Positions 1-64,000 of a DNA stretch of 64,000 nucleotides are shown here, in pieces (position 1 is the stretch's first letter; every line of letters begins with the position of its first letter). Position numbers and translations under genes: made by a program. The DNA is from a candidate division TM6 bacterium GW2011_GWF2_37_49 (GTDB taxonomy: Bacteria; Babelota; Babeliae; Babelales; RVW-14), in assembly GCA_000989955.1 (NCBI GenBank), contig LBTE01000006.1, positions 62,001 through 126,000 on the forward strand. The letters are read 5' to 3'. The notes beneath the pieces are model-generated. The model saw only the letters and a program-made list of their open reading frames with translations. It was not told the origin of the DNA and made no database searches.

Positions 1-963
1 GGAAATTTTACCCTCTTTTATAATTTTATCACGAGCCATGTTTAACTGTTTTACCAGTACAGTATTATCGACGATATTGCAAACAATATCCAAAGCCTCA
101 GACAAATTTACGCCGCTTTCAAGCAGCATCCCCAAAGTTTTGCTGAACTGCACAACTGCTTTGGTGCGCGAAAAATAGGCAGTCATTGGAAGCCATAACA
201 AAAATTCATCAAATTTATGCTTGCCTGACGGCGTTGATTTCCAGTAAGAAAATAATATAATTCCACCAATAACAGTTACACCCAAAAGAGTATAATTATT
301 TGTAAAGAAATCTGAAGCTACAATCAAAATTCGTGTTGGCAACGGAAGCTCCTTTCCCATGGATACAAACATACTTTTAAGCTTTGGAACCAAAACAACT
401 AAAAGCGCAACAACTATTAACACAGAAAAAGACAGCATCATAATCGGATATGACATCGCCTTTTTTACCTTCTTTTTTGTCTCTTCAGATTTTTCAAGAT
501 ATTCGGTTAAACGAAATAAAATTGTTTCAAGCTTGCCGCTTGCCTCACCAGCTCGAATTAATTGAACATAGACATTCGTAAAAACCTTTGGATAGCGTGA
601 AAGCTCTTTGGCAAACGGTTGCCCAGACTTGAGCCCATCTTTGACTCTGATTAAAATACGCTTAAAAGCTCCATCAAATTGATCAACTAGAAGCTCTAAT
701 GCTTGAAGTAGCGGCACGGCAGACTTTAGAAGGACCGCTAGCTGTTTTGTAAAAAGTACAATAGTCCGCAAATCTGTTGGTTTCTCAAATAAAGTTTTTA
801 ATGAAAAGCCACCCTGACCCTCACCAGAAACTTCATATATATTTATTGGCATCAAGCCCTGCCCCTGTAAACCATCTTTTGCTGCAGCCAAAGACGGAGC
901 ATCAATGGTTCCAACAACCTTATTTCCGCGTCTACTGAAAGACTCGTATTGATAAAGGGGCAT
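1..963 (-). CDS. gspF: Type II secretion system inner-membrane protein GspF (3' end outside window)
   Basis: GspF/PilC-family polytopic inner-membrane platform protein of the type II secretion system. The frame starts at an ATG at 963 (MPLYQYESFSRRG), preceded by TAGGAGA, and stays open for 321 codons to the window edge; GspF proteins are about 400 residues, so roughly 80 residues are missing. The N-terminal soluble region is followed by the typical helical domain (LRTIVLFTKQLAVLL, then AVPLLQALELL), a hydrophobic segment (YPIMMLSFSVLIVVALLVVLVP) and the start of the second repeat (FSRTKAVVQFSKTLGMLLESG). gspC and gspD lie at the other end of the window, so the secretion genes are scattered. 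Family assignment is secure; the choice of GspF over PilC rests on gspC and gspD being present. Confidence 0.93.
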   Translation of the reverse strand, partial: MPLYQYESFSRRGNKVVGTIDAPSLAAAKDGLQGQGLMPINIYEVSGEGQGGFSLKTLFEKPTDLRTIVLFTKQLAVLLKSAVPLLQALELLVDQFDGAFKRILIRVKDGLKSGQPFAKELSRYPKVFTNVYVQLIRAGEASGKLETILFRLTEYLEKSEETKKKVKKAMSYPIMMLSFSVLIVVALLVVLVPKLKSMFVSMGKELPLPTRILIVASDFFTNNYTLLGVTVIGGIILFSYWKSTPSGKHKFDEFLLWLPMTAYFSRTKAVVQFSKTLGMLLESGVNLSEALDIVCNIVDNTVLVKQLNMARDKIIKEGKIS

Positions 964-1102
964 AGCTTTTTTCTCCTAGACTTTGCATTTCTTAGAAATT
1001 ACTTGCCAACAAAACTCGTTACCTGATATCATGTCCCTAAAATTTAATGTGTTGAAGTTATGGTAGACACTTAAAGGATACTTTATCAGAAAGGAATGTG
1101 TT

Positions 1103-2194
1103 ATGAAAATAAAAAAATTGTTTTTATTGATACCCCTCATAAATCTAGTTTTTGCTGTTTGCAAATCTGAGGACAGTCCTATGGGTTCTCAGGCCATCAA
1201 GAAACTTGAAGCTGAAATTCATCAAGACACTCCTCTGCAGTTTGCAACAAGATCATTACGATCTAATTTTACAAGAGAACACTTTGACGGCAATATCGAT
1301 TGCCCAGAAAAATCGAACTCTAATGCCAATATTTTTGACAAATCATTTTTGCGATTCATTGAAGATGTTTATAATAGATCGGATTACGCAGAGATTTTAT
1401 CGCAAGATGGCACACACATTATAGAATTTTTAAAGCTTTGTAACGAATTAAGCTTGGACATAAATTCGGTTTATGTAGGCATCCGATTATTTAGAATAAA
1501 GATGATGTCATGTGAAATTGTTGATGATGCTGTTGTTAATCAAATTTTAGAAGATCTGCCAGATCAGATGACAAGATATTTTGAAAAATCTGACAAAGAC
1601 AATGGAGTTAAAGAAATTTTAAGCAAAAATATAGAAAAAATTATATTGTGTCATTTGAATGACCAGTTTCTAAGATCAGTTATAGCTATCGAAGATACAA
1701 AAAAGGCGTTAACAGCAGAAATATCGAATCTTTTTTTGAATGAATTAAAAAAAGCCAAAGATAAGAAGTCCGATAAAAAAAGTAAAACGCGCCTACGATT
1801 TGAGGTTATAAGATTTTTTGAAACAACGCTGGCAAGAACACTTTGGAATCCAAAATCTCCAGAAACCGTCTGGACTTCATTTTTATCTATTGCAAATGGC
1901 CTACAAAGGCTTGCCTCCAGCAATATCATTAATCATATGGACGACCTTGACAGCTTGCTTTGGGAGCTTACTTATAGATTTAATTTTTTCTTGGACCTAT
2001 CTGGCTTTAGTCTGCCATTGAACTTTTATGAAGAGGTTGAAAAAGCCATTGAAGAAAAAACTGTATCTTTCTTGGAATCAAAAGAACAAGACGAAGGCGT
2101 AAAATCGAAAAAGGAAATTTTTACAGAAAAGCTACTTCAAGCTAAAACAAAGGCATATGCTTACTACAAAAAAGGAATTTTGCCTCAAATTTAG
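1103..2194 (+). CDS. Exported protein of unknown function (363 aa)
   Basis: I do not recognise a family. The ATG at 1103 follows AAGGA at a good spacing. The N-terminus (MKIKKLFLLIPLINLVFA) is a signal peptide; a cysteine shortly after (VFAVC) makes a lipoprotein just possible, but the lipobox is poor. The mature part is mostly helical and charged, with a Lys/Asp-rich stretch near residues 210-225 (KKAKDKKSDKKSK) and another acidic/lysine-rich stretch near the C-terminus. It is transcribed divergently from gspF. It is probably a periplasmic or secreted protein specific to this lineage. Confidence 0.75.
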   Translation: MKIKKLFLLIPLINLVFAVCKSEDSPMGSQAIKKLEAEIHQDTPLQFATRSLRSNFTREHFDGNIDCPEKSNSNANIFDKSFLRFIEDVYNRSDYAEILSQDGTHIIEFLKLCNELSLDINSVYVGIRLFRIKMMSCEIVDDAVVNQILEDLPDQMTRYFEKSDKDNGVKEILSKNIEKIILCHLNDQFLRSVIAIEDTKKALTAEISNLFLNELKKAKDKKSDKKSKTRLRFEVIRFFETTLARTLWNPKSPETVWTSFLSIANGLQRLASSNIINHMDDLDSLLWELTYRFNFFLDLSGFSLPLNFYEEVEKAIEEKTVSFLESKEQDEGVKSKKEIFTEKLLQAKTKAYAYYKKGILPQI

Positions 2195-2204
2195 ATTATT
2201 TATT

Positions 2205-2417
2205 TTAAGATAAGCCAGTGTTTTTAGATTTACAAAATCCAGACGGTGCGAACGGGAATATTGAAAAATCAAAGTCGACATCTTCAATAAATTCATCGTC
2301 TTCATCAACAAAAACAAAACAGGTTCCGTAACTAGAATCATATATTTCTTCGTAAAAAGAATAATAGCAAAATTTATAAGAAGGTTGTAAGTTTTTATTA
2401 TTATTTAAGGTGTTCAT
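2205..2417 (-). CDS. Possible small acidic protein (70 aa)
   Basis: A short open frame with an unusual composition: rich in Phe, Tyr, Asp and Glu, with an acidic centre (VDEDDEFIEDVDFDF). There is no clear ribosome-binding site before the ATG. A plausible extended -10 element (TGGTATAAA) lies about 30 bases upstream on the same strand. It is convergent with the 1103-2194 gene. Without homologues this could be a chance frame; the skewed composition is the only argument in its favour. Confidence 0.3.
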   Translation of the reverse strand: MNTLNNNKNLQPSYKFCYYSFYEEIYDSSYGTCFVFVDEDDEFIEDVDFDFSIFPFAPSGFCKSKNTGLS

Positions 2418-2746
2418 TTTTATGTTAATTTTTAAAATTTATACCATTTTTCGACCATTGTTTGGTGAAGCAAAATGCTTCCTGTTCATACTAACTGTTG
2501 AGACTAGAAATATAGCGCTAAAACAGCTTTAATCAACGAGCAAAACAAAATTGTTTTAGTATTGCAAGACTGTAAATTTTGCACTTTTATGTATGCCTAA
2601 AAATTAACACTATAAAATGAGAAAGTGCTTAGCAATGACTTTATAGCAATGCTCAATTATTTAAAATTCAATTTGAATAAAACATCTTAAAACCCAAAAA
2701 ATAATTAATTCAAGCAAAAGCACGTTCAGCGAAGGTAAAAATGCGT
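2418..2746. other. Intergenic region with nothing recognised
   Basis: AT-rich stretch with stops in all frames. It leads into the IS66 end remnant. I see no gene, terminator or repeat copy here, only the possible promoter of the small minus-strand frame near 2440. Confidence 0.5.
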
Positions 2747-2826
2747 AGGCTATTTTGATGCTCTATCTTCTGTGCTTCAAACCTGGACTATCAACTTTGT
2801 TTTGGACTAGGCACCTGAATAGTTAC
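2747..2826 (+). mobile_element. Solo right-end remnant of an IS66-family element
   Basis: This stretch matches the last 80 or so bases of the IS66-family element at 40318-41740 with about ten differences: the end of the transposase frame (…VLD stop) and then the complete 17-bp terminal inverted repeat GGCACCTGAATAGTTAC at 2810-2826. No left end or other transposase sequence is visible nearby, so it is what remains of an older, mostly deleted copy. Repeat copy A follows directly. Confidence 0.88.
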
Positions 2827-2839
2827 TATTTTTGCAAAC

Positions 2840-2985
2840 ATACTCTGAAACTTACGCCCAAATCGTTGCCAGCAGGCCGCATCTAAAAAATTATCATTTC
2901 CTCGAAACGCGCGTCACATTGGCGCTTTAAGCACACCGCACTACATGTATATCCGTATTAATAAGGGTTTTGATCAATTACAATA
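2840..2985 (+). repeat. Dispersed intergenic repeat, copy A
   Basis: Shares the block GCAGGCCG, then TCTAAAAA and TTATCATTTC (2872-2900) with the other copies, and the downstream ATGTAT block near 2945. It is the most diverged 3' half of the family. It sits between the IS66 remnant and the MntA/HepT pair. Confidence 0.7.
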
Positions 2986-3063
2986 AAATATTTTTATAAT
3001 TATAAAGCCACGTTATACTTGATTAAGTCATCAGACCACTAAAAAGTTGATTTAGGATAGTTT

Positions 3064-3357
3064 GTGGCAATTAAATCGAAATATAAAGACCAGATCATGC
3101 TCATAATTCAAAAGCACTTACCGGAGTGCAAAATTTATCTTTTCGGTTCACAAGCGACAGGCAAAAGCTGCGCCGGATCGGACATTGATCTTGGCTTAGA
3201 CAATGGATTCAAGATTCCACGTAAAATCATTTTGAACATATTAATCGATATCGACCAAACCATTATTCCAATGAAAATTGACCTGGTGGACATGCATTCT
3301 GCTCAAGAAGGTATTAAGCTTGCGATTATTAAAGAAGGAATTTTATGGACAAACTAG
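3064..3357 (+). CDS. mntA: MntA-type nucleotidyltransferase antitoxin
   Basis: Minimal nucleotidyltransferase (97 aa). The catalytic signature is complete: GSQATGKS at 28-35, then SDID at 39-42 giving the first two metal-binding Asp, and a third Asp in KIDLVD near 73. In characterised MntA/HepT systems this enzyme transfers AMP to a tyrosine of the HEPN toxin and silences it. The start is GTG, preceded by AGGATA. The downstream HEPN gene overlaps by 13 bases, so translation is coupled. The pair stands alone between a repeat copy and a convergent gene, as expected for a mobile toxin-antitoxin cassette. Confidence 0.9.
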   Translation: MAIKSKYKDQIMLIIQKHLPECKIYLFGSQATGKSCAGSDIDLGLDNGFKIPRKIILNILIDIDQTIIPMKIDLVDMHSAQEGIKLAIIKEGILWTN

Positions 3358-3794
3358 AGCAAAAACACCTACAGCTCGCACAAGCGCTTGAAACATTAAA
3401 TAAATCGGTTACAACTTTTGGCATTTTTGTAAAAGAGAAAAAGGGCTACAACCCGCACATGGACTACCTGGAAGAGTATCGAATGCATCGAGACTCCGTC
3501 ATTCAAAGATTTGAGTATTCGATAGACTTATTTTGGAAATACATTAAAAAATATCTTGAAGACGCAAATGCCCTGTCAGGAATGAAACTCCCAGCCGATG
3601 TGATAAGAACTGCATATTCGCTTGAACTGCTCAGCGCAGATGATGCTGAAACGATCCTTCAAATGATCAAAGATCGCAACTTAACGTCACATATTTACGT
3701 AGAAGAGATCGCAGAAGACCTGGTTGCAGATATTCCGCACTACTGCCAAACATTGAGTAAAGTTTTAAGTCGACTTGCCCCTTCAAAACAATAG
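3345..3794 (+). CDS. hepT: HEPN-domain toxin HepT (nucleotidyltransferase partner)
   Basis: All-helical 149-aa protein of the HI0074/HepT family. It carries the RX4HXY motif as R111-NLTS-H116-I-Y118: Arg and His form the RNase active site and the Tyr is the residue AMPylated by MntA in characterised systems. AAGGA precedes the ATG and the start lies inside the end of mntA. Family knowledge predicts an RNase toxin kept inactive by its partner. It ends 9 bases before the end of the convergent AAA+ gene. Confidence 0.88.
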   Translation: MDKLEQKHLQLAQALETLNKSVTTFGIFVKEKKGYNPHMDYLEEYRMHRDSVIQRFEYSIDLFWKYIKKYLEDANALSGMKLPADVIRTAYSLELLSADDAETILQMIKDRNLTSHIYVEEIAEDLVADIPHYCQTLSKVLSRLAPSKQ

Positions 3795-3803
3795 ATTTAT
3801 GAG

Positions 3804-6779
3804 TTAAACAGAAACTCCTTGCGATTTTTGTAATTTTTCAACAATACCTGCAAGATTTTGTAATAAATTTTGCACATCACTTTTTAACGAGTGCACTTTT
3901 TGTCTTAACTTTTGTAGGGATTCGACTAACCCAATGCCTGCAACATCCGTGTTTTCTCCAATTTCAGTACCAGCAGCTGACGTAATTGGAGGCTCAATCA
4001 AAGACTTTTGAGCTGTCGCATTTGGCTCTTGCTTTGTAATTTTTTCGTCACCTGTTGCTTGAACTGGTTGAATCAATGCATTCTTCTCTAAAATCGCATC
4101 AATAGCCTCTTCAAAAACTTCAAACGTCAGATCTTCAGCTTTTTGATTCTGTGATTTTCGAAGAGAACGGGCATCTCCAACTATGCTGTTTAGTGTTGCA
4201 GAGTTGCATCCACTAGTCTTTTTAATAATGGTCCGCCACTGTTCATCAGTAAAATTATACTTCACTTTTTTAAGATAACCTTTAAGGATTACTTCTCTTA
4301 ATCCAGCGCTTGGATAAGGCAAATGAATATCTAGAGCAGGATCAACCAGCTGAACAAACTTTTTATCCAAATTATTAGGGTTATTTGTTGCAACTATAAA
4401 CACTCCACTAACCGCTACGCCATCTTTGTTGACAGGAGGCTTTCTTTCTAAATCTTGAATTTTAGATATAATGCTATCCGTAACGGCTACACGACCCTGC
4501 AATACGTCTGCACGTTGACACCTTGGATCATCACGGTTAAATGCGGCTCTTGCATCAAACTCGTCAAGTAAGACCACAAAACATTTTTTATCTGATTTTT
4601 CGATATCGGCCCTAATTTTTTGAAATTTTGAATCAACTGCCTCAGCTGAGAATATTGTCGCAGGATCAACCTCAACATACGAACATGCACTATCTGTTGC
4701 AAGCTTTTCAGACGTAAAACCCTTTCCATTACCCGGAGGCCCCTTTAAAAGCATTACTGAAACATGTGGGGGCTTTTGGGGATTTTTAAGATCGTCCACG
4801 ATGCTGGCAATCTTTACATCATTTTCAGCCTCTTCCAGTGCCGAAGCCTTATCTTGAGCCTCAATATCTCGATCCAGAATTGACGTTTTTACCGCTCCTG
4901 TTAATGATTTATCGGTAAGAGCGATATTAAAGCGTCCAGCCCGAGTTAATGCCGAATCAAGGCCTGGAGTCTTACTCGTTGCAATCCATGTTAGTCCTTT
5001 ATTGGCACCTCCCGACTTTGTTGTTTCAGCCAACATCTGATTAACAACTTCAACGCGCGGGTCCAAAGGATCAGCATCCCTGTTTACCGTTGCAAAAGAT
5101 TCCATATCTCTAAAAACAAGAAATTGTTTTTGATTATCAGCACTGCGCGTTTCTCTTGCATGCTGGAACACCAACTGCACATCAGCAGAAGTTTTTAGCT
5201 TAGCTCCATCAATTTCGATAATGTGACAGTCCAAATTATCACAAGTCTCTTTCATAACATCCATAACTTTATCCTGAAATTGGCCATCCCCAACAATCAA
5301 TGCTCCTGGTGGAAGAAATGACTTAGTTGTGTTAGTTTTTGGATTAGTATCTTCATAAAGCTTGGGATTGTCTACAGCGCTAACAAATGCAACTAAATAA
5401 TCTTTCTGTTTTTTATCGATTGGAAGGTTATTAATGTGCTGCACAGACTCTTTAAGAGATGCAAATGTATCAGCAGGACATACACCTTCAACAGCGCTTT
5501 CAATGCTCTGCGAAACGTCACCACTTTTCGCCAGCGATGCTGCCTTGTACAGGAGATGACGGGCAGAGGTTGTGTCAGGAGATGCTAAAAACTCTTTTAC
5601 GTTAGACTCAAGATTTCCTTTTTGTTCTGGTGAAATAGGACATTTTTGCAAAGACGCTTGAACCTGCTTGACAAGCTGGGCAGCCTTTTTTTGTTCGGCC
5701 CGCGCGTACTCCGTGTACTGCTCATGTGCCTCACGAATTTTTTGGCTGTCCCGCTGAATAGTTTGTGCAACGTTTATGGCTGTGGCAGAGAGCTGCATAA
5801 TAGTTAAAACAGCATTCCATGTCTCTCTTGAAAACCACCAATTCACATCAATGGCTGGACCATAAATTGCTTCTTCATCGCGCTTCTTCTTTTCCTCCAA
5901 AACCTGACGCTCCTGCTTGCAGAGCGATTTTAGCAAGCCATCAATATTTTTGCCAGACAGCTTTCCGCCATTAAAAATAATATTGCTAAAAGGCCCTTCC
6001 GGATTTTTGTTGTATATCTGTAAAGTTTTAATTTTAGTTTGCAGGTCTGCGACGCATTTTTGCTCAGACTGAAATTCTGAACGTTCTATGATATCTTTAA
6101 AATCTTGAATAAGCCCTAATCTTTCATACTCAACATGCGTTGACCCAACGTTAATAGTTATTGGTTCTGGAACGAGAGGTAAAATACATTGCTCAAACCA
6201 AAACAAATATTCCAAATCAAGTAAGCTCGGTTTCCAAGAATTTAAGCTTTTGTTATTAACAAGACTCTCAAGATTGTTACCCAAAATTTTATTAACAGTT
6301 TCTATAAATTTGCCAATTTTCAAGTCAACAACTTTAAGAGTTTTATTATTTTCTTCGAAAGCCGTACCTACCTGATTCGCCAAATCAAGTATCTTTGCGG
6401 CAACTGGAATTGTCTTAACAGTTATATCATCAACACTGGATCTTAAATTCTGAACAATATTCCGCAATTGCTTGCCAAGCGACTTGTAAATATCAAGGCG
6501 TTGTTGTTTATTTTTAGCCTTCTGTTTTTTATCTTTTGATTTACTAGAATCGATCAGTTTATCGGCTTCATCGGCAATTTTATGCAATACAGACGCAGCA
6601 TTCTCTAATTTATCAGGATCCGAAACGATATTTTTTATATCTTTAAGCTGATCAAATAATTCACGAGTTTCAGCCACAAACATCTTATTCTTGAGAGCAA
6701 CTTCAGGGCTGTTAACAGCTGCGGTTAACTGAAAACACAAGAATAACACGCCTACCAAAAAGACCTTAATACAATTCAT
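3804..6779 (-). CDS. Exported AAA+ ATPase with one degenerate and one intact ATPase module
   Basis: The 991-aa protein begins with a signal peptide (MNCIKVFLVGVLFLCFQLTAAV). Residues 25-480 are helical and coiled-coil rich with no family I recognise. Residues about 492-640 look like a degenerate AAA+ module: the P-loop position reads VGDGQFQDK, Walker B is altered (FLVFRDMES), but the RAGRF region is kept. A second AAA+ module is intact, with Walker A GPPGNGKG at 680-687, Walker B CFVVLLDEFD at 733-742 and sensor 1 ATNN at 797-800. The C-terminus is again coiled coil. The ATG overlaps the stop of the upstream 968-aa gene by 4 bases, so the two are probably co-translated partners. An ATPase behind a signal peptide is odd: it may be membrane-anchored or delivered into the host. 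Function unknown. Confidence 0.85.
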   Translation of the reverse strand: MNCIKVFLVGVLFLCFQLTAAVNSPEVALKNKMFVAETRELFDQLKDIKNIVSDPDKLENAASVLHKIADEADKLIDSSKSKDKKQKAKNKQQRLDIYKSLGKQLRNIVQNLRSSVDDITVKTIPVAAKILDLANQVGTAFEENNKTLKVVDLKIGKFIETVNKILGNNLESLVNNKSLNSWKPSLLDLEYLFWFEQCILPLVPEPITINVGSTHVEYERLGLIQDFKDIIERSEFQSEQKCVADLQTKIKTLQIYNKNPEGPFSNIIFNGGKLSGKNIDGLLKSLCKQERQVLEEKKKRDEEAIYGPAIDVNWWFSRETWNAVLTIMQLSATAINVAQTIQRDSQKIREAHEQYTEYARAEQKKAAQLVKQVQASLQKCPISPEQKGNLESNVKEFLASPDTTSARHLLYKAASLAKSGDVSQSIESAVEGVCPADTFASLKESVQHINNLPIDKKQKDYLVAFVSAVDNPKLYEDTNPKTNTTKSFLPPGALIVGDGQFQDKVMDVMKETCDNLDCHIIEIDGAKLKTSADVQLVFQHARETRSADNQKQFLVFRDMESFATVNRDADPLDPRVEVVNQMLAETTKSGGANKGLTWIATSKTPGLDSALTRAGRFNIALTDKSLTGAVKTSILDRDIEAQDKASALEEAENDVKIASIVDDLKNPQKPPHVSVMLLKGPPGNGKGFTSEKLATDSACSYVEVDPATIFSAEAVDSKFQKIRADIEKSDKKCFVVLLDEFDARAAFNRDDPRCQRADVLQGRVAVTDSIISKIQDLERKPPVNKDGVAVSGVFIVATNNPNNLDKKFVQLVDPALDIHLPYPSAGLREVILKGYLKKVKYNFTDEQWRTIIKKTSGCNSATLNSIVGDARSLRKSQNQKAEDLTFEVFEEAIDAILEKNALIQPVQATGDEKITKQEPNATAQKSLIEPPITSAAGTEIGENTDVAGIGLVESLQKLRQKVHSLKSDVQNLLQNLAGIVEKLQKSQGVSV

Positions 6780-9682
6780 TTCGCCATCTCACTTTTTAAA
6801 GATTTCTGAACAAAATCCGTCACAATATTTCTTGCGGATTCTCGCAAATTTGGAAAATAAATGTGCTGGATAACATTATCCCTACAAGCTGCAGTAGCGT
6901 CTGCTTTTGTCGCCATCAAATAACTGTGTACAAAGTACATGTCCCAGTCAATTATAGAATTCTTTATCCAACCGCTAGTTTTGCCTTGTGCCAAGGCCTT
7001 TGCCTCTGCATTTAAAATTTTAGGATTAGTCTTAATATACGCTTTAATCGCTGCATTAAAATCAGTCACCTCTTTTTCCTTACAAGCCTTTCTCAGATTT
7101 GCTAGGTGTACCCCTACGCTAGTAAGCTGTTTAGTAATGGCCCCAACAAATCCTTCTATATCTAATTCGAGAGCACTGATTAATGCATCGCATGCAGCTA
7201 TACAATTCGCATATTCTATTGTCTGCTTATTTACTGCTGCAAAAAAATTCGTCATATGCTCATTGGCTAAACTAAATTTGCTAGTATATTTATCGTTAAT
7301 AAATTGAACTAGCTTAATAACACCATATTTCAACGCTGTAATTTCTTCTGATGGCTCCGATTTTTTCTGGCTGAGAATTTGTATTTTTTTCAAATCATAC
7401 AAAATTGATTCTGTAATATTTTTGGCATCGTAGCATGCTTGAAGCTTCTCATTTAAAAGTTTTATTGATTCATTACTCTGAATTATTAATGGCGCTTCGC
7501 CAACAGTTTTAAGTTTTGCCTTGCAATAGTCATCGAAGTATTGCAGACAAGCGTCAAACTCCTCCATATTATTTAAATTCATTCGACTTCTATTCATGCG
7601 ACCTGCCTGCTCTTTGGCCGCCAAGCCTTTCTTTTCTTTTTCTTGCTCAGATACTACATCGATTGTAAGCAAACGTGTTGGAATGATTTGAGCAACAGCT
7701 CTTACGGAAGCCTGTTTGGAACCAGGCTTTGCAGTAGAAGCCGGTACATATGCAGACGCATCAACTTCAACCTCAACAGGCCTGGCCGAGATCATGCGCT
7801 CTAGCCCAGAATTAAGGTCTGCAATATTATTTCTTAGCTCCAAAAATGCGTAATACGTTTGATATTTTTTCTTGTTTGGTGAAGTCCAAACCATGTCTAT
7901 CAGGGCGTTTTGACTATAACGCAACAAAATAGGAATCCCTATCATCGCAACCAAAGATGATGCTGCTTGCAAGCTTATCATGCTACTAACTTTCGGGGCT
8001 GAAGCTTCTATCGCTTTAGCTGCGTCAGACACTTTGCAAACGTCTGCGCTACTAAACGGAAGAGGTGCATTATTAAATGTAGTTGCAAAATCAGGAACTT
8101 GACTCTGCAAAACGTCCACACCTTGTTTAATAGTAGATGCACCAGCACTCATTGCCGCACTAAACGGCTCTGTACCCCAAAACAAACGACTCCACACACT
8201 TTTGACAGGCACACCAGAAACAACTTTAGCTGCTAAAGCACCTTTTTGCGCCATATCCAAATTTTTAATTTTAGGAACTAGGACAGAAGCCGCTCCAAGT
8301 GCAACTGAAGCACCAGTAAGAACAGCCGTTATCGGCGCCCCAAACAACACGGCTGCAGTTATCATCTCGGCACTAAAAAGAACGTTTTTAACGCAGTTTA
8401 TTGCATACTCACTCCTAAATTTAATACTTAATTTATTGTATGCACCTTCGTGAAGTATGCGAAGATCGTGCAATGCTTGAGTTCTAAGCGTTGTGCGAAG
8501 CTTGCTCTCATCGTTTGCCAAGTCAGCTTCTTGCTTGGAAGCTACCTTTACACCACTTGCCGCTGCCGTGGCGTTTGCTTTTTGAATAAGAACGCCCTGC
8601 AGATCTTGAATTTTTTCAATAACTGATTTTTCATCTTTGACAGATACCGGCTCTTTAGCCAACTTTCTATAAATCCACGTATACTCTGGCCAACGTTTGC
8701 TTTCTTCCAAATCCTTGCCCAATGCTCGTAAATACAGCCTAAGTCGAGCAGTGGTAATTGTACGATAATCTTTAGATTTAAGTATATCATCCACGCTTGG
8801 AGCCGTTGATTCATCCAGCATTGGTATTTGTTGTTTATCCTTCTCACCAATACTGCTTACCGTGCTTAATCTGTATTTGGCAATCGCCACCAAATAATCG
8901 TCAAACCATAGACGATTTTGTGGGTACATATCAGCATTCCAAATCAAGTCCACCCTAAATTTTAAAAGTTTTTTAAACTCATTTTTGTTAAGGCCTTTGT
9001 TTAAAGCTTTTGCCGCCGCCATGGGTTTAAAGTGCTTATAAACCAGGGACCTGATATCGCTTTCGCTTGCTTTTGCATACTCGTCAGTTAATAAATCTTT
9101 CAGAACATTAATTCTTAACTCAAGCACCTCGGCCGGTGTTAAAAATACGAATGGCGCAAATTCGCCAAACGGCTTATCCTCTTCCGGCTTACCCCGTTCA
9201 GGACTTTGATAAACATAGGCAGACAAGCCCAATAATTCAATTTTTATAAATGCCGAATTAATAGATGGAATTCTTGCCTTGATTTTTTCAATATTTTCAT
9301 CAAACGAAAGCTTGTTTAATTCTAATTTCATACTGTCGTGTGCCGCCTTTATCTTAGATTCAATTTTTAACAATCCAAAAAAAGCACGCGCTCTGTTCGC
9401 ATATCCTTGAGCAATAAAGAGCCGTTCTTGAGGCGTTGTTGCAACAAGAACCAAAACTTCTAAAGCCGCCCGCTCAATCCATGTTGTTGCAGATTCAAAC
9501 TCCTCTAATTTTCGCAACGGATAAGACTTTTGTGGCACAGCCGGAGTTATTACTTGTGCCGATTTAACCGGTTTCATGGAAGGATCTTCAGTCAGGGGAT
9601 TTTGTTTCGCACCAAACAAAACCACGCCAAACAACGAATAAATTAATATTGTTAAAATCATAATATTTTTATGAAAATTCAT
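6776..9682 (-). CDS. Large exported or membrane protein of unknown function (968 aa), partner of the AAA+ ATPase
   Basis: Unrecognised. The ATG at 9682 follows AGGAGA, and the N-terminus (MILTILIYSLFGVVLFGA) is a signal peptide or anchor. The bulk is helical and charged. Two hydrophobic stretches, at about 431-470 (AEMITAAVLFGAPITAVL) and 568-590 (AASSLVAMIGIPILL), could be membrane-inserted; they are Ala/Gly-rich like those of some pore or translocator proteins. The stop overlaps the start of the exported AAA+ gene (ATGA), so the two products probably act together. No conserved catalytic motif is visible. Confidence 0.8.
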   Translation of the reverse strand: MNFHKNIMILTILIYSLFGVVLFGAKQNPLTEDPSMKPVKSAQVITPAVPQKSYPLRKLEEFESATTWIERAALEVLVLVATTPQERLFIAQGYANRARAFFGLLKIESKIKAAHDSMKLELNKLSFDENIEKIKARIPSINSAFIKIELLGLSAYVYQSPERGKPEEDKPFGEFAPFVFLTPAEVLELRINVLKDLLTDEYAKASESDIRSLVYKHFKPMAAAKALNKGLNKNEFKKLLKFRVDLIWNADMYPQNRLWFDDYLVAIAKYRLSTVSSIGEKDKQQIPMLDESTAPSVDDILKSKDYRTITTARLRLYLRALGKDLEESKRWPEYTWIYRKLAKEPVSVKDEKSVIEKIQDLQGVLIQKANATAAASGVKVASKQEADLANDESKLRTTLRTQALHDLRILHEGAYNKLSIKFRSEYAINCVKNVLFSAEMITAAVLFGAPITAVLTGASVALGAASVLVPKIKNLDMAQKGALAAKVVSGVPVKSVWSRLFWGTEPFSAAMSAGASTIKQGVDVLQSQVPDFATTFNNAPLPFSSADVCKVSDAAKAIEASAPKVSSMISLQAASSLVAMIGIPILLRYSQNALIDMVWTSPNKKKYQTYYAFLELRNNIADLNSGLERMISARPVEVEVDASAYVPASTAKPGSKQASVRAVAQIIPTRLLTIDVVSEQEKEKKGLAAKEQAGRMNRSRMNLNNMEEFDACLQYFDDYCKAKLKTVGEAPLIIQSNESIKLLNEKLQACYDAKNITESILYDLKKIQILSQKKSEPSEEITALKYGVIKLVQFINDKYTSKFSLANEHMTNFFAAVNKQTIEYANCIAACDALISALELDIEGFVGAITKQLTSVGVHLANLRKACKEKEVTDFNAAIKAYIKTNPKILNAEAKALAQGKTSGWIKNSIIDWDMYFVHSYLMATKADATAACRDNVIQHIYFPNLRESARNIVTDFVQKSLKSEMAK

Positions 9683-10044
9683 GCCTCGTCTCCTAATCTA
9701 AGATAGAATAAGTCAATAAACGTAAAACTTATAATAAGTTTTACAAATTCTTCAGGCATATTTCAAACATTTACAAAATCCGTGTTCAGAGACGCCAAGC
9801 ATATTGTTTGGCTTTGAGACTATCAATCACGCAACAAAGCGTCTCTTCAATTTCACGTTAATGCCTGTTTTGTTGCACTCAATCTGGTTAAAATTCATGA
9901 CAAACTTGATCGTACCAAGCACGAAAAAAATATTCCATTTTCAATGGCGAGTTATACCATTCCAAGTTGTTAAAGTACCTAAAATAAAGCTTTTTGCGTT
10001 TGGTTGTAAATCTACGATTGGAAGCTAGCTGTAAATGGCAGGGG
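9683..10044. other. Intergenic region with nothing recognised
   Basis: Stops interrupt most frames. Short overlapping frames on both strands read as chance frames or as part of the adjoining repeat copy B. The promoter of the 968-aa gene is presumably in the first 100 bases, but I cannot place it. Confidence 0.4.
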
Positions 10045-10200
10045 CATTTAATTCGGCAAGTCCAATCCAATCGCATGTTGCTGGCGGGGTCTAAAAAATT
10101 ATCATTTTCTTTGCAGCTCTTATGAATAGCCGCATGCAAGAATCCATAGTCGATGTATCAGTCTGCCTATGCATGTTTTGGAATGGAGCAATGTTTGGTA
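10045..10200 (+). repeat. Dispersed intergenic repeat, copy B
   Basis: Contains ATTCGGCAAGT, GCTGGCGGGGTCTAAAAA, TTATCATTTTC and, after a spacer, CATAGTCGATGTAT, in the same order and spacing as the other copies. On the minus strand the core is open for 83 codons and reads NFLDPAS, matching the same reading in copies A and G. Confidence 0.85.
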
Positions 10201-10409
10201 GATTTTAAAATTAGAATGGTATTATACGCAGATGTCCAATTATACATCGTTCCTGGTGGTGAGTTTACGATTACAGAAATTTCATCAGCATGTTTTTTTT
10301 GAATAACAAAGAGTTAAACGGCTTCTATCCGCTTGTATTCAAATTTATCTTGCGCATCAGTTAAATATGCCTAGTTGTCACTCCGCACAGTCTTGCTAAT
10401 CACCGCCTC

Positions 10410-11804
10410 CTACTCTTTTTGCTCAACGGGTCCACTTGAACCTTTTTTATAAACGTAAACCGAAGTTCGTTTCGTATTTATATTTTCTAAAATTTTCCAT
10501 GAAAACTCTACTTCATCAGAACGCACAAATGCCGATTGGTCGCCTTTTATTACATCACTAAGCAAAATTTCGTAAGCTTCAGGAGTATTTGGACCAAACA
10601 TTCCCGTGTGACAAAAATCCATTGAAACAGGCGTAACATGATTTGAAACACCTGGGGTTTTTACGTTTAAACCAAGGTAAAAACCCTGATCAGGATTAAT
10701 TTTTATAATGAGCGAATTTGGCTTACTTGGGCAATAATCCAACAAACAAGTTACACGCTTGAATGTTATTTCGACAAACGCTTCTCGCTTACTTAAATAT
10801 TTTCCAGTTTTCAAATAAAAAGTAACGCCGTCCCATCGCTTGTTATTGACTTTGACCTTAAGCATAGCAAAAGTTTCGGTCTTAGAATTTGGCTTGACGT
10901 CTTTTTCTTGAAGATATCCATCGTACTGACCCAGCACAACCTTTTCAATTTCGACCTGGTTTAAAACATTTGCTTTGGCATCACGTATAAAGTCTGCTGA
11001 TAATTTTTTAGGGGTTTCCATTGCAACCAAGGCCAAAATTTGCAACATATGGCTTTGGACCATGTCTTTGACCGCGCCATACGTGTCATAAAAAGCCCCT
11101 CGTGCCCCAACCCCAAAATCTTCAAAAATATTTATCGAAATTGAATCAATATTTTTATTGTTCCACAGCGGTTCAAAAACTTGATTAGTAAATCTAACCA
11201 ACGCAATATTGCCAACAAGCTCCTTGCCAAGATAGTGATCTATTCGATAAATTTGACGCTCCTCAAAAATTTGCGTGATATATTTATTAATATTTTTCGC
11301 AGAGGCTAGATCAAACCCAAACGGCTTTTCATACACAAGCCTTGACCAAGGCGATTTGCAGCAGGCATCGGCTTTATTTTTATCAGACACAATTTTGTTG
11401 TTTGCAAAATTTCTTGAAATAACATCAAAATGTTCTGGCATCGTTGCAAAATAAAAAATTCGATTTCCGGCCAGGTGATCTTCAGCTTCAACTTTTTTTA
11501 GCAGTGTTTCTAACTCCGCATATTCACGACTATCATTAAAATCCATTTTAAAATAACGTGTTTTATCCTGAATTTTTTGCCACAACCCGTCATTAACCTT
11601 TGTTATAAAGGGTTGTGCTTGTTCAAAAATTTGGGATACATTTGTTTGCAAATTCGAAACCAAAACAACTGAAAATTTACAAAGTTTATTTTCTTCTGAA
11701 AGTTTATAAATTGCTGGAATGAGCTTACGCTTGGCCAAATCGCCAGTTCCGCCAAGAATCACAAACAAGCATTCATTTAAACAAGAATTTTTAAAATCAT
11801 TCAT
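10410..11804 (-). CDS. zwf: Glucose-6-phosphate 1-dehydrogenase
   Basis: First enzyme of the oxidative pentose phosphate pathway (glucose 6-phosphate to 6-phosphogluconolactone with NADP). The nucleotide-binding loop GGTGDLAKRK lies at 18-27, the conserved EKPFG at 159-163 and the catalytic substrate-binding signature RIDHYLGKE at 187-195. At 464 aa it is slightly shorter than typical enzymes (about 490). The ATG follows AAGGGG and overlaps the end of the HAD gene by 8 bases; the gene is last in a minus-strand run with recD2 and the hydrolase. No 6-phosphogluconate enzymes are present in this window. Confidence 0.96.
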   Translation of the reverse strand: MNDFKNSCLNECLFVILGGTGDLAKRKLIPAIYKLSEENKLCKFSVVLVSNLQTNVSQIFEQAQPFITKVNDGLWQKIQDKTRYFKMDFNDSREYAELETLLKKVEAEDHLAGNRIFYFATMPEHFDVISRNFANNKIVSDKNKADACCKSPWSRLVYEKPFGFDLASAKNINKYITQIFEERQIYRIDHYLGKELVGNIALVRFTNQVFEPLWNNKNIDSISINIFEDFGVGARGAFYDTYGAVKDMVQSHMLQILALVAMETPKKLSADFIRDAKANVLNQVEIEKVVLGQYDGYLQEKDVKPNSKTETFAMLKVKVNNKRWDGVTFYLKTGKYLSKREAFVEITFKRVTCLLDYCPSKPNSLIIKINPDQGFYLGLNVKTPGVSNHVTPVSMDFCHTGMFGPNTPEAYEILLSDVIKGDQSAFVRSDEVEFSWKILENINTKRTSVYVYKKGSSGPVEQKE

Positions 11805-12489
11805 AGAAAAACCCCTTACTTACCCCATTAAAAAGAATCTTTAATTTATTCAATTCTTGACGCACAAATTGATGATCGGTGCAAATGATTCCATCAATGC
11901 CAAACGACTGTCCCGCTTTAATATTTTCTTCTCTGTCATCTATAAAAATACATTCTTCTGCCTTCAAAGAATATTCTTGAAGAAGTATCTGATAAATCTC
12001 GGGCTCTGGTTTTATGTGCTTAGTTTTGTATGACCAGATGGCACCATCAACGCGAGAAACAAAATCATTTTCTGCGGCAATTTTTTTCAAAGCAGGCTCA
12101 GACATGTTTGAGAGAATGTAGGTGTTGTATCCAAGACTTTTAATCTCATTAAAAATTGCAATCCCATCAGGAATAGGCGTTAAATGATCAATCATGCTCG
12201 ATGCCAACTTATTTGCCGTAGATTCGCCTAAATCTTTAGTTAAAAAATCTATCACCTGAGGAAGAGTTGCAGTACCCCTGTCCAAATCGGCCCAAATACC
12301 TGAAGAAATGAATGCTCCAAAATATTTATCCACAGACGTCGAAACATCTGATCCAAAAGTGTTTTTTAATATTTCGCTTGGATTCCATGAAACAAGCACA
12401 GCGCCAACATCAAAAATTATATTTTTGTACTTATTATTTAAAATCGGCGCAACAACGGGATTTTTAGCCGATATATCAATATCTTTCAT
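11797..12489 (-). CDS. HAD-superfamily hydrolase (subfamily IA, YihX-like)
   Basis: Putative small-molecule phosphatase. Motif I reads FDVGAVLV, with the second Asp of the usual DxD replaced by Gly; this occurs in the YihX-like group (FDxGNVLV). Motif II is YILSNMS, the conserved Lys/Pro is in KPEPEIY, and motif IV is FIDDREENI. A TTG at 12531 would extend the frame upstream, but the ATG at 12489 (MKDIDIS) has AGGA at good spacing and is preferred, giving 230 aa. It lies between recD2 and zwf in a tight run and could serve sugar-phosphate metabolism; the substrate is unknown. Confidence 0.87.
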   Translation of the reverse strand: MKDIDISAKNPVVAPILNNKYKNIIFDVGAVLVSWNPSEILKNTFGSDVSTSVDKYFGAFISSGIWADLDRGTATLPQVIDFLTKDLGESTANKLASSMIDHLTPIPDGIAIFNEIKSLGYNTYILSNMSEPALKKIAAENDFVSRVDGAIWSYKTKHIKPEPEIYQILLQEYSLKAEECIFIDDREENIKAGQSFGIDGIICTDHQFVRQELNKLKILFNGVSKGFFYE

Positions 12490-12517
12490 TTCAATCCTAA
12501 AATTAATTTTTGAAAAA

Positions 12518-14704
12518 TTATCGCGCCTCAAGATCGGTTGTAAGAAATTCTTTTAAAAAAGTTGTACGTACAACAACTTTTGCATTTCTGATACCCATGG
12601 CAATTGCTTTTGTTTGACCAAGCAGAAAGCACATTTTCTTGGCACGCGTAATTGCAGTATATATCAAATTGCGCTGTAGAAGAATAAAATGTTGCATAAA
12701 TATTGGAATTATAACGGCAGAAAACTCAGAACCCTGGCTCTTGTGGATAGAAATGGCGTATGCAAGAACAAGCTCATTAAGCTCAGTAAAATCATACTCT
12801 AAAACGCGATCGCCAAAACTTACAAAAACCTTTTGATCCGCTTTAATTATGTCACTGATCTTTCCGATATCGCCATTAAAAACGAATTTATCGTAGTTAT
12901 TTCTGATCTGCATAACGCGATCATTAACTTTGTAGACTTGGCCAAAAACCATGACTTGCTTATTTTCATCATTAAAAGGATTCAAAATTAGCTGCAACTC
13001 CTGATTTATGCGCTGCGTGCCAACTACGCCTTTGTTCATCGGCACCAAAACAATCGCATCGTCAGAACTTATACCCATGGCAGGCAATCGCTTAGTAAAA
13101 ATGCTTTTTAATTCTGCAAGTGCTAACTCAGGCTCATCAATTTTCATAAAAACAAAATCACGTTTAGCGCAAGATTTGTCTGAAGATGGAAACTCTCCAC
13201 GATTAACTTTATGAGCATTAACAATAATCATACTGTCCTGAGCTTGGCGAAAAATCTGAGTTAGGCGAACAACTTCCACCTTTTCAGAATTAATTAGGTC
13301 ATTTAACACATTTCCAGCACCAACCGAAGGCAACTGATCTACGTCGCCGATCAACACAAGCGATGCGTGGGTAGGAAGCGCCTTTAAAATTGCATGCATT
13401 AAAAAAACATCTATCATTGAAGCTTCATCGATAATCAAAAAGTCAAGCTGGAGAGCATTTTGTTCATTGCGCGCAAAGCCCATATTTCCGGGAGTAAACT
13501 CAAGTAAGCGATGCAACGTTTCAGAGCTCTTTTTAGTACTTTCAAATAATCGCTTGGCAGCCCGACCTGTAGGAGCTGCTAATCTAAATTTTGCTCTATT
13601 ATCTTCAAGAATATCTATTAATTTTTTGACCAGCGTAGTTTTACCGGTACCAGGACCACCTGTAATAATCGTAATTTTATTTTGAAGACACGCCAAAATG
13701 CCTTTCTGCTGATCGTCATTGAGATCTACACCGTTTTGATCTGGCATGCGAATATCACCATAAATTTTATTAATATCAAGATCATGGGAATTTTTATGAT
13801 CTATAAGCTGCAAAACACGCTTTGCTATGCCTTTTTCCGAATAATAAAATTGTGGAGATGTTATAAAATGCTTGTCTTGGTGCGAAATTAATTTAATTTT
13901 TTCTTGGGCATATAAATTATACAAAGCCTCTTTTAAACGCTCTTGCGTAGCATCAATATCTAACTCCAAAAGATCAATAACTCGCTGCCTTGCCTCCTGC
14001 AATTCAGCATATAAATGCCCATTACTAGCCACATCTGAAATAATAAATAAAAAAGCTGCTTTGATGCGTTCGATTGAATCTGCGCTAAGTCCCAACTTTA
14101 ATGCTATTTTGTCGGCGGACTTAAAACCTATACCCCAAATATCATCAATTAATCTGTATGGATTGGCCTGAATTAAATCGATTGCAGCATTCCCATAACA
14201 TTTATAAATTTTGACGGCAAATGAAGTCGATACATCTTTTGCGCGCAAAAAAACCATTACACGCGATATTTCTTTTTGATCCTGCCATGCATGCACAATT
14301 TGAGCTACACGCTTGGGGCCAACACCTTCAACCTCGTAAAGTCTGTTTGGATTACCATCTATGATTTCTAAAGTTTGGTCCCCAAACTGCTTAACCAGTC
14401 GCTGAGCAAATTTTGGGCCAATACCTTTTACAAGCCCTGATGAAAGGTATTTCTCTATACCTGAAGCGGTATTTGGTGTGGAAGAACTACACTCTTTGAC
14501 ATCAAACTGTCGTCCAAATTTAGGATGAAATTGCCAAGCGCCTGTAAGAGTAACCTTATTGCCATGTTGCAGGTCAGGAATACAGCCCTTGGCTATAATT
14601 TCTGTTGAGCTGTTTACCTTTACACAGAAAACAGTGTACCCGTTGTCTGCATTTTTATAAACTACCTTCTCTACAATTCCTATAATTTCAGAGGATTCCT
14701 CCAC
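12518..14704 (-). CDS. recD2: RecD2-type ATP-dependent DNA helicase
   Basis: 728-aa superfamily 1B 5'-3' helicase of the RecD2 type, which works without RecBC. It has an N-terminal OB-like domain, helix-hairpin-helix segments (GIGPKFA near 95, VEGVGPKR near 125), Walker A GGPGTGKTT at 349-357, Walker B with DEAS at 426-429, QIFRQAQDS, and the C-terminal HKSQGSEF motif. The start is GTG with AAAGGTG upstream. Its end is followed within 30 bases by the HAD gene. Expected role: recombination and repair of DNA ends. Confidence 0.95.
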   Translation of the reverse strand: MEESSEIIGIVEKVVYKNADNGYTVFCVKVNSSTEIIAKGCIPDLQHGNKVTLTGAWQFHPKFGRQFDVKECSSSTPNTASGIEKYLSSGLVKGIGPKFAQRLVKQFGDQTLEIIDGNPNRLYEVEGVGPKRVAQIVHAWQDQKEISRVMVFLRAKDVSTSFAVKIYKCYGNAAIDLIQANPYRLIDDIWGIGFKSADKIALKLGLSADSIERIKAAFLFIISDVASNGHLYAELQEARQRVIDLLELDIDATQERLKEALYNLYAQEKIKLISHQDKHFITSPQFYYSEKGIAKRVLQLIDHKNSHDLDINKIYGDIRMPDQNGVDLNDDQQKGILACLQNKITIITGGPGTGKTTLVKKLIDILEDNRAKFRLAAPTGRAAKRLFESTKKSSETLHRLLEFTPGNMGFARNEQNALQLDFLIIDEASMIDVFLMHAILKALPTHASLVLIGDVDQLPSVGAGNVLNDLINSEKVEVVRLTQIFRQAQDSMIIVNAHKVNRGEFPSSDKSCAKRDFVFMKIDEPELALAELKSIFTKRLPAMGISSDDAIVLVPMNKGVVGTQRINQELQLILNPFNDENKQVMVFGQVYKVNDRVMQIRNNYDKFVFNGDIGKISDIIKADQKVFVSFGDRVLEYDFTELNELVLAYAISIHKSQGSEFSAVIIPIFMQHFILLQRNLIYTAITRAKKMCFLLGQTKAIAMGIRNAKVVVRTTFLKEFLTTDLEAR

Positions 14705-14724
14705 AAAACACCTTTGTATATTTT

Positions 14725-15477
14725 TTATTTTTTATTGTTGTTTTGTTTCTTTTGAGCATCTTGCAATTTTTTTAACATCTTTTCATAAGATTCCATTGCC
14801 TCTTTGCTCAACCCAAAGTTGATATCAGAAAAGAAGATAAAGAACTCACTAATTGCGCTTTCCAAATCTTCAATAGTTAAAATATTGTCAACTAGATACT
14901 TAGAAGTAGTATCTACCGCATCCAAAGAAGGAAGTAAATAGCCCTGTCTTGCATGATCCCCTAAACTTTTTGCAAAAAGCACAAGAACAATGCTTCGACT
15001 TTTATCCAAGGCTTCATCCAAAAATTTATCAATTGGGTCAAGAATGCCTTTTATTCTGCTTTGTATAAAATTAATCTCTTCAGCTTTCGTTGCAAAATAA
15101 ACCGATTCTCCTGTTTTTTTGTCTGTCGCAAGAGGCTTCATCTTCTCAATTTCTTCGAGTAGTTTCTTTACGGCTATTGCAGCTTTAAACATCCTAACAA
15201 CAGCGATCGGATTTTCTACAAACACTGCATTCATGAGATCCATGTGCTTGCCAGATATTTTTTTTGGAACATAGCCTTTCGATGAAAAACGAACTTTTCC
15301 ACTTTTAAGATAAGTAACTTCACTCTTTGTTTGAGTGTTCGAATCTTTTGACTGGCCTGCAACTTCTTCGTGCTTACTGATATCATTTACTTCATGCGTA
15401 GAAGACATCGTTTCCGTTGTCGCGACTATTCCACCAAAAAATGTGGTACAAATAAAAACAGCTAACGTCTTTTTCAT
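14725..15477 (-). CDS. Exported protein of unknown function (250 aa)
   Basis: Signal peptide at the N-terminus (MKKTLAVFICTTFFGGIVA), preceded by AAGGAG. A Ser/Thr/Asp-rich linker (about 23-55) leads to a helical domain with short predicted coiled coils and a Lys/Gln/Asn-rich tail (QDAQKKQNNNKK). No family recognised. It lies 22 bases after the outer-membrane barrel gene and 20 bases before recD2, so it is probably co-transcribed with both; a functional link to the barrel protein is more likely than one to recD2. Confidence 0.75.
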   Translation of the reverse strand: MKKTLAVFICTTFFGGIVATTETMSSTHEVNDISKHEEVAGQSKDSNTQTKSEVTYLKSGKVRFSSKGYVPKKISGKHMDLMNAVFVENPIAVVRMFKAAIAVKKLLEEIEKMKPLATDKKTGESVYFATKAEEINFIQSRIKGILDPIDKFLDEALDKSRSIVLVLFAKSLGDHARQGYLLPSLDAVDTTSKYLVDNILTIEDLESAISEFFIFFSDINFGLSKEAMESYEKMLKKLQDAQKKQNNNKK

Positions 15478-15499
15478 GAAAAACTCCTTGTTTAAAAAA

Positions 15500-16984
15500 C
15501 TAAAATGTTCCTGCTATCTTAAAATAAACAGTCCAATCCTCTCCAATACCACTACTGTGAACGGTCACATCACCTCCAAGACCAAAACCTAGATCAACTC
15601 GTTTGAGATTTTTAATATATGAGGCTTCTGCAAAAATTTTATGCTGCTCAGTGCTATCAGATTCCGCATCACTAACTCGCAGGCTTTGCAACGAGGTAGT
15701 CGTATTATAAAGCTTTCTTATACTTTCTTTTTGTTGAGCATAATAATCATACCCTAACGCCAAATTGACATGGTTTACCAAAGTACTTGCCGCAAAAACA
15801 AAATTAAACACTCCACCAGGATAAACCTCTGATTTAAACGAAGCTGGAAAAACATACTGCCTAACAAAATCTTGCATAAGACCATTTCGCAATAATTCTG
15901 GATCTGGAACTAACTCATTGGGTTCCATTGTCTTTTTGAACATAAATAATCGGTATTCAACATCAGGGAAGAGCTTATCATACGAAGCTCGCATCCAGAG
16001 ATGCGCTAAATCATGAAAAACGTCAAATTTTGATTCAATGTAAGCACCTATCCCAAAATGGCCATTGCCAAGCCTTGGATCAATCAAGTAATCACGAACA
16101 TTTCTTACAATAGACGCCATGCTGTCCTGCAAGTCGGTGTTTTTTTGATCACCTTTTTGGCCATCATTAATTTGAGCGAATAGATCATCTGGATTGGATT
16201 TTAGCTTTGGATTATTGGATAATTTACTTGTTGGTATTATAAATTCAAGTCCTACGTCCGTTTGAAAGTCTGTCATATTTAACGTATTGCAGCCAAACCT
16301 AAAACGAGTATCGCCAAACCCATACCTTATCCTGTAAAATTCGCTTTCATCCAAAGACTCATTTTCATACTTTGAAAAAATAGACCTCAACTCTCGCTGA
16401 TCGCTTGGCGATAGCCAAAAATGCCTAATACCAATTAAAACTGGAATGTGAATTTGTATATTAAAAAAATCTTTTACGAAGCCACCCTGTAAAAATGCCC
16501 CAACTTTGTATTCGCTAATTGTTATATTTTGTAGTATTGGAACAACGCTTGAAGCTTCATCCTCAGGCATAGCCTCCATAAAAAGCAAAAACACACTCTT
16601 AATAAATGGTTCCTGCTTTTTTATACTCAGAATACTTCCAGAAGAAACATTCATTTTATTTGTAACATTAACAAATATATCTGTAACAATGCCACCATAC
16701 TGAATTGAGGACATTTTGTATGGCATGTGATACAAAATATCTCTTCCCGCAGGAGCCTTTGTATGAGGGGCCGAAATATCCCGAAAGACTACTGCTGCCG
16801 AAACTAGCTCAGTATTACTCATTCTTGTCTGACTATTGATATCGTCATCAGCATCAACTTGATTGATAACGTCCAACGGGATTTCGTCAAGACCTATAAA
16901 ATTGTCTAATCCGTCAGCAAGAATTAACCCACAAGTCAATACACCAATCAAGCAATTTTTAAACAATCCAGACCAAAACTTCAT
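15500..16984 (-). CDS. Predicted outer-membrane beta-barrel protein (494 aa)
   Basis: The signal peptide starts at the ATG at 16984 (MKFWSGLFKNCLIGVLTCG); a GTG at 17026 would add 14 residues that spoil it. The mature protein alternates polar and hydrophobic residues in many short strands (for example YRLFMFKK, FNFVFAASTL, VDLGFGLGGDV) and ends in an aromatic residue (VYFKIAGTF), the usual C-terminal signature of barrel proteins inserted by BAM. The family is not recognised. It is the first gene of the minus-strand run down to zwf and is divergent from the atp operon. Confidence 0.8.
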   Translation of the reverse strand: MKFWSGLFKNCLIGVLTCGLILADGLDNFIGLDEIPLDVINQVDADDDINSQTRMSNTELVSAAVVFRDISAPHTKAPAGRDILYHMPYKMSSIQYGGIVTDIFVNVTNKMNVSSGSILSIKKQEPFIKSVFLLFMEAMPEDEASSVVPILQNITISEYKVGAFLQGGFVKDFFNIQIHIPVLIGIRHFWLSPSDQRELRSIFSKYENESLDESEFYRIRYGFGDTRFRFGCNTLNMTDFQTDVGLEFIIPTSKLSNNPKLKSNPDDLFAQINDGQKGDQKNTDLQDSMASIVRNVRDYLIDPRLGNGHFGIGAYIESKFDVFHDLAHLWMRASYDKLFPDVEYRLFMFKKTMEPNELVPDPELLRNGLMQDFVRQYVFPASFKSEVYPGGVFNFVFAASTLVNHVNLALGYDYYAQQKESIRKLYNTTTSLQSLRVSDAESDSTEQHKIFAEASYIKNLKRVDLGFGLGGDVTVHSSGIGEDWTVYFKIAGTF

Positions 16985-17247
16985 AAATAAAATTCCAAAA
17001 TTAATAAATTTAAATTTTAAACACACATGAGAAATTTATTGAGCACCAAAGTAAAAATCTGAAAATTGAACATCTTAAGTTAGTACGATATTCGCAAACA
17101 TGTCAATTACAGTCGATTATTGCCAAAATTTTACCATTTTTTTAAAAAATGTGGATTTTAATTTAAAAAAAATATTATTTTACGGATAATACACACGAAA
17201 CAACATATCAATCAAAACAACGTGCAGCAAATAGCTTGCAATAAAAA

Positions 17248-17410
17248 TGGCATTTTTTGTTATTTATTTAAAAAACATTACGCAACCAGCTTCAGATCGA
17301 ATTTAGCAGGTCGACTTTAAAATTTTATACATTTCTTCAAAGTGCCTACCCAATCAGCGCTTCAAGGAACAATAAGCTATGTATCTGCACAATTACGCAT
17401 ATTTTGACCT
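17248..17410 (+). repeat. Dispersed intergenic repeat, copy C
   Basis: Contains GGCATTTTTTG, a CAGATCG block, TAGCAGGTCGACTTTAAAA, then ATACATTTCTTC and the AGCTATGTATC block, in family order. It is among the more diverged copies. It occupies the divergent region between the barrel-protein gene and atpE. The bases from 16985 to 17247 before it hold nothing I recognise. Confidence 0.7.
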
Positions 17411-17611
17411 GGTGCATTTTATTTAAAACAATACATTTATTATTCAGCAATAACGCGATTAAAGACAATTAGAAAATCAGCTAAGTCATCTGTTTGGCGA
17501 AAAAATTAAATAATTTTTTAAAAACTATTAACTATTCATAAAAAAAATATATTTTAAATAATATAGTAAATATAAAAGTGTAATTTAATCAACCAAGATG
17601 AGGTAAGTCAA

Positions 17612-17860
17612 ATGGAAAATTTTGAGATGGCAAAACTTGCAGCCTATGCTGCCGCTGGAATTTGTATGGGAATTGGGGCATTAGGACCAGCGCTTGGACA
17701 AGGCCTTGTCGGAGCAAAAGCATGCGAAAGTATCGGAAAACAACCAGAATCGGCAACTCTAATAACAAGAACTATGGTTCTGGCGCTTGCATTTATCGAA
17801 TCTACGTCAATTTACTGCCTTGTTATCTCGCTTGTTCTGATACTGGCTGCCGGAAAATAG
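17612..17860 (+). CDS. atpE: F-type ATP synthase subunit c with Na+-binding signature
   Basis: 82-aa hairpin proteolipid that forms the rotor ring. Two membrane helices flank the polar loop (IGKQPES). The ion-binding carboxylate is E63 in helix 2. All side chains that bind Na+ in the Ilyobacter c ring have counterparts here at an offset of two: Q30 in helix 1, and E63, S64, T65 and Y68 (ESTSIY) in helix 2. A sodium-coupled enzyme is therefore inferred. GAGGT precedes the ATG. It is first in the operon; no subunit a gene (atpB) lies upstream. Confidence 0.95.
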   Translation: MENFEMAKLAAYAAAGICMGIGALGPALGQGLVGAKACESIGKQPESATLITRTMVLALAFIESTSIYCLVISLVLILAAGK

Positions 17861-17881
17861 GTCAACTATTGAGGGAATTTA

Positions 17882-18238
17882 ATGCAAATTAATTGCACGG
17901 TAATAATCCAAGCATTTAATTTTTTAATAACGTACCTTTTTTTGCGCAAATTTTTTTTTCATCCAACAGTACAGCTGATAAAGCAGAAAGATACCGCAAA
18001 AAAGATTTTGGCCGAAAAATTAAAGCTAAAAGAACTTGCTGTCAGCAATTTGGTGGCTAAAAAAAATAGTGATCTGGACGCATTCAGATATAGCATAAGC
18101 CAACGGTACCAGAAGCCTGAGCAAGCCGTTATACAAATCGAACCCAATGTATTAAGCAAGCAAGAGGTTATAGTTTCGCCTGAAGTTATTGAAGAATGTA
18201 AAAATTCCATTCTGAAAGGCGTACACAATGCTCTTTGA
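17882..18238 (+). CDS. Short ATP synthase b-type stalk subunit
   Basis: 118-aa protein with the start of a b/b' subunit: an N-terminal membrane helix (IIQAFNFLITYLFLRKFFF), then a Pro and a charged helix (LIKQKDTAKKILAEKLKLK). Usual b subunits have about 150-170 residues; the long C-terminal helix that contacts delta is short here and interrupted near residue 78 (QKPEQAV). Its position between atpE and a second b-like gene suggests a b/b' heterodimer, with this as the shorter member. GAGGGA precedes the ATG. Assignment is by position and topology, not by strong sequence motifs. Confidence 0.7.
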   Translation: MQINCTVIIQAFNFLITYLFLRKFFFHPTVQLIKQKDTAKKILAEKLKLKELAVSNLVAKKNSDLDAFRYSISQRYQKPEQAVIQIEPNVLSKQEVIVSPEVIEECKNSILKGVHNAL

Positions 18239-18716
18239 GATAACATTTATTGAGGTTTTATTTAAACTCACCATATTTAGCCTACTCTTAATTAAAATTT
18301 TACAATTATTCAAAAGTTATGGAGTACCATATCTTTTTGATGAAATAAAAAGAGAAAAGGCCGTAAGAACAGAATTAATAGAAAAAGAAAATTTAGTAAA
18401 ATCAACTCAAAATAAAATTGAAAACCAAATTAGAAATCAAAATAAATTATTTCTCGATTTAGAAAAAAATGTACAAAAATGGCATGCTTACCTTAGGCAA
18501 GAAGAAGATGTTATAACGAAAAAGCTTGCAGATGCAAAGATAAAAATAGAGCGCAAACGAAATATCCAACGAAACAATTACGTTATAACAACTATATACT
18601 CGGTAGCAATGCCAAAAGCTATAAAATTAGCACAAAAAGAACTTGAATCTAATTATTTAAACCAAGACGGAATATTAGCATTTAATAAATTAATTGAAAA
18701 CATTTCAAATGGTTAG
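18228..18716 (+). CDS. atpF: ATP synthase b-type stalk subunit (162 aa)
   Basis: An N-terminal hydrophobic helix (FIEVLFKLTIFSLLLIKILQLF) is followed by a long, highly charged helix (about 40-135) of the kind that forms the peripheral stalk. It overlaps the preceding b-like gene by 11 bases and stands just before atpH, the usual place of atpF. Sequence conservation is low, as is normal for subunit b. Confidence 0.75.
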   Translation: MLFEITFIEVLFKLTIFSLLLIKILQLFKSYGVPYLFDEIKREKAVRTELIEKENLVKSTQNKIENQIRNQNKLFLDLEKNVQKWHAYLRQEEDVITKKLADAKIKIERKRNIQRNNYVITTIYSVAMPKAIKLAQKELESNYLNQDGILAFNKLIENISNG

Positions 18717-18722
18717 GCGATA

Positions 18723-19277
18723 ATGATAACAAAACTGGATAAGGTAGCCTCCAAATATGCTAAAGCTTACTTAAATGTTTACCTTGCAGAAATGACAGAA
18801 GAAGCATGTGCCAACTTTTTGACAATGACTAATTTTTTGAGACTAAATAAGAAGTTTTATGCCTATCTTAGTATTCCACACCTTCCATTCGAAGAAAAAC
18901 AAAAATTTATTGATAAGCTCGTTGAAGTATTTAAATTAACAAAAAATCATCATAAACTTATAATGTTGTTACTAATAAATAGAAAATTTGAAATATTGGA
19001 GCTCGTTGTACAAAAAATTGTAAATTTGTTTCATATGCACAAAGGAATAATTAAACTGCAGGTCTATACATCACACGAAATAAATGAAAAACAAAAACAA
19101 CTAATCTTTAATTTCATTAAAAATACGCTTCAAATGAATGCTATCATTGACTTTTCAGTAGCCGCAAAACTAATATGTGGCATAAAGATAAAGGGAGCAA
19201 CATTTGTTTGGGAAAAATCGGTAACAAAATATTTAAATGATATTAAAAAGAAAGATATTCTGCAGGTAGAATTATGA
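18723..19277 (+). CDS. atpH: ATP synthase subunit delta
   Basis: 184 aa, the usual length. The N-terminal helical domain starts with the family pattern VASKYAKAYLNVY and the C-terminal part contains the conserved GIKIKGATFVWEKSV region. It links the b stalk to the alpha subunits. It follows the b gene by 6 bases and overlaps atpA by 4 (ATGA). Confidence 0.9.
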   Translation: MITKLDKVASKYAKAYLNVYLAEMTEEACANFLTMTNFLRLNKKFYAYLSIPHLPFEEKQKFIDKLVEVFKLTKNHHKLIMLLLINRKFEILELVVQKIVNLFHMHKGIIKLQVYTSHEINEKQKQLIFNFIKNTLQMNAIIDFSVAAKLICGIKIKGATFVWEKSVTKYLNDIKKKDILQVEL

Positions 19278-20791
19278 CAACACAAAATACAGATTTAATC
19301 TCCTTGCTAGAAAAAGCACTCAGCCAACAACCACAAGACTACCCACAAGAAGTTGGTACCGTTATAAAAGTTGGAGATGGAATATGCAAAATTTTTGGAT
19401 TAAATAATGCCGTGTTGGGCGAAATAATTGAATTTGAAAGTGGAGGCAAAGGGATAATTTTAGATCTCGATGAAGATTTTGTATCTGTAGCTCTTCTAGA
19501 AGAGGCAAACAGAGTTTTAGAGCAAGACACAGCAATGCGCACTGGAAAAGTTTTCAGTATTCCCGTTGGAGACAAATTACAGGGTCGAGTCATAAGCGCG
19601 ATTGGCAAACCACTCGATGGATTTGGTCCAATTCACGCAGACAAACAGCTGCCAATCGAACACTCCATACCAGGAATTATAGATAGATCACTAGTAAATC
19701 AGTCCTTGGAAACAGGAATTACTGCAATAGACAGTCTCTTTCCGATAGGCCGTGGGCAACGTGAGCTATTCATCGGTGATAGAGGAACAGGAAAAACATC
19801 GCTTGTCATCGACACAATTCTTCACCAAAAAAATAGTGGTGTTATCTGCATTTACGTCTCAATTGGGCACAAACAAGCCAACATTGCGAGGCTAACACAT
19901 CTTCTTGAAAAAAATGATGCGCTTGATTACACAATAATAGTTGATGCTAACGCTAAAGAAACACCTCTTAACCAATACCTTGCTCCATACTCAGGATGCA
20001 CAATTGGTGAATATTTTATGAATCAAGGTAAAGACGTACTTATTGTTTATGATGATTTAAGCAAGCATGCGATTGCATATCGCGAATTATCACTGCTTTT
20101 AAAGCGTCCCCCAGGCCGTGAAGCATATCCTGGAGATATTTTTTACATTCACTCGCGCTTACTTGAAAGAGCAGGCAAACTTTCATTAGCTCATGGCGGC
20201 GGATCGATTACAGCACTTCCAATAATACAAACACAGGAAGACGACATTTCTGGATATATTCCAACAAATCTAATTTCCATAACCGATGGCCAGATTATTT
20301 TAGACACAAATTTGTTCAATGGTGGAATACAGCCTGCTGTGAATGTTGGATTATCTGTATCTCGCGTAGGAAAAGTAGCGCAAACAAAAGCAATGCGCGA
20401 AGTGTCTGGCTCACTTAAGCTTGAGTTGGCCCAATATTACGAATTATTGGCATTTTCTCAATTTGGGTCAGAATTAGACAAATCAAGCCAAAAGGCTTTG
20501 GATAGAGGCCGAAGAGCAATAGAGATACTAAAACAGCCTGAACATGAGACATATTCGTTTGTCGACCAAGTAATCTTTTTATTTTTACTCAAAGAACATT
20601 ATTTAAACAAATTGGAAATCGATAAAATTAAGGACTTCGTTGTTCAATTAGCATCATATATTCAAGGAGCCTACAACGAAACGTACTCAGAAATACTAAA
20701 AACAAAAGAGCTTTCGCAGGCAAATATTGCATTGTTTAAGAAAGCTGCAGACGAATTTAGCGTCCTACGCGCAAACAAAAATCCAGTTTAA
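19274..20791 (+). CDS. atpA: ATP synthase subunit alpha
   Basis: 505-aa non-catalytic nucleotide-binding subunit of F1. The P-loop GDRGTGKTS lies at 168-176; downstream are VYDDLSKHA, RPPGREAYPGD and the family block ISITDGQI. AGGT precedes the ATG. The usual next genes (atpG, atpD, atpC) are absent: a lipoprotein gene and a tandem hairpin follow, so beta, gamma and epsilon must be encoded elsewhere if the enzyme is complete. Confidence 0.97.
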   Translation: MTTQNTDLISLLEKALSQQPQDYPQEVGTVIKVGDGICKIFGLNNAVLGEIIEFESGGKGIILDLDEDFVSVALLEEANRVLEQDTAMRTGKVFSIPVGDKLQGRVISAIGKPLDGFGPIHADKQLPIEHSIPGIIDRSLVNQSLETGITAIDSLFPIGRGQRELFIGDRGTGKTSLVIDTILHQKNSGVICIYVSIGHKQANIARLTHLLEKNDALDYTIIVDANAKETPLNQYLAPYSGCTIGEYFMNQGKDVLIVYDDLSKHAIAYRELSLLLKRPPGREAYPGDIFYIHSRLLERAGKLSLAHGGGSITALPIIQTQEDDISGYIPTNLISITDGQIILDTNLFNGGIQPAVNVGLSVSRVGKVAQTKAMREVSGSLKLELAQYYELLAFSQFGSELDKSSQKALDRGRRAIEILKQPEHETYSFVDQVIFLFLLKEHYLNKLEIDKIKDFVVQLASYIQGAYNETYSEILKTKELSQANIALFKKAADEFSVLRANKNPV

Positions 20792-20792
20792 T

Positions 20793-21266
20793 ATGCAAAA
20801 ACAATTTAAGATAAAAGCCTTTTACGTTTTTGTATTTTTATTTTTTGTATCAAGCTGCGGCCGAAAACAAAAGATCTTTTTCCCTCTTTCGCAAGAAGAA
20901 GTGGTAGCTGTAAACAAGCTAGACCTTCCATCTGTAAAAGGTTTGCTTGTTCAACAAACAGATCTTGGTGTTTACATATCATGGCTGCCATTGTTTTCAG
21001 AAAAAACACCTTCTAACATAAAAGAGTTTGAAAAAAATTTACTTGGATTTAACATATTTCGTCTTGAAAAAAACGCTATGTTTATTCCAAAAAATCCAAT
21101 CAATAAAGAAATTATATATATAAATCACTACGTTGACTTCAATAAAAAAATTAATAACCTTGATTCTTACACTGTCCAACCAATTTTCAAATTTGGTAAT
21201 AAAATAGTTGGTGGACCGTCAAGTCAAATCATAAAACAACTAGCTAAAAAAATCCCTCCAACTTAG
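20793..21266 (+). CDS. Lipoprotein of unknown function (157 aa)
   Basis: Starts at the ATG at 20793 (MQKQFKIKAFYVFVFLFF), one base after the atpA stop; a longer frame inside atpA is not needed. The lipobox is FVSSC followed by Gly-Arg, so lipidation at this cysteine is predicted. The mature part has beta-rich segments (GVYISWLPLF, LLGFNIFRLEKN, YTVQPIFKFGN) resembling a single fibronectin type III-like domain; that is a guess. It is last in the atp transcription unit and its stop codon lies inside the first hairpin of the terminator. Confidence 0.8.
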   Translation: MQKQFKIKAFYVFVFLFFVSSCGRKQKIFFPLSQEEVVAVNKLDLPSVKGLLVQQTDLGVYISWLPLFSEKTPSNIKEFEKNLLGFNIFRLEKNAMFIPKNPINKEIIYINHYVDFNKKINNLDSYTVQPIFKFGNKIVGGPSSQIIKQLAKKIPPT

Positions 21267-21280
21267 GACAAGCTGGAGGG
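21254..21280 (+). terminator. Hairpin overlapping the lipoprotein stop codon
   Basis: CCCTCCA pairs with TGGAGGG, extended by CTT/AAG, with the TAG stop in the loop. A G-run rather than a T-run follows directly, so it may act together with the next hairpin. Confidence 0.55.
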
Positions 21281-21290
21281 TTGGGGGGGC

Positions 21291-21314
21291 GAACAATACT
21301 AAAAAGTATTGTTC
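21291..21314 (+). terminator. Probable terminator of the atp operon
   Basis: A perfect 10-bp stem, GAACAATACT / AGTATTGTTC, with an AAAA loop. A T-rich stretch ending in TTTTTT lies 10 bases further on. Confidence 0.6.
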
Positions 21315-21618
21315 ATTTAGGGACTTTTTTATATTTCGACAATCTAGTGACCCTTTTCAAGATTGAGTCCTGCCACTGCAACGAAATGTTATCAAGGTCG
21401 CGATTCAATGTCAAGCAAAAAACTTACATCAAAAAGTATAAAGCAAATTTCAAACCAAATAATTCAGACTCAATATTGCATAATATTGCAATATTTGGAA
21501 AAAAATTCAAGCGTTATTTATCCAACAAAAATAGAGTTCCTGCGTAAAAATCATGATTAACTGCGAAATACATATAATACGACAAAGCAAACACTCGTAC
21601 AGATAAGTTTTTTTGATG
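21315..21618. other. Intergenic region, no supported gene
   Basis: A short frame (ATG at 21408, about 50 codons, MSSKKLTSK) is open on the plus strand with only a weak AAGGT upstream. It lies behind the atp terminator and before a convergent gene. I do not consider it supported. Confidence 0.4.
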
Positions 21619-22119
21619 TCACTTTTCGGTTTCAGACGGTTTTGTCTTTTCGACAAGGGCTTTAACTGTTTTAAGGTCAGTCTCTGCCTGATTTTTTAAT
21701 GCATCCTCGTTTGCAAATTTGACCCACGAGGCACCTTGCAGAGTCTTTGAAAGTTCTGACAGCATGATTGAGTCAAAATTTTGTTTTTGAAGATAGCCAA
21801 GCAGCTCGTCATCTGTTTTATTTTCCGTGTGCCAACCAAATCGTCGATTCAAATATGCTTTAAGAATACCTGTCAGCTGAAAATAAAACTTTTTGTATTC
21901 AGGCTTTGCAGTACATTTTTGCGGATTTAATAAAGCCAGTTCCTTAAAAGCCCATTCCCAGACAGTAATCTGTCTTTTTTTACGTTTTAAATATAAAAAA
22001 ATCATTAATGAAATAAGACTCAAACCCAAAATCACAAGCGCCAATCTGACCGATGTTTTTTCCAACATTGGCTGTGAATAATAATCATAAATTTCGTAAA
22101 AATCTGTCTGCTGTTCCAT
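21619..22119 (-). CDS. DUF4381-like membrane protein of the MoxR/DUF58 type cluster
   Basis: 166 aa with one membrane helix (VRLALVILGLSLISLMIFLYL) followed by a Lys/Arg-rich cytoplasmic start and a helical domain (WEWAFKELALLNP, FYFQLTGILKAYLNRRFG) typical of DUF4381. Such proteins are encoded beside DUF58 proteins and MoxR ATPases in Bat-type clusters, and the DUF58 gene lies just upstream here. AGGAGA precedes the ATG. The matching MoxR gene is about 37 kb away at 59674. Role unknown; envelope stress or protein-complex assembly has been proposed for the family. Confidence 0.7.
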   Translation of the reverse strand: MEQQTDFYEIYDYYSQPMLEKTSVRLALVILGLSLISLMIFLYLKRKKRQITVWEWAFKELALLNPQKCTAKPEYKKFYFQLTGILKAYLNRRFGWHTENKTDDELLGYLQKQNFDSIMLSELSKTLQGASWVKFANEDALKNQAETDLKTVKALVEKTKPSETEK

Positions 22120-22215
22120 TAAATTTGTCTCCTAATTCGTTTGTGTAAAAAGTTTATAAGCTCTGTAACAAACGGCCGACCTACTCGCAAATCTAACAAA
22201 TCAACTTTGTATTTA

Positions 22216-22977
22216 TTAAAAAGCTTTTTTTGCAAAGAATTGCTCTAATTTAAGCGTAGATCTTGAATCTAACGTAAAAACCTGACCATCTTCCGGATTT
22301 CTTACCTGCAACAATCCCACGTCAGGAAAGGACTCTTCACACTTATCAAGCACCCTAACGCCGATTAAATCGTATTCGCAACTTGCAACTTTTAAAACTT
22401 TTGAGTAACTGTCCAAATCATCAATCCAGTCTGAAATAAAGAATACAACGGCATTTTTCTTTTTAAGTTTGATCAAAAATGTTAAAGCACTTTCTATGTC
22501 TGTCCCTGCACCCTCTGGCTTTATCGAAAATATTGTTTCTAATATTTTGCCGCTGTGGGCACGCCCACGGCTTGGTGGAATCCATTTTTCGATCTGATCA
22601 GTAAAAAACAATGCCCCAACTTTATCTTTATTTTCACCAGAAATATACGCAATTGCAGCTGAAAGCTGAGCAATTAAATCCTGCCGTAGCTCAAAGCTAG
22701 ATGAATACAAGGATGATGCAGAAATATCGATAGCCAAAATAATGGTCCTGTCGCGCTCTTCGACAAATTGCTTAACCATCATTTTATTCATTTTTGCCGA
22801 GCTGTTCCAATCGATGGAACGCACATCATCGCCAACCTGATATTCGCGGATCTGGTCAAACTCAAGACCAGATCCTTTAAACGCTGACAAATAATCGCCG
22901 GATATATCGGTATACATCATACGCTTGGTATGAATTCGAATCTTTTTTATTTTTTTTCTGACTTCATCACTTATCAT
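22216..22977 (-). CDS. DUF58-family protein (vWA-like)
   Basis: 253 aa. The DUF58 signature lies at the start: GSGLEFDQIREYQVGDDVR, then IDWNSSAKM. A vWA-like fold follows with a MIDAS-type motif (AIDISASS) and VVFFISDWID. The ATG at 22977 has AGAAGGA at good spacing and is preferred over the upstream ATG at 22995, which overlaps serS. DUF58 proteins act with MoxR AAA+ ATPases, apparently as chaperone-like partners. Confidence 0.9.
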   Translation of the reverse strand: MISDEVRKKIKKIRIHTKRMMYTDISGDYLSAFKGSGLEFDQIREYQVGDDVRSIDWNSSAKMNKMMVKQFVEERDRTIILAIDISASSLYSSSFELRQDLIAQLSAAIAYISGENKDKVGALFFTDQIEKWIPPSRGRAHSGKILETIFSIKPEGAGTDIESALTFLIKLKKKNAVVFFISDWIDDLDSYSKVLKVASCEYDLIGVRVLDKCEESFPDVGLLQVRNPEDGQVFTLDSRSTLKLEQFFAKKAF

Positions 22978-22988
22978 GATTTGTCCTT

Positions 22989-24230
22989 CTACCAAACCTC
23001 GTTCATTTCCTTAACTAAGGCTTCTGGCAACTTAATTGATCCATCTTCTTGCTGATAGTTTTCCATCAAAGCGACCATCAATCGCGGCAAGGCCAACGAT
23101 GAAGCATTTAACGTATGCGCCAATTCTGGCTTTGAATCATGTGTTTTGCGATATCTAATTTTTGAGCGACGGGCTTGAAAATCGGTGCAATTACTGCACG
23201 AAGAGACCTCGTAATACTGGTTTTGGCCTGGCAACCAAACTTCGATATCATAAGTTTTTGCAGACGAGAATGAGCAATCTTGAGCAGCAAGCAAACTTAC
23301 ACGATAGTGCAAACCAAGCATTTTTAGAATATCTTCGGCACACCCAACCATCATTTCAAGCTCTGGAAAAGATTTTTCAGGCTCGCAGATTGAATACAGT
23401 TCAACTTTTTCGAACTGATGAATACGAATCAAACCTCTTTCGGTAGAACCGTAAGTTCCAGCCTCACGTCTAAAACACCCAGTCCATGCGGTCATGCGCA
23501 ACGGCAACTCTTCGACTGGCAATATTTTATCAGCATAAATATTGGTTAAGCTGACCTCAGCCGTTGGAATAAGATTTAGCCCATCTTCGGGAAGGCTGTA
23601 ATAATCGCCTTTAAATTTTGGTAAATTTCCAGAATTATAAAGCGCGCCTTCATTGACCAAATATGGCGGAATAATCGGCTCAAAACCTTTTTTAACGTTA
23701 TTTTTTAACATCATTCGAGTGAGCGCATAAATTACCTTGACACCCAAACCTCGATAAAGCGCAAACTGCGCACCAGACATCTTTGCAGCTGTCTCAAAAT
23801 CAAACCACTTGGCTTTTTCGTTTAATTCAACGTGATTTTTGATTGTGAATTTAAAATCAGGCTTCTGGCCAATGATTCTGACAGGCAAGTTGGCTTCCTT
23901 GTTGCCCAGCGGAATATCTTCGGCCGGAATGTTGGGACACGACAGCCACAAAGTTTTATACTCTTGTTCAATTACGCAGAGCTCATCTTCTTTTAATTTA
24001 AGCTCTTTGCCGAGCTCTATACTTTTTTGACGAATTTCAGGAGTTATGCCCTTGGAGCCAGCGGATGCAAGCTCGTTTTTATTTTTACGTAGTCCTTCTA
24101 TTTCTGAATTAATTGATCTGACAAGCCGGTCTAGCTCAAGCAAACGATCAACGTTAAAGGAAGGCTCTTTGCGTAAAATAAGCTCTTTTACCAAATCTGT
24201 ATCAGCACGCAACCGATTTAAATCTATCAT
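22989..24230 (-). CDS. serS: Seryl-tRNA synthetase
   Basis: Class II aminoacyl-tRNA synthetase. The N-terminal long coiled-coil arm (about 25-100) and the catalytic core are present: TAEVSLTN, FRREAGTYGSTERGLIRIHQF (motif 2), ASSLALPRLMVALMENYQ (motif 3). The ATG at 24230 (MIDLNRLRADTD) has GGAG upstream and matches the family N-terminus; the 34 extra codons further upstream are not part of the protein. 413 aa, usual length. Confidence 0.96.
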   Translation of the reverse strand: MIDLNRLRADTDLVKELILRKEPSFNVDRLLELDRLVRSINSEIEGLRKNKNELASAGSKGITPEIRQKSIELGKELKLKEDELCVIEQEYKTLWLSCPNIPAEDIPLGNKEANLPVRIIGQKPDFKFTIKNHVELNEKAKWFDFETAAKMSGAQFALYRGLGVKVIYALTRMMLKNNVKKGFEPIIPPYLVNEGALYNSGNLPKFKGDYYSLPEDGLNLIPTAEVSLTNIYADKILPVEELPLRMTAWTGCFRREAGTYGSTERGLIRIHQFEKVELYSICEPEKSFPELEMMVGCAEDILKMLGLHYRVSLLAAQDCSFSSAKTYDIEVWLPGQNQYYEVSSCSNCTDFQARRSKIRYRKTHDSKPELAHTLNASSLALPRLMVALMENYQQEDGSIKLPEALVKEMNEVW

Positions 24231-24381
24231 GGCATACTCCAAAAATGCGGTTATAAAATTTACAAGCATCACAAGACGCCTACCAATTTTATAACAAAAA
24301 AGTCTTATCCTTGATAACGAAATAAATGGCACAATTAAATGACACTCAAAACCATTAGCCAGAGCCTGGCCAAAAATACGC

Positions 24382-24545
24382 AGGCACTTTTTGCAGTTTT
24401 GAAAAAAAACATTCGGTAACTCAGCGCTGATAGATGCTAGCAGGCGGGACCTAAAATTTTATAAATTTCGCGACAAAGCCGATTAATTCAGTGCTTAACA
24501 AATACGTAGTCAATGTATCACCGCATTAATGATAGATTTGACGAT
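24382..24545 (+). repeat. Dispersed intergenic repeat, copy D
   Basis: A nearly complete copy: GGCACTTTTTGCAGTTTT, ATTCGGTAACT, GCTAGCAGGCGGGA, CTAAAATTTTATAAATTTC, then TAGTCAATGTATCA and ATAGATTTGACG. It lies between the serS start and the terminator of the beta-helix gene. Confidence 0.88.
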
Positions 24546-24573
24546 ATGCAGTTATTAATAATTTTCAACAATA

Positions 24574-24613
24574 AAAAGAAGAAACCCCGAATAACTTGGA
24601 GGTTTCTTCTTTT
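24574..24613 (-). terminator. Terminator of the beta-helix gene at 24625
   Basis: Stem AAAAGAAGAAACC / GGTTTCTTCTTTT, 13 bp, 14-base loop. On the minus strand it ends in a T-run directly after the gene. Confidence 0.75.
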
Positions 24614-24624
24614 CTTAAAATATT

Positions 24625-26835
24625 TTACGTATTTATATTTTGATAAAAACCTGCTAGTCCTTCAAATGACGAACCTCCGCGCTGTTCAATAAACAAATTG
24701 TCATCGGCTATACCATCACCAAATATTATACCCGTCGAGTAATCTGTCGAATTATCGTTTTTATAAAAACTTCGACCACTTATAATTAGCCGGCCATTTA
24801 TTAATTGCAAGCCTGGCGCCGAAGCTGAAAGAACAGACTCATCCAAAACCATGATTGAGGAATTGTTGGCCATGGTAATCAAATTTGTACTTCCAGAAAT
24901 TGGCTGGTAATTAAACTTCATACCTCGTGAAAAAGAAAGAGTACCATTATCCAAAATATTAATATTTTGACCGGATGCATAATTAAAGGTGTAAGCACCA
25001 ACAACATCGCGCCCATCGCTGGTAAATGTAAGCGGCTTACCTGGCCCAACCAACATCCAATCGCCCAAAACATCTATTCCACCTGTACTGAAAGTAAATG
25101 TATCATCCTGAATCCATTCAACATCTTTAAATATAATTTTGGACGAATTACGTGTGCATCTAATTTTAGCACCAGAAAGACCTTTGAATGTTACGCTTTC
25201 TATGTAAAGAACAGAGTTCTCACCCTCAAGAACAATCTCGCCACATTCATCTAATGTTAAAATGGCACCGCCGCCACGCAGCGCAGTATTACCTCTGAAC
25301 GTCCATCGTTTATCCAGGGTGTCATCAGTCCAAAGTTTAACAGTGGTATTATTACCGAAAACAAGAGATGAATTATCGCCCAAAGATAGATGCTTTGGCG
25401 AAAAATCCCTGAAATAAACATTTTCATAAGTTGCGTGAACATTATCTGTAACAAATAATAAAGGCTGATTTGTTGTGGAAAAACCAATGAATTGCGTATT
25501 GCCGTTAACAGTAATATCGTAATTAAAGTCTTGAATTTCTGGATTCCATTCAGGATATAGATTCATAGGTCTGTCCGGCCACAAGACAGCATATCTTGCC
25601 ATTGCAGTACTTGAACCATAACTGACAAAAGATATTGACTCTATGCGAGGCTTACGAATTGACCCATTATTAATAATTTCGACAAATTGATGCGTAGGAT
25701 CTTGAATAGCAAGCGGCCTAATATTTAATTTATCCTCAAAATCAAGTGGATCATACGTAAGGGCCACTCGATCAACGGTTAATTTGCCCTTAACACCTGT
25801 AATGCCAGAATTTTCCGCAAAATTTAATATCTTATCCTTTGTAAGAATATAGGTATCACCATCAATTATCACATCGCCAGAATTGAAAGTAAAATCGGCA
25901 TTCATTTCTATATCAACATCTGAAAGTCGCAACACTGAACCAACCCCCATAACAAAGTTGCCAGACCCAAGCCCCTTTAATTTAACTCCTGAAAGCCTAA
26001 GAGTTGATCCAGGACTAACAAAAATTGAACCACCTCCAGAGATATCCAAAACATTTCCATTTCCATTGACTTGGCCATCTCCATAAAAAGTCCACGTCCC
26101 TATTAAATACGTAAGACTGTTAAGCTGCATATCAAATGCACTATTCCAAATCATATTTCCGGTCCAATACGCAGTATTTCCGCCAAGAGCAAGCCTACGA
26201 TTATTAAAAACAACTTGACCATCTCCCTGAAAAATAGCATCATCACCTAGACACAAATCATCTTGCAAAAGAATTAATCCACCATTCATAATAACATTGG
26301 AATTCAACGCATTTTGAATAGCAATTGAAAGTAAGCAAGTTTTATCTTGCAAAATAATATCGTTTTTACCAAAAAAAAGAGGTTGACCTCGCAAAAGATG
26401 CCCTCCACTTTTTACATAAATTTTTTGGCGAAATCCTCCCGGATTTGAGATGACATAGTCTAAGCCGGCAGGATCAGTTTGATATCCCAATTCCAAAACA
26501 CCGTAGTGGAGCTCATCAGGATTAATATATTTTCGTAAAGCATCAATATTGGCCTCAGTTCCCTCATATCTCCCACTAAACCAAGAAGTTGATAAATAAC
26601 TACTTATTTTACCTCGTGTAAAATAGATTGGATTACCATTAATTTCAGCCAATTCTTTGCGGTCAATTTGTCCACCATTTACATACATCATTTGAGAATC
26701 TATATCCAAAACAGTATCATCTTCCATCGTAATTTTTGAATCAATACTTCCAAAGATTATGCTTGGACCTACATCAGGATATGCGCATAAATTTGCAAAC
26801 ACTGAAAAAATAGCTAAATACAATAAAAATTTCAT
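24625..26835 (-). CDS. Exported beta-helix surface protein, paralogue 1 (736 aa)
   Basis: Signal peptide MKFLLYLAIFSVFANLCA, AGGAGA before the ATG. The rest is built of short beta-strand rungs rich in Gly, Asn, Asp and Val (LKGLGSGNFV, VDIEMNADFTFNSG), typical of right-handed beta-helices. Shared family blocks: IQNALNSNVIMNGG near 180, LGDDAIFQGDGQV, NGNGNVLDISGGG, LTVDRVALTYD, and a C-terminal module ending …FGDGIADDNLFIEQ. No transmembrane barrel or sorting tail is present, so export would need another route, perhaps the type II system. It lies 17 bases after the shorter paralogue at 26853 and is probably co-transcribed with it. An adhesin-like role is inference. Confidence 0.85.
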   Translation of the reverse strand: MKFLLYLAIFSVFANLCAYPDVGPSIIFGSIDSKITMEDDTVLDIDSQMMYVNGGQIDRKELAEINGNPIYFTRGKISSYLSTSWFSGRYEGTEANIDALRKYINPDELHYGVLELGYQTDPAGLDYVISNPGGFRQKIYVKSGGHLLRGQPLFFGKNDIILQDKTCLLSIAIQNALNSNVIMNGGLILLQDDLCLGDDAIFQGDGQVVFNNRRLALGGNTAYWTGNMIWNSAFDMQLNSLTYLIGTWTFYGDGQVNGNGNVLDISGGGSIFVSPGSTLRLSGVKLKGLGSGNFVMGVGSVLRLSDVDIEMNADFTFNSGDVIIDGDTYILTKDKILNFAENSGITGVKGKLTVDRVALTYDPLDFEDKLNIRPLAIQDPTHQFVEIINNGSIRKPRIESISFVSYGSSTAMARYAVLWPDRPMNLYPEWNPEIQDFNYDITVNGNTQFIGFSTTNQPLLFVTDNVHATYENVYFRDFSPKHLSLGDNSSLVFGNNTTVKLWTDDTLDKRWTFRGNTALRGGGAILTLDECGEIVLEGENSVLYIESVTFKGLSGAKIRCTRNSSKIIFKDVEWIQDDTFTFSTGGIDVLGDWMLVGPGKPLTFTSDGRDVVGAYTFNYASGQNINILDNGTLSFSRGMKFNYQPISGSTNLITMANNSSIMVLDESVLSASAPGLQLINGRLIISGRSFYKNDNSTDYSTGIIFGDGIADDNLFIEQRGGSSFEGLAGFYQNINT

Positions 26836-26852
26836 TACATTCTCCTAGAAAT

Positions 26853-27662
26853 TTAATAACGAACACTGTCAACATTTGCATAAATTAACCTACCGGCAAC
26901 AACATCTAAATTGGCAGATGGAGAAATGTCCATTTTTAAATTTGAAGCCACAGATTTATTTCCAAAAGATAACGCCCACACTTTTTGCTCATTTCCATCG
27001 TTATAAAACTTAACAACATTATCTACAACCAAATGTCCAGATGTAAGCACTAAACCGCAATGCTCACCTTGAGAAATAATACATCCATTAAAAAATAAGT
27101 TCGATGAATTTGACTCCATAACTAAATGATTATTAGCAAGGTCTGATGGAGCATATACAAAAATAAGATGTAAATCGAAAAACAATGTAGAATCACTATT
27201 TATATAAATATCATCATCACTGCTATAATAAAATAGTTTATCAAGGCCTTTTATTTTTACCTCATTTACTATATCTAAACCACCGCCGGCAAGCTCAAAA
27301 TCATCGGCAAGGTTAAAAACAACATCGTTTAGTATTAATTTTTGACCTTCGGCAACTCCAAACATGATGCTGCTGTTACCGCTGTCATACTCAGCAACTC
27401 CTTTGACATTGCAATTTCTTATGGTTAGATATGTTGTATCCGGTCCGTCCACCTTAAAGCAAGCTTCATCCTCAAAAACTATATCATGCCCCATCCCATC
27501 TATCACGGTATTCCAGGTAAAAGTCGTAACAGTAGAAGTGGGAATAATCCAATCATCGCTTAATATTATCTTCTGATGTGGAGTGCTAGCGCTTAAATTG
27601 CCTGCATCAGCCAACGCAATACTCAAAAAAAGTAGTGCATATTTTAATATATTTTTGTTCAT
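26853..27662 (-). CDS. Exported beta-helix surface protein, short paralogue 2 (269 aa)
   Basis: Signal peptide MNKNILKYALLFLSIALADAG, AAGGAAG before the ATG. It corresponds to the C-terminal module of its larger neighbours: NNHLVMESNSSNLFFNGC, then a G-L-V-L-T-S-G-H rung and FGNKSVASNLKMDI, which align with the last 130 residues of the 730- and 686-aa paralogues. The repetitive N-terminal half of those is missing. This may be a true short family member or the product of an internal deletion; the signal peptide argues for a functional gene. Confidence 0.8.
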   Translation of the reverse strand: MNKNILKYALLFLSIALADAGNLSASTPHQKIILSDDWIIPTSTVTTFTWNTVIDGMGHDIVFEDEACFKVDGPDTTYLTIRNCNVKGVAEYDSGNSSIMFGVAEGQKLILNDVVFNLADDFELAGGGLDIVNEVKIKGLDKLFYYSSDDDIYINSDSTLFFDLHLIFVYAPSDLANNHLVMESNSSNLFFNGCIISQGEHCGLVLTSGHLVVDNVVKFYNDGNEQKVWALSFGNKSVASNLKMDISPSANLDVVAGRLIYANVDSVRY

Positions 27663-27692
27663 AAACTTCCTTTCTTAAAAACAAACAAAAAA

Positions 27693-27723
27693 CGGGTGTC
27701 GTAGATAAATTCCACCACACCCG
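27693..27723 (-). terminator. Terminator after the beta-helix gene at 27773
   Basis: Stem CGGGTGT / ACACCCG, followed on the minus strand by TTTTTT. It separates the two two-gene transcription units of the island. Confidence 0.7.
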
Positions 27724-27772
27724 CAAAACTATATCCAAATATCGCTTGTAGTAAATATTTTAATTAATATTA

Positions 27773-29950
27773 TTAAAAACTAAGAGTTTCTTCCGTATTT
27801 ATATCAAGTATTCCTTCCATAACTTCAAGTGATCCACCAGGCATGATGTTAACAAATAAGTCACTGCTTGGTAAATTTATATTTCCAAACGAAATAGCTT
27901 CAGAAATAGAGGATCCTGAACCTAAAATATAATTTTTACCTTCAACAAATACAGAACCATTTATCAATCGCATGCCAGTAGAACTTGATATCAAAGCACA
28001 TCCATTTAGATGAAGTTCAGATGAAAAATCTTCCATCATAATCAAATCTCTGTTTGCAATTATCGGCTCATAAACAAATATGGATATAGGGGAGTAAGAT
28101 TGTGTTATAGATATAGGATACATTGATTCAAATATTAATCTTGAATCCTTACGAATCATTGACGGCTGATTTGTTAAATACTCAAATATACCTCTGAATT
28201 TAACATTTTGATCAAAAACCAATGATCCTGAAGTAAAGCTAAAAGGGCTGTCTGTAGAATAATCTTCATGTAATGTATTTAATCTATCATTTTTAAGCGT
28301 AATAGTAGCATTACCAACACATCGCAAATTATAATCTGCAAGCCCCTGAATCGAGGTATTTTGAATGGTTAGATTTCCTCCTTGCATTATTTGAATATTT
28401 TTTAAACCAAGATCAAGTGTGTTGCCAAAGGCATTTATTGTTGCCGTTCCCTCAAAAGCCCATGGCATTGTCATTGTTTGACCATCGGTCAACTCAACTA
28501 CAACCCCATCACCAAAAATCAAAGAGGCCCCAGCTCCAAGTTGTACTGCAGTATCCTTAAAATTTCTTAGAACGACATTCCTAAGCACAACATTGCTTGC
28601 ATCAGCAATATTTAAGGTACCAGCATTGTCATTAGCAAAATTAATAAAATGTCCGCCGCCATTAAAGACACTGCTACTTTGAATATCAAGAACATGGTCA
28701 TTACTTAAAAAATAGTCATACGACATTGTATACGTTAATGCATTTACTCTTATATTATTTGGACCGTGATCAATTGTTTGCATTTGTTGATCCAACCAAA
28801 CAATTGCATTTGAGTTGTTTCTTATCAGATCAGCTTCAGAACCACCGATATAAGACATAATTCTTCCACCGTTAAGATACTTAATATAAATTTGGGTTGG
28901 GTCATCGGCAGGAACAGGCTTTATATTTTTTTGATCGTCAAAGGTTAATGTATCATAAAACAATGTTTTTTCATCAACCGTCAAAAATGCTGATCCCGCA
29001 AAGGTTAGGATATTATTGCCTAAAATGCAAGATGCAGGACCATCAACATAAACCTGTCCAATCGTTAATGTATAATTGGAATCAAAACCAAGCGAAGTCG
29101 AAGATAATTTAATTTTTGAATTTTGACCTTCAAAAATTAAATTATCTGAATTAAGCCCTTTAATGTTTAAATTTGCAAGATAAAGAGTTGTATTATCTTT
29201 AATAATTAATTGTCCTCCGTGAGTAAGATCAAGCAAATTTCCACGACCCAACATATGAATATCGTTGGCAAAAGTCCACTGCCCATACAAAGTCAATCTA
29301 CTGTTAACAACAATGTCTGCATCAACCCATTGAACACTTGACGTAATAATTAAATCTCGACCACCAAGTATTGCAGATTTACCATTTCCAAGAATTTTAC
29401 CAACCCCAACCAACTGATTTCCATCTCCAAATTTCAAATCATTTTTTAAATTAGCGGTTGAACTATTTAGACGAATATTTGAATTAACAGTACTTTGAAC
29501 ACCAAGGCTGGCCGTTGCTCCTGAAGCTACCGACACAGGATTACTTACATCTGGAATTCCCTCCATAGAAGCTCCATCACTCAACTCAACTGATGCGTTA
29601 ACAGATCCAGATTGCCCTCTCCATGATGAATTAGCAACGGTTACCGTTGCTGTTGCAGGACTGTAAGAACCTGTAAAAGTTGTTGATGAACCATTGTTAA
29701 GAGCGATACCTCCCTGAACAAATCCAATCGGCAATCCCTCAGCAATCGCACCAGTATTTACGTTAATTTTCGCCTTACCAGCATTCATCGTTGAAGAGCT
29801 ATTTTTAAGACTAGAACCAGCATTCACAGTAATCTGAGACCCTGTTCCTGAATTAATTCGTGGAGCATTCCCGCCACGCTGTGTTGCAGCCAAATCAAGC
29901 CACACGCAGACGAGTAAAAAAAGGCTTTTATAAAAAATTTTATAGGACAT
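27773..29950 (-). CDS. Exported beta-helix surface protein, paralogue 3 (725 aa)
   Basis: An ATG at 29965 has no ribosome-binding site; the ATG five codons later (29950, MSYKIFYKSLFLLVCVWL) has AAGGATATTA upstream and gives a cleaner signal peptide, so it is preferred. Residues 25-150 are a Ser/Thr/Ala/Gly-rich region unlike its paralogues (GSSLKNSSSTMNAGKAK), reminiscent of passenger N-termini. From about 165 the family pattern appears: VNSNIRLNSS, FGDGNQLVGVGKI, GNLLDLTHGGQ, YIKYLNGG, then the C-terminal module (FVYEPIIANRDLIMMED). No barrel. It lies 31 bases after the paralogue at 29982. Confidence 0.85.
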   Translation of the reverse strand: MSYKIFYKSLFLLVCVWLDLAATQRGGNAPRINSGTGSQITVNAGSSLKNSSSTMNAGKAKINVNTGAIAEGLPIGFVQGGIALNNGSSTTFTGSYSPATATVTVANSSWRGQSGSVNASVELSDGASMEGIPDVSNPVSVASGATASLGVQSTVNSNIRLNSSTANLKNDLKFGDGNQLVGVGKILGNGKSAILGGRDLIITSSVQWVDADIVVNSRLTLYGQWTFANDIHMLGRGNLLDLTHGGQLIIKDNTTLYLANLNIKGLNSDNLIFEGQNSKIKLSSTSLGFDSNYTLTIGQVYVDGPASCILGNNILTFAGSAFLTVDEKTLFYDTLTFDDQKNIKPVPADDPTQIYIKYLNGGRIMSYIGGSEADLIRNNSNAIVWLDQQMQTIDHGPNNIRVNALTYTMSYDYFLSNDHVLDIQSSSVFNGGGHFINFANDNAGTLNIADASNVVLRNVVLRNFKDTAVQLGAGASLIFGDGVVVELTDGQTMTMPWAFEGTATINAFGNTLDLGLKNIQIMQGGNLTIQNTSIQGLADYNLRCVGNATITLKNDRLNTLHEDYSTDSPFSFTSGSLVFDQNVKFRGIFEYLTNQPSMIRKDSRLIFESMYPISITQSYSPISIFVYEPIIANRDLIMMEDFSSELHLNGCALISSSTGMRLINGSVFVEGKNYILGSGSSISEAISFGNINLPSSDLFVNIMPGGSLEVMEGILDINTEETLSF

Positions 29951-29981
29951 TAATATCCTTTTCATTTTTAAAAATTATTCA

Positions 29982-32042
29982 CTATTGCAATAAAACATTG
30001 TTATAGTTCACAGCACCAGACAAAACATACATATTTGCACTGGAGATCAAATTAATGATGCAGTCATTATAACCATTCACGCCATCGCCAAATTCTATAC
30101 TCTCAGAAGTCACATTGCTCGGGCTTCCCGCAACGAATGCATCATTTTCTACTTGAAATGTGCCACCAAGTAGGCGCATACCTGTTGTTGAAGAAACCAA
30201 AGTACCACCGTTCAATGCAAAAATAGATCTATCATCTTTAAATATAATCAAATCTCTATCAGCAACAGGAGGGTTATAGTAAAATGTGGCATTGGCACCA
30301 ATAGTCATTGTTGCTCGCTCCCAAATAATACTTGACTTGTCTGTGCTGTAAATAAATGAACCCGTACCAACAACATCAAGGCTATCAATAACCTCAAAAT
30401 GCCCCTTCGTAAGAGTAAAATTATCATCAAGATAAAGCGTAACATTCTGAAATGTCATAGTACTTGAATCATCCCAACCAGCCAGCTGACTTCCTGAAAT
30501 GCCGTACAAAACGGCGTTTTCAAACTTAATTGATGAATGTAACTCAATTCCGCCACCATCATCAAATGTCAAAATTTTTCCCTGTCCATCAATTATAGTA
30601 TCACCTCTAAACGTGTAGGTCGTATTAACTGACTGAGAGTCGTTTAATACAATTTTTGACTTATTATCAAAAATTATTTTTGATTCCAATCCCAAATTTA
30701 AATAATTAAAATTAAAATCTTGTAAAAGTACATTTTTCAAAACCAACGTTTTACCAGGCTGAACAATCAATAATGGATTTTGCGATTTCGCAAAGACCAT
30801 CGCATTTGTACTTCCATCAAAAGTTAAGTCGTTTGCTATAATCAGTTCTTTTGTTGGCGCTACGTTCAGATTCTCTGATATTCGAATTGTTTGAAAAGGT
30901 GTAGGAGGATTAAGCACCAGAGGGCCAACTTGCACGCCTATAATTCTTCGAATTAAGCCACCATTCAACAATGCAACATGTTTGCTGTTTGGATCTAAAT
31001 CACGTGTTGGCTGAATATTATTACTATCAAGAACCGACAATGTTTCATAGTTAAGAACAACACCATCAACGGTTAAAGAGCTTACAGAATCAAAATTTAT
31101 TATATTGCCCTTTGTAACAATTGCAGATCCGCCGTCAACATAAATTCCACCTGAGGTAAATGTGTAATCAGAATTCATTTCAATCTCGACATTGGAAAAT
31201 CGAATCTGAGAATTTGGTCTGTCAAACTCAAATTTACCTGAACCAAAGCCTTTCAGCTTAACATTGTTGATGTAAAGAGGGCCATCACCACGAACCCTAA
31301 TTTTACCAGAACTAAAATCAAGAATACTACCATTGCCAGTCAATGAGCTTACACCACTAAAAGTCCAACGCCCATCCAAAATAACATTATTATTGAGCTG
31401 AACCACTGGCGTATCACTCCAGGTAATGTTGCCACCTGGCCAAGACAATGGCTTTGCGCCAAGCAAAACTTTATGACCAAAGCACCTAATTTGCCCTGAA
31501 CTGGTAAGTAAGATGTCATCCCCTAATCTTAAATCATTTTCTAACACCAGTACGCCATTATTCAATACAATATTTGTATTCAACGCATTTTGGATTGCTA
31601 CAGTAAGAGTTGTGTGAAAATCTTTTAAAGTTACGCCTGAGGAGTCTGTCCAAATTGGTTGCCCTTCCAAGCGATTATTTTCGCCCTCTACCCAAATTTT
31701 GTCAGATATAATTCCAGCATTTGCTTTAAATGATTTATCACCATTCAAAATTATTGGATAAGAAGCATCAAAGTCGTACAAAGCTGTTAATAAAATTTCT
31801 AAATCACCAGATTCGTAAGTACCGCCGTTAAAAATTACAGGATTGCCATGAATTATGGCCAATCTATCCTTAACTAAGCTTCCCTGCCTTACTTGAAAGT
31901 TTGATGACTCAATGTTCAATGCAGAACTATTTGCAATTTGCAAAGTTGAATCTTTGCTCCAAAGATTTAAACCTGCTTGCAAAAAAGAGCTATAAAAAAT
32001 CGAACCGACAACAAATGTCGATAATATAATTTTTTTTACCAT
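29982..32042 (-). CDS. Exported beta-helix surface protein, paralogue 4 (686 aa)
   Basis: Signal peptide MVKKIILSTFVVGSIFYSSFLQAG, AAGGGA before the ATG. Closest to paralogue 1: IQNALNTNIVLNNGVLVLEN, LTGNGSILDFSSG, VKLKGFGSGKF, VEIEMNSDYTFTSGG, LTVDGVVLNYETLS, then LNGGLIRR and a C-terminal module (PPVADRDLIIFKDDR). The regular spacing of these blocks suggests rungs of one long beta-helix. No anchor is visible. First gene of its transcription unit; repeat copy E lies upstream. Confidence 0.85.
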   Translation of the reverse strand: MVKKIILSTFVVGSIFYSSFLQAGLNLWSKDSTLQIANSSALNIESSNFQVRQGSLVKDRLAIIHGNPVIFNGGTYESGDLEILLTALYDFDASYPIILNGDKSFKANAGIISDKIWVEGENNRLEGQPIWTDSSGVTLKDFHTTLTVAIQNALNTNIVLNNGVLVLENDLRLGDDILLTSSGQIRCFGHKVLLGAKPLSWPGGNITWSDTPVVQLNNNVILDGRWTFSGVSSLTGNGSILDFSSGKIRVRGDGPLYINNVKLKGFGSGKFEFDRPNSQIRFSNVEIEMNSDYTFTSGGIYVDGGSAIVTKGNIINFDSVSSLTVDGVVLNYETLSVLDSNNIQPTRDLDPNSKHVALLNGGLIRRIIGVQVGPLVLNPPTPFQTIRISENLNVAPTKELIIANDLTFDGSTNAMVFAKSQNPLLIVQPGKTLVLKNVLLQDFNFNYLNLGLESKIIFDNKSKIVLNDSQSVNTTYTFRGDTIIDGQGKILTFDDGGGIELHSSIKFENAVLYGISGSQLAGWDDSSTMTFQNVTLYLDDNFTLTKGHFEVIDSLDVVGTGSFIYSTDKSSIIWERATMTIGANATFYYNPPVADRDLIIFKDDRSIFALNGGTLVSSTTGMRLLGGTFQVENDAFVAGSPSNVTSESIEFGDGVNGYNDCIINLISSANMYVLSGAVNYNNVLLQ

Positions 32043-32173
32043 TCTTCCCTTACTTTTTATTTAAAATTTTAAACATTTCAAAACTACGATCTAATGGTTC
32101 ACCTAAAAAACTGATTTATCCGATTATGCCACTATCACTGAAGCGATGATTAATAGGGTCTTTTAAAATTGAA

Positions 32174-32342
32174 TGGCACTTTTTGCAATTTTTGATTTTT
32201 TTTCTTTAAACCGTGCATCAGATCGCAATAGGCAGGCCGGCCTGTAAAATTTATCATTTTTATTGTAAGGGCTTTGCACTCGACAGTTTAAAAGGTCATA
32301 GTCAATGTATAGCCCTACACATCACGATTTTCATCAAAACCT
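32174..32342 (+). repeat. Dispersed intergenic repeat, copy E
   Basis: GGCACTTTTTGCAATTTTT, CAGATCGCAATAGGCAGGCCGG, TGTAAAATTTATCATTTTTATTG, then CATAGTCAATGTATA, in family order. It lies between the start of paralogue 4 and the terminator of the next gene. Confidence 0.88.
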
Positions 32343-32381
32343 TTTAAAATATTTTTTTTAAATGACACAATTAAATACAAA

Positions 32382-32410
32382 AATAGGGACTCCAATTTGG
32401 AGTCCCTATT
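32382..32410 (-). terminator. Terminator after the outer-membrane protein at 32421
   Basis: Perfect 12-bp stem AATAGGGACTCC / GGAGTCCCTATT; on the minus strand TTTTT follows, 10 bases past the stop codon. Confidence 0.8.
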
Positions 32411-32420
32411 AAAAACGAAA

Positions 32421-34364
32421 CTAGAAACTATGAGCAAATGATATACCAATATCAAATGATTTTGGTACATTTATGCCAGCAAATGTATATATCATTCCAG
32501 CCTTCATTCTTGTGCTAGAATCAAATTGGAGGCTGTATTCAAGGCCTACGCGATGCTCAACCTGTTTTGTATTGTCTTCAAGCATATCAATTTTGTACGC
32601 ATCCCTATTAACTTGTCGATATGAATCTTCAAATTTTACACGGAGATTGTAGAAAATATCCATAAAGCCGCGACGTGATAAGAATTTTTCAAAAACGTTA
32701 CCCAGTCTTGCTGTAATTTCTGGACCTTTTTCAAATTTTACCGAAACAGGCTTATCACCAAAACCACGTACAGCTGTATCCCACTCAGCAAATGCAATAC
32801 CTCTATATATAAATCTATCTGCAAGAGACATTAAATCCAATTCAAGTACGGTTCCAGATGAAACATCAGGCCCAGACTCAACAAAGTTAGGAACGCGTTT
32901 GTTAACGTGCGCAGGAATATTAAAGCCTGCTTGCAAAAATAGATGTGGGTTTATGTAAGGTTTATATTTTAATAAAAAAGAAATGAATGCAGCAACTTCC
33001 GTACATCCACCATTGCCAATTTCAGGAGCCCACAACTTATGAGTTCCAGCTTTACGACCTGTAGGTAAAACAAATTTAAGTCCAGCAACAATCTTTTCAA
33101 CCCACTTGGTTGTAACTTCAACATTACCAAAAAGCGTAATATCACCAAGCCCTGATGCGCTACCGCCAAGATGATCTATGCCCTTGGCTCGGAATATTCG
33201 CCTTAAAGCCTCTTTATAATCAAGTGATGCAAATTCGCCCATATTTGTATTATTATAAGAATCCGCCTCAGAATAATCCCCTAAATCAGTTGGGAAATCC
33301 ATATTAAGTTGCAAATGATTTTTCATAAACATCATAGGAATTTGAATGCCAACACTGATGTCGTCCCTGAGAACGTGGCGCATAAAATCAAGTGATAAGC
33401 CATATTGCTCAGTTCTTCCATTAAATTTGATTTCTTGGTCTCCCCAATACTGAAGTAATTGATTTACAGGCGAGAACACGGATGGATTATGAAATCCAAC
33501 CTTTCCTTCTTCTAAAAGTTTTGAGGCAAGAACTATATCATGTAGATAGATTGGCTTTTCTCCAAAAAATAAAGTCGTCAAATCCCTGCTAGCACCTTCA
33601 GAATCATATGCCTCAGTTGCATAGTGATAAAATGCTGTGGCATTTATAAGAGCCTTGTCCTTGTAAAACCAATTTGTAACTGGCCATGCAGGAAGCATGT
33701 AAAGATCGCTATATTTACCATTTTTATAATCGGATTCAACAGATGAAGCCCTAACAGTTTTCCAGTTTTGAGCTAATTTTAAATTTTCGGCTTTTTCCGC
33801 ATCAATTCGAACAAGTTTTGCAGAACTTTCTTTTTGCTCATTCAACAATGCAATGTGGTGAGCTTCTTTTTTTTGTTGTTTTTTTAGTCTGTTATGTTCT
33901 TTTTTTGACTTTGACTTATTTTCTTCTTCAAATTTTTTATTTTTTTTATTTTCAGCTTTATTTAGTTTTTCTAATCTGCTTTTTTCCTTACGAGCTTTTT
34001 TGTTCTCTGCTCGCTGCTCATTTTTGATTTCACGTTTTACAGCACGATGCTCTTTTTTAAGGTTACGCTCCTCTTTTTTATCACTACCATTTTTTTTAAC
34101 TTTATCCTTTTTTGTCGATTTACTCTTTTTTTCGTGCTTAGCCTTTTTCTCAGGCTTGGCCTCTTTTTTTGCTAATTTTTCCTGCTTACGCTGTTCTCTT
34201 TCCAATTTTCGCTGTTCACGTTTACGCTTTCGTTCCAATTTTTTTATTTCGTTAGAGGCTGATTTAGTATTAGATTTTGCATCACAAACATCATCATCAC
34301 CTGCATAACAACCAGTAAATCCCGCTGAAACAGCTAAGCACAATATCCATAAAATTTTCTTCAT
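32421..34364 (-). CDS. Outer-membrane barrel protein with a long Lys/Glu-rich N-terminal domain (647 aa)
   Basis: Signal sequence MKKILWILCLAVSAGFTGC with a borderline lipobox (FTGC). Residues about 35-180 are almost entirely Lys, Glu, Arg, Asn and Gln in helical repeats (KREQRKLEREQRKQEK), a single charged helix or coiled coil. From about 200 the protein becomes beta-rich with aromatic girdle residues and ends in a barrel signature (DIGISFAHSF, C-terminal Phe). A barrel carrying a roughly 150-residue charged rod is unusual; the rod could span the periplasm and bind peptidoglycan, or nucleic acid or host material. The gene follows paralogue 5 by 64 bases, in the same direction. Confidence 0.82.
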   Translation of the reverse strand: MKKILWILCLAVSAGFTGCYAGDDDVCDAKSNTKSASNEIKKLERKRKREQRKLEREQRKQEKLAKKEAKPEKKAKHEKKSKSTKKDKVKKNGSDKKEERNLKKEHRAVKREIKNEQRAENKKARKEKSRLEKLNKAENKKNKKFEEENKSKSKKEHNRLKKQQKKEAHHIALLNEQKESSAKLVRIDAEKAENLKLAQNWKTVRASSVESDYKNGKYSDLYMLPAWPVTNWFYKDKALINATAFYHYATEAYDSEGASRDLTTLFFGEKPIYLHDIVLASKLLEEGKVGFHNPSVFSPVNQLLQYWGDQEIKFNGRTEQYGLSLDFMRHVLRDDISVGIQIPMMFMKNHLQLNMDFPTDLGDYSEADSYNNTNMGEFASLDYKEALRRIFRAKGIDHLGGSASGLGDITLFGNVEVTTKWVEKIVAGLKFVLPTGRKAGTHKLWAPEIGNGGCTEVAAFISFLLKYKPYINPHLFLQAGFNIPAHVNKRVPNFVESGPDVSSGTVLELDLMSLADRFIYRGIAFAEWDTAVRGFGDKPVSVKFEKGPEITARLGNVFEKFLSRRGFMDIFYNLRVKFEDSYRQVNRDAYKIDMLEDNTKQVEHRVGLEYSLQFDSSTRMKAGMIYTFAGINVPKSFDIGISFAHSF

Positions 34365-34428
34365 AAAACTCCCTCTATCCTTACAAATTACAACACTAAC
34401 ATCTCTTAAAAAATATAACGTCTACGCT

Positions 34429-37400
34429 CTAATTCCTCTTACCTTCAGCTGTAATGGTAAAAGCTTTTTCATTGGCATTTTTTCCATAAATTGTACCAGA
34501 ATAATCATCGCTTATAACGGTATCACCAGCTAAAAGATCCACTTTAATCTTGTCTTTTGTTATAACCGCCCCAATACCATCTAAAGACTCAAGCAACGTA
34601 CTAGTCTTGAGAATTGGAGGTGTCTTTCTAGCAAGTAATAACGCCAGTTTATCAAAAGTCATATGCTCAACATCTGTAAATAAGTCAGATTCCAACCCAA
34701 AGACCTTGCCTAAAAAACATTTTGTTGGATTTACATCGATATATTCAACAAATCCTCCACCTGAAATATTAGCGCAAAAACCTCCCCAACTAAAGTCGTA
34801 AATCTGATTGAATGTACTCAGCATACGATTTTGAGCAACGACAAAACGTCCATTATCTTTAATTGTCAAAGTTCCATTATTTCTGAAAGATAGGTCAGAA
34901 ACAAATCCTCTTGAAAGCTGTCCATTTAAAGCATTAATCTCAAATACACCATTTGCTCCAACAATTAAAGATCCACCTCCTTCAAAATTCAGAGCTGTGG
35001 TTAATTTCTGCATTGATATGGTTGTATAACCATCAATATAAGGATTTTCTAAACAAATTTGAGAATTTCCAGATACTTTAATAGTTATATTATCGCGTTC
35101 TGACAATCCAATTGTAAGACTGCTAGGAACACTAGGCTTTATCGATGCAGTATTTTGAATAATAATGTTGCCGATGCCATCTATTCTCGAATTTGCACCA
35201 CTAGCAAAATCAAGCGTGGCACCATCACTCAAAATAAAATTAGACTGATTAATAATAATTTTATTTTGAGTATCTTCGGTGGCAAGTAATTTTATTACGA
35301 CTCCATCAGATAAGATTACCTTACCAGACCCACTAAAAATCAAAGTGCTATTTTCTGGTATTGTTAAAACGGTTCCTGGCTCAAAAATCACCACCGCTTC
35401 GCTACCGGTAGGCATAAATTTAAATTCTAACGATGAATTTTGATCCAAAAATAAATTCCCATCAAAAGACATCTGTCTTTGCACATTAATAATATTGCCT
35501 CTGCCTATTACATTTACGCTATGATTGGATGGATCAAATGAAACATTCTGTAAACCCTGAATTATTTGAGAGCCCTCTTTCAAATATACACTAAATGGCA
35601 ATGCTGAATCTACAATCAAATTATTCAAATTCGAACCTCGTCGTAACTCTGTTGATCCGGAATATACATCTGTAGAATTCACGTATTGACCGGCATATTG
35701 ATGACCATACACGTTAGGCTCAACTATTCGATGGCGAAAGCTTTTAATTACTCCCTTAGTCATTTGATTGTTTTCGTTCAAAGAATTAAATCTTTCATAT
35801 CTCAACAGTTCCAGACGATGTTTTTTAGGGTCTTTTGGAATAGTTGTAAAAAACGCATCCGAATACGCATCATTTAGTGCTTGGCAACAGCGTATTTTTT
35901 GACCTAATTCATCTAAATTTATTTGGGCATCCTGCTCATATGCAATTTGACGCAAAATATCTTTTTTACCTGCAGCATCAATTTTTGATTTTTTTGACAA
36001 ACTAAAACGAGCATTGGATGCATCAATTTGAAGACCATTAATTTGAGTACCATCGTCTAAAACTCTTGTAGATAATTGCAAAATCGGATTGGTTAATATA
36101 TCTAATTCTTCATATATCAAGTGAGCATTTATGTCTAACTGAATCGAGTTTAAATCCTGTAAATCAAGAATTACATATCTATCATCAAATATTAAACGTG
36201 ATGCACCATTATTTGGTCCACCAACAATAATTCCAGGTCCACCAGATAAATTAATACGCGGATATTTTTCCAACCCAAGTCCATCAATCAATGCAAAAGC
36301 TATGTGTAATTCGTTAATAGATTTATCACCAAAAACAATTAATCCAGACAACGTTAATGCATTAACCAACAAAGTAATGTTGTTTTCAGCTCCAGATGCT
36401 TTGAAATTTAAATTCGTGTCAACATCTATATCTACGCCGGATTCGCCACTCAAATGAATTAAGCTATTCGAATTATTTTTTATATGACTAATCCCGTCCA
36501 AAACAATATTCTCTAGGGTAAGAGTACCATCATTTATGTTCAAAATTACCATATTTGGATTAGTTGAATTAAATAGAGTAATGTATCTAACACCATCCAA
36601 TCCAATCCAAGTGAAATTTACACCAGGTAAAACATTTATCAGAGGTGAACTAAAAGTAACGTCTTCCGCAAAGCTCCACGTTACATTTTCCCCAATATTT
36701 ATCTGTCCACCCGGATAAATTAAAAATGTGTTTTGATTGATATTCGAGATGGTAATATTTGTTAAGTTAACGATTACACCAGGCTGAACAATAAATTGAG
36801 GAATGCCTGAATTTGGGAAATTAATTGTAGAGCCGCCACCATCCAAAGTCATATCACCGGTAATATTAATTGATTTATCCGAAGGAACATCAATAAAATA
36901 ATTCATTGTAACATCAACATGAACATTTCCACTTAAAAGTATAGCTGCGGCTGGATCTATAAAGCCGCCACCACCTGTAGTTGATGTAACACTTAAACTT
37001 ATAATGCCATCATTTAAATATGTTAAAGTTCCATCTGCAATATTTGCAGCAACATTGGCAACATTATATCCATTAATATCATAAACGGCTCTGGATGAAT
37101 TTAAATGCCCAGCCAAAGCAGTTAACCCTTTGCTAAGCGTATCAAGCCACAGGGTTGCTCCATCAACTGTTAAAGTTGCAATAGAATTTATGTTCCAATC
37201 AAATTCACCAAGAACAAAAGAAGATGCACCTTCAACAATAATATTGCCAATAGTTGTTGTGTATGCGGCACTTAAACAAGTATCAACTTTTGACATATAA
37301 AGATTAGATGTCTCTGACGCAAAAATTATTTGGCCAGCAGAATTTCCAAGTCCCTTAATAACTAGGTCTTCGATATATAAATTGGTGTTTGGACCTACGA

Positions 37401-38145
37401 CAATTTTTCCACCATCGCTCAAATCCAATATTGTGCCATTTCCAATCAAGTTGCAATCACCGTAAAAAAACCAGTATCCATCCAACTTCACACTTCCGGT
37501 TAACACCAGGCTGGTTGCATGCTCGAAACCAAGCGACTCCGACCAGGGAGATGTGTAAAAACCTCCAAAAATCAACTGTCTGTTATTTAAATCTATTCTG
37601 CCAGGCCCAACAATCTGAACATCATCTCCAAGACTTAAATCATTGATTAATCTAATGACTCCGCCGTTCATATCGATATTTTGAGATAATGCATTTTGCA
37701 TATCAATTAATGCTTCAGAGGAATAATTCAAAAGGCGTATTGGCAAAACAAATGTAGGCTGCCCAGATATAACGTTATTTAGACCACTAATTAAAACACC
37801 ATAAAAAACATTTCCAGGTTCACCTTTCAAAACACCATCGCCAGCAAATTGTAAAACCTCAGCGGCATTTGGGTCAAATGTACCATTCAATATCGCTTCA
37901 GCCCCATCCTGCTCCAAAACGCCATTAACAAAAGAAAATCTCTGGCCAGTTATCAGTCCACCCAATTCTTGAGAAATAGTCCCATCGACGTAAAAATTGC
38001 TGCCTCTTACATTCAGTCTGGCACCAGAAAAAACATTAATCCTAGAATCTCGACTTCCAAAACTAACAGACGCATTAACAAAATCGATATCACTAAACAA
38101 AATAGCCAAACAAAGCAATGAAAGCCGCAACAAAAAACAGATCAT
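34429..38145 (-). CDS. Giant exported beta-helix surface protein, paralogue 5 (1238 aa)
   Basis: Signal peptide MICFLLRLSLLCLAILFSDIDF, GAGGAG upstream. The first 350 residues align with paralogues 1 and 4 (ALSQNIDMNGGVIRLIND, LGDDVQIVGPGRI, IGNGTILDLSDGG, LTVDGATLWLDTLS). Residues about 350-700 add more rungs; a helical, charged insert lies near 725-810 (KKDILRQIAYEQDAQ, QALNDAYSDAFF), then beta-helix resumes to the end. The C-terminal module of the other paralogues is absent, and so is a barrel. It is the largest member and the first gene of the unit with the Lys-rich barrel protein, which might display it. That pairing is inference. Confidence 0.85.
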   Translation of the reverse strand: MICFLLRLSLLCLAILFSDIDFVNASVSFGSRDSRINVFSGARLNVRGSNFYVDGTISQELGGLITGQRFSFVNGVLEQDGAEAILNGTFDPNAAEVLQFAGDGVLKGEPGNVFYGVLISGLNNVISGQPTFVLPIRLLNYSSEALIDMQNALSQNIDMNGGVIRLINDLSLGDDVQIVGPGRIDLNNRQLIFGGFYTSPWSESLGFEHATSLVLTGSVKLDGYWFFYGDCNLIGNGTILDLSDGGKIVVGPNTNLYIEDLVIKGLGNSAGQIIFASETSNLYMSKVDTCLSAAYTTTIGNIIVEGASSFVLGEFDWNINSIATLTVDGATLWLDTLSKGLTALAGHLNSSRAVYDINGYNVANVAANIADGTLTYLNDGIISLSVTSTTGGGGFIDPAAAILLSGNVHVDVTMNYFIDVPSDKSINITGDMTLDGGGSTINFPNSGIPQFIVQPGVIVNLTNITISNINQNTFLIYPGGQINIGENVTWSFAEDVTFSSPLINVLPGVNFTWIGLDGVRYITLFNSTNPNMVILNINDGTLTLENIVLDGISHIKNNSNSLIHLSGESGVDIDVDTNLNFKASGAENNITLLVNALTLSGLIVFGDKSINELHIAFALIDGLGLEKYPRINLSGGPGIIVGGPNNGASRLIFDDRYVILDLQDLNSIQLDINAHLIYEELDILTNPILQLSTRVLDDGTQINGLQIDASNARFSLSKKSKIDAAGKKDILRQIAYEQDAQINLDELGQKIRCCQALNDAYSDAFFTTIPKDPKKHRLELLRYERFNSLNENNQMTKGVIKSFRHRIVEPNVYGHQYAGQYVNSTDVYSGSTELRRGSNLNNLIVDSALPFSVYLKEGSQIIQGLQNVSFDPSNHSVNVIGRGNIINVQRQMSFDGNLFLDQNSSLEFKFMPTGSEAVVIFEPGTVLTIPENSTLIFSGSGKVILSDGVVIKLLATEDTQNKIIINQSNFILSDGATLDFASGANSRIDGIGNIIIQNTASIKPSVPSSLTIGLSERDNITIKVSGNSQICLENPYIDGYTTISMQKLTTALNFEGGGSLIVGANGVFEINALNGQLSRGFVSDLSFRNNGTLTIKDNGRFVVAQNRMLSTFNQIYDFSWGGFCANISGGGFVEYIDVNPTKCFLGKVFGLESDLFTDVEHMTFDKLALLLARKTPPILKTSTLLESLDGIGAVITKDKIKVDLLAGDTVISDDYSGTIYGKNANEKAFTITAEGKRN

Positions 38146-38231
38146 CCCTATCTCCTCTTAAAATAAACTTGTGCTCCGATTTTGATTTTATTATTGCCGC
38201 CTCTATCTGTAAAGAATTAATAAAAATTAAA

Positions 38232-39197
38232 TCATATTAAGCTACTTATTGACCTTATGCTTTCTTTTATTTTAATTGCGGAATCGATAAAAAGGCCTTT
38301 TTCTTTTGCATCTAATTCTATGCTTAGCCTTTGACAGACACCATTTGCCCCTATAATTGTTGGCACACTAATGCAAACGTCTTTAATACCGTAAACTTCT
38401 TCTTCTATTAATGTAGATAGCGTAAAAACCCTTGACTGTCCTTGAATGATTGCTCTAACAAGTTTTGAAACAGCAGCTGAAACAGCATAATAAGTTGCAC
38501 CTTTGCGCTTTATAACTTCATAAACAGAATCTCTAGTTCGTGTATAAATTTTATCCATTATTTCCGTGGTAAAAGTTGGAAAGTTGTTTAACGGAATTCC
38601 AGCAATATTTGCCTTACTCCACCAAACAAATTCAGAATCTCCATGCTCTCCAAGAACGTAAGCTGTAATATCTTTCGGACTTACTTTTAAATGCTGCCCA
38701 ATTAAATATCTCAACCGCGAGGTATCAAGCACTGTGCCAGTACCAAAAACCCTGCATGAAGGCATACCGGAAAGCTTTAATGTAACATACGTAAGTACAT
38801 CAAGAGGATTAGTCACTATTAACAAAATACAATCAGAATTGCATTTCACAATTTTCGGAATAACAGATTTAAAAATTTTTACATTTTCACTTAAAAGATT
38901 CACTCGTGGTTCACCAACTTTTTGAGCAAAGCCTGCACAAACAACAACAATTGATGCTCCTTTAACAAGATCAAATGAATCGCCTGCTTCAACAGAAACT
39001 GATCGCGTAAACTGCATACAATGGCGCAAGTCATACGCTTCACCAGTAGCCTTTTCTTTGTCGATATCTATTAAAACAATTTCAGATGCTACACCTTCAA
39101 GCATCATTGTGTAGGCAATTGTACTGCCCACAAAACCAGCACCTATTATTGCAATCTTAGCTGATGGAGTAATGGCCTTGGTGTAGCAAACAGACAT
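38232..39197 (-). CDS. ldh: L-lactate dehydrogenase
   Basis: LDH/MDH-family NAD-dependent enzyme. NAD-binding loop GAGFVGSTIA, then the substrate loop CAGFAQKVGEPR, where Gln at the discriminating position points to lactate rather than malate dehydrogenase (which has Arg). The catalytic His is in GEHGDSE, and DTSRLRYLIG holds the conserved Arg. The ATG at 39197 follows AAAGGAG; a TTG one codon upstream is less likely. It would regenerate NAD from pyruvate in a fermentative or parasitic metabolism. About 321 aa, usual length. Confidence 0.93.
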   Translation of the reverse strand: MSVCYTKAITPSAKIAIIGAGFVGSTIAYTMMLEGVASEIVLIDIDKEKATGEAYDLRHCMQFTRSVSVEAGDSFDLVKGASIVVVCAGFAQKVGEPRVNLLSENVKIFKSVIPKIVKCNSDCILLIVTNPLDVLTYVTLKLSGMPSCRVFGTGTVLDTSRLRYLIGQHLKVSPKDITAYVLGEHGDSEFVWWSKANIAGIPLNNFPTFTTEIMDKIYTRTRDSVYEVIKRKGATYYAVSAAVSKLVRAIIQGQSRVFTLSTLIEEEVYGIKDVCISVPTIIGANGVCQRLSIELDAKEKGLFIDSAIKIKESIRSISSLI

Positions 39198-39419
39198 CAA
39201 TGCTCCTTTTTTCCTTTATTCAACAACGTCATTACTTAAATTAGTGGTATGATAAAAAACTCATATCTGCAATATCAAGATTTTTAATTAAAAAATAAAA
39301 TTACGCAACAAACTCAATAATTCAAGCTCAAAATTATAAAAAGTTAAATTTAACTTGATAACAAAATCGTGTAAATTTTAAGCAGATTTCGATTGTTTTT
39401 TATTAAACACTGAAAAGCT

Positions 39420-39582
39420 GCATCCACTTCTTGCAGTTTTTAAAAAATTCATTCGGCAAGTAGCCACCAATCAGTGCTGGCAGGCCGAGTCTAAAAACTT
39501 GTAAATTTCTTGAAATAATTGATTTCACCGGCTATTACAAGTAATATAGTCGATGTATAATCGTAAAAATCGTGGGTTTAAC
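39420..39582 (+). repeat. Dispersed intergenic repeat, copy F
   Basis: Well-preserved copy: CTTCTTGCAGTTTTTAAAA, ATTCGGCAAGT, GTGCTGGCAGGCCGAG, TCTAAAAACTTG, TAAATTTCTTGAAATAATTG, then ATATAGTCGATGTATAA. Nearly identical to copy G over about 100 bases. It ends about 20 bases before the DUF5674 gene and overlaps the place where that gene's promoter should be. Confidence 0.92.
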
Positions 39583-39602
39583 TATATAAAAAAAAGGATT
39601 TT

Positions 39603-39947
39603 ATGAAACTGGTTAATGAAAAAATATCACTTGCAGAGCTCAAAATCATGTCTGAAAAAATGTTTGGAGGCCTTGTAAAAGCGGTAGTTGATATAGAAAA
39701 AGAAATTATGGTAGTAGATGCAGCTATGCATGCTGACGAAGAATTCATGCTTTTGGAAGAAGGATCACAGCAAGAACATCTTTGGGGAATCAATCTTTAT
39801 TACGAACAATTTGGAAATGAAGACTGGATTGAATTTGATTCTATGATAAATATTCGTCCAGTTTGCGGCAATAGAAGTCGTGGCGTTGACGATTCAAAAA
39901 TTCGAGAAAAGATAATAAAAGTAGTTAATGCGTTGGTTGTAAAATGA
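39603..39947 (+). CDS. DUF5674 family protein
   Basis: 114 aa, matching the DUF5674 pattern from memory: MVKAVVDIEK-type start (GGLVKAVVDIEKEIMVVDA), HADEEFMLLEEGS, LWGINLY, EFDSMINIRP and NRSRGVDD. The acidic HADEE block and the NIRP block are the hallmarks. AAGGA precedes the ATG. It overlaps the next gene by 4 bases (ATGA). The biochemical function of the family is unknown; the two-gene arrangement resembles a toxin-antitoxin pair. Confidence 0.8.
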   Translation: MKLVNEKISLAELKIMSEKMFGGLVKAVVDIEKEIMVVDAAMHADEEFMLLEEGSQQEHLWGINLYYEQFGNEDWIEFDSMINIRPVCGNRSRGVDDSKIREKIIKVVNALVVK

Positions 39948-40285
39948 AAAACTTTATACACAAAGACCTTGCTGGCGGCCGCTGGTTTGAGTTTTCACTT
40001 ATCGAGCAACTGGCTAACATCGGAAGCGATATAGAGCGGACGATTAAATGGAAACAAAAAGGGAATGTTGAATACAGCAACGCCGCTTTTGAACGAGCAT
40101 TAGAGTTGATATTTTTAACAGTTGAGGACCCAAAAAATAGAAGTCGACTCAGAGAAATATTACGCGCACGAGAAGCGCTTATTGACCACTTTATGTTCGA
40201 CAACGAATACAATTCTACAGACAATCAGTGGCAAAAATATTTTTTTCAATTTAATTATGCCGCAGCGCTACAACGAGGAAGATAA
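39944..40285 (+). CDS. Small helical protein paired with DUF5674 (113 aa)
   Basis: Begins MKNFIHKDLAGGRWFEFSL and continues helical with EQLANIGSDIERTIKWK and ALELIFLTVEDPKNRSRL. I recall similar conserved hypothetical proteins in many bacteria, often close to small accessory genes, but no function. The start overlaps the DUF5674 stop by 4 bases, so the two are co-translated. The stop lies 32 bases before the left end of the IS66 element. Confidence 0.75.
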   Translation: MKNFIHKDLAGGRWFEFSLIEQLANIGSDIERTIKWKQKGNVEYSNAAFERALELIFLTVEDPKNRSRLREILRAREALIDHFMFDNEYNSTDNQWQKYFFQFNYAAALQRGR

Positions 40286-40317
40286 TGTTGATAAAAATCG
40301 ATGTTCTGAAATAAACC

Positions 40318-41740
40318 GTAACTATTCAGGTGCCCCTTGTTTAAAAATAGGGATTTCCAAAAAATAAAGTTGTGGTAATATCTGGGTAGAAAGGAGATTT
40401 GAGTGGACTGGAGAGATGAGTTAATAGAATCGCAAAAAAAAATTATCGAGTCACAAAATAAAATCATAGCTGAACTAAAAGCGGAAATAGTTGTACTGAA
40501 AGAGCAAGTAGCTGAGCTTGAGCGTCGACTAGGGTTAAATAGTGAAAATAGTGGTAAGCCGCCTTCAAGTGATGGGCTTGGCAAGCCTCACAGAACACAA
40601 AGTCTGCGTGAAAAAAGTGGTAAAAAACCTGACCGACTTAACAAAAGTGCCGGTTTCGAGCATCTGCAAGAGGCAGGTTTTTGATATTCCTCAAATCAAG
40701 GCCCCTATCGTTGTTGAACATCAATTTGAGATTAAGCGTTGTCCGGGGTGTTGCAAAAAAGTGGAGACTCAAATAACTGGGGTCTCCAACACACCTGTTC
40801 AGTACGGACCAAATACCAAAGCCGTTGTATTATATCTTTATGCGTCCAACTACATTCCGGATGATCGTACATCTAAAATAATGCAAGACCTCTTCGGTAT
40901 GAGTCTTTCGGCTGCCACAGTTAAAAATATGGTGGAAGAATGCGCTTACAAAGTCTATCCAGTGACTAAAAAAATTGAAGCCAAGTTAATAAACGCACCA
41001 GTCAAACATGTGGATGAATCGGGTATGCGCATAGATGGAAAAATTAAGTGGGCACACGCGCTTTGCAACGACAAATTAACTCACTATCGGCTCCCTCAAA
41101 AACGAAGCGATATCCAGCAAAATTTAACAGGCGTTGTCGTTCATGATTATTTTAAACCTTATTATTCCAGGCTCAAAGATGCTCAGCATGCAGTGTATAA
41201 CGCCCACATTTTACGTGAATTAAAAGCCGTTTCAGAAATAGATAAAGAGCCATGGGCCGAAGATATGGCCAATGCATTGTTAAGCGGATATAAAAAGTCA
41301 CAACAAAATAGAGACGAAATATCGGCCAAATGGCTTACAAGATTTAAAAATTTATATGACAAAATCATTGATACTGGAATTGAATTTCATGAAAAATTAG
41401 GCTTTTTAAAGCAGCAAAAGACTGGTCGCTTCAAGCGCAGACCGGGGCATAATTTGTTACTCCGATTACAAAACAATTCTGAAGATGTTTTGCGTTTTTT
41501 ACATGATCCAAATGTTCCTTTTACAAACAATTGTGCGGAACAAGCCTTGCGCATGATCAAGGTTAAACAAAAAATATCTGGCTGTTTTCGAACCTATCGA
41601 TGGGCTATACATTTTTTGGAAATTCGAGCATATTTGGCCTCTGCACAAAAACAAGGCTACAATGTTTTTGATGCTCTATCTTCCGTGTTTCAAACCGGGC
41701 CTATCAACCTTGTTTTGGACTAGGCACCTGAATAGTTACA
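40318..41740 (+). mobile_element. IS66-family insertion sequence (ISBst12-like), decayed
   Basis: Bounded by perfect 17-bp terminal inverted repeats, GTAACTATTCAGGTGCC at 40318-40334 and its complement at 41724-41740, starting with the GTAA typical of IS66. Length 1423 bp with only a TnpC-type transposase, as in the ISBst12 subgroup. The eight bases on either side (AATAAACC and AATTTTTA) do not match, so no target duplication is visible. Confidence 0.9.
40403..41723 (+). pseudogene. tnpC: IS66 TnpC transposase, frameshifted and internally deleted
   Basis: The N-terminal part (GTG at 40403 with AAGGAG, 93 codons) has the leucine-zipper-like helix and the NSENSGKPPSSDG block of IS66 transposases. 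The rest is in the +1 frame from about 40640 to 41723, with KRQVFDIPQI, CPGC, HVDESGMRIDGK (first catalytic Asp), VVVHDYFKPY (second Asp) and NNCAEQALRMIKVKQKISG (Glu). The usual GGQxGHxG zinc-proximal region between GKKP and RQVFDIP is missing, roughly 45 codons. A deletion with a frame change is the simplest explanation, so the transposase is probably inactive. Confidence 0.88.
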
Positions 41741-42002
41741 ATTTTTAAAAAAATGCTTTTAAAAAAAGAACCATCGATGCATGTTTTTGTCAATTGAATG
41801 TTACTCAAATTTTATCTGTCCGGAGTCCTGTTACAGATTCTCTAGATTGAAAGGTTGTTAATGTTCAAAATCAGTAACATTCAAATTAAGATTGAGAAGC
41901 CACGGCTTTTAAGCCGGGCGTGGTCACTTTATTTTATTTTCAAATCAGTTAGAATGATCTTTAAATTCAAATTGGACCAACGATTGATTGAGGAATCTTT
42001 TT

Positions 42003-45000
42003 GTGAAGAATAATGTGCTAGACTGCATAAAAAAACTTTCTATCGAAAAAATAAAAAATATAACTGCCTATGAGATTTTTGAACGTGGACAAGAATATGC
42101 TTCAAGTAACCGAGTAATATCTTTTTGGTGGGATAGAAAAAGCGGAGAAAATGCACGTTTAATGTCTTATGTCATGGGAACAGATGTATACATGGTCGAG
42201 TTTTTTTGTCGTGATGATAAGCTTGTTTCTAGTTGTATGTGCCCTGCATATGATTCACGTAAACTATGTAAACACGTTGTTTGCGCTTTACTAACCGCAG
42301 AAAAATTATTGCATACTCAAACAAACGTTAACTCAAAATTATTACTTGGACTTTTGGGAAGCAGCACTGTATCAATGGAAACTGGATTACTTGATCAAAC
42401 AACAAATATTTACATCAAGCCTGATAATTATAATAATCTTTCATCATCAATTCGCTTTCATGTAAAAGGGTTTAAAAATCAGACACCAATTTCTGGACAT
42501 CTTTTTGGTTTTAACTCAAATTTAAGAAAACTGTTTTTAGATTATTACTACCAAGATTCAAGCGAAAAAGAGATGGAGCTTATCAAGGCTCTGTCAACAG
42601 ACTTTAAAGATTGTAAAGTTTTTGTATCACACTTGCACGATGAAATAAGTATTAACACTCGTGCTGATCATAAAATGCACGTTAGTAGCCTGACAGAGCT
42701 AAATCTTGATGGTGACGAGGTTACGATTAAACAACTTATTGCGAATGGACGATATGTCTTCAATGGGCAAAATATACGTATAAGTGAACATGTCATTTTA
42801 CTTAAAAAAGAGAATCGCTTTGTTTTTATAGATGAAAAAATTCCATGGTGGTGGCTCAGCAAGATTGCATTTCCAAAACTTTGGGATTATGTGAATTATG
42901 CGAATAATAATAGAGATCCTGTTTTTATACAAAAAATATCTGACTGGTTTAAAAATCAAAATGGTAAATTCCAGGATCTATCATCACAACTAAATATTCC
43001 GATAAATTACTTAAACAATGCCATTGAAATAAAATATGAATCTAAAGATCGTTCAATTATCGAAAAATTCATTATCTTTAAGAAGCACAATCAGGTTGTT
43101 ACTCCAAATCAAGTCAAAGTAGACATTGTTGTTAGCGCCAAAATTGATCGCGAAAACAAATCGGTTAAAATTGTGCCACAAGGATTGATTGATGGAGCGA
43201 TAATCCCAATTTTTAAGCCCATAATAAAATTCATAGACATGATCGATGAGTTGCCGGGCTGGGTAAGATCAAATAAAAGAAGGCTTATTATTGCAAAGGG
43301 CCTTCTTAGTATTCTGTTGGCATATACACAAAAAGCAACATTAAGTCATATCAAGGCTGCGGTGAAAAACTTATTGGATACGTACGATGGAAAAGCAAAC
43401 AAAATCGCAATCCATAATTATTTTAAAAGTTTTGCTAGTGTGCTTGATCAATCGCTTGAATCAATCTTTATAAGTAAGAGTGGCTTCTACATACTTCCGT
43501 TACATTACCGGAACCTATGCAATGTTGCGGCTATAATTTCAAATTTCTTTGACAATTGCACGGTTGAGTGCGGCGACAACAATGAATTATTTTTTTCTGT
43601 TCCAGAAGATGTTTTTAATCAAAAGCTGGCAGACTTTTTAAATCTTCTTAATAAGAGCAACATTGGCTTAAAACTAAACGATAAAAAATTAAGGCTTGTT
43701 AGTTTGGATGTGTCAATCGATGCATCCAGACCTACTGGATCAGATTGGTTTGATTTGGATCCTAAAATTTTGTCTGATGGCATAAAATTAACTAAAGAGC
43801 AACGGCAAGCGCTGTTTGAATCTGACGGTGTTATCGAGTCGTTTGACTGTTTTAAGATACTTGACCAAAATTCGCAGGAAGTTATTAAAATTCTTGCAAA
43901 GATTTTTCAACAATCTTCTGGCGTGGGTGGTGGTAAAAACATAAAAGAAATTGTTCAGATTCCAAGCCTCCAGATTTTAACTCTTTTCGAATTACGTAAA
44001 AGTGGAGCTAGTATTAAGTTATCAAAAGACGATGAAGAGATTGTCGACAATTTGACAAACTTTTCTAAAATCAAAAAAACTCCGATCCCATCAATATTTA
44101 AGGGAGAGCTAAGAGATTATCAAAAGCATGGCTACGATTGGCTTGCATTTTTGTACAAGCACAGGTTTGGCGCATGTGTTGCCGACGACATGGGCTTGGG
44201 CAAAACTGTGCAAGCAATTGCATTTTTAAGTGGCATTGCCGACGGAACAATTACAAGCAGAGCGAGCATCAAAACACCTCATTTGATAGTCGTTCCTACA
44301 ACACTGGTTTTTAACTGGATCCAGGAGCTCAAAAAATTTAGCCCAAAACTTAAAGTTAAGGAATACTTAAGTAAATTACAAACCATCGATCTTGAGAAAT
44401 TTGATATTATTATTACAACATATGATCGCGTTCGGATAGACATTGAAAAATTGAAAAACATTACTTTTCACGTACTGATACTTGATGAGGCACAAGCCAT
44501 AAAAAACATTGCGGCTGGACGATCCGCCGCGGTGCGTCAATTAAAAAGCCTTTTTACAATTTCGTTGACTGGAACACCTCTTGAAAACCACATTGGTGAG
44601 TATTATTCGATTATCGATGTTGCACTTCCTGGACTTCTTCCTGAATACAAAAATTTTATGAAGCAAATACAATCCGATGATCAAGGTAATTTGATTCGCA
44701 GGACCAAGCCATTCGTTCTCAGACGAACAAAAGACGCAATCTTAAAAGAATTGCCTCCAAAAATAGAAAATAATGTTTACTTGCACATGGCTGAAAAGCA
44801 GCAAAAATTGTATGCAACAACTGTTAGAGAGGTTAAAAGGCTTATTGACCGAGCTTATGAGTCACATACTGCGGGACAAGCAAATATAATTGCGCTTACT
44901 GCAATTTTAAGGCTGCGACAAATTTGCATATCCCCACAAATAATTGATCCAAAGGCAGGGCTTGACTCTCCAAAAATTGAATATCTTATCACAGCACTGT

Positions 45001-45485
45001 CAGAGATAATTCAAGAAAACAACGCAGCACTTGTATTTTCGCAATTCACAACATGCCTGGATATTATTGAACAGCAGCTAAAAAAAGAGGGGATCAATTT
45101 TTTCAGAATTGATGGAAGTACTCCAATCCCTCAGCGCAAAAAAATTATTGAAACGTTTCAAGGCAAAAATACGAACGTTTCAGTTCTTTTACTCAGCCTT
45201 AAAACAGGTGGCGTTGGATTAAATTTGACCCGCGCAAGCTACGTTTATCATATCGATCCATGGTGGAACCCGGCTGTTGAAAATCAAGCGTCAGATAGAG
45301 CTCACAGAATTGGACAAAAAAAATCAGTTTTCATAACGCGGATTGTTATGCACCACACAATTGAAGAAAAAATGATGCAGCTGAAGGAGGCCAAGAGTAA
45401 GCTCTTTAATGATGTAATGAATGCAACAGAAAACAAAACTAAGACGATTATATCAAAGAAAGATTTCGATTTTTTGTTGGAATGA
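42003..45485 (+). CDS. SNF2-family helicase with N-terminal SWIM zinc finger
   Basis: 1160 aa. The GTG at 42003 has AGGA at the right spacing; a TTG at 41988 is the upstream alternative. A SWIM zinc finger (CMCPAYDSRKLCKHVVC) lies near 85-100. A long middle region of unknown fold leads to the Swi2/Snf2 ATPase: DDMGLGKTVQAIAFL (motif I), DEAQAIKN (II), LTGTPLEN (III), and the C-terminal lobe with VFSQFTTCLDIIEQQL, GGVGLNLTRA and HRIGQ (VI). Bacterial members (HepA/RapA-like, SWIM type) act in transcription recycling or DNA repair. It stands alone between the IS66 element and the ATP/ADP translocase. Confidence 0.93.
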   Translation: MKNNVLDCIKKLSIEKIKNITAYEIFERGQEYASSNRVISFWWDRKSGENARLMSYVMGTDVYMVEFFCRDDKLVSSCMCPAYDSRKLCKHVVCALLTAEKLLHTQTNVNSKLLLGLLGSSTVSMETGLLDQTTNIYIKPDNYNNLSSSIRFHVKGFKNQTPISGHLFGFNSNLRKLFLDYYYQDSSEKEMELIKALSTDFKDCKVFVSHLHDEISINTRADHKMHVSSLTELNLDGDEVTIKQLIANGRYVFNGQNIRISEHVILLKKENRFVFIDEKIPWWWLSKIAFPKLWDYVNYANNNRDPVFIQKISDWFKNQNGKFQDLSSQLNIPINYLNNAIEIKYESKDRSIIEKFIIFKKHNQVVTPNQVKVDIVVSAKIDRENKSVKIVPQGLIDGAIIPIFKPIIKFIDMIDELPGWVRSNKRRLIIAKGLLSILLAYTQKATLSHIKAAVKNLLDTYDGKANKIAIHNYFKSFASVLDQSLESIFISKSGFYILPLHYRNLCNVAAIISNFFDNCTVECGDNNELFFSVPEDVFNQKLADFLNLLNKSNIGLKLNDKKLRLVSLDVSIDASRPTGSDWFDLDPKILSDGIKLTKEQRQALFESDGVIESFDCFKILDQNSQEVIKILAKIFQQSSGVGGGKNIKEIVQIPSLQILTLFELRKSGASIKLSKDDEEIVDNLTNFSKIKKTPIPSIFKGELRDYQKHGYDWLAFLYKHRFGACVADDMGLGKTVQAIAFLSGIADGTITSRASIKTPHLIVVPTTLVFNWIQELKKFSPKLKVKEYLSKLQTIDLEKFDIIITTYDRVRIDIEKLKNITFHVLILDEAQAIKNIAAGRSAAVRQLKSLFTISLTGTPLENHIGEYYSIIDVALPGLLPEYKNFMKQIQSDDQGNLIRRTKPFVLRRTKDAILKELPPKIENNVYLHMAEKQQKLYATTVREVKRLIDRAYESHTAGQANIIALTAILRLRQICISPQIIDPKAGLDSPKIEYLITALSEIIQENNAALVFSQFTTCLDIIEQQLKKEGINFFRIDGSTPIPQRKKIIETFQGKNTNVSVLLLSLKTGGVGLNLTRASYVYHIDPWWNPAVENQASDRAHRIGQKKSVFITRIVMHHTIEEKMMQLKEAKSKLFNDVMNATENKTKTIISKKDFDFLLE

Positions 45486-45536
45486 TTGATAATGTCCGTA
45501 TAATTGTGTAAAAGTTGACAAATTTCAATAAAAATC

Positions 45537-45564
45537 TTGTTTTCCGGTGTTACAGTGTTATAAT
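45537..45564 (+). promoter_or_regulatory. Putative promoter of the translocase leader
   Basis: TTGTTT at 45537 and a consensus TATAAT at 45559 with a 16-base spacer. It would start transcription near 45571. A TTGACA at 45515 is too far upstream to pair with this -10. Confidence 0.5.
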
Positions 45565-45610
45565 TAAACATAGGGTGTCTTTTCTAACCTCTATTCATAA
45601 AACAGGAAAA

Positions 45611-45770
45611 GATTCTTTATAAGGGCAAACCCGTAAAGAAATTATCGCTAAAAAAATACTTCCTTAATCTTTCACGGGCTGACCCGCAATAAATCTGTCT
45701 GATCGGACTTGTCAGTAAGTTGTATGTGCCTGCGGAAGCAAACCGTGGGTGAAGATGTATTATTTATTTA
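45611..45770 (+). ncRNA. Structured RNA leader or small RNA upstream of the ATP/ADP translocase
   Basis: About 200 bases lie between the promoter and the translocase start. They contain a nested irregular hairpin: CCCGTAAAGA (45630) with TCTTTCACGGG (45668, one bulge), enclosed by GGG/CCC (45623/45683) and TTTAT/ATAAA (45616/45689). A GC-richer second half follows (GTGCCTGCGGAAGC), unlike ordinary spacer here. No T-run ends it before the gene, so a leader is more likely than a separate RNA. I could not match it to a known riboswitch class. Confidence 0.45.
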
Positions 45771-45786
45771 ATTGAAGGGGTTTATC

Positions 45787-47160
45787 ATGTCGTGTTTTGC
45801 AAATGCGGTTCGCTTTTTTTGGGGCGATATTGGCAAGGACGAGCTCAAGCGGTTTGGGATATTGTCTGCCACTTATTTTTTCTTAATCGGAGCCTACTGG
45901 CTCATTCGCGTAATGAAAGATCCGATATTCGAGTTGTTAGTCGGATTTCGGTATCAGCCATTCGCAAAGATGCTCTCGCTTGTTGTGGTTATTTGTGCCG
46001 TACTTTTTTACAACAAATTAATCGACCTTCTAAAACGAGATACACTTTTTTATTGTATTGCAACGTTCTTCGGCCTGAGCCTGCTTGGGCTTGGATATCT
46101 GGTCGCACATCCACAACTTCTAGCAATGTCTCCAGAATCAACACTTAGTTCGCTCCTGCCAGGCAATATTCTCGGTTGGATTGCGTATTGTTTTATTGAA
46201 ATCTACGGATCGCTCATGCCTGCGCTATTTCTCTCGATAGTTGTAAGTACAATGTCAACAGAATCAGCCAAAAAAGGCTACGGAATGATATTTACTTTTG
46301 CGCAGCTTGGCGCGATATTTGGAACACTCCTAGTTATGAACTACCTTCAATTATTGGGATTTGGAGCACTTTTAGCTGTTGGTGGTGTATGTGTAAGCGT
46401 TCTGCCTTTTTTAATGAGGTGGTATGTGCAAAACGCTCCGGTTACTCCTGCAGAAAAAATAGAAGCATCAGAACATAAACCACAAAAAACAGGAATCTTG
46501 GAAGGTTTAAAACTACTACTCAGTCGCCCTTACGTCGCGGGACTTTTTGTTGTTACAACAACATATGAAGTCATCGGCACGATTGTTGAATTTCAAATGA
46601 AGATGACGGCAACTCAAATTTATCCAAAGAGCATAGATGGTGGTGTCGGATTTGGTTGGTTTACCGCAATCAATGGCACAATGGTAAATGTGTTAGCCTT
46701 GGCATTCGCCCTTCTTGGAACCAGCTTTCTCATGCGTAAGTTTGGATTGAAGTTTTGTATTATTTCATTTCCAACAATGATTGGAATAGTTGTTGCATCT
46801 ATTTTCGGATTTTATATGGCAGGAGCAAGTCCTTATTTCTTAATGTGGGCACTTTTTGTAGCAGTGGTTATGTTTAAGGGCCTTAGCTATACATTAAATA
46901 ATCCATCGCGTGAAGTTTTATACATACCAACAAGCAAAGATGTTAAATTTAAATCCAAAAGCTTTATTGAAGCCTTCGGCGGTAGATCCACAAAGGCTGT
47001 CGGAGCAACCGTAACGGGTTCGCTTGGTGGAGATTTTGCAACACTACTTGTATTCGGAACCTTCATATCACTCGGTCTTGTTGGGTTCTGGATCTGCATT
47101 GCTGCTTATGTTGGAAATAAATTTGATCAGCTACAAAAAGAAAATAAGATTGTTGAATAA
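45787..47160 (+). CDS. tlc: ATP/ADP (nucleotide) translocase, Tlc family
   Basis: NTT/Tlc-family transporter with about 12 membrane helices, which in intracellular bacteria swaps bacterial ADP for host ATP or imports nucleotides. Recognisable family segments: YWLIRVMKDPIFELLVG, the loop with GSLMPALFLSIVVS, then FKGLSYTLNNPSREVLYIPTS and KSKSFIEAFGGRSTKAVG near the end. The ATG at 45787 follows GAAGGGG at six bases and is chosen over a TTG at 45772. 457 aa, a little shorter than the 490-500 of rickettsial and chlamydial members. Exact substrate (ATP/ADP exchange or general NTP uptake) cannot be read from sequence alone. Confidence 0.95.
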   Translation: MSCFANAVRFFWGDIGKDELKRFGILSATYFFLIGAYWLIRVMKDPIFELLVGFRYQPFAKMLSLVVVICAVLFYNKLIDLLKRDTLFYCIATFFGLSLLGLGYLVAHPQLLAMSPESTLSSLLPGNILGWIAYCFIEIYGSLMPALFLSIVVSTMSTESAKKGYGMIFTFAQLGAIFGTLLVMNYLQLLGFGALLAVGGVCVSVLPFLMRWYVQNAPVTPAEKIEASEHKPQKTGILEGLKLLLSRPYVAGLFVVTTTYEVIGTIVEFQMKMTATQIYPKSIDGGVGFGWFTAINGTMVNVLALAFALLGTSFLMRKFGLKFCIISFPTMIGIVVASIFGFYMAGASPYFLMWALFVAVVMFKGLSYTLNNPSREVLYIPTSKDVKFKSKSFIEAFGGRSTKAVGATVTGSLGGDFATLLVFGTFISLGLVGFWICIAAYVGNKFDQLQKENKIVE

Positions 47161-47184
47161 AAATCAATTTCAAGAGTCATAGCC

Positions 47185-47934
47185 ATGGGTAAGATAGTTG
47201 CAATTGGTGGAGGCGAGATAAATAAACGAGAAACGTTGGCCATAGATCAAGAAATTATTCGGTTGTCTGGCAAAAAACATCCAAGTGTTTTATTTATTCC
47301 AACGGCAAGCTCGGATGCCAAAGAATATGTCGATGATTTTATCGATTACTATTGCAAACATTTGAGTTGTAAAGTTGATGTTATGAAATTGATCAAACAA
47401 AATATTTCGACAGAAGAAATAAGAGATAAAATTTTATCCTCAGACATTGTTTATGTTGATGGCGGAAATACACTTATGATGAAGTTGTGGCGCAAGCTTG
47501 GAGTCGATAAAATTTTAGAAGAAGCATATGAAAAAAATATTGTTTTGTGTGGGATAAGTGCAGGGGCAATTTGTTGGTTTAAGTTTGGTAACTCAGACTC
47601 AAGACAATTCAAGAATCCTGCGGCACCACTTATCAGAGTAAGCGGACTTGGATTATTGGATGGATTGCTGTGTCCACATTATCATTCTAAAAAATACGCC
47701 AAAGGTAGAGCTGATTCATTAAAAAAGATGATGAAAAGAACGCCTGGCAAGGCTTTGGCAATTGATGACTTTTGCGCAATAGCTTTTGTTGATGACAGTT
47801 ACAATGTGTTGACATCAAGCCCTGGAGCCCATGCATATAAAGTTTATTGGAAGCGTGGTAAATTTTATCATGATAAAATTGATATATTGACAGGAGTTAC
47901 GCATGTAAGTGGCAAGGTGAGCCATCAATCATGA
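47185..47934 (+). CDS. Peptidase S51 (dipeptidase E-like)
   Basis: 249-aa cytoplasmic serine peptidase of the PepE/cyanophycinase family. The start pattern is MGKIVAIGGGEI, then LFIPTASSD, VYVDGGNTLMM, and the nucleophile elbow GISAGAICWF with the catalytic Ser. A His follows in CPHYHSK. Members cleave Asp- or beta-Asp dipeptides; the substrate here is unknown. It follows the translocase by 24 bases and may share its transcript. Its stop overlaps the start of a NUDIX fragment (ATGA). Confidence 0.92.
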   Translation: MGKIVAIGGGEINKRETLAIDQEIIRLSGKKHPSVLFIPTASSDAKEYVDDFIDYYCKHLSCKVDVMKLIKQNISTEEIRDKILSSDIVYVDGGNTLMMKLWRKLGVDKILEEAYEKNIVLCGISAGAICWFKFGNSDSRQFKNPAAPLIRVSGLGLLDGLLCPHYHSKKYAKGRADSLKKMMKRTPGKALAIDDFCAIAFVDDSYNVLTSSPGAHAYKVYWKRGKFYHDKIDILTGVTHVSGKVSHQS

Positions 47935-48083
47935 AACCGCACAAATGCGATGATGTCGCTTGGTTTTCGCTCGACCAACTTCTCCAAAATCTGATGCCCA
48001 TGCACAAACATGTTTTTAACATGATCAATCAACATGACTTTGCCTACACATTTAAAACACTGAATTCTCCAGCATTGTTATAA
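47931..48083 (+). pseudogene. C-terminal fragment of a NUDIX hydrolase (50 codons)
   Basis: Reads MKPHKCDDVAWFSLDQLLQN then LMPMHKHVFNMINQ. The KCDDVAWFSLDQLP-like block followed by P-x-x-K-H is typical of the segment after the NUDIX box in small NUDIX enzymes. The NUDIX box itself is absent, so this is the tail of a truncated gene. The lost upstream part may have been removed when the peptidase gene or the neighbouring insertion sequence arrived. Confidence 0.6.
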
Positions 48084-48194
48084 AAGTTTTGAACATGATT
48101 TTGAGAAGAAACTTTGAAGCATTCAGCGTTTGGCTGCTGTTTAATTTTTGGAGGCTTTCTTATAGTCTAGACCAGATCGTCGAAATGGTTGATC

Positions 48195-49117
48195 CTAGAT
48201 GTGAGCTTTTTGTTTTGACAAAGCGAGCATCTGACATTGATGCATTCCAAGTTTTTGTTTTGATGTTCGATTGATTTTTTCCTGTGGCCAACGCAAATTG
48301 TACTCCTCAACTTGTTGCTTTGCTAGCAGCTTCATGTTGCTCACCAAAAAAACTGTCTCCCATCCACCAAAACGCTTCTTCCGTTTGTATGCAGTGAAAA
48401 AATATGTTTTGCCATAAAGTTTGGCTTTGATCGTTTTTTCTCGTTCGTTTCGTAATAATTTCAATGCTGGAACGTGTTTCAACTGAAGCCTTTTACCACC
48501 ACGCGTAACAACGCATCTACTGCTTGGAATCCGCGTGATAAATTTATGTTTGGTTTTTTGAAAAAATACAAACATATTTGGTGTAGGAAATGTGCCATCC
48601 AAAGACACAAAATCAAACTCAACTCCCTGCGAAACTAGGTATGAAATTAGCTCCTGCGCAATTTCTACTTTTGACCGATATTTCTTTTTACCGCGGGCTT
48701 TTTTCTGCACCCAAAATCAACATTCAATGGTATCTTTACATTTTTATCCACAACAGAAACACATACGGGAACTATTACTTTTTCAACATGTTTTGTACAC
48801 CCATCCTTGTCGTAACAGAGCTTTTCCATGAGCTGTGCGTATCTTTTGAGTAATGACGTAGGATCAACAACAATGGTTCGTTTTATCTTTTTATCTCTCG
48901 TTGACTTCGCAAACTCAATTAAATGTTTTTCTATTTCTTTCGAATTATCAGCTCCTGCCGACAAAAAGGCATACAACGCTTTTTTTGAAATTCCAACCGT
49001 ACGCGCCATTTCAGAACAATTTTTTCGGCCAGAAGTTAACATAAGACATACAACGTAAGTGCGAATTTGAAGGTTTACATTTTTCAGAAGTTTTATTACT
49101 CTTTGTAACATGATCAT
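48195..49117 (-). pseudogene. IS4-type DDE transposase in two frames, C-terminally truncated
   Basis: The first frame (49117 down to 48665, 150 codons) carries the N-terminal helical region and the first catalytic Asp (TIVVDPTSLL). The second (48710 to 48195) carries the second Asp (FVSLDGTFP) and an IS4 Y-R-E-K signature (YNLRWPQEKINRTSK: Y-x2-R-x3-E-x6-K). The join is at an AAAAAAG heptamer placed in the first frame as A AAA AAG, the classic -1 slippery site, so the shift may be programmed. After the catalytic Lys the frame ends within 16 codons, where about 80-100 more residues are expected; no left terminal repeat was found. Probably inactive. Confidence 0.8.
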
Positions 49118-49118
49118 G

Positions 49119-49171
49119 GAGCTCTCCTTTTTTGGGTAAATTTAGAAATTTTCTCCTAAAAATAGAGAGCT
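49119..49171. repeat. Inverted repeat at the 5' side of the IS4-type transposase
   Basis: GAGCTCTC at 49119 and GAGAGCTC at 49164 are exact complements 37 bases apart. They may be part of an IS end or a hairpin in front of the transposase gene. Confidence 0.4.
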
Positions 49172-49325
49172 CTTTTTTATTGATTTCGTCAAATGAATTT
49201 TATTGTGTTAAAAATTGTCGATCGGTCATGATGCCGATACAATCGCAAAATCGCCTCAAAAAATAGATACTGATTTTATTGTAGAATTGATTGGATCAAT
49301 TATTTGAAATTATGGCAAAGTCCTG

Positions 49326-49499
49326 ATAAAGATTAATTCGATGCCCAGATTGATTCTTGGCTACAAGACGCCAGATATGATTATGAAACAAGCTATTTTA
49401 AAGGCTAATAAAAAGGAGAGTAGGGTGAAGTCCGCCATGCCGGCGGCAGAGGCAAATGTTTTCAATCAGAATGATCTATTTGTTGCAATTCATTGTTGA
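49326..49499 (+). pseudogene. Possible IS30-type transposase C-terminal remnant
   Basis: An open stretch of 57 codons includes INSMPRLILGYKTPDMIM, resembling the N-x-x-P-R-x-x-L-G-Y-K-T-P segment near the end of IS30 transposases. There is no start codon context and no catalytic region. The rest of 49172-49635 holds nothing I recognise. Confidence 0.35.
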
Positions 49500-49635
49500 C
49501 TTTGCCTAAGTCCTGGTCGCTCGGTTTCTTTGTAGCAATTATTAAACATTTATTTTAAAATGATTTTAGTATTTGAGTAAATCTTGAAGTTTATATACAA
49601 GTTATTTCCATTCTTAAACAAAAATAGGATGAGTT

Positions 49636-51216
49636 ATGGAGCAGTTTAAAAAATTACCAGTTGATTTGAGTTCTTTTTCTACAATGATTAACGAAAATTA
49701 CTTGTACGTGGACAAAACAAAAATTATTTACGAAATAATTTCCAGGGGCCGATGTTTTTTTCTTGCACGTCCTCGTCGATTTGGTAAATCGCTTCTAGTT
49801 TCAACGCTTAAAGAAATCTTTCTTGGGAATAAAGACCTTTTTAAGGATCTTTGGATTGGAAAAAATGCCTCATATGCTTGGGATTCTTATCCAATTATTC
49901 ACATAGATTTTTTAAGAGTTGATAGCAGCTGCCCCGAAAAACTTGAAAAAAGCCTCTCAGAAAAATTGTTGGAAATTGGATTAAACTATGATATTGAAAT
50001 CTCTAGAGCATCCTCACTCTTAGACAGGTTAGATTTACTTGTACATCAGTTGTCAGAGAAGCATGGCAAGGTTGTAATACTTATTGATGAATACGACTAT
50101 CCAATTATTAAAAATATGCATGACACTTCGATTGCTGTAAAAAATAAAGAAATTTTAAGAAGTTTTTATGGATGCATTAAAGGCCTTGGTGACCATACTC
50201 GTTTCTTATTTTTAACCGGTGTAAGCAAATTTTCAAAAACATCGATTTTTTCAGGAGTTAACAACCTCGACGATATCTCTCTTGATCCATATGTTGCGGC
50301 ACTAATGGGCTATACTGAAGAGGAAATGCATGCCTACTTTCCGCCATATATTGAAATTATTGCAAATAAAAGAGGATGCAGCCAACAAACTATTTTGGAT
50401 GAAATGCGTACCTGGTATAACGGATACCGATTTTCTAAGGACAATGTAAAGGTATTCAATCCATTTTCTGTTTTGTACTATTTGCATAAACAAGAGCGAG
50501 CAAATTATTGGTTTGAATCTGGAACACCAACTTTCCTTTTGGATTTAATTAAAAAAAGCCCTCATACGTTGGAAAATATTGATCACATTGTTGCAAGCGC
50601 TTCTACATTGCAAACATTTGAAATCGAAACATTACCTCTTGTCACACTTCTTTACCAGACAGGATATTTGACTATCGAGGAATATTATTCCGAAGAAGCA
50701 ATGTATAAATTGACCTATCCAAATGAGGAGGTGCGACGATCGATAAATAGTTATTTAATCGGAATTTTACTGGGATCTGAAAAATCTGGTGTCGAAACAG
50801 CCGTGTTTCAAATGAGAAGAGCGTTGCAAGAAAAAAATATTGCGGCCTTTTGTGATACATTAAAGGTTCTTTTTGCAAATATTCCATATTCTATGCACAT
50901 TCAAAAAGAGGCCTACTATCATTCGTTATTTCAGTTAATAGGAACGCTTTTGGGATTTGATATACAGTCTGAAGTGCTGACAAGTGTTGGCCGCATTGAT
51001 CTTTTATTGCAAACATCAAAACATATTTATATTTTCGAGTTCAAGTTTGGTAAAACTGTGGAAGAGGCCATGGCACAGATCAAGGATCGACGATATTATG
51101 AAAAATTCCTGAACTATGGCAAGGAGATATTTTTGATCGGTATGGTGTTTGATTTTAAAGACAAAAAATTTGCAATGGAATGGACGTCCAAGCCATTTAA
51201 TGCAGGAAATTTATGA
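49636..51216 (+). CDS. AAA-ATPase-like / PD-(D/E)XK nuclease family protein (526 aa)
   Basis: Member of the AAA-ATPase_like plus DUF1703 nuclease family. N-terminal LPVDLSSFSTMINENYLYVDKT, Walker A RPRRFGKSLL near 48-57, Walker B VVILIDEYDYP near 147-157. The C-terminal PD-(D/E)XK core reads GRIDLLLQTSKHIYIFEFKF: Asp, then Glu-x-Lys in EFK. Both domains look intact. AGGATGAG precedes the ATG. The family is expanded in several host-associated bacteria and its role is unproven (mobile-element defence and host interaction have been suggested). It overlaps the next paralogue by 4 bases. Confidence 0.92.
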   Translation: MEQFKKLPVDLSSFSTMINENYLYVDKTKIIYEIISRGRCFFLARPRRFGKSLLVSTLKEIFLGNKDLFKDLWIGKNASYAWDSYPIIHIDFLRVDSSCPEKLEKSLSEKLLEIGLNYDIEISRASSLLDRLDLLVHQLSEKHGKVVILIDEYDYPIIKNMHDTSIAVKNKEILRSFYGCIKGLGDHTRFLFLTGVSKFSKTSIFSGVNNLDDISLDPYVAALMGYTEEEMHAYFPPYIEIIANKRGCSQQTILDEMRTWYNGYRFSKDNVKVFNPFSVLYYLHKQERANYWFESGTPTFLLDLIKKSPHTLENIDHIVASASTLQTFEIETLPLVTLLYQTGYLTIEEYYSEEAMYKLTYPNEEVRRSINSYLIGILLGSEKSGVETAVFQMRRALQEKNIAAFCDTLKVLFANIPYSMHIQKEAYYHSLFQLIGTLLGFDIQSEVLTSVGRIDLLLQTSKHIYIFEFKFGKTVEEAMAQIKDRRYYEKFLNYGKEIFLIGMVFDFKDKKFAMEWTSKPFNAGNL

Positions 51217-52394
51217 AGAATCATGCTTTACTTTGCATATTTCTTACTTTAGCGGTTTGTTATGGTAAACCCTCACAGGTTCAAGAACTTAAAAAATTAC
51301 CCATCGATACGAGTTCTTTTAAAACATTGATTGAATATGATTATTTATATGTTGATAAAACAAAAAGTATCCATTCATTAATACAAGCAGAGCAAAATTA
51401 TTTTTTTGTACGTCCTCGTAGATTTGGGAGAACGCTTTTTTTATCAACTTTAAAAGAAATTTTTTCTGGCCACAAAGAGCTTTTTAAAGATTGTTGGATT
51501 GGCGGAAATAGTAGCAAGTACGATTGGCCAGTGCATCCTGTCATAAGTCTAAATTTTCTTATGATTAATGATCAGTCTCCAGATGAACTTGAGGCAAGTT
51601 TGATTCGCAATATTCAAGATTTTGCTGAAGAATATGATATCTATTTGGATAAAAATCTATCTCTGGAACATGCAACGACTGGGCTTATCAAAAAACTCTC
51701 TTCGCAAGATAAAGTTGTACTTTTGATTGACGAATATGACAGGCCACTCAGTAAGCACCAATTGAATAAAGAAAATGCCGGTAAAATTGAGCAGGTACTG
51801 AAAAAGTTTTATACTATTATCGGTAGTTTGAATGACCATTTTCGTGCAATAATTATTACGGGCGTTGTTCCATACTCCGCCTCCATGCTTTTTTCATCCA
51901 TTCCAAATTTAAAGAATATTTCATTTTCTCCTGAAGCGAAAGATTTATGTGGTTTCACCGAGAAAGAAATAAACACAACATTGCTTCCATACGTTAAACA
52001 ATGCGCGCAACACTTAAAAAAATCGACATCCGAAGTTCTACAAGAAATGCAAGAATTATATGGTGGCCATAGATTTACGCAAATCGGACCAGTTTTGCAT
52101 AGTCCAATTCCCACGCTGTACCATCTGCGTCGTATGGAAAAAGATTCTCATCTTTGGCTAGAAACAAGTACCTCTACTTTTCTTTTTCAATGTATAAAGA
52201 CACATACTTCAGCTTTTAGCAATCAGGAATCATGGTACGTATCAAGAATTTATGGTGAAAATTGTGAAGTTGGAGAATTAACGCCTACTGCTGCATTTTG
52301 GTATTCAGGATTTCTTACTCTTGATAAGAATCAGCCTAACAATGAACAATACAATTTGATTTCACCAAACCAAAGCACAAACATCGGGCTTTAA
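51213..52394 (+). CDS. Exported, truncated paralogue of the AAA-ATPase-like nuclease family
   Basis: 393 aa, clearly related to the preceding protein over its length (LPIDTSSF, DYLYVDKTK, LIDEYDRPL), but with three changes. It begins with a signal peptide (MKNHALLCIFLTLAVCYGK). The Walker A lysine is replaced by Arg (RPRRFGRTLF), which normally abolishes ATP hydrolysis. It ends at the position of PNEEVRRSI in its neighbour, so the PD-(D/E)XK nuclease domain is gone. It may be a decaying duplicate or a protein reused outside the cell. AGGAAATTT lies before the ATG inside the upstream gene. Confidence 0.8.
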   Translation: MKNHALLCIFLTLAVCYGKPSQVQELKKLPIDTSSFKTLIEYDYLYVDKTKSIHSLIQAEQNYFFVRPRRFGRTLFLSTLKEIFSGHKELFKDCWIGGNSSKYDWPVHPVISLNFLMINDQSPDELEASLIRNIQDFAEEYDIYLDKNLSLEHATTGLIKKLSSQDKVVLLIDEYDRPLSKHQLNKENAGKIEQVLKKFYTIIGSLNDHFRAIIITGVVPYSASMLFSSIPNLKNISFSPEAKDLCGFTEKEINTTLLPYVKQCAQHLKKSTSEVLQEMQELYGGHRFTQIGPVLHSPIPTLYHLRRMEKDSHLWLETSTSTFLFQCIKTHTSAFSNQESWYVSRIYGENCEVGELTPTAAFWYSGFLTLDKNQPNNEQYNLISPNQSTNIGL

Positions 52395-52565
52395 GACTCT
52401 TATATCCAAGCATTTATAATTTTTTTGATCTCAAAAGGCATACAGTTATCAAACACAAAAGTTCTAATGTAGTCCAGCGTAGTACACCACTCAGTACACC
52501 CCCCATCAATCAGCCACTTTTGACTACATTCAAAACCCATATCTGTTCGAGTATTTCAAATTCAA

Positions 52566-52730
52566 CGACACTTTTCGTTATTTCCATTTTTTTTGCATGA
52601 CAACCACGATCTGATCGCTGCCTGCCGGCGGGGTCTAAAAATTTATAAATTTCTTGAAATAATTGATTTCAACGGCTATTACAAGTAATATAGTCGATGT
52701 ATAACAGTAAAAATAACAGGTTTGACGCTG
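52566..52730 (+). repeat. Dispersed intergenic repeat, copy G
   Basis: Contains ACACTTTTCG, CGATCTGATCGCTGCCTGCC, GGCGGGGTCTAAAAATTTAT, AATTTCTTGAAATAATTG and TATAGTCGATGTATAA. About 88 percent identical to copy F over 100 bases. It ends about 30 bases before the Fic gene. The part of this gap before it (52395-52565) holds only a weak 46-codon minus-strand frame. Confidence 0.92.
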
Positions 52731-52761
52731 TTACATTTTGATAAAAATAAGGATTAAGTTA

Positions 52762-53520
52762 ATGTATTCAAATAAAATAAAAGACATTGATGAGTTGCAG
52801 AATCAAATCAATTTTTACAGGCCTTTCAAAAAAAAGTTCGTGGATAATTTAAAAGAATATTTCAGGATAGGGCTGACATACACGAGCAATGCGATGGAAG
52901 GCAACTCTCTGACTGAGACAGAAACTAAAATCATTTTAGAAGATGGCCTTACCGTCGCAGGCAAACCAGTTCGAGACCATCTTGAAGCGTTGGGGCACAG
53001 TCAGGCGTATGATTTGTTATACAAGCTTGCCAAAAATAATGAAATTAAAGAACAAGATATTTTGAAACTGCACAAGCTGTTTTATTATCACATCGACATT
53101 AAAAATGCTGGCAAGTACCGCAAGCAGCAGGTTTTTATCACGGGCACAGAATTTGTTCCGCCCGCTCCCAAGCTGGTGCCTGAATTAATGAAAAAGCTTA
53201 TTAATAGCATGATTTTGATGCGACAAGAGCTTCATCCTATCGAATTTGCAGCAGTGTTGCATAAAGAACTAGTTTCTATCCATCCGTTTGTTGATGGCAA
53301 CGGAAGGGCGGCTAGATTAATTATGAACTTGGCGCTGTTGCAGCAAAGCTACGTTGTAACAATCATTCCGCCGATATTAAGAACCGATTATATTAGCTTG
53401 TTAAAACGTGCACAGGTTGAGCCCAAAGACGACAAGCCCTTCATCAACTTTATTTCTACAATGGTTTATGAAAGCCAAAAAGATTACTTACGCATGATCA
53501 GGTCTTTTTATGAAAAATAA
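52762..53520 (+). CDS. Fic-domain AMP-transferase with N-terminal inhibitory helix
   Basis: 252 aa. The Fic core motif HPFVDGNGRAAR is complete (catalytic His, Asp for the metal, Arg). An inhibition motif of the [S/T]xxxE[G/N] type, SNAMEG, lies near the N-terminus, so this is a class II Fic protein controlled by its own inhibitory helix. The region between reads like other bacterial filamentation-type Fic proteins (LHKLFYYHI, AGKYRKQQV, PPAPKLVPELM). The ATG at 52762 with AAGGA at good spacing is preferred over a TTG at 52738. Possible target: a host or own protein hydroxyl; no secretion signal is visible. Confidence 0.93.
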   Translation: MYSNKIKDIDELQNQINFYRPFKKKFVDNLKEYFRIGLTYTSNAMEGNSLTETETKIILEDGLTVAGKPVRDHLEALGHSQAYDLLYKLAKNNEIKEQDILKLHKLFYYHIDIKNAGKYRKQQVFITGTEFVPPAPKLVPELMKKLINSMILMRQELHPIEFAAVLHKELVSIHPFVDGNGRAARLIMNLALLQQSYVVTIIPPILRTDYISLLKRAQVEPKDDKPFINFISTMVYESQKDYLRMIRSFYEK

Positions 53521-53672
53521 AAATGCGACTAAAAATAAATTTTCACGCTTTAACATCTTTTTATTACTCCATACATATAAAAATATACACTAACGTGATT
53601 GAGCTAGCAAAAAAAACTCATGATATCAAAGGCATTGTTCGTGCTATTAAGATATTTATTTAGAAAATTGAT

Positions 53673-54782
53673 TTATAAAGAAGCGCTATTTAAGGCATCT
53701 GTTTGAACTTTTTGCATAGTCTGTGTTGCGTTCAAATACCACTGGTAGCTCTTTTTAATGCCATCATCAAGATTTATGACGGGCTTCCAACCCAAACTGG
53801 ACATCCTTGAGATATCAAGCAATTTTTTAGGCGCACCATCAGGCTTTTTGTTGTCAAACTGTATTTGCCCATCAAATTTAACAACATCCTTAATTTTTTG
53901 AGCTAGCTTTTTAATTTTAAGATCTTCCCCTGAACCAATGTTGATTATTTCTCCAAGGTCTTTGTAGTTATGATTTTTCATTAAAAAAATTAAGGAATTG
54001 GCTAGATCGTCAACGTGCAAAAATTCTCTAAACACGTTGCCACTGCCCCACAAAGATAATTGTTCAGCCATAACACCAATTTTGTTCAAAAATGCTTCAA
54101 TTTCGGCGTCTGAAAGCCATTCTACATCAAATGTTGGATCGGCTTCAACGGGATAGTACATAAAATCGGATCTTATTGCTGTAAAATCTCTTTGTTTTAA
54201 TAATTTGGCTAGATGAAATTTTCTTATCATCGCTGGCAAAACATGAGATGTTTCAAGATTAAAATTATCGTTTGGTCCGTACAAATTTGTTGGCATTACA
54301 GAGATAAAGTTTGTGTTGAACTGTTCATTAAAGTGCTTACAAAGCTTAATTGCTGCAATTTTGGCAACTGAGTATGCATCATTAGTTTCTTCAAGCGGAC
54401 CTGTAAGCAAAAATGCTTCTTTTAGCGGTTGTGGAGCCAATTTGGGATAAATACACGATGAACCAAGATTTAAAAGTTTATGAACGCCGGCATTTTTTGC
54501 CGCATTAATTACATTTGCGGCTATCATCAAATTATCGTAAATAAAATTTGCTTTTTGTGTGTTGTTTACCCAAATTCCACCAACTTTTGCTGCAGCCAAA
54601 AATACGTATTCAGGCTTATTTTTATCAAAAAATTTATCGACATCTGCTTGCATGCGCAGATCTAGCTCTCCAGGATTTCTAAGTATTAAATTATTAAAAC
54701 CGGCATTTTTAAGCGCCCTTGTTATGGCCGATCCGACCAATCCAGTGTGTCCAGCTATGTAAATCTTTGAAGATGCATTCAT
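53673..54782 (-). CDS. fcl: GDP-L-fucose synthase
   Basis: SDR-family epimerase/reductase making GDP-L-fucose from the product of Gmd. NADP loop AGHTGLVGSA, AAAKVGGI, LGSSCIYPKLAPQP with the catalytic Ser, and YSVAKIAAIKLC with Tyr and Lys of the active site. At 369 aa it is longer than the enterobacterial enzyme (about 321) because of a 45-residue insert (around 200-245) before LWGSGNVFREFLHV; similar inserts occur in other Fcl proteins. AAGGA precedes the ATG. It follows gmd by 9 bases. Confidence 0.95.
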   Translation of the reverse strand: MNASSKIYIAGHTGLVGSAITRALKNAGFNNLILRNPGELDLRMQADVDKFFDKNKPEYVFLAAAKVGGIWVNNTQKANFIYDNLMIAANVINAAKNAGVHKLLNLGSSCIYPKLAPQPLKEAFLLTGPLEETNDAYSVAKIAAIKLCKHFNEQFNTNFISVMPTNLYGPNDNFNLETSHVLPAMIRKFHLAKLLKQRDFTAIRSDFMYYPVEADPTFDVEWLSDAEIEAFLNKIGVMAEQLSLWGSGNVFREFLHVDDLANSLIFLMKNHNYKDLGEIINIGSGEDLKIKKLAQKIKDVVKFDGQIQFDNKKPDGAPKKLLDISRMSSLGWKPVINLDDGIKKSYQWYLNATQTMQKVQTDALNSASL

Positions 54783-54791
54783 AATTTTTCC

Positions 54792-55952
54792 TTACAATGA
54801 AAAAGTGTCTCTAATTTCATTACGCCAGGTCATGGTGTGTGACGTGTATAAAAAACGCTTTGTTTGGCAGATGTTTAAGCCTTCACCGATCGGGCTTAGT
54901 TCAGCAAACATTAGTTCGTAATCTACCATTATTTTTATAAGATCATCTAGCGTAATGCGAGGCTGCCAGCACAAAATATCTTTTGCTTTTGAAATATCAG
55001 CCTGCAAGTGCTCGACTTCGGTAGGCCTAAAATATCTAGGATCTACTTCGACAACGATATCACCTGGTTTAAATACTTTTTCCCATCGAGCGTCAAGACT
55101 TGTTATTAGTCCAATTTCTTGTATTCCTGTTCCTATCCACTCAAGGTCGACACCTACGTAACTAAAAACTTTTTGGACAAAGTCGCGTACCGTGTAACAT
55201 TGTCCTGTGCCAATAACGAAATCATCAGGTTTTTGTTGTTGCAACATCTGCCACATTGCTTCAACATATTCTGGCGCAAATCCCCAATCACGCTTTGCGT
55301 TTAAGTTTCCCAAGTAAAGCTTGTTTTGTTTTTTCAAAAGCATGTTCACAACAGCCATCGTAATTTTGCGTGTAACAAAAGTCTCTCCACGACGAGGACT
55401 TTCATGGTTAAATAGTATTCCATTGCAAGCGAACATGTTATATGCCTGACGATAGTTTAATGTAGTCCAGTACGAAAAAACTTTTGCTGCTGCGTATGGA
55501 CTTCGAGGATAAAATGCGGTTTCTTCACACTGTGGCGCAGGAGAGCCTCCAAACATTTCTGAAGACGACGCTTGGTAAAATTTTGCATCGATTTTATTTT
55601 TGCGTAACGCCTCTAAGAGCCTTAACGTTCCAAGTCCAGTCGCATTGGCTGTGTATTCAGGCATTTGAAAAGACACTTTTACATGCGATTGTGCACCTAG
55701 ATTATAAACCTCATCTGGCTGAACTTGTTGCACTATTTCGGTGATGGTGCTGGCATCGGTCAAGTCACCGTAGTGTAAAAAAAATCTTGCCTCCAGTTCA
55801 TGAGGATCAACATAAATATGATCAATTCTGTGTGTATTGAAAGTGGATGATTTTCTGATAATTCCGTGAACTTCATAACCTTTTGACAATAAAAGCTCGG
55901 CCAAATAAGAACCATCTTGACCGGTAATACCTGTTATAATCGCTCGTTTCAT
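54792..55952 (-). CDS. gmd: GDP-mannose 4,6-dehydratase
   Basis: First step from GDP-mannose to GDP-L-fucose. NADP loop [17 protein letters not shown], then [18 protein letters not shown], and the [10 protein letters not shown] active-site Tyr-x3-Lys. The Gmd signature [16 protein letters not shown] follows. Two consecutive ATGs start the frame; the second (55952) has the better distance to AAGGGG. The gene is transcribed before fcl in one unit and is divergent from the UXS gene. Confidence 0.96.
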
Positions 55953-56142
55953 CATTACCCCTTTGCTAAAGTATTTTCGCGTGGGTACTATTTTTTAAGA
56001 TTCTTTTTTTGTCAATGATGTTTGACAAAATGTTTTATGAATGAAAGAATCTCAATATACTTTTCCTCTTCTCTTGCATGCTATCGGATTTGTTTAAAAT
56101 GTAAAGCTAGTAAGAGGTTCATCAATAAAAAAGAGACTTTTA

Positions 56143-57102
56143 ATGTTTGATAAAAAAAGGATTTTAATCACAGGTGGAGCGGGTTTTTTGGGGAGCAATT
56201 TATGTAAACATTATCTTGATAGAGATAATTACGTTGTCGCTCTTGATAATTTGTTTACTGGAAGGCTTTGCAATATTCAATCTTTTTTAAATAATAAAAA
56301 ATTTACATTTATAGAGCATGATATCACAAAACCAATTACTCTAAATGTTGATTGGATAATGAATTTTGCGTGTCCAGCGTCTCCGTATGCCTACCAAAAA
56401 GATCCAATCAACACAACAAAAACAAGTGTTATTGGGGCTATAAATATGCTTGATTTAGCCAATAAAAATAAAGATCGAATCATGCAAGCTTCTACAAGCG
56501 AAATTTATGGCGATCCAGAGCAACATCCGCAGGTCGAATCTTATAAAGGATGCGTAAATCCGATTGGACCGAGAGCTTGTTACGATGAAGGCAAGCGGTG
56601 CGCCGAATCACTTTTTTTTGATTATCAACGAATGTATGATTTGGATATTAAAGTTATTCGTATTTTTAATACATACGGCCCAGCCATGGACCCCAACGAT
56701 GGCCGTGTTGTAAGCAATTTTATTGTGCAAGCCCTTAAAAACGAGCCTTTGACTATGTTTGGTGATGGCACGCAAACTCGATCTTTTTGTTTTGTCGATG
56801 ATCTGGTTTGTGGTATTTCAAAAATGATGGAAACAAACAAAGGGCTGGCTGGGCCAATCAATCTTGGTAATCCTTGCGAGTTTACCTTACTTGAGCTTGC
56901 AGACACTGTTTTGCGCCTAACAAAATCAAAATCAAAAATTCAATTTAAGCCACTTCCCACCGATGATCCTCAAAAGCGTAGACCAGACATAACTCTTGCA
57001 AAAAAGCTTTTAAATTGGGTTCCTGCCATTGATTTGGATACAGGCCTTGTAAAAACTATTGAATACTTTTCAAAAAATTTGAATGGGCAATATCGTGATT
57101 AA
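56143..57102 (+). CDS. UDP-glucuronate decarboxylase (UDP-xylose synthase)
   Basis: 319-aa SDR enzyme with GGAGFLGSNLC, the UXS-type FACPASPYAYQ, QASTSEIYGDPE, VNPIGPRACYDEGKR (active-site Tyr and Lys) and TRSFCFVDDLV. These are the motifs of UXS rather than of the epimerases. Product: UDP-xylose for surface glycans. Its end overlaps the next glycosyltransferase gene by 20 bases, so the two are co-translated. Confidence 0.93.
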   Translation: MFDKKRILITGGAGFLGSNLCKHYLDRDNYVVALDNLFTGRLCNIQSFLNNKKFTFIEHDITKPITLNVDWIMNFACPASPYAYQKDPINTTKTSVIGAINMLDLANKNKDRIMQASTSEIYGDPEQHPQVESYKGCVNPIGPRACYDEGKRCAESLFFDYQRMYDLDIKVIRIFNTYGPAMDPNDGRVVSNFIVQALKNEPLTMFGDGTQTRSFCFVDDLVCGISKMMETNKGLAGPINLGNPCEFTLLELADTVLRLTKSKSKIQFKPLPTDDPQKRRPDITLAKKLLNWVPAIDLDTGLVKTIEYFSKNLNGQYRD

Positions 57103-58096
57103 TGCCAAAAAAATTCTACTGATTGGGCATTTTTCTGATTCACCACATGTTTATACGTATGCAACCTCATTTTTAAAAGTTTTATTAAAACTAGGGCATG
57201 ATGTCAAAACTTTCGACTACAGAAGAAAGGCTCCATTTTTATTGGATTATTCATTAAAACGTTTATCTAAAAAATTTAATCCCGATTTAATTTTTTTTGT
57301 TAAAGCTGAAAAAATTTCATGGCACACTGTTCGCTTTTTAAAAAATAATTCACCTGCCATTCTTGTTAATTTTTATCCTGACAATCCGTTTGTTTTTTGG
57401 AATTCTAATTCAAATTCTGACGTTTTGCATTCTCTGCCATTTATTGATTATTTTTTGATTTGGTCTGAACAACTTGCCCCAATAATTCACTCAGCTGGCG
57501 CAAAAAAAGTTATCTACTTTCCATTCGCATTTGATGGCGATATGTTTATCGGTGCATCAAAAAATACTGATACTGACATTAATTTACATCAGTCGGATGT
57601 TTGTTTTGTTGGAAGTTGGGATACGTCCAGGCAAAGGTGTTTGGAAAAGCTGTTGGAGAAAATGCCTGATTTAAAGCTGGCTGTTTGGGGTAATAGATGG
57701 AAGGAAAATTTATCCGCATCATCCGGACTTTTAAAATTTATTAAAGGTGACGCTGTTTATGGCGCTGATATGATAAATGTTTTTAAATCAAGCAAAATAG
57801 CGCTTAACTTCATACGCAAGCAAAACCTGAATGCTCACAACATGCGAACGTTTGAAATTCCTGCAAGCAAGGCTTTCATGCTTACGCAGTATACTGATGA
57901 ACAAGCAAAACATTTATTTCAAGATGGAGAGAGCGTGGAATGCTTCAAAAATATTGAGGAGCTTGTTTTTAAAATAAAATTTTTCTTAAAAAATGAAGCG
58001 TTGAGAAATGATAGGGCAGAGAAAGGCTTTTTGGTTGCTCAAAAGTATGTGCTTGAGAAACAGATGTCTGACTTTCTTAAAAAAATTGGCATTTAA
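57083..58096 (+). CDS. Glycosyltransferase (CgeB/GT1-like)
   Basis: 337 aa. Two Rossmann-like halves: KKILLIGHFSDSPHVYTYATSF at the start, then VCFVGSWDTSRQRCLEKL and FEIPASKAFMLTQYTDEQ near the end, typical of the CgeB/Glyco_trans_1_2 group. The acceptor and donor are unknown; the overlap with the UDP-xylose synthase gene makes UDP-xylose a plausible donor. No membrane helix. Confidence 0.82.
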   Translation: MGNIVINAKKILLIGHFSDSPHVYTYATSFLKVLLKLGHDVKTFDYRRKAPFLLDYSLKRLSKKFNPDLIFFVKAEKISWHTVRFLKNNSPAILVNFYPDNPFVFWNSNSNSDVLHSLPFIDYFLIWSEQLAPIIHSAGAKKVIYFPFAFDGDMFIGASKNTDTDINLHQSDVCFVGSWDTSRQRCLEKLLEKMPDLKLAVWGNRWKENLSASSGLLKFIKGDAVYGADMINVFKSSKIALNFIRKQNLNAHNMRTFEIPASKAFMLTQYTDEQAKHLFQDGESVECFKNIEELVFKIKFFLKNEALRNDRAEKGFLVAQKYVLEKQMSDFLKKIGI

Positions 58097-58104
58097 AAAT
58101 TATA

Positions 58105-58278
58105 ACTTTTAGAATGGTTAAGTCGGCCATCTCTAAGGTCATACATTAAGCATTAGCCTTGAAATATACGATTACATGAGTGCTACAAAAGAATTGATAA
58201 GTTTTTTGATTCGGCCTGCAAAGCATGATCAGCTGCTGCCTTCCAATATAAAATTTAAAGAATTGCAAAAAGTGCTAT
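58105..58278 (-). repeat. Dispersed intergenic repeat, copy H (inverted)
   Basis: Read on the minus strand: AGCACTTTTTGCAATTCTTT, ATTGGAAGG, GCTTTGCAGGCCGAATC, AAAAAACTTATCAATTC, then AATGTATGACC. It is the only copy in this orientation. A 38-codon frame on the plus strand lies entirely inside it. Confidence 0.82.
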
Positions 58279-58356
58279 CTAATTTTAAATGATTGATTGG
58301 TACGCGTTTTTGACATGCAAATTTTATTAATTAAATTATAAATTTGGTATAAATAA

Positions 58357-59583
58357 ATGAATATTAAAACCAATAATTCAAAGCCTAAGATTGCTATTTT
58401 ATCTTTAAAAAACAGTTATGTGTACGGCGGCGTGCTCTCTTCGCTACAAGCGGCTTATAACTTTTGTAAAAAACACTTTGATCCAACTGTTTTTTTTCTT
58501 AGTTTTGATCCATCTATTTCAACAAGTTTAAAAATATTGAAATTTTCTTCTGGTGTAAGGCCGTTAACTTATTGTGGGATGAAAGGGATAGAAGTTGGCG
58601 CAAGGTGGGCGTTTTGGGAGCCGGGGCATTACCGATTTAATTTGGATAGGTGGGAAGAGCTTTTGAAGGGCTACAATTATTTTTTGGCTGTAAGCGGTAC
58701 CCCAATTGTTGCCCATCCGTTTGCACTTTTGAATAAAAAGTATGGGTTAGTGGCTTCCACCCCATACAATGACGACAGAGAGCGAAGGGTAAAAACTCTT
58801 TCTGGTTTTCGATATTTAATTGATAGGCTTGCGAATAAAAAAATGCAGAATATTGAGAAACTTATTTTGGAACAGGCTGATTTTATTTGGGGATTAAGCA
58901 ACTATTCTAAAATGGAGTTTGAAAAAATTATGCAGCGGCCGGCTGAGAATTTTTTGCGCTGTGGGCATCCTGTCGAATCAACAATTGTTCCGAATCTCAA
59001 CAACAAAGACAATAATTTAATAATAGCTGTTGGCCGTTTTGGCGATCCACGCAAAAATATTGATATGCTTTTGCGTGCATTTGATAAGATAAATCAAAAT
59101 ATTCCAGATTCTAAACTTTATGTTATTGGCGGTAAGCCAGACATCTCGCAAATAAGTAAATTTGCACATCTCGCATCATTTAAAAATATTGTTTTTACAG
59201 GACAAGTCAGCGATCAAGATTTAAAAAACTTTTATCAAAAAGCTTCATTGATGTTGCTTACCTCTTATCAAGAAGGATTTGGCGTTGTAGGCATAGAAGC
59301 TTTGTGGCATGGCATACCAGTAATTGCTACGGCTTGCGGAGGGCCGTCAGACTATGTTGTAGATGGTTTAACTGGATATTTAGTCCAGGTTAACGATGAT
59401 GCCAAAATGGCCGAATTCGCTACCTCTATTTTGCAAAATCAAAAACAACTAAAAAAAACATCTATAAATTCGCAAAATTTTGTTTTGGATAATTATTCTA
59501 TTTCGAAAATTGAAAATGCGTTCGAACTAGGTTTTATAAAAATGTATCCGGAATTGAAATCTATTTTAACTTTTAAATTTTAA
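58357..59583 (+). CDS. Glycosyltransferase family 4 protein
   Basis: 408-aa GT-B retaining enzyme. The C-terminal half has AVGRFGDPRKNIDMLLRAF, then LYVIGGKPD and the EX7E region EGFGVVGIEALWHGIPVIA with GGPSDYV. The N-terminal half begins with PKIAILSLKNSYVYGGVLSS. The ribosome-binding site is weak. It follows repeat copy H in the surface-sugar cluster and is probably used for exopolysaccharide or LPS-type glycan assembly. Confidence 0.9.
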   Translation: MNIKTNNSKPKIAILSLKNSYVYGGVLSSLQAAYNFCKKHFDPTVFFLSFDPSISTSLKILKFSSGVRPLTYCGMKGIEVGARWAFWEPGHYRFNLDRWEELLKGYNYFLAVSGTPIVAHPFALLNKKYGLVASTPYNDDRERRVKTLSGFRYLIDRLANKKMQNIEKLILEQADFIWGLSNYSKMEFEKIMQRPAENFLRCGHPVESTIVPNLNNKDNNLIIAVGRFGDPRKNIDMLLRAFDKINQNIPDSKLYVIGGKPDISQISKFAHLASFKNIVFTGQVSDQDLKNFYQKASLMLLTSYQEGFGVVGIEALWHGIPVIATACGGPSDYVVDGLTGYLVQVNDDAKMAEFATSILQNQKQLKKTSINSQNFVLDNYSISKIENAFELGFIKMYPELKSILTFKF

Positions 59584-59593
59584 TATTTACAAT

Positions 59594-59649
59594 CAACACT
59601 CCTTCCATTACATTTTAGAATTATCAGCTTTAATTTTTTGAGAGTGTTG
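59594..59649 (+). terminator. Possible terminator between the glycosyltransferase and MoxR genes
   Basis: CAACACTC / GAGTGTTG, 8 bp, with a long 40-base loop, followed by TTTTTT. Confidence 0.35.
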
Positions 59650-59673
59650 GTTTTTTAAAATATGGAGCCTGAA

Positions 59674-60663
59674 ATGGAAACTATTATACAAACTCAACAA
59701 ATTGCCGAATTGGTAAAAGAAAAACATGCATTATGGCATGGACTTAAAGCGGAAGTCAAAAAAGTTATTGTAGGACAAGACCATGTAATCGACCGGGTAT
59801 TAATTGGGCTTTTGTGTGGCGGCCACATACTGCTTGAAGGTGTACCTGGGCTAGCAAAAACAACTTTAATTAAATCTATCGCGCAAGCAATTGGACTTCA
59901 ATACCAGCGAATTCAATTCACGCCAGATCTTTTGCCTGCAGATTTGGTTGGAACATTGGTTTATAACCCTAAAACGCAAGAATTTCAAACTAAAAAAGGT
60001 CCTATTTTTGCCAATTTTATACTTGCAGACGAAATAAATCGTGCGCCAGCTAAAGTTCAATCTGCTTTATTAGAAGCAATGCAAGAACATCAGGTGACAA
60101 TCGGAGATAATACGTATAAATTAAGCGAACCATTCTTGGTATTGGCAACACAAAATCCAATCGAACACGAAGGAACATATAATCTTCCTGAAGCGCAAAT
60201 CGATCGCTTTATGTTTAAAATTATTGTAACATACGCGACTATCAGTGAAGAAAGAGAAATAATCAATAAAGTCTTTAATCCACAAAAAATTAATACAGTT
60301 TTAGACAAAGATGAAATTACCGAAGGCCAAAATATAGTTAGTAAAATTTATATCGACGACAAAGTTGTTGAGTATATTTTAAATATTGTTTTTGCGTCTA
60401 GACAGCCTGAAAATCATGGCCTTACTGAACTTAAAAATTTTATTGAGTGTGGCGCCTCTCCAAGAGCAACATTGGCATTGACTCATGCATCAAAAGCTCA
60501 TGCTTTTCTAAAAAAACGACACTTTGTAACACCAGATGATGTTAAAGCTGTTGCTTTTGATATACTAAGACACAGAATAATTTTAACCTACGAAGCAGAA
60601 GCCGAAAATATAAACACCGACTCCATAATACAGAATATCCTACGTGTAATTTCGGCACCTTGA
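59674..60663 (+). CDS. MoxR-family AAA+ ATPase
   Basis: 329 aa counted from the ATG at 59674, which has GGAG six bases upstream; an ATG at 59662 is less likely. Walker A GVPGLAKTTL, Walker B FILADEINRAP, sensor 1 LATQNP, arginine finger region EAQIDRFMFK, lid domain ASPRATLAL. MoxR proteins act with DUF58/vWA partners as chaperones; the DUF58 and DUF4381-like genes are at 21619-22977, so the usual cluster has been split. Here it lies 71 bases before gspC. Confidence 0.95.
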   Translation: METIIQTQQIAELVKEKHALWHGLKAEVKKVIVGQDHVIDRVLIGLLCGGHILLEGVPGLAKTTLIKSIAQAIGLQYQRIQFTPDLLPADLVGTLVYNPKTQEFQTKKGPIFANFILADEINRAPAKVQSALLEAMQEHQVTIGDNTYKLSEPFLVLATQNPIEHEGTYNLPEAQIDRFMFKIIVTYATISEEREIINKVFNPQKINTVLDKDEITEGQNIVSKIYIDDKVVEYILNIVFASRQPENHGLTELKNFIECGASPRATLALTHASKAHAFLKKRHFVTPDDVKAVAFDILRHRIILTYEAEAENINTDSIIQNILRVISAP

Positions 60664-60734
60664 GTAAAACTATTTACTTGACATTGGAATCAACCGGTTA
60701 TTATCTTCCAATCTAAAATAAGGAAGTGTTGGCA

Positions 60735-61868
60735 ATGAAGCTACAGTTATGGATAATAAATAGTGCATTTATATTAGTGCTGATCGTTGCACTTGTATTA
60801 AGCAATTTATTTAAACAGGATCCACCTGTTGTTCACATAAATGCAATTTTACAAAAAGGCGACATTAAAAGCCTTGAAGTTGCTCCTGCGGAAGCATTAA
60901 ATTTGGAGAAAATTTATCAAAACGATGTTTTCGGCACTTATGTAGCGCCAATAGTTACAGCAGTCAAAAAAAGTTTTATTACGCCAATCCCCGAACCTCA
61001 AACTATAACATTCAATCCTCCCCCAGAGGCAAAGCAGGTGAATTTTCTTCCACCTTTATCAATATCGATAAAGGGAATTATCGCAGCAGCAGAAGAACAA
61101 AACAGTGTAGTTATGATAGCTGACGAAACTAATAAAGAAAAAATGTACCACCTAGGAGATAGGCTAAAAGATGCCGAGATTATAAGAATATCGAGAAACA
61201 AAGTAGTGTTACTTCGTTCTAACGGCCAACAAGAAACTTTTTACTTAATTAAAGAAGATTTATCTTCACTGGCACCAGAGAGATGGAATAATATTGTAAA
61301 AAAAACCAATGCTCAAAATTATAAAATCGATCCGTACGCATTTTTAGAAGAAGTTGAGACATTTGGCAGCTTCATGGAAAGGGCGGCTATTCTTGGAATT
61401 GCCTACAGCCAGGGAAATCAAATTGGTATAAAAATTGGAGATACTAAGGATTGCGATGTGGCAAATAACATAGGACTTGTTCAAAGTGATATTATTACCT
61501 CAGTAAACGGAATCAATACATCTGAATCAAAAAACAGAACTCAGCTTTATGATTTAATAACTCAAATGAAAGTTGGAGACAAAATTGATATCAACTTACT
61601 CAGATCTGGTCAAAATATTTCAATAACTTATGAACTTACAAAGCTTGAAAAAATTTTCAAAAAGCCTATGCCTGCCGGAATACAAGAAAATAAAAAACCT
61701 AACGAACTTCCAATGAATGCGCTACAAGAAAGAGACACTCGCATAAGAGATTTTTCTAAAATACACGGAAAAGGCAACAGGGGCAACCAAATGAGTGATT
61801 TAAGAAAACATTTACTTGAAAATCTTCATTCACGTTTAAGAAACGCAAGGGGCATTGCAAGAAGATGA
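60735..61868 (+). CDS. gspC: Type II secretion system protein GspC
   Basis: 377 aa from the ATG at 60735 (AGGAAG at eight bases). N-terminal membrane helix (WIINSAFILVLIVALVLS), a Pro-rich linker, the HR domain (LSISIKGIIAAAEEQNSVVMI, then YHLGDRLKDAEIIRI) and a C-terminal PDZ-like domain (GIKIGD…VQSDIITSVNG…VGDKIDINLLR). It connects the inner-membrane platform to the secretin. A Lys/Arg-rich tail beyond the PDZ domain (about 320-377) is longer than usual. gspD starts 19 bases later. Confidence 0.9.
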   Translation: MKLQLWIINSAFILVLIVALVLSNLFKQDPPVVHINAILQKGDIKSLEVAPAEALNLEKIYQNDVFGTYVAPIVTAVKKSFITPIPEPQTITFNPPPEAKQVNFLPPLSISIKGIIAAAEEQNSVVMIADETNKEKMYHLGDRLKDAEIIRISRNKVVLLRSNGQQETFYLIKEDLSSLAPERWNNIVKKTNAQNYKIDPYAFLEEVETFGSFMERAAILGIAYSQGNQIGIKIGDTKDCDVANNIGLVQSDIITSVNGINTSESKNRTQLYDLITQMKVGDKIDINLLRSGQNISITYELTKLEKIFKKPMPAGIQENKKPNELPMNALQERDTRIRDFSKIHGKGNRGNQMSDLRKHLLENLHSRLRNARGIARR

Positions 61869-61887
61869 TAGTATTAGTGAGAAATTT

Positions 61888-64000
61888 ATGAAAAAACAAT
61901 CAATTTCATCAGTTATTATTTTATTAATATTTTTGGTCATGCAGTCAGGTAATATTTTGGGCATAATGCCAATTACAGCAACCACCAATACCAGCACTAA
62001 TGCCAGCAATATTATTGTTTCACAAACACAAAATGTCTTTCCTTCTCAAATAACTCATCTGCCAATCCAAGCCAATACGGTTAATGCAACCACTCCAGCA
62101 ACACCACCTCAACAATTGTCTCAACATCAGACAGACGGCTCTATCGATATGGGTTTTACAAGCCAAGAAGAAGTTATAACTCCAAACCAACTAACAGCAG
62201 TAGAGATCAACAATGGCATTCCAGCAGAACTACACCCTAAACCTGACGACGCAGATTCAGTTGAAAAAAATATTTTTCTTAATTTTGATAATGCTGATTT
62301 AACGAGCTTTGTAAGCTACATAGCAGAAATAAAAAAATTGAACTTAATTCCAGACAAAACGCTTGATTCTGCAAAAATATCTTTATCTATTCGCGATCCA
62401 CTCACGTTAAACGGTGCTTGGAATGTTTTTCTTACAGTCATTGAAATGGCTGGGTTTAGCATTATTAGAGTTGGTGATGTTTACAAAGTTATCCCAAAAG
62501 ATCAAAAAATGCAGCAACCTTTGCCTGTTTTCATAAATATCCCACCAGAACAAATTCCAGAAGATGATTCCAACTGTCGCTTTGTTACTTTTTTAAATAA
62601 TTTGAGTGTTCCAGATTATCATGACATGGTAAAAAGCATGTTAAGTGACAAAGGGGACGTAATTGATGTAAGAGAAGTAAATGGATTCATAATTACAGAC
62701 AAATGCTTAAACATAAGATCTGTTGCAAAACTTTTATTAGAATTAGATCAGATGGGTGGAGCAGAAACTGCAACGTTTATTCGACTTAAAAACGCTAATG
62801 CTGTAGATGTAAAAAATCTAATTGAAGTTTTGATGAAAAAACCTGAAATAAGTCCGTTGGCAAGACTACTTGGAAAAACAGCGGAAGGAACTAGAGACTA
62901 TTTTCCGCAAGGAACTAAAATAATTGCAGAAGAAAGATTAAATGCACTTATTCTGATTGGCGATCCTAAGCCGATTAAAAAAATTGAAGATTTTATCATT
63001 AACAACATCGATACAGAACTTAAAGAAGCGAAGTCACCACTTCATGTTTATGAATTACAATACACAGATGCCCAACAAATTGCAGAATTGCTGAAAGAAG
63101 TTACGCAACCACCAGAAAGCATAGCCGGCGTAGCCGCAAGTAAATATGGCGCAATAAGGGGAGGTGTTAAATATTTCAGAAATATGAATTTTAAAGTAGA
63201 TAAAGATGGAAATAGATTAATAGTTTCTAGCACGGATAACATTGACTGGAAAATGTTGAAAAAAACAATTCAGGACTTAGATAAGCCACAACCGCAAGTC
63301 GCAATAGAAACATTAATTGTCACCGTTGACGTCACAGACGAAAAAGAGCTAAGCGGAGCAACTAGAAACAAAAAACATGGACAAATTGGGAAAAATATTG
63401 ATTTTCAATCCGCAGCTCTTACAAATCAACCATCGCTGCAAACTGACTCTGCCAGTGATCCTGTAAGCTTGCTAGGAAATATGATTAGTCAAATCACAAA
63501 AAGGCAAGGCCTTGCCTCTGCAACAATTGGAGCTACATCAAATATTTGGAGCATACTTCAGGCATTAAAAACTCAAACCAACACATCTATTTTATCTCAG
63601 CCATTTTTGACTGTTACAAACAAAACAATGGCCAGAGTTAAAGTTGGACAGGAACAGCGCATACTCCAAGAACAAACTAATGATGGGCTCAAAGGTTATG
63701 AATCTGTTTCTGCTGATACAGAGCTTATCATAACACCACAAATTAACCTTGACGGCCTTATTAGGCTTGATATTGAAACAAACATTAATGAATTCACAAA
63801 TCTTGAAGGAACAACAAAGGTTTTGCGTAATTTAAAAACAAACGTATCGGTTACAGATGGACAAGTCTTAGTTTTAGGTGGATTTGTTAAAACCAAAACA
63901 TCTGAAACCAAGTATAAAACACCGATTCTTGGTGATATTCCAATTTTGGGATGGTTATTTAAAAGCCAAAATCGAGTAATAAGTAAGGAGTATATTTTTA
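61888..64000 (+). CDS. gspD: Type II secretion system secretin GspD (3' end outside window)
   Basis: 704 codons in the window, open at the edge. Signal peptide (MKKQSISSVIILLIFLVMQ), then a Thr/Asn/Gln-rich low-complexity linker of about 100 residues, the N0 domain (NIFLNFDNADLTSFVSYIAE), N1-N3 ring domains (TFIRLKNANAVDVKNLIEVL, VYELQYTDAQQIAELLKEV) and the secretin core (QVAIETLIVTVDV, SILSQPFLTVTN, LVLGGFVKTKTSE, TPILGDIPILGWLF). The last motif is the secretin signature. Outer-membrane channel for exported proteins. Confidence 0.96.
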   Translation, partial: MKKQSISSVIILLIFLVMQSGNILGIMPITATTNTSTNASNIIVSQTQNVFPSQITHLPIQANTVNATTPATPPQQLSQHQTDGSIDMGFTSQEEVITPNQLTAVEINNGIPAELHPKPDDADSVEKNIFLNFDNADLTSFVSYIAEIKKLNLIPDKTLDSAKISLSIRDPLTLNGAWNVFLTVIEMAGFSIIRVGDVYKVIPKDQKMQQPLPVFINIPPEQIPEDDSNCRFVTFLNNLSVPDYHDMVKSMLSDKGDVIDVREVNGFIITDKCLNIRSVAKLLLELDQMGGAETATFIRLKNANAVDVKNLIEVLMKKPEISPLARLLGKTAEGTRDYFPQGTKIIAEERLNALILIGDPKPIKKIEDFIINNIDTELKEAKSPLHVYELQYTDAQQIAELLKEVTQPPESIAGVAASKYGAIRGGVKYFRNMNFKVDKDGNRLIVSSTDNIDWKMLKKTIQDLDKPQPQVAIETLIVTVDVTDEKELSGATRNKKHGQIGKNIDFQSAALTNQPSLQTDSASDPVSLLGNMISQITKRQGLASATIGATSNIWSILQALKTQTNTSILSQPFLTVTNKTMARVKVGQEQRILQEQTNDGLKGYESVSADTELIITPQINLDGLIRLDIETNINEFTNLEGTTKVLRNLKTNVSVTDGQVLVLGGFVKTKTSETKYKTPILGDIPILGWLFKSQNRVISKEYIF

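Follow-up and report, generated by a model that had tools for sequence, protein, structure and literature searches.

A Dependentiae-specific pairing of beta-helix exoprotein and FapF-like outer-membrane barrel suggests a two-gene surface system with satellite paralogues

Dependentiae parasitize protists; they are widespread and for the most part uncultured, and their host-contact machinery is largely unknown. Several systems described in other bacteria resemble the locus reported here. In the type IX pair SprB/SprF, a large adhesin gene is followed by that of an outer-membrane protein and the adhesin carries a conserved C-terminal domain, an arrangement that the present locus shares. In two-partner secretion (type Vb, as in FHA/FhaC and HxuA/HxuB), a dedicated outer-membrane barrel is encoded beside a large exoprotein of beta-helix fold whose N-terminal module is conserved. 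Chlamydiae, which live inside cells, carry multiple copies of beta-helix surface proteins, the Pmp proteins. FapF, from the Pseudomonas Fap amyloid secretion system, is a trimer that transports polypeptides through plugged 12-strand barrels, and it has PTG motifs and a coiled coil in the periplasm (PMC5557850). Published accounts of Dependentiae genomes emphasize ankyrin and other repeat proteins and leave surface antigens unnamed (PMC4378268, PMC6561590).

Here we analysed a 64,000-nucleotide stretch of the genome of candidate division TM6 bacterium GW2011_GWF2_37_49 (the window), for which an earlier note had reported five paralogous beta-helix proteins with no barrel and no visible anchor. 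Open reading frames define a minus-strand island at 24625-38145 with six genes in the order E1238, OMP647, D686, C730, B269 and A736; five of these encode the reported proteins of 736, 269, 730, 686 and 1238 amino acids. As claimed, these five lack a terminal barrel, but the island also contains OMP647 (32421..34364), a predicted outer-membrane beta-barrel with a long Lys-rich N-terminal helix. Its position as the conserved partner of E1238 across loci overturns the view that the island is without a visible anchor.

E1238 (34429..38145), a large exoprotein, is the first gene of an E-OMP bicistron, as judged from its open reading frame, its paralogy and gene order across loci. It consists of a signal peptide, an N-module common to A736, C730 and D686 (residues 148-375; 37021..37704), a variable middle and a C-terminal EC domain (residues 821-1238; 34432..35685) that marks barrel-paired exoproteins. 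Directly 3' of the OMP647 stop lies a terminator-like hairpin (32382..32410) with a 13-bp perfect stem and a T-rich tail, which fits a bicistron separate from the four satellite genes beyond it. Three of these encode beta-helix proteins with two units each, namely D686 (29982..32042), C730 (27773..29965) and A736 (24625..26835), and B269 (26853..27662) has a single C-unit. An Rfam search for RNA elements returned no match.

The island is flanked, also on the minus strand, by L-lactate dehydrogenase (ldh; 38232..39200), which is a conserved neighbour upstream of E in five other genomes (G059, G063, G065, G054 and G055), and by serS downstream (22989..24332), found near an E-OMP pair in one other genome too. 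Because genomes of other genera show the same ldh-E-OMP arrangement, and the GC content of the island (0.353) matches that of the window (0.360), we dropped a mobile-island reading in favour of an old locus. Elsewhere in the window, a further OMP-like protein of 508 amino acids ending in Phe (15500-17026) adjoins a secreted protein of 250 amino acids (14725-15477). At 49636-53520, AAA-ATPase-like proteins of the PF09820 type are encoded in tandem, one of them bearing a PDDEXK_9 nuclease domain, and a Fic protein follows; two open reading frames look like transposases on sequence reading only (40542-41723 and 48195-49117, the second apparently split).

Four of the island proteins (A, C, D and E) have N-terminal motifs in a common order (IQNALN, LGDD, NGNG, LD, LTVD and NGG) at 35-41% identity, and A, B, C and D have a C-terminal module in common. 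Their paralogy is far beyond chance, with blastp E values down to 4e-90. The same unit underlies both the N- and the C-module (hhalign 98.5%, E=3e-15), a relationship the earlier note had missed. A simple hydropathy test found a hydrophobic N-terminal stretch in 5/5 island proteins, in line with the signal peptides attributed to them, and signal-like N-termini in 91/96 family open reading frames versus 34/64 controls, which supports the export signals proposed for the family.

The family is also expanded within this genome, as proposed, with four more members at three further loci of its 1.49 Mb; in two of these proteins a WD40/lactonase-type propeller is inserted close to where the C-unit ends. 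Adjacent propeller-bearing beta-helix proteins of 1335 and 1079 amino acids lie on contig C1 (locus L009, 5527-9534 and 9710-12949). Contig C7 encodes two secreted proteins with a common C-terminal region (locus L010, 9039-10637 and 10787-11575), the first of which has many TNADTSATTTWANYAS-type repeats; the two lie beside family member F512. Across 16 array regions, genes lie mostly on one strand, proteins carry up to five units at a spacing of ~412 residues (the largest has 2077 amino acids), and adjacent paralogues reach 81% identity.

No Pfam model was passed at its cut-off by the window's family proteins, and matches of 35 family units to Pfam were weak. Of 101 Dependentiae genomes, 38 matched a 35-member profile of the family, against a single borderline match (E=4e-4) among 273 genomes from outside the phylum, bearing out the proposed restriction to the lineage; the named records matched are Dependentiae/TM6 plus one MAG titled "bacterium". 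The N-module profile alone gave no match in a first scan of the whole genome collection, and the diversity of the full family defeated pattern seeding. A search for viral relatives of the C-unit found none. We found neither the family nor the E-OMP pair described in the open-access literature searched, Dependentiae papers included, so the label "undescribed" holds there.

Structure prediction agreed with the beta-helix fold that the motifs had suggested. The AlphaFold2 model of D686 (28-sequence alignment; mean pLDDT 88.6, pTM 0.58) is an all-beta ladder that ends in beta-helix-like strands and has no C-terminal barrel. Its best fold matches in the PDB are beta-helices (PL6 alginate lyases, Ag43, HxuA, EspC, Fap2 and EtpA), none below E=0.001 and with low TM-scores, which supports a predicted beta-helix as the fold class and assigns no specific family.

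The AlphaFold2 model of OMP647 (pLDDT 81, pTM 0.70) combines a long helical segment (residues 100-214; 33723..34067), presumably periplasmic, with a C-terminal beta-barrel (residues 238-647; 32424..33653) of ~12 long strands, as counted from the model's secondary structure. The barrel contains a PTG at 434-436, nearly invariant in position among homologues, and a terminal Phe; the model also has conserved helices at 263-307, which may act as a plug. In a Foldseek search of the PDB, the first 20 places went to FapF or a COG4313 channel (E 1e-13 to 4e-10), with FadL and autotransporter barrels ranking behind them (8e-8 at best). The 12-strand FapF fold was thus recovered at E=1e-13, with TM-scores normalised by target of 0.70-0.79 against FapF-fold structures and an identity over the match of ~10% or less.

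OMP647 therefore resembles FapF in barrel fold, N-terminal helical extension and PTG motif, and in both cases the gene of the outer-membrane channel sits with those of known or presumed clients, FapF exporting a polypeptide. Strands 1 and 2 of OMP647, however, are separated by a segment that is rich in helices and unlike the FapF plug, and its presumed clients are long beta-helix proteins, where those of FapF are FapC-type amyloid. In several homologues the helical extension is short, at ~40-60 residues ahead of the barrel. A Pfam scan of 38 OMP647 homologues detected no POTRA, ShlB or Omp85 signature, and no match to the PorP_SprF family, which sets the pair apart from SprB/SprF.

The EC domain (~420 residues) is present in 29-30 of the 101 Dependentiae genomes, against 0 of 273 outside the phylum. 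We dropped the idea that it is merely a further helix unit, as the two profiles match weakly over 43 columns, and a conserved CC motif preceding it proved not to be general. E homologues in the set inspected range from 879 to 3079 amino acids, and the middles of the longest contain 14-residue heptad-like or 11-residue NSNALLYL-like repeats, with a propeller-like stretch in one long protein. By their sequence, the long homologues with coiled-coil-like middles look like head-stalk-base fibres. The middle of the window's E1238 has no repeats.

To what extent do E and its barrel travel together? A strong OMP647 homologue lies downstream at 38 of 43 EC-domain loci, on the same strand in all 38, with 23 bp (nearest) to 3.5 kb (farthest) between profile matches; four of the five remaining loci sit at or near contig ends. 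Across genomes, EC domain and OMP647 co-occur in 28 of the 32 and 29 that have them (Fisher p=1.4e-19); in four genomes a barrel was detected and no EC domain, and a few EC loci lack a nearby barrel. Tree distances of the two correlate (Mantel r=0.81; 2000 permutations reach at most 0.33), and the true pairing ranks 8th of 1536 within-genome paralogue swaps. E and OMP647 are inherited together as a pair. Because shared phylogeny and linkage were not removed, and agreeing trees are also expected from co-inheritance as a linked unit, these tests speak to joint inheritance and not to contact.

A second version of the pair extends this pattern. Distant OMP647 relatives of 570-780 amino acids each follow an exoprotein of 1314-1998 amino acids in 20 of 20 loci examined. 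By profile, the second-version exoprotein is present in ~53-55 of 101 genomes and its barrel in 53, and the barrel lies downstream on the same strand at 49 of 54 exoprotein loci. Profile comparison shows homology between the two versions for both the barrels (99.3%, E=9e-21) and the exoprotein C-terminal regions (96%, E=2e-9). In 57 of 101 Dependentiae genomes at least one of the two pairs is complete; the window's genome has the first version only. One second-version exoprotein (G075, contig C7, 30997-35844) has six TGA and three TAA codons within its match, pointing to a pseudogene, sequencing error or recoding.

The earlier note had read the divergent middles as expected of surface proteins under variation; high divergence marks E and not the satellites. 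E is the most divergent protein of the locus (40-52% identity in congeneric genomes), whereas A-D type satellites (62-70%) show no extra divergence relative to flanking genes (56-67%). Phase variation was discarded as a source, given no simple repeat tract >8 nt in the island. The recombination between copies that the note wished to see checked found no backing, in that long identical DNA tracts are absent among the array paralogues tested; the longest identical run there is 38 nt, and recent gene conversion was rejected.

We put at about 0.6 the probability that the locus is a Dependentiae-specific two-gene surface system with satellites, in which a FapF-like barrel serves a beta-helix surface fibre, E. 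E1238, with its Sec signal, beta-helix head, variable middle and EC domain, would be made from the bicistron with OMP647, whose FapF/COG4313-type barrel, preceded by a presumably periplasmic helical extension, is predicted to insert into the outer membrane. There OMP647 would act as a dedicated export channel for E, as its docking base or as both, probably via the EC domain. Satellites A-D, built of the same units and lacking EC, may go to the periplasm or surface and would most likely attach to E or sit next to it. The fibre-like look of the long homologues makes adhesion to the protist host, or some other interaction with it, a likely role of E fibres. More tentatively, and at somewhat worse than even odds, the pair may represent an ancestral Dependentiae two-partner export and display system, in which a non-Omp85, FapF-type barrel handles both export and anchoring of giant fibres, beta-helix or stalked, via EC and expanding satellite arrays decorate the surface.

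Export of E and the satellites by the type II system, a route which the earlier note had drawn from neighbouring genes, is unlikely and still deserves weight; OMP647 would then only anchor E at the surface. The type II system is the sole secretion system detected in Babela massiliensis (PMC4378268), and this genome has secretin, GspC-like and GspF genes. The secretin (from 61855) and GspF (1-963), however, each lie ~24 kb from the island, and no GspD homologue was found in the stretches of ~5-10 kb covered around the genes at the other family loci, so we dropped the neighbourhood as evidence; a dedicated FapF-type channel would also make type II export unnecessary for E, a point that does not extend to the satellites. 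We are more doubtful still that OMP647 is an ordinary COG4313/FadL-like uptake channel linked to E through a co-expressed surface locus. The COG4313 channel 4rl8 and FadL are among its PDB matches, PF13557 matches weakly in 2 of 38 homologues, and distant relatives occur in 89 of 101 genomes; a PF13557 search of its own genome gave no signal, but neither did control genomes. As FapF relatives include small-molecule channels (COG4313), the fold alone does not imply export. What weighs against simple uptake is the strict adjacency of E and OMP647, their matching trees and the recurrence of the arrangement in a second homologous pair.

That the beta-helix proteins are secreted polysaccharide-acting, lyase-like enzymes or host-directed effectors instead of structural or adhesive proteins appears improbable. 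PL6 alginate lyases are among the top fold matches of D686 (E ~1e-3) and sequence profiles weakly match the pectate-lyase-fold protein Jun a 1, but such fold matches are general to beta-helices and not significant, no lyase family exceeds its Pfam cut-off, and tandem units and stalk repeats suit structural roles. Least credible, and very improbable indeed, is a known type V or Pmp system, despite the two-gene layout and beta-helix exoprotein. As in type Vb, exoprotein and barrel are encoded together, OMP647 being the putative transporter; yet the fold search returned a FapF-type barrel and not FhaC, E's conserved domain also lies at the C-terminus, and no TpsA N-terminal TPS domain matched by Pfam in the five proteins or 35 family units. 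The lack of POTRA in OMP647 argues against classical two-partner secretion (features in PMC5422565). Type Va is disfavoured by the missing C-terminal barrel on the island exoproteins (Pfam; D686 model), a feature that also separates them from Pmp proteins, as does the near absence of Pmp repeats, the FxxN/GGA type giving one borderline match in A736 (15.1 bits, cut-off 15).

A two-gene surface system thus remains our preferred reading, and it makes the pair a strong candidate for how Dependentiae dress their surface. If FapF-type channels do serve large beta-helix proteins, as these data suggest, the known scope of protein export across the outer membrane would grow. Present in more than half of Dependentiae genomes, the exoprotein-barrel pair offers a concrete, testable candidate for host binding.
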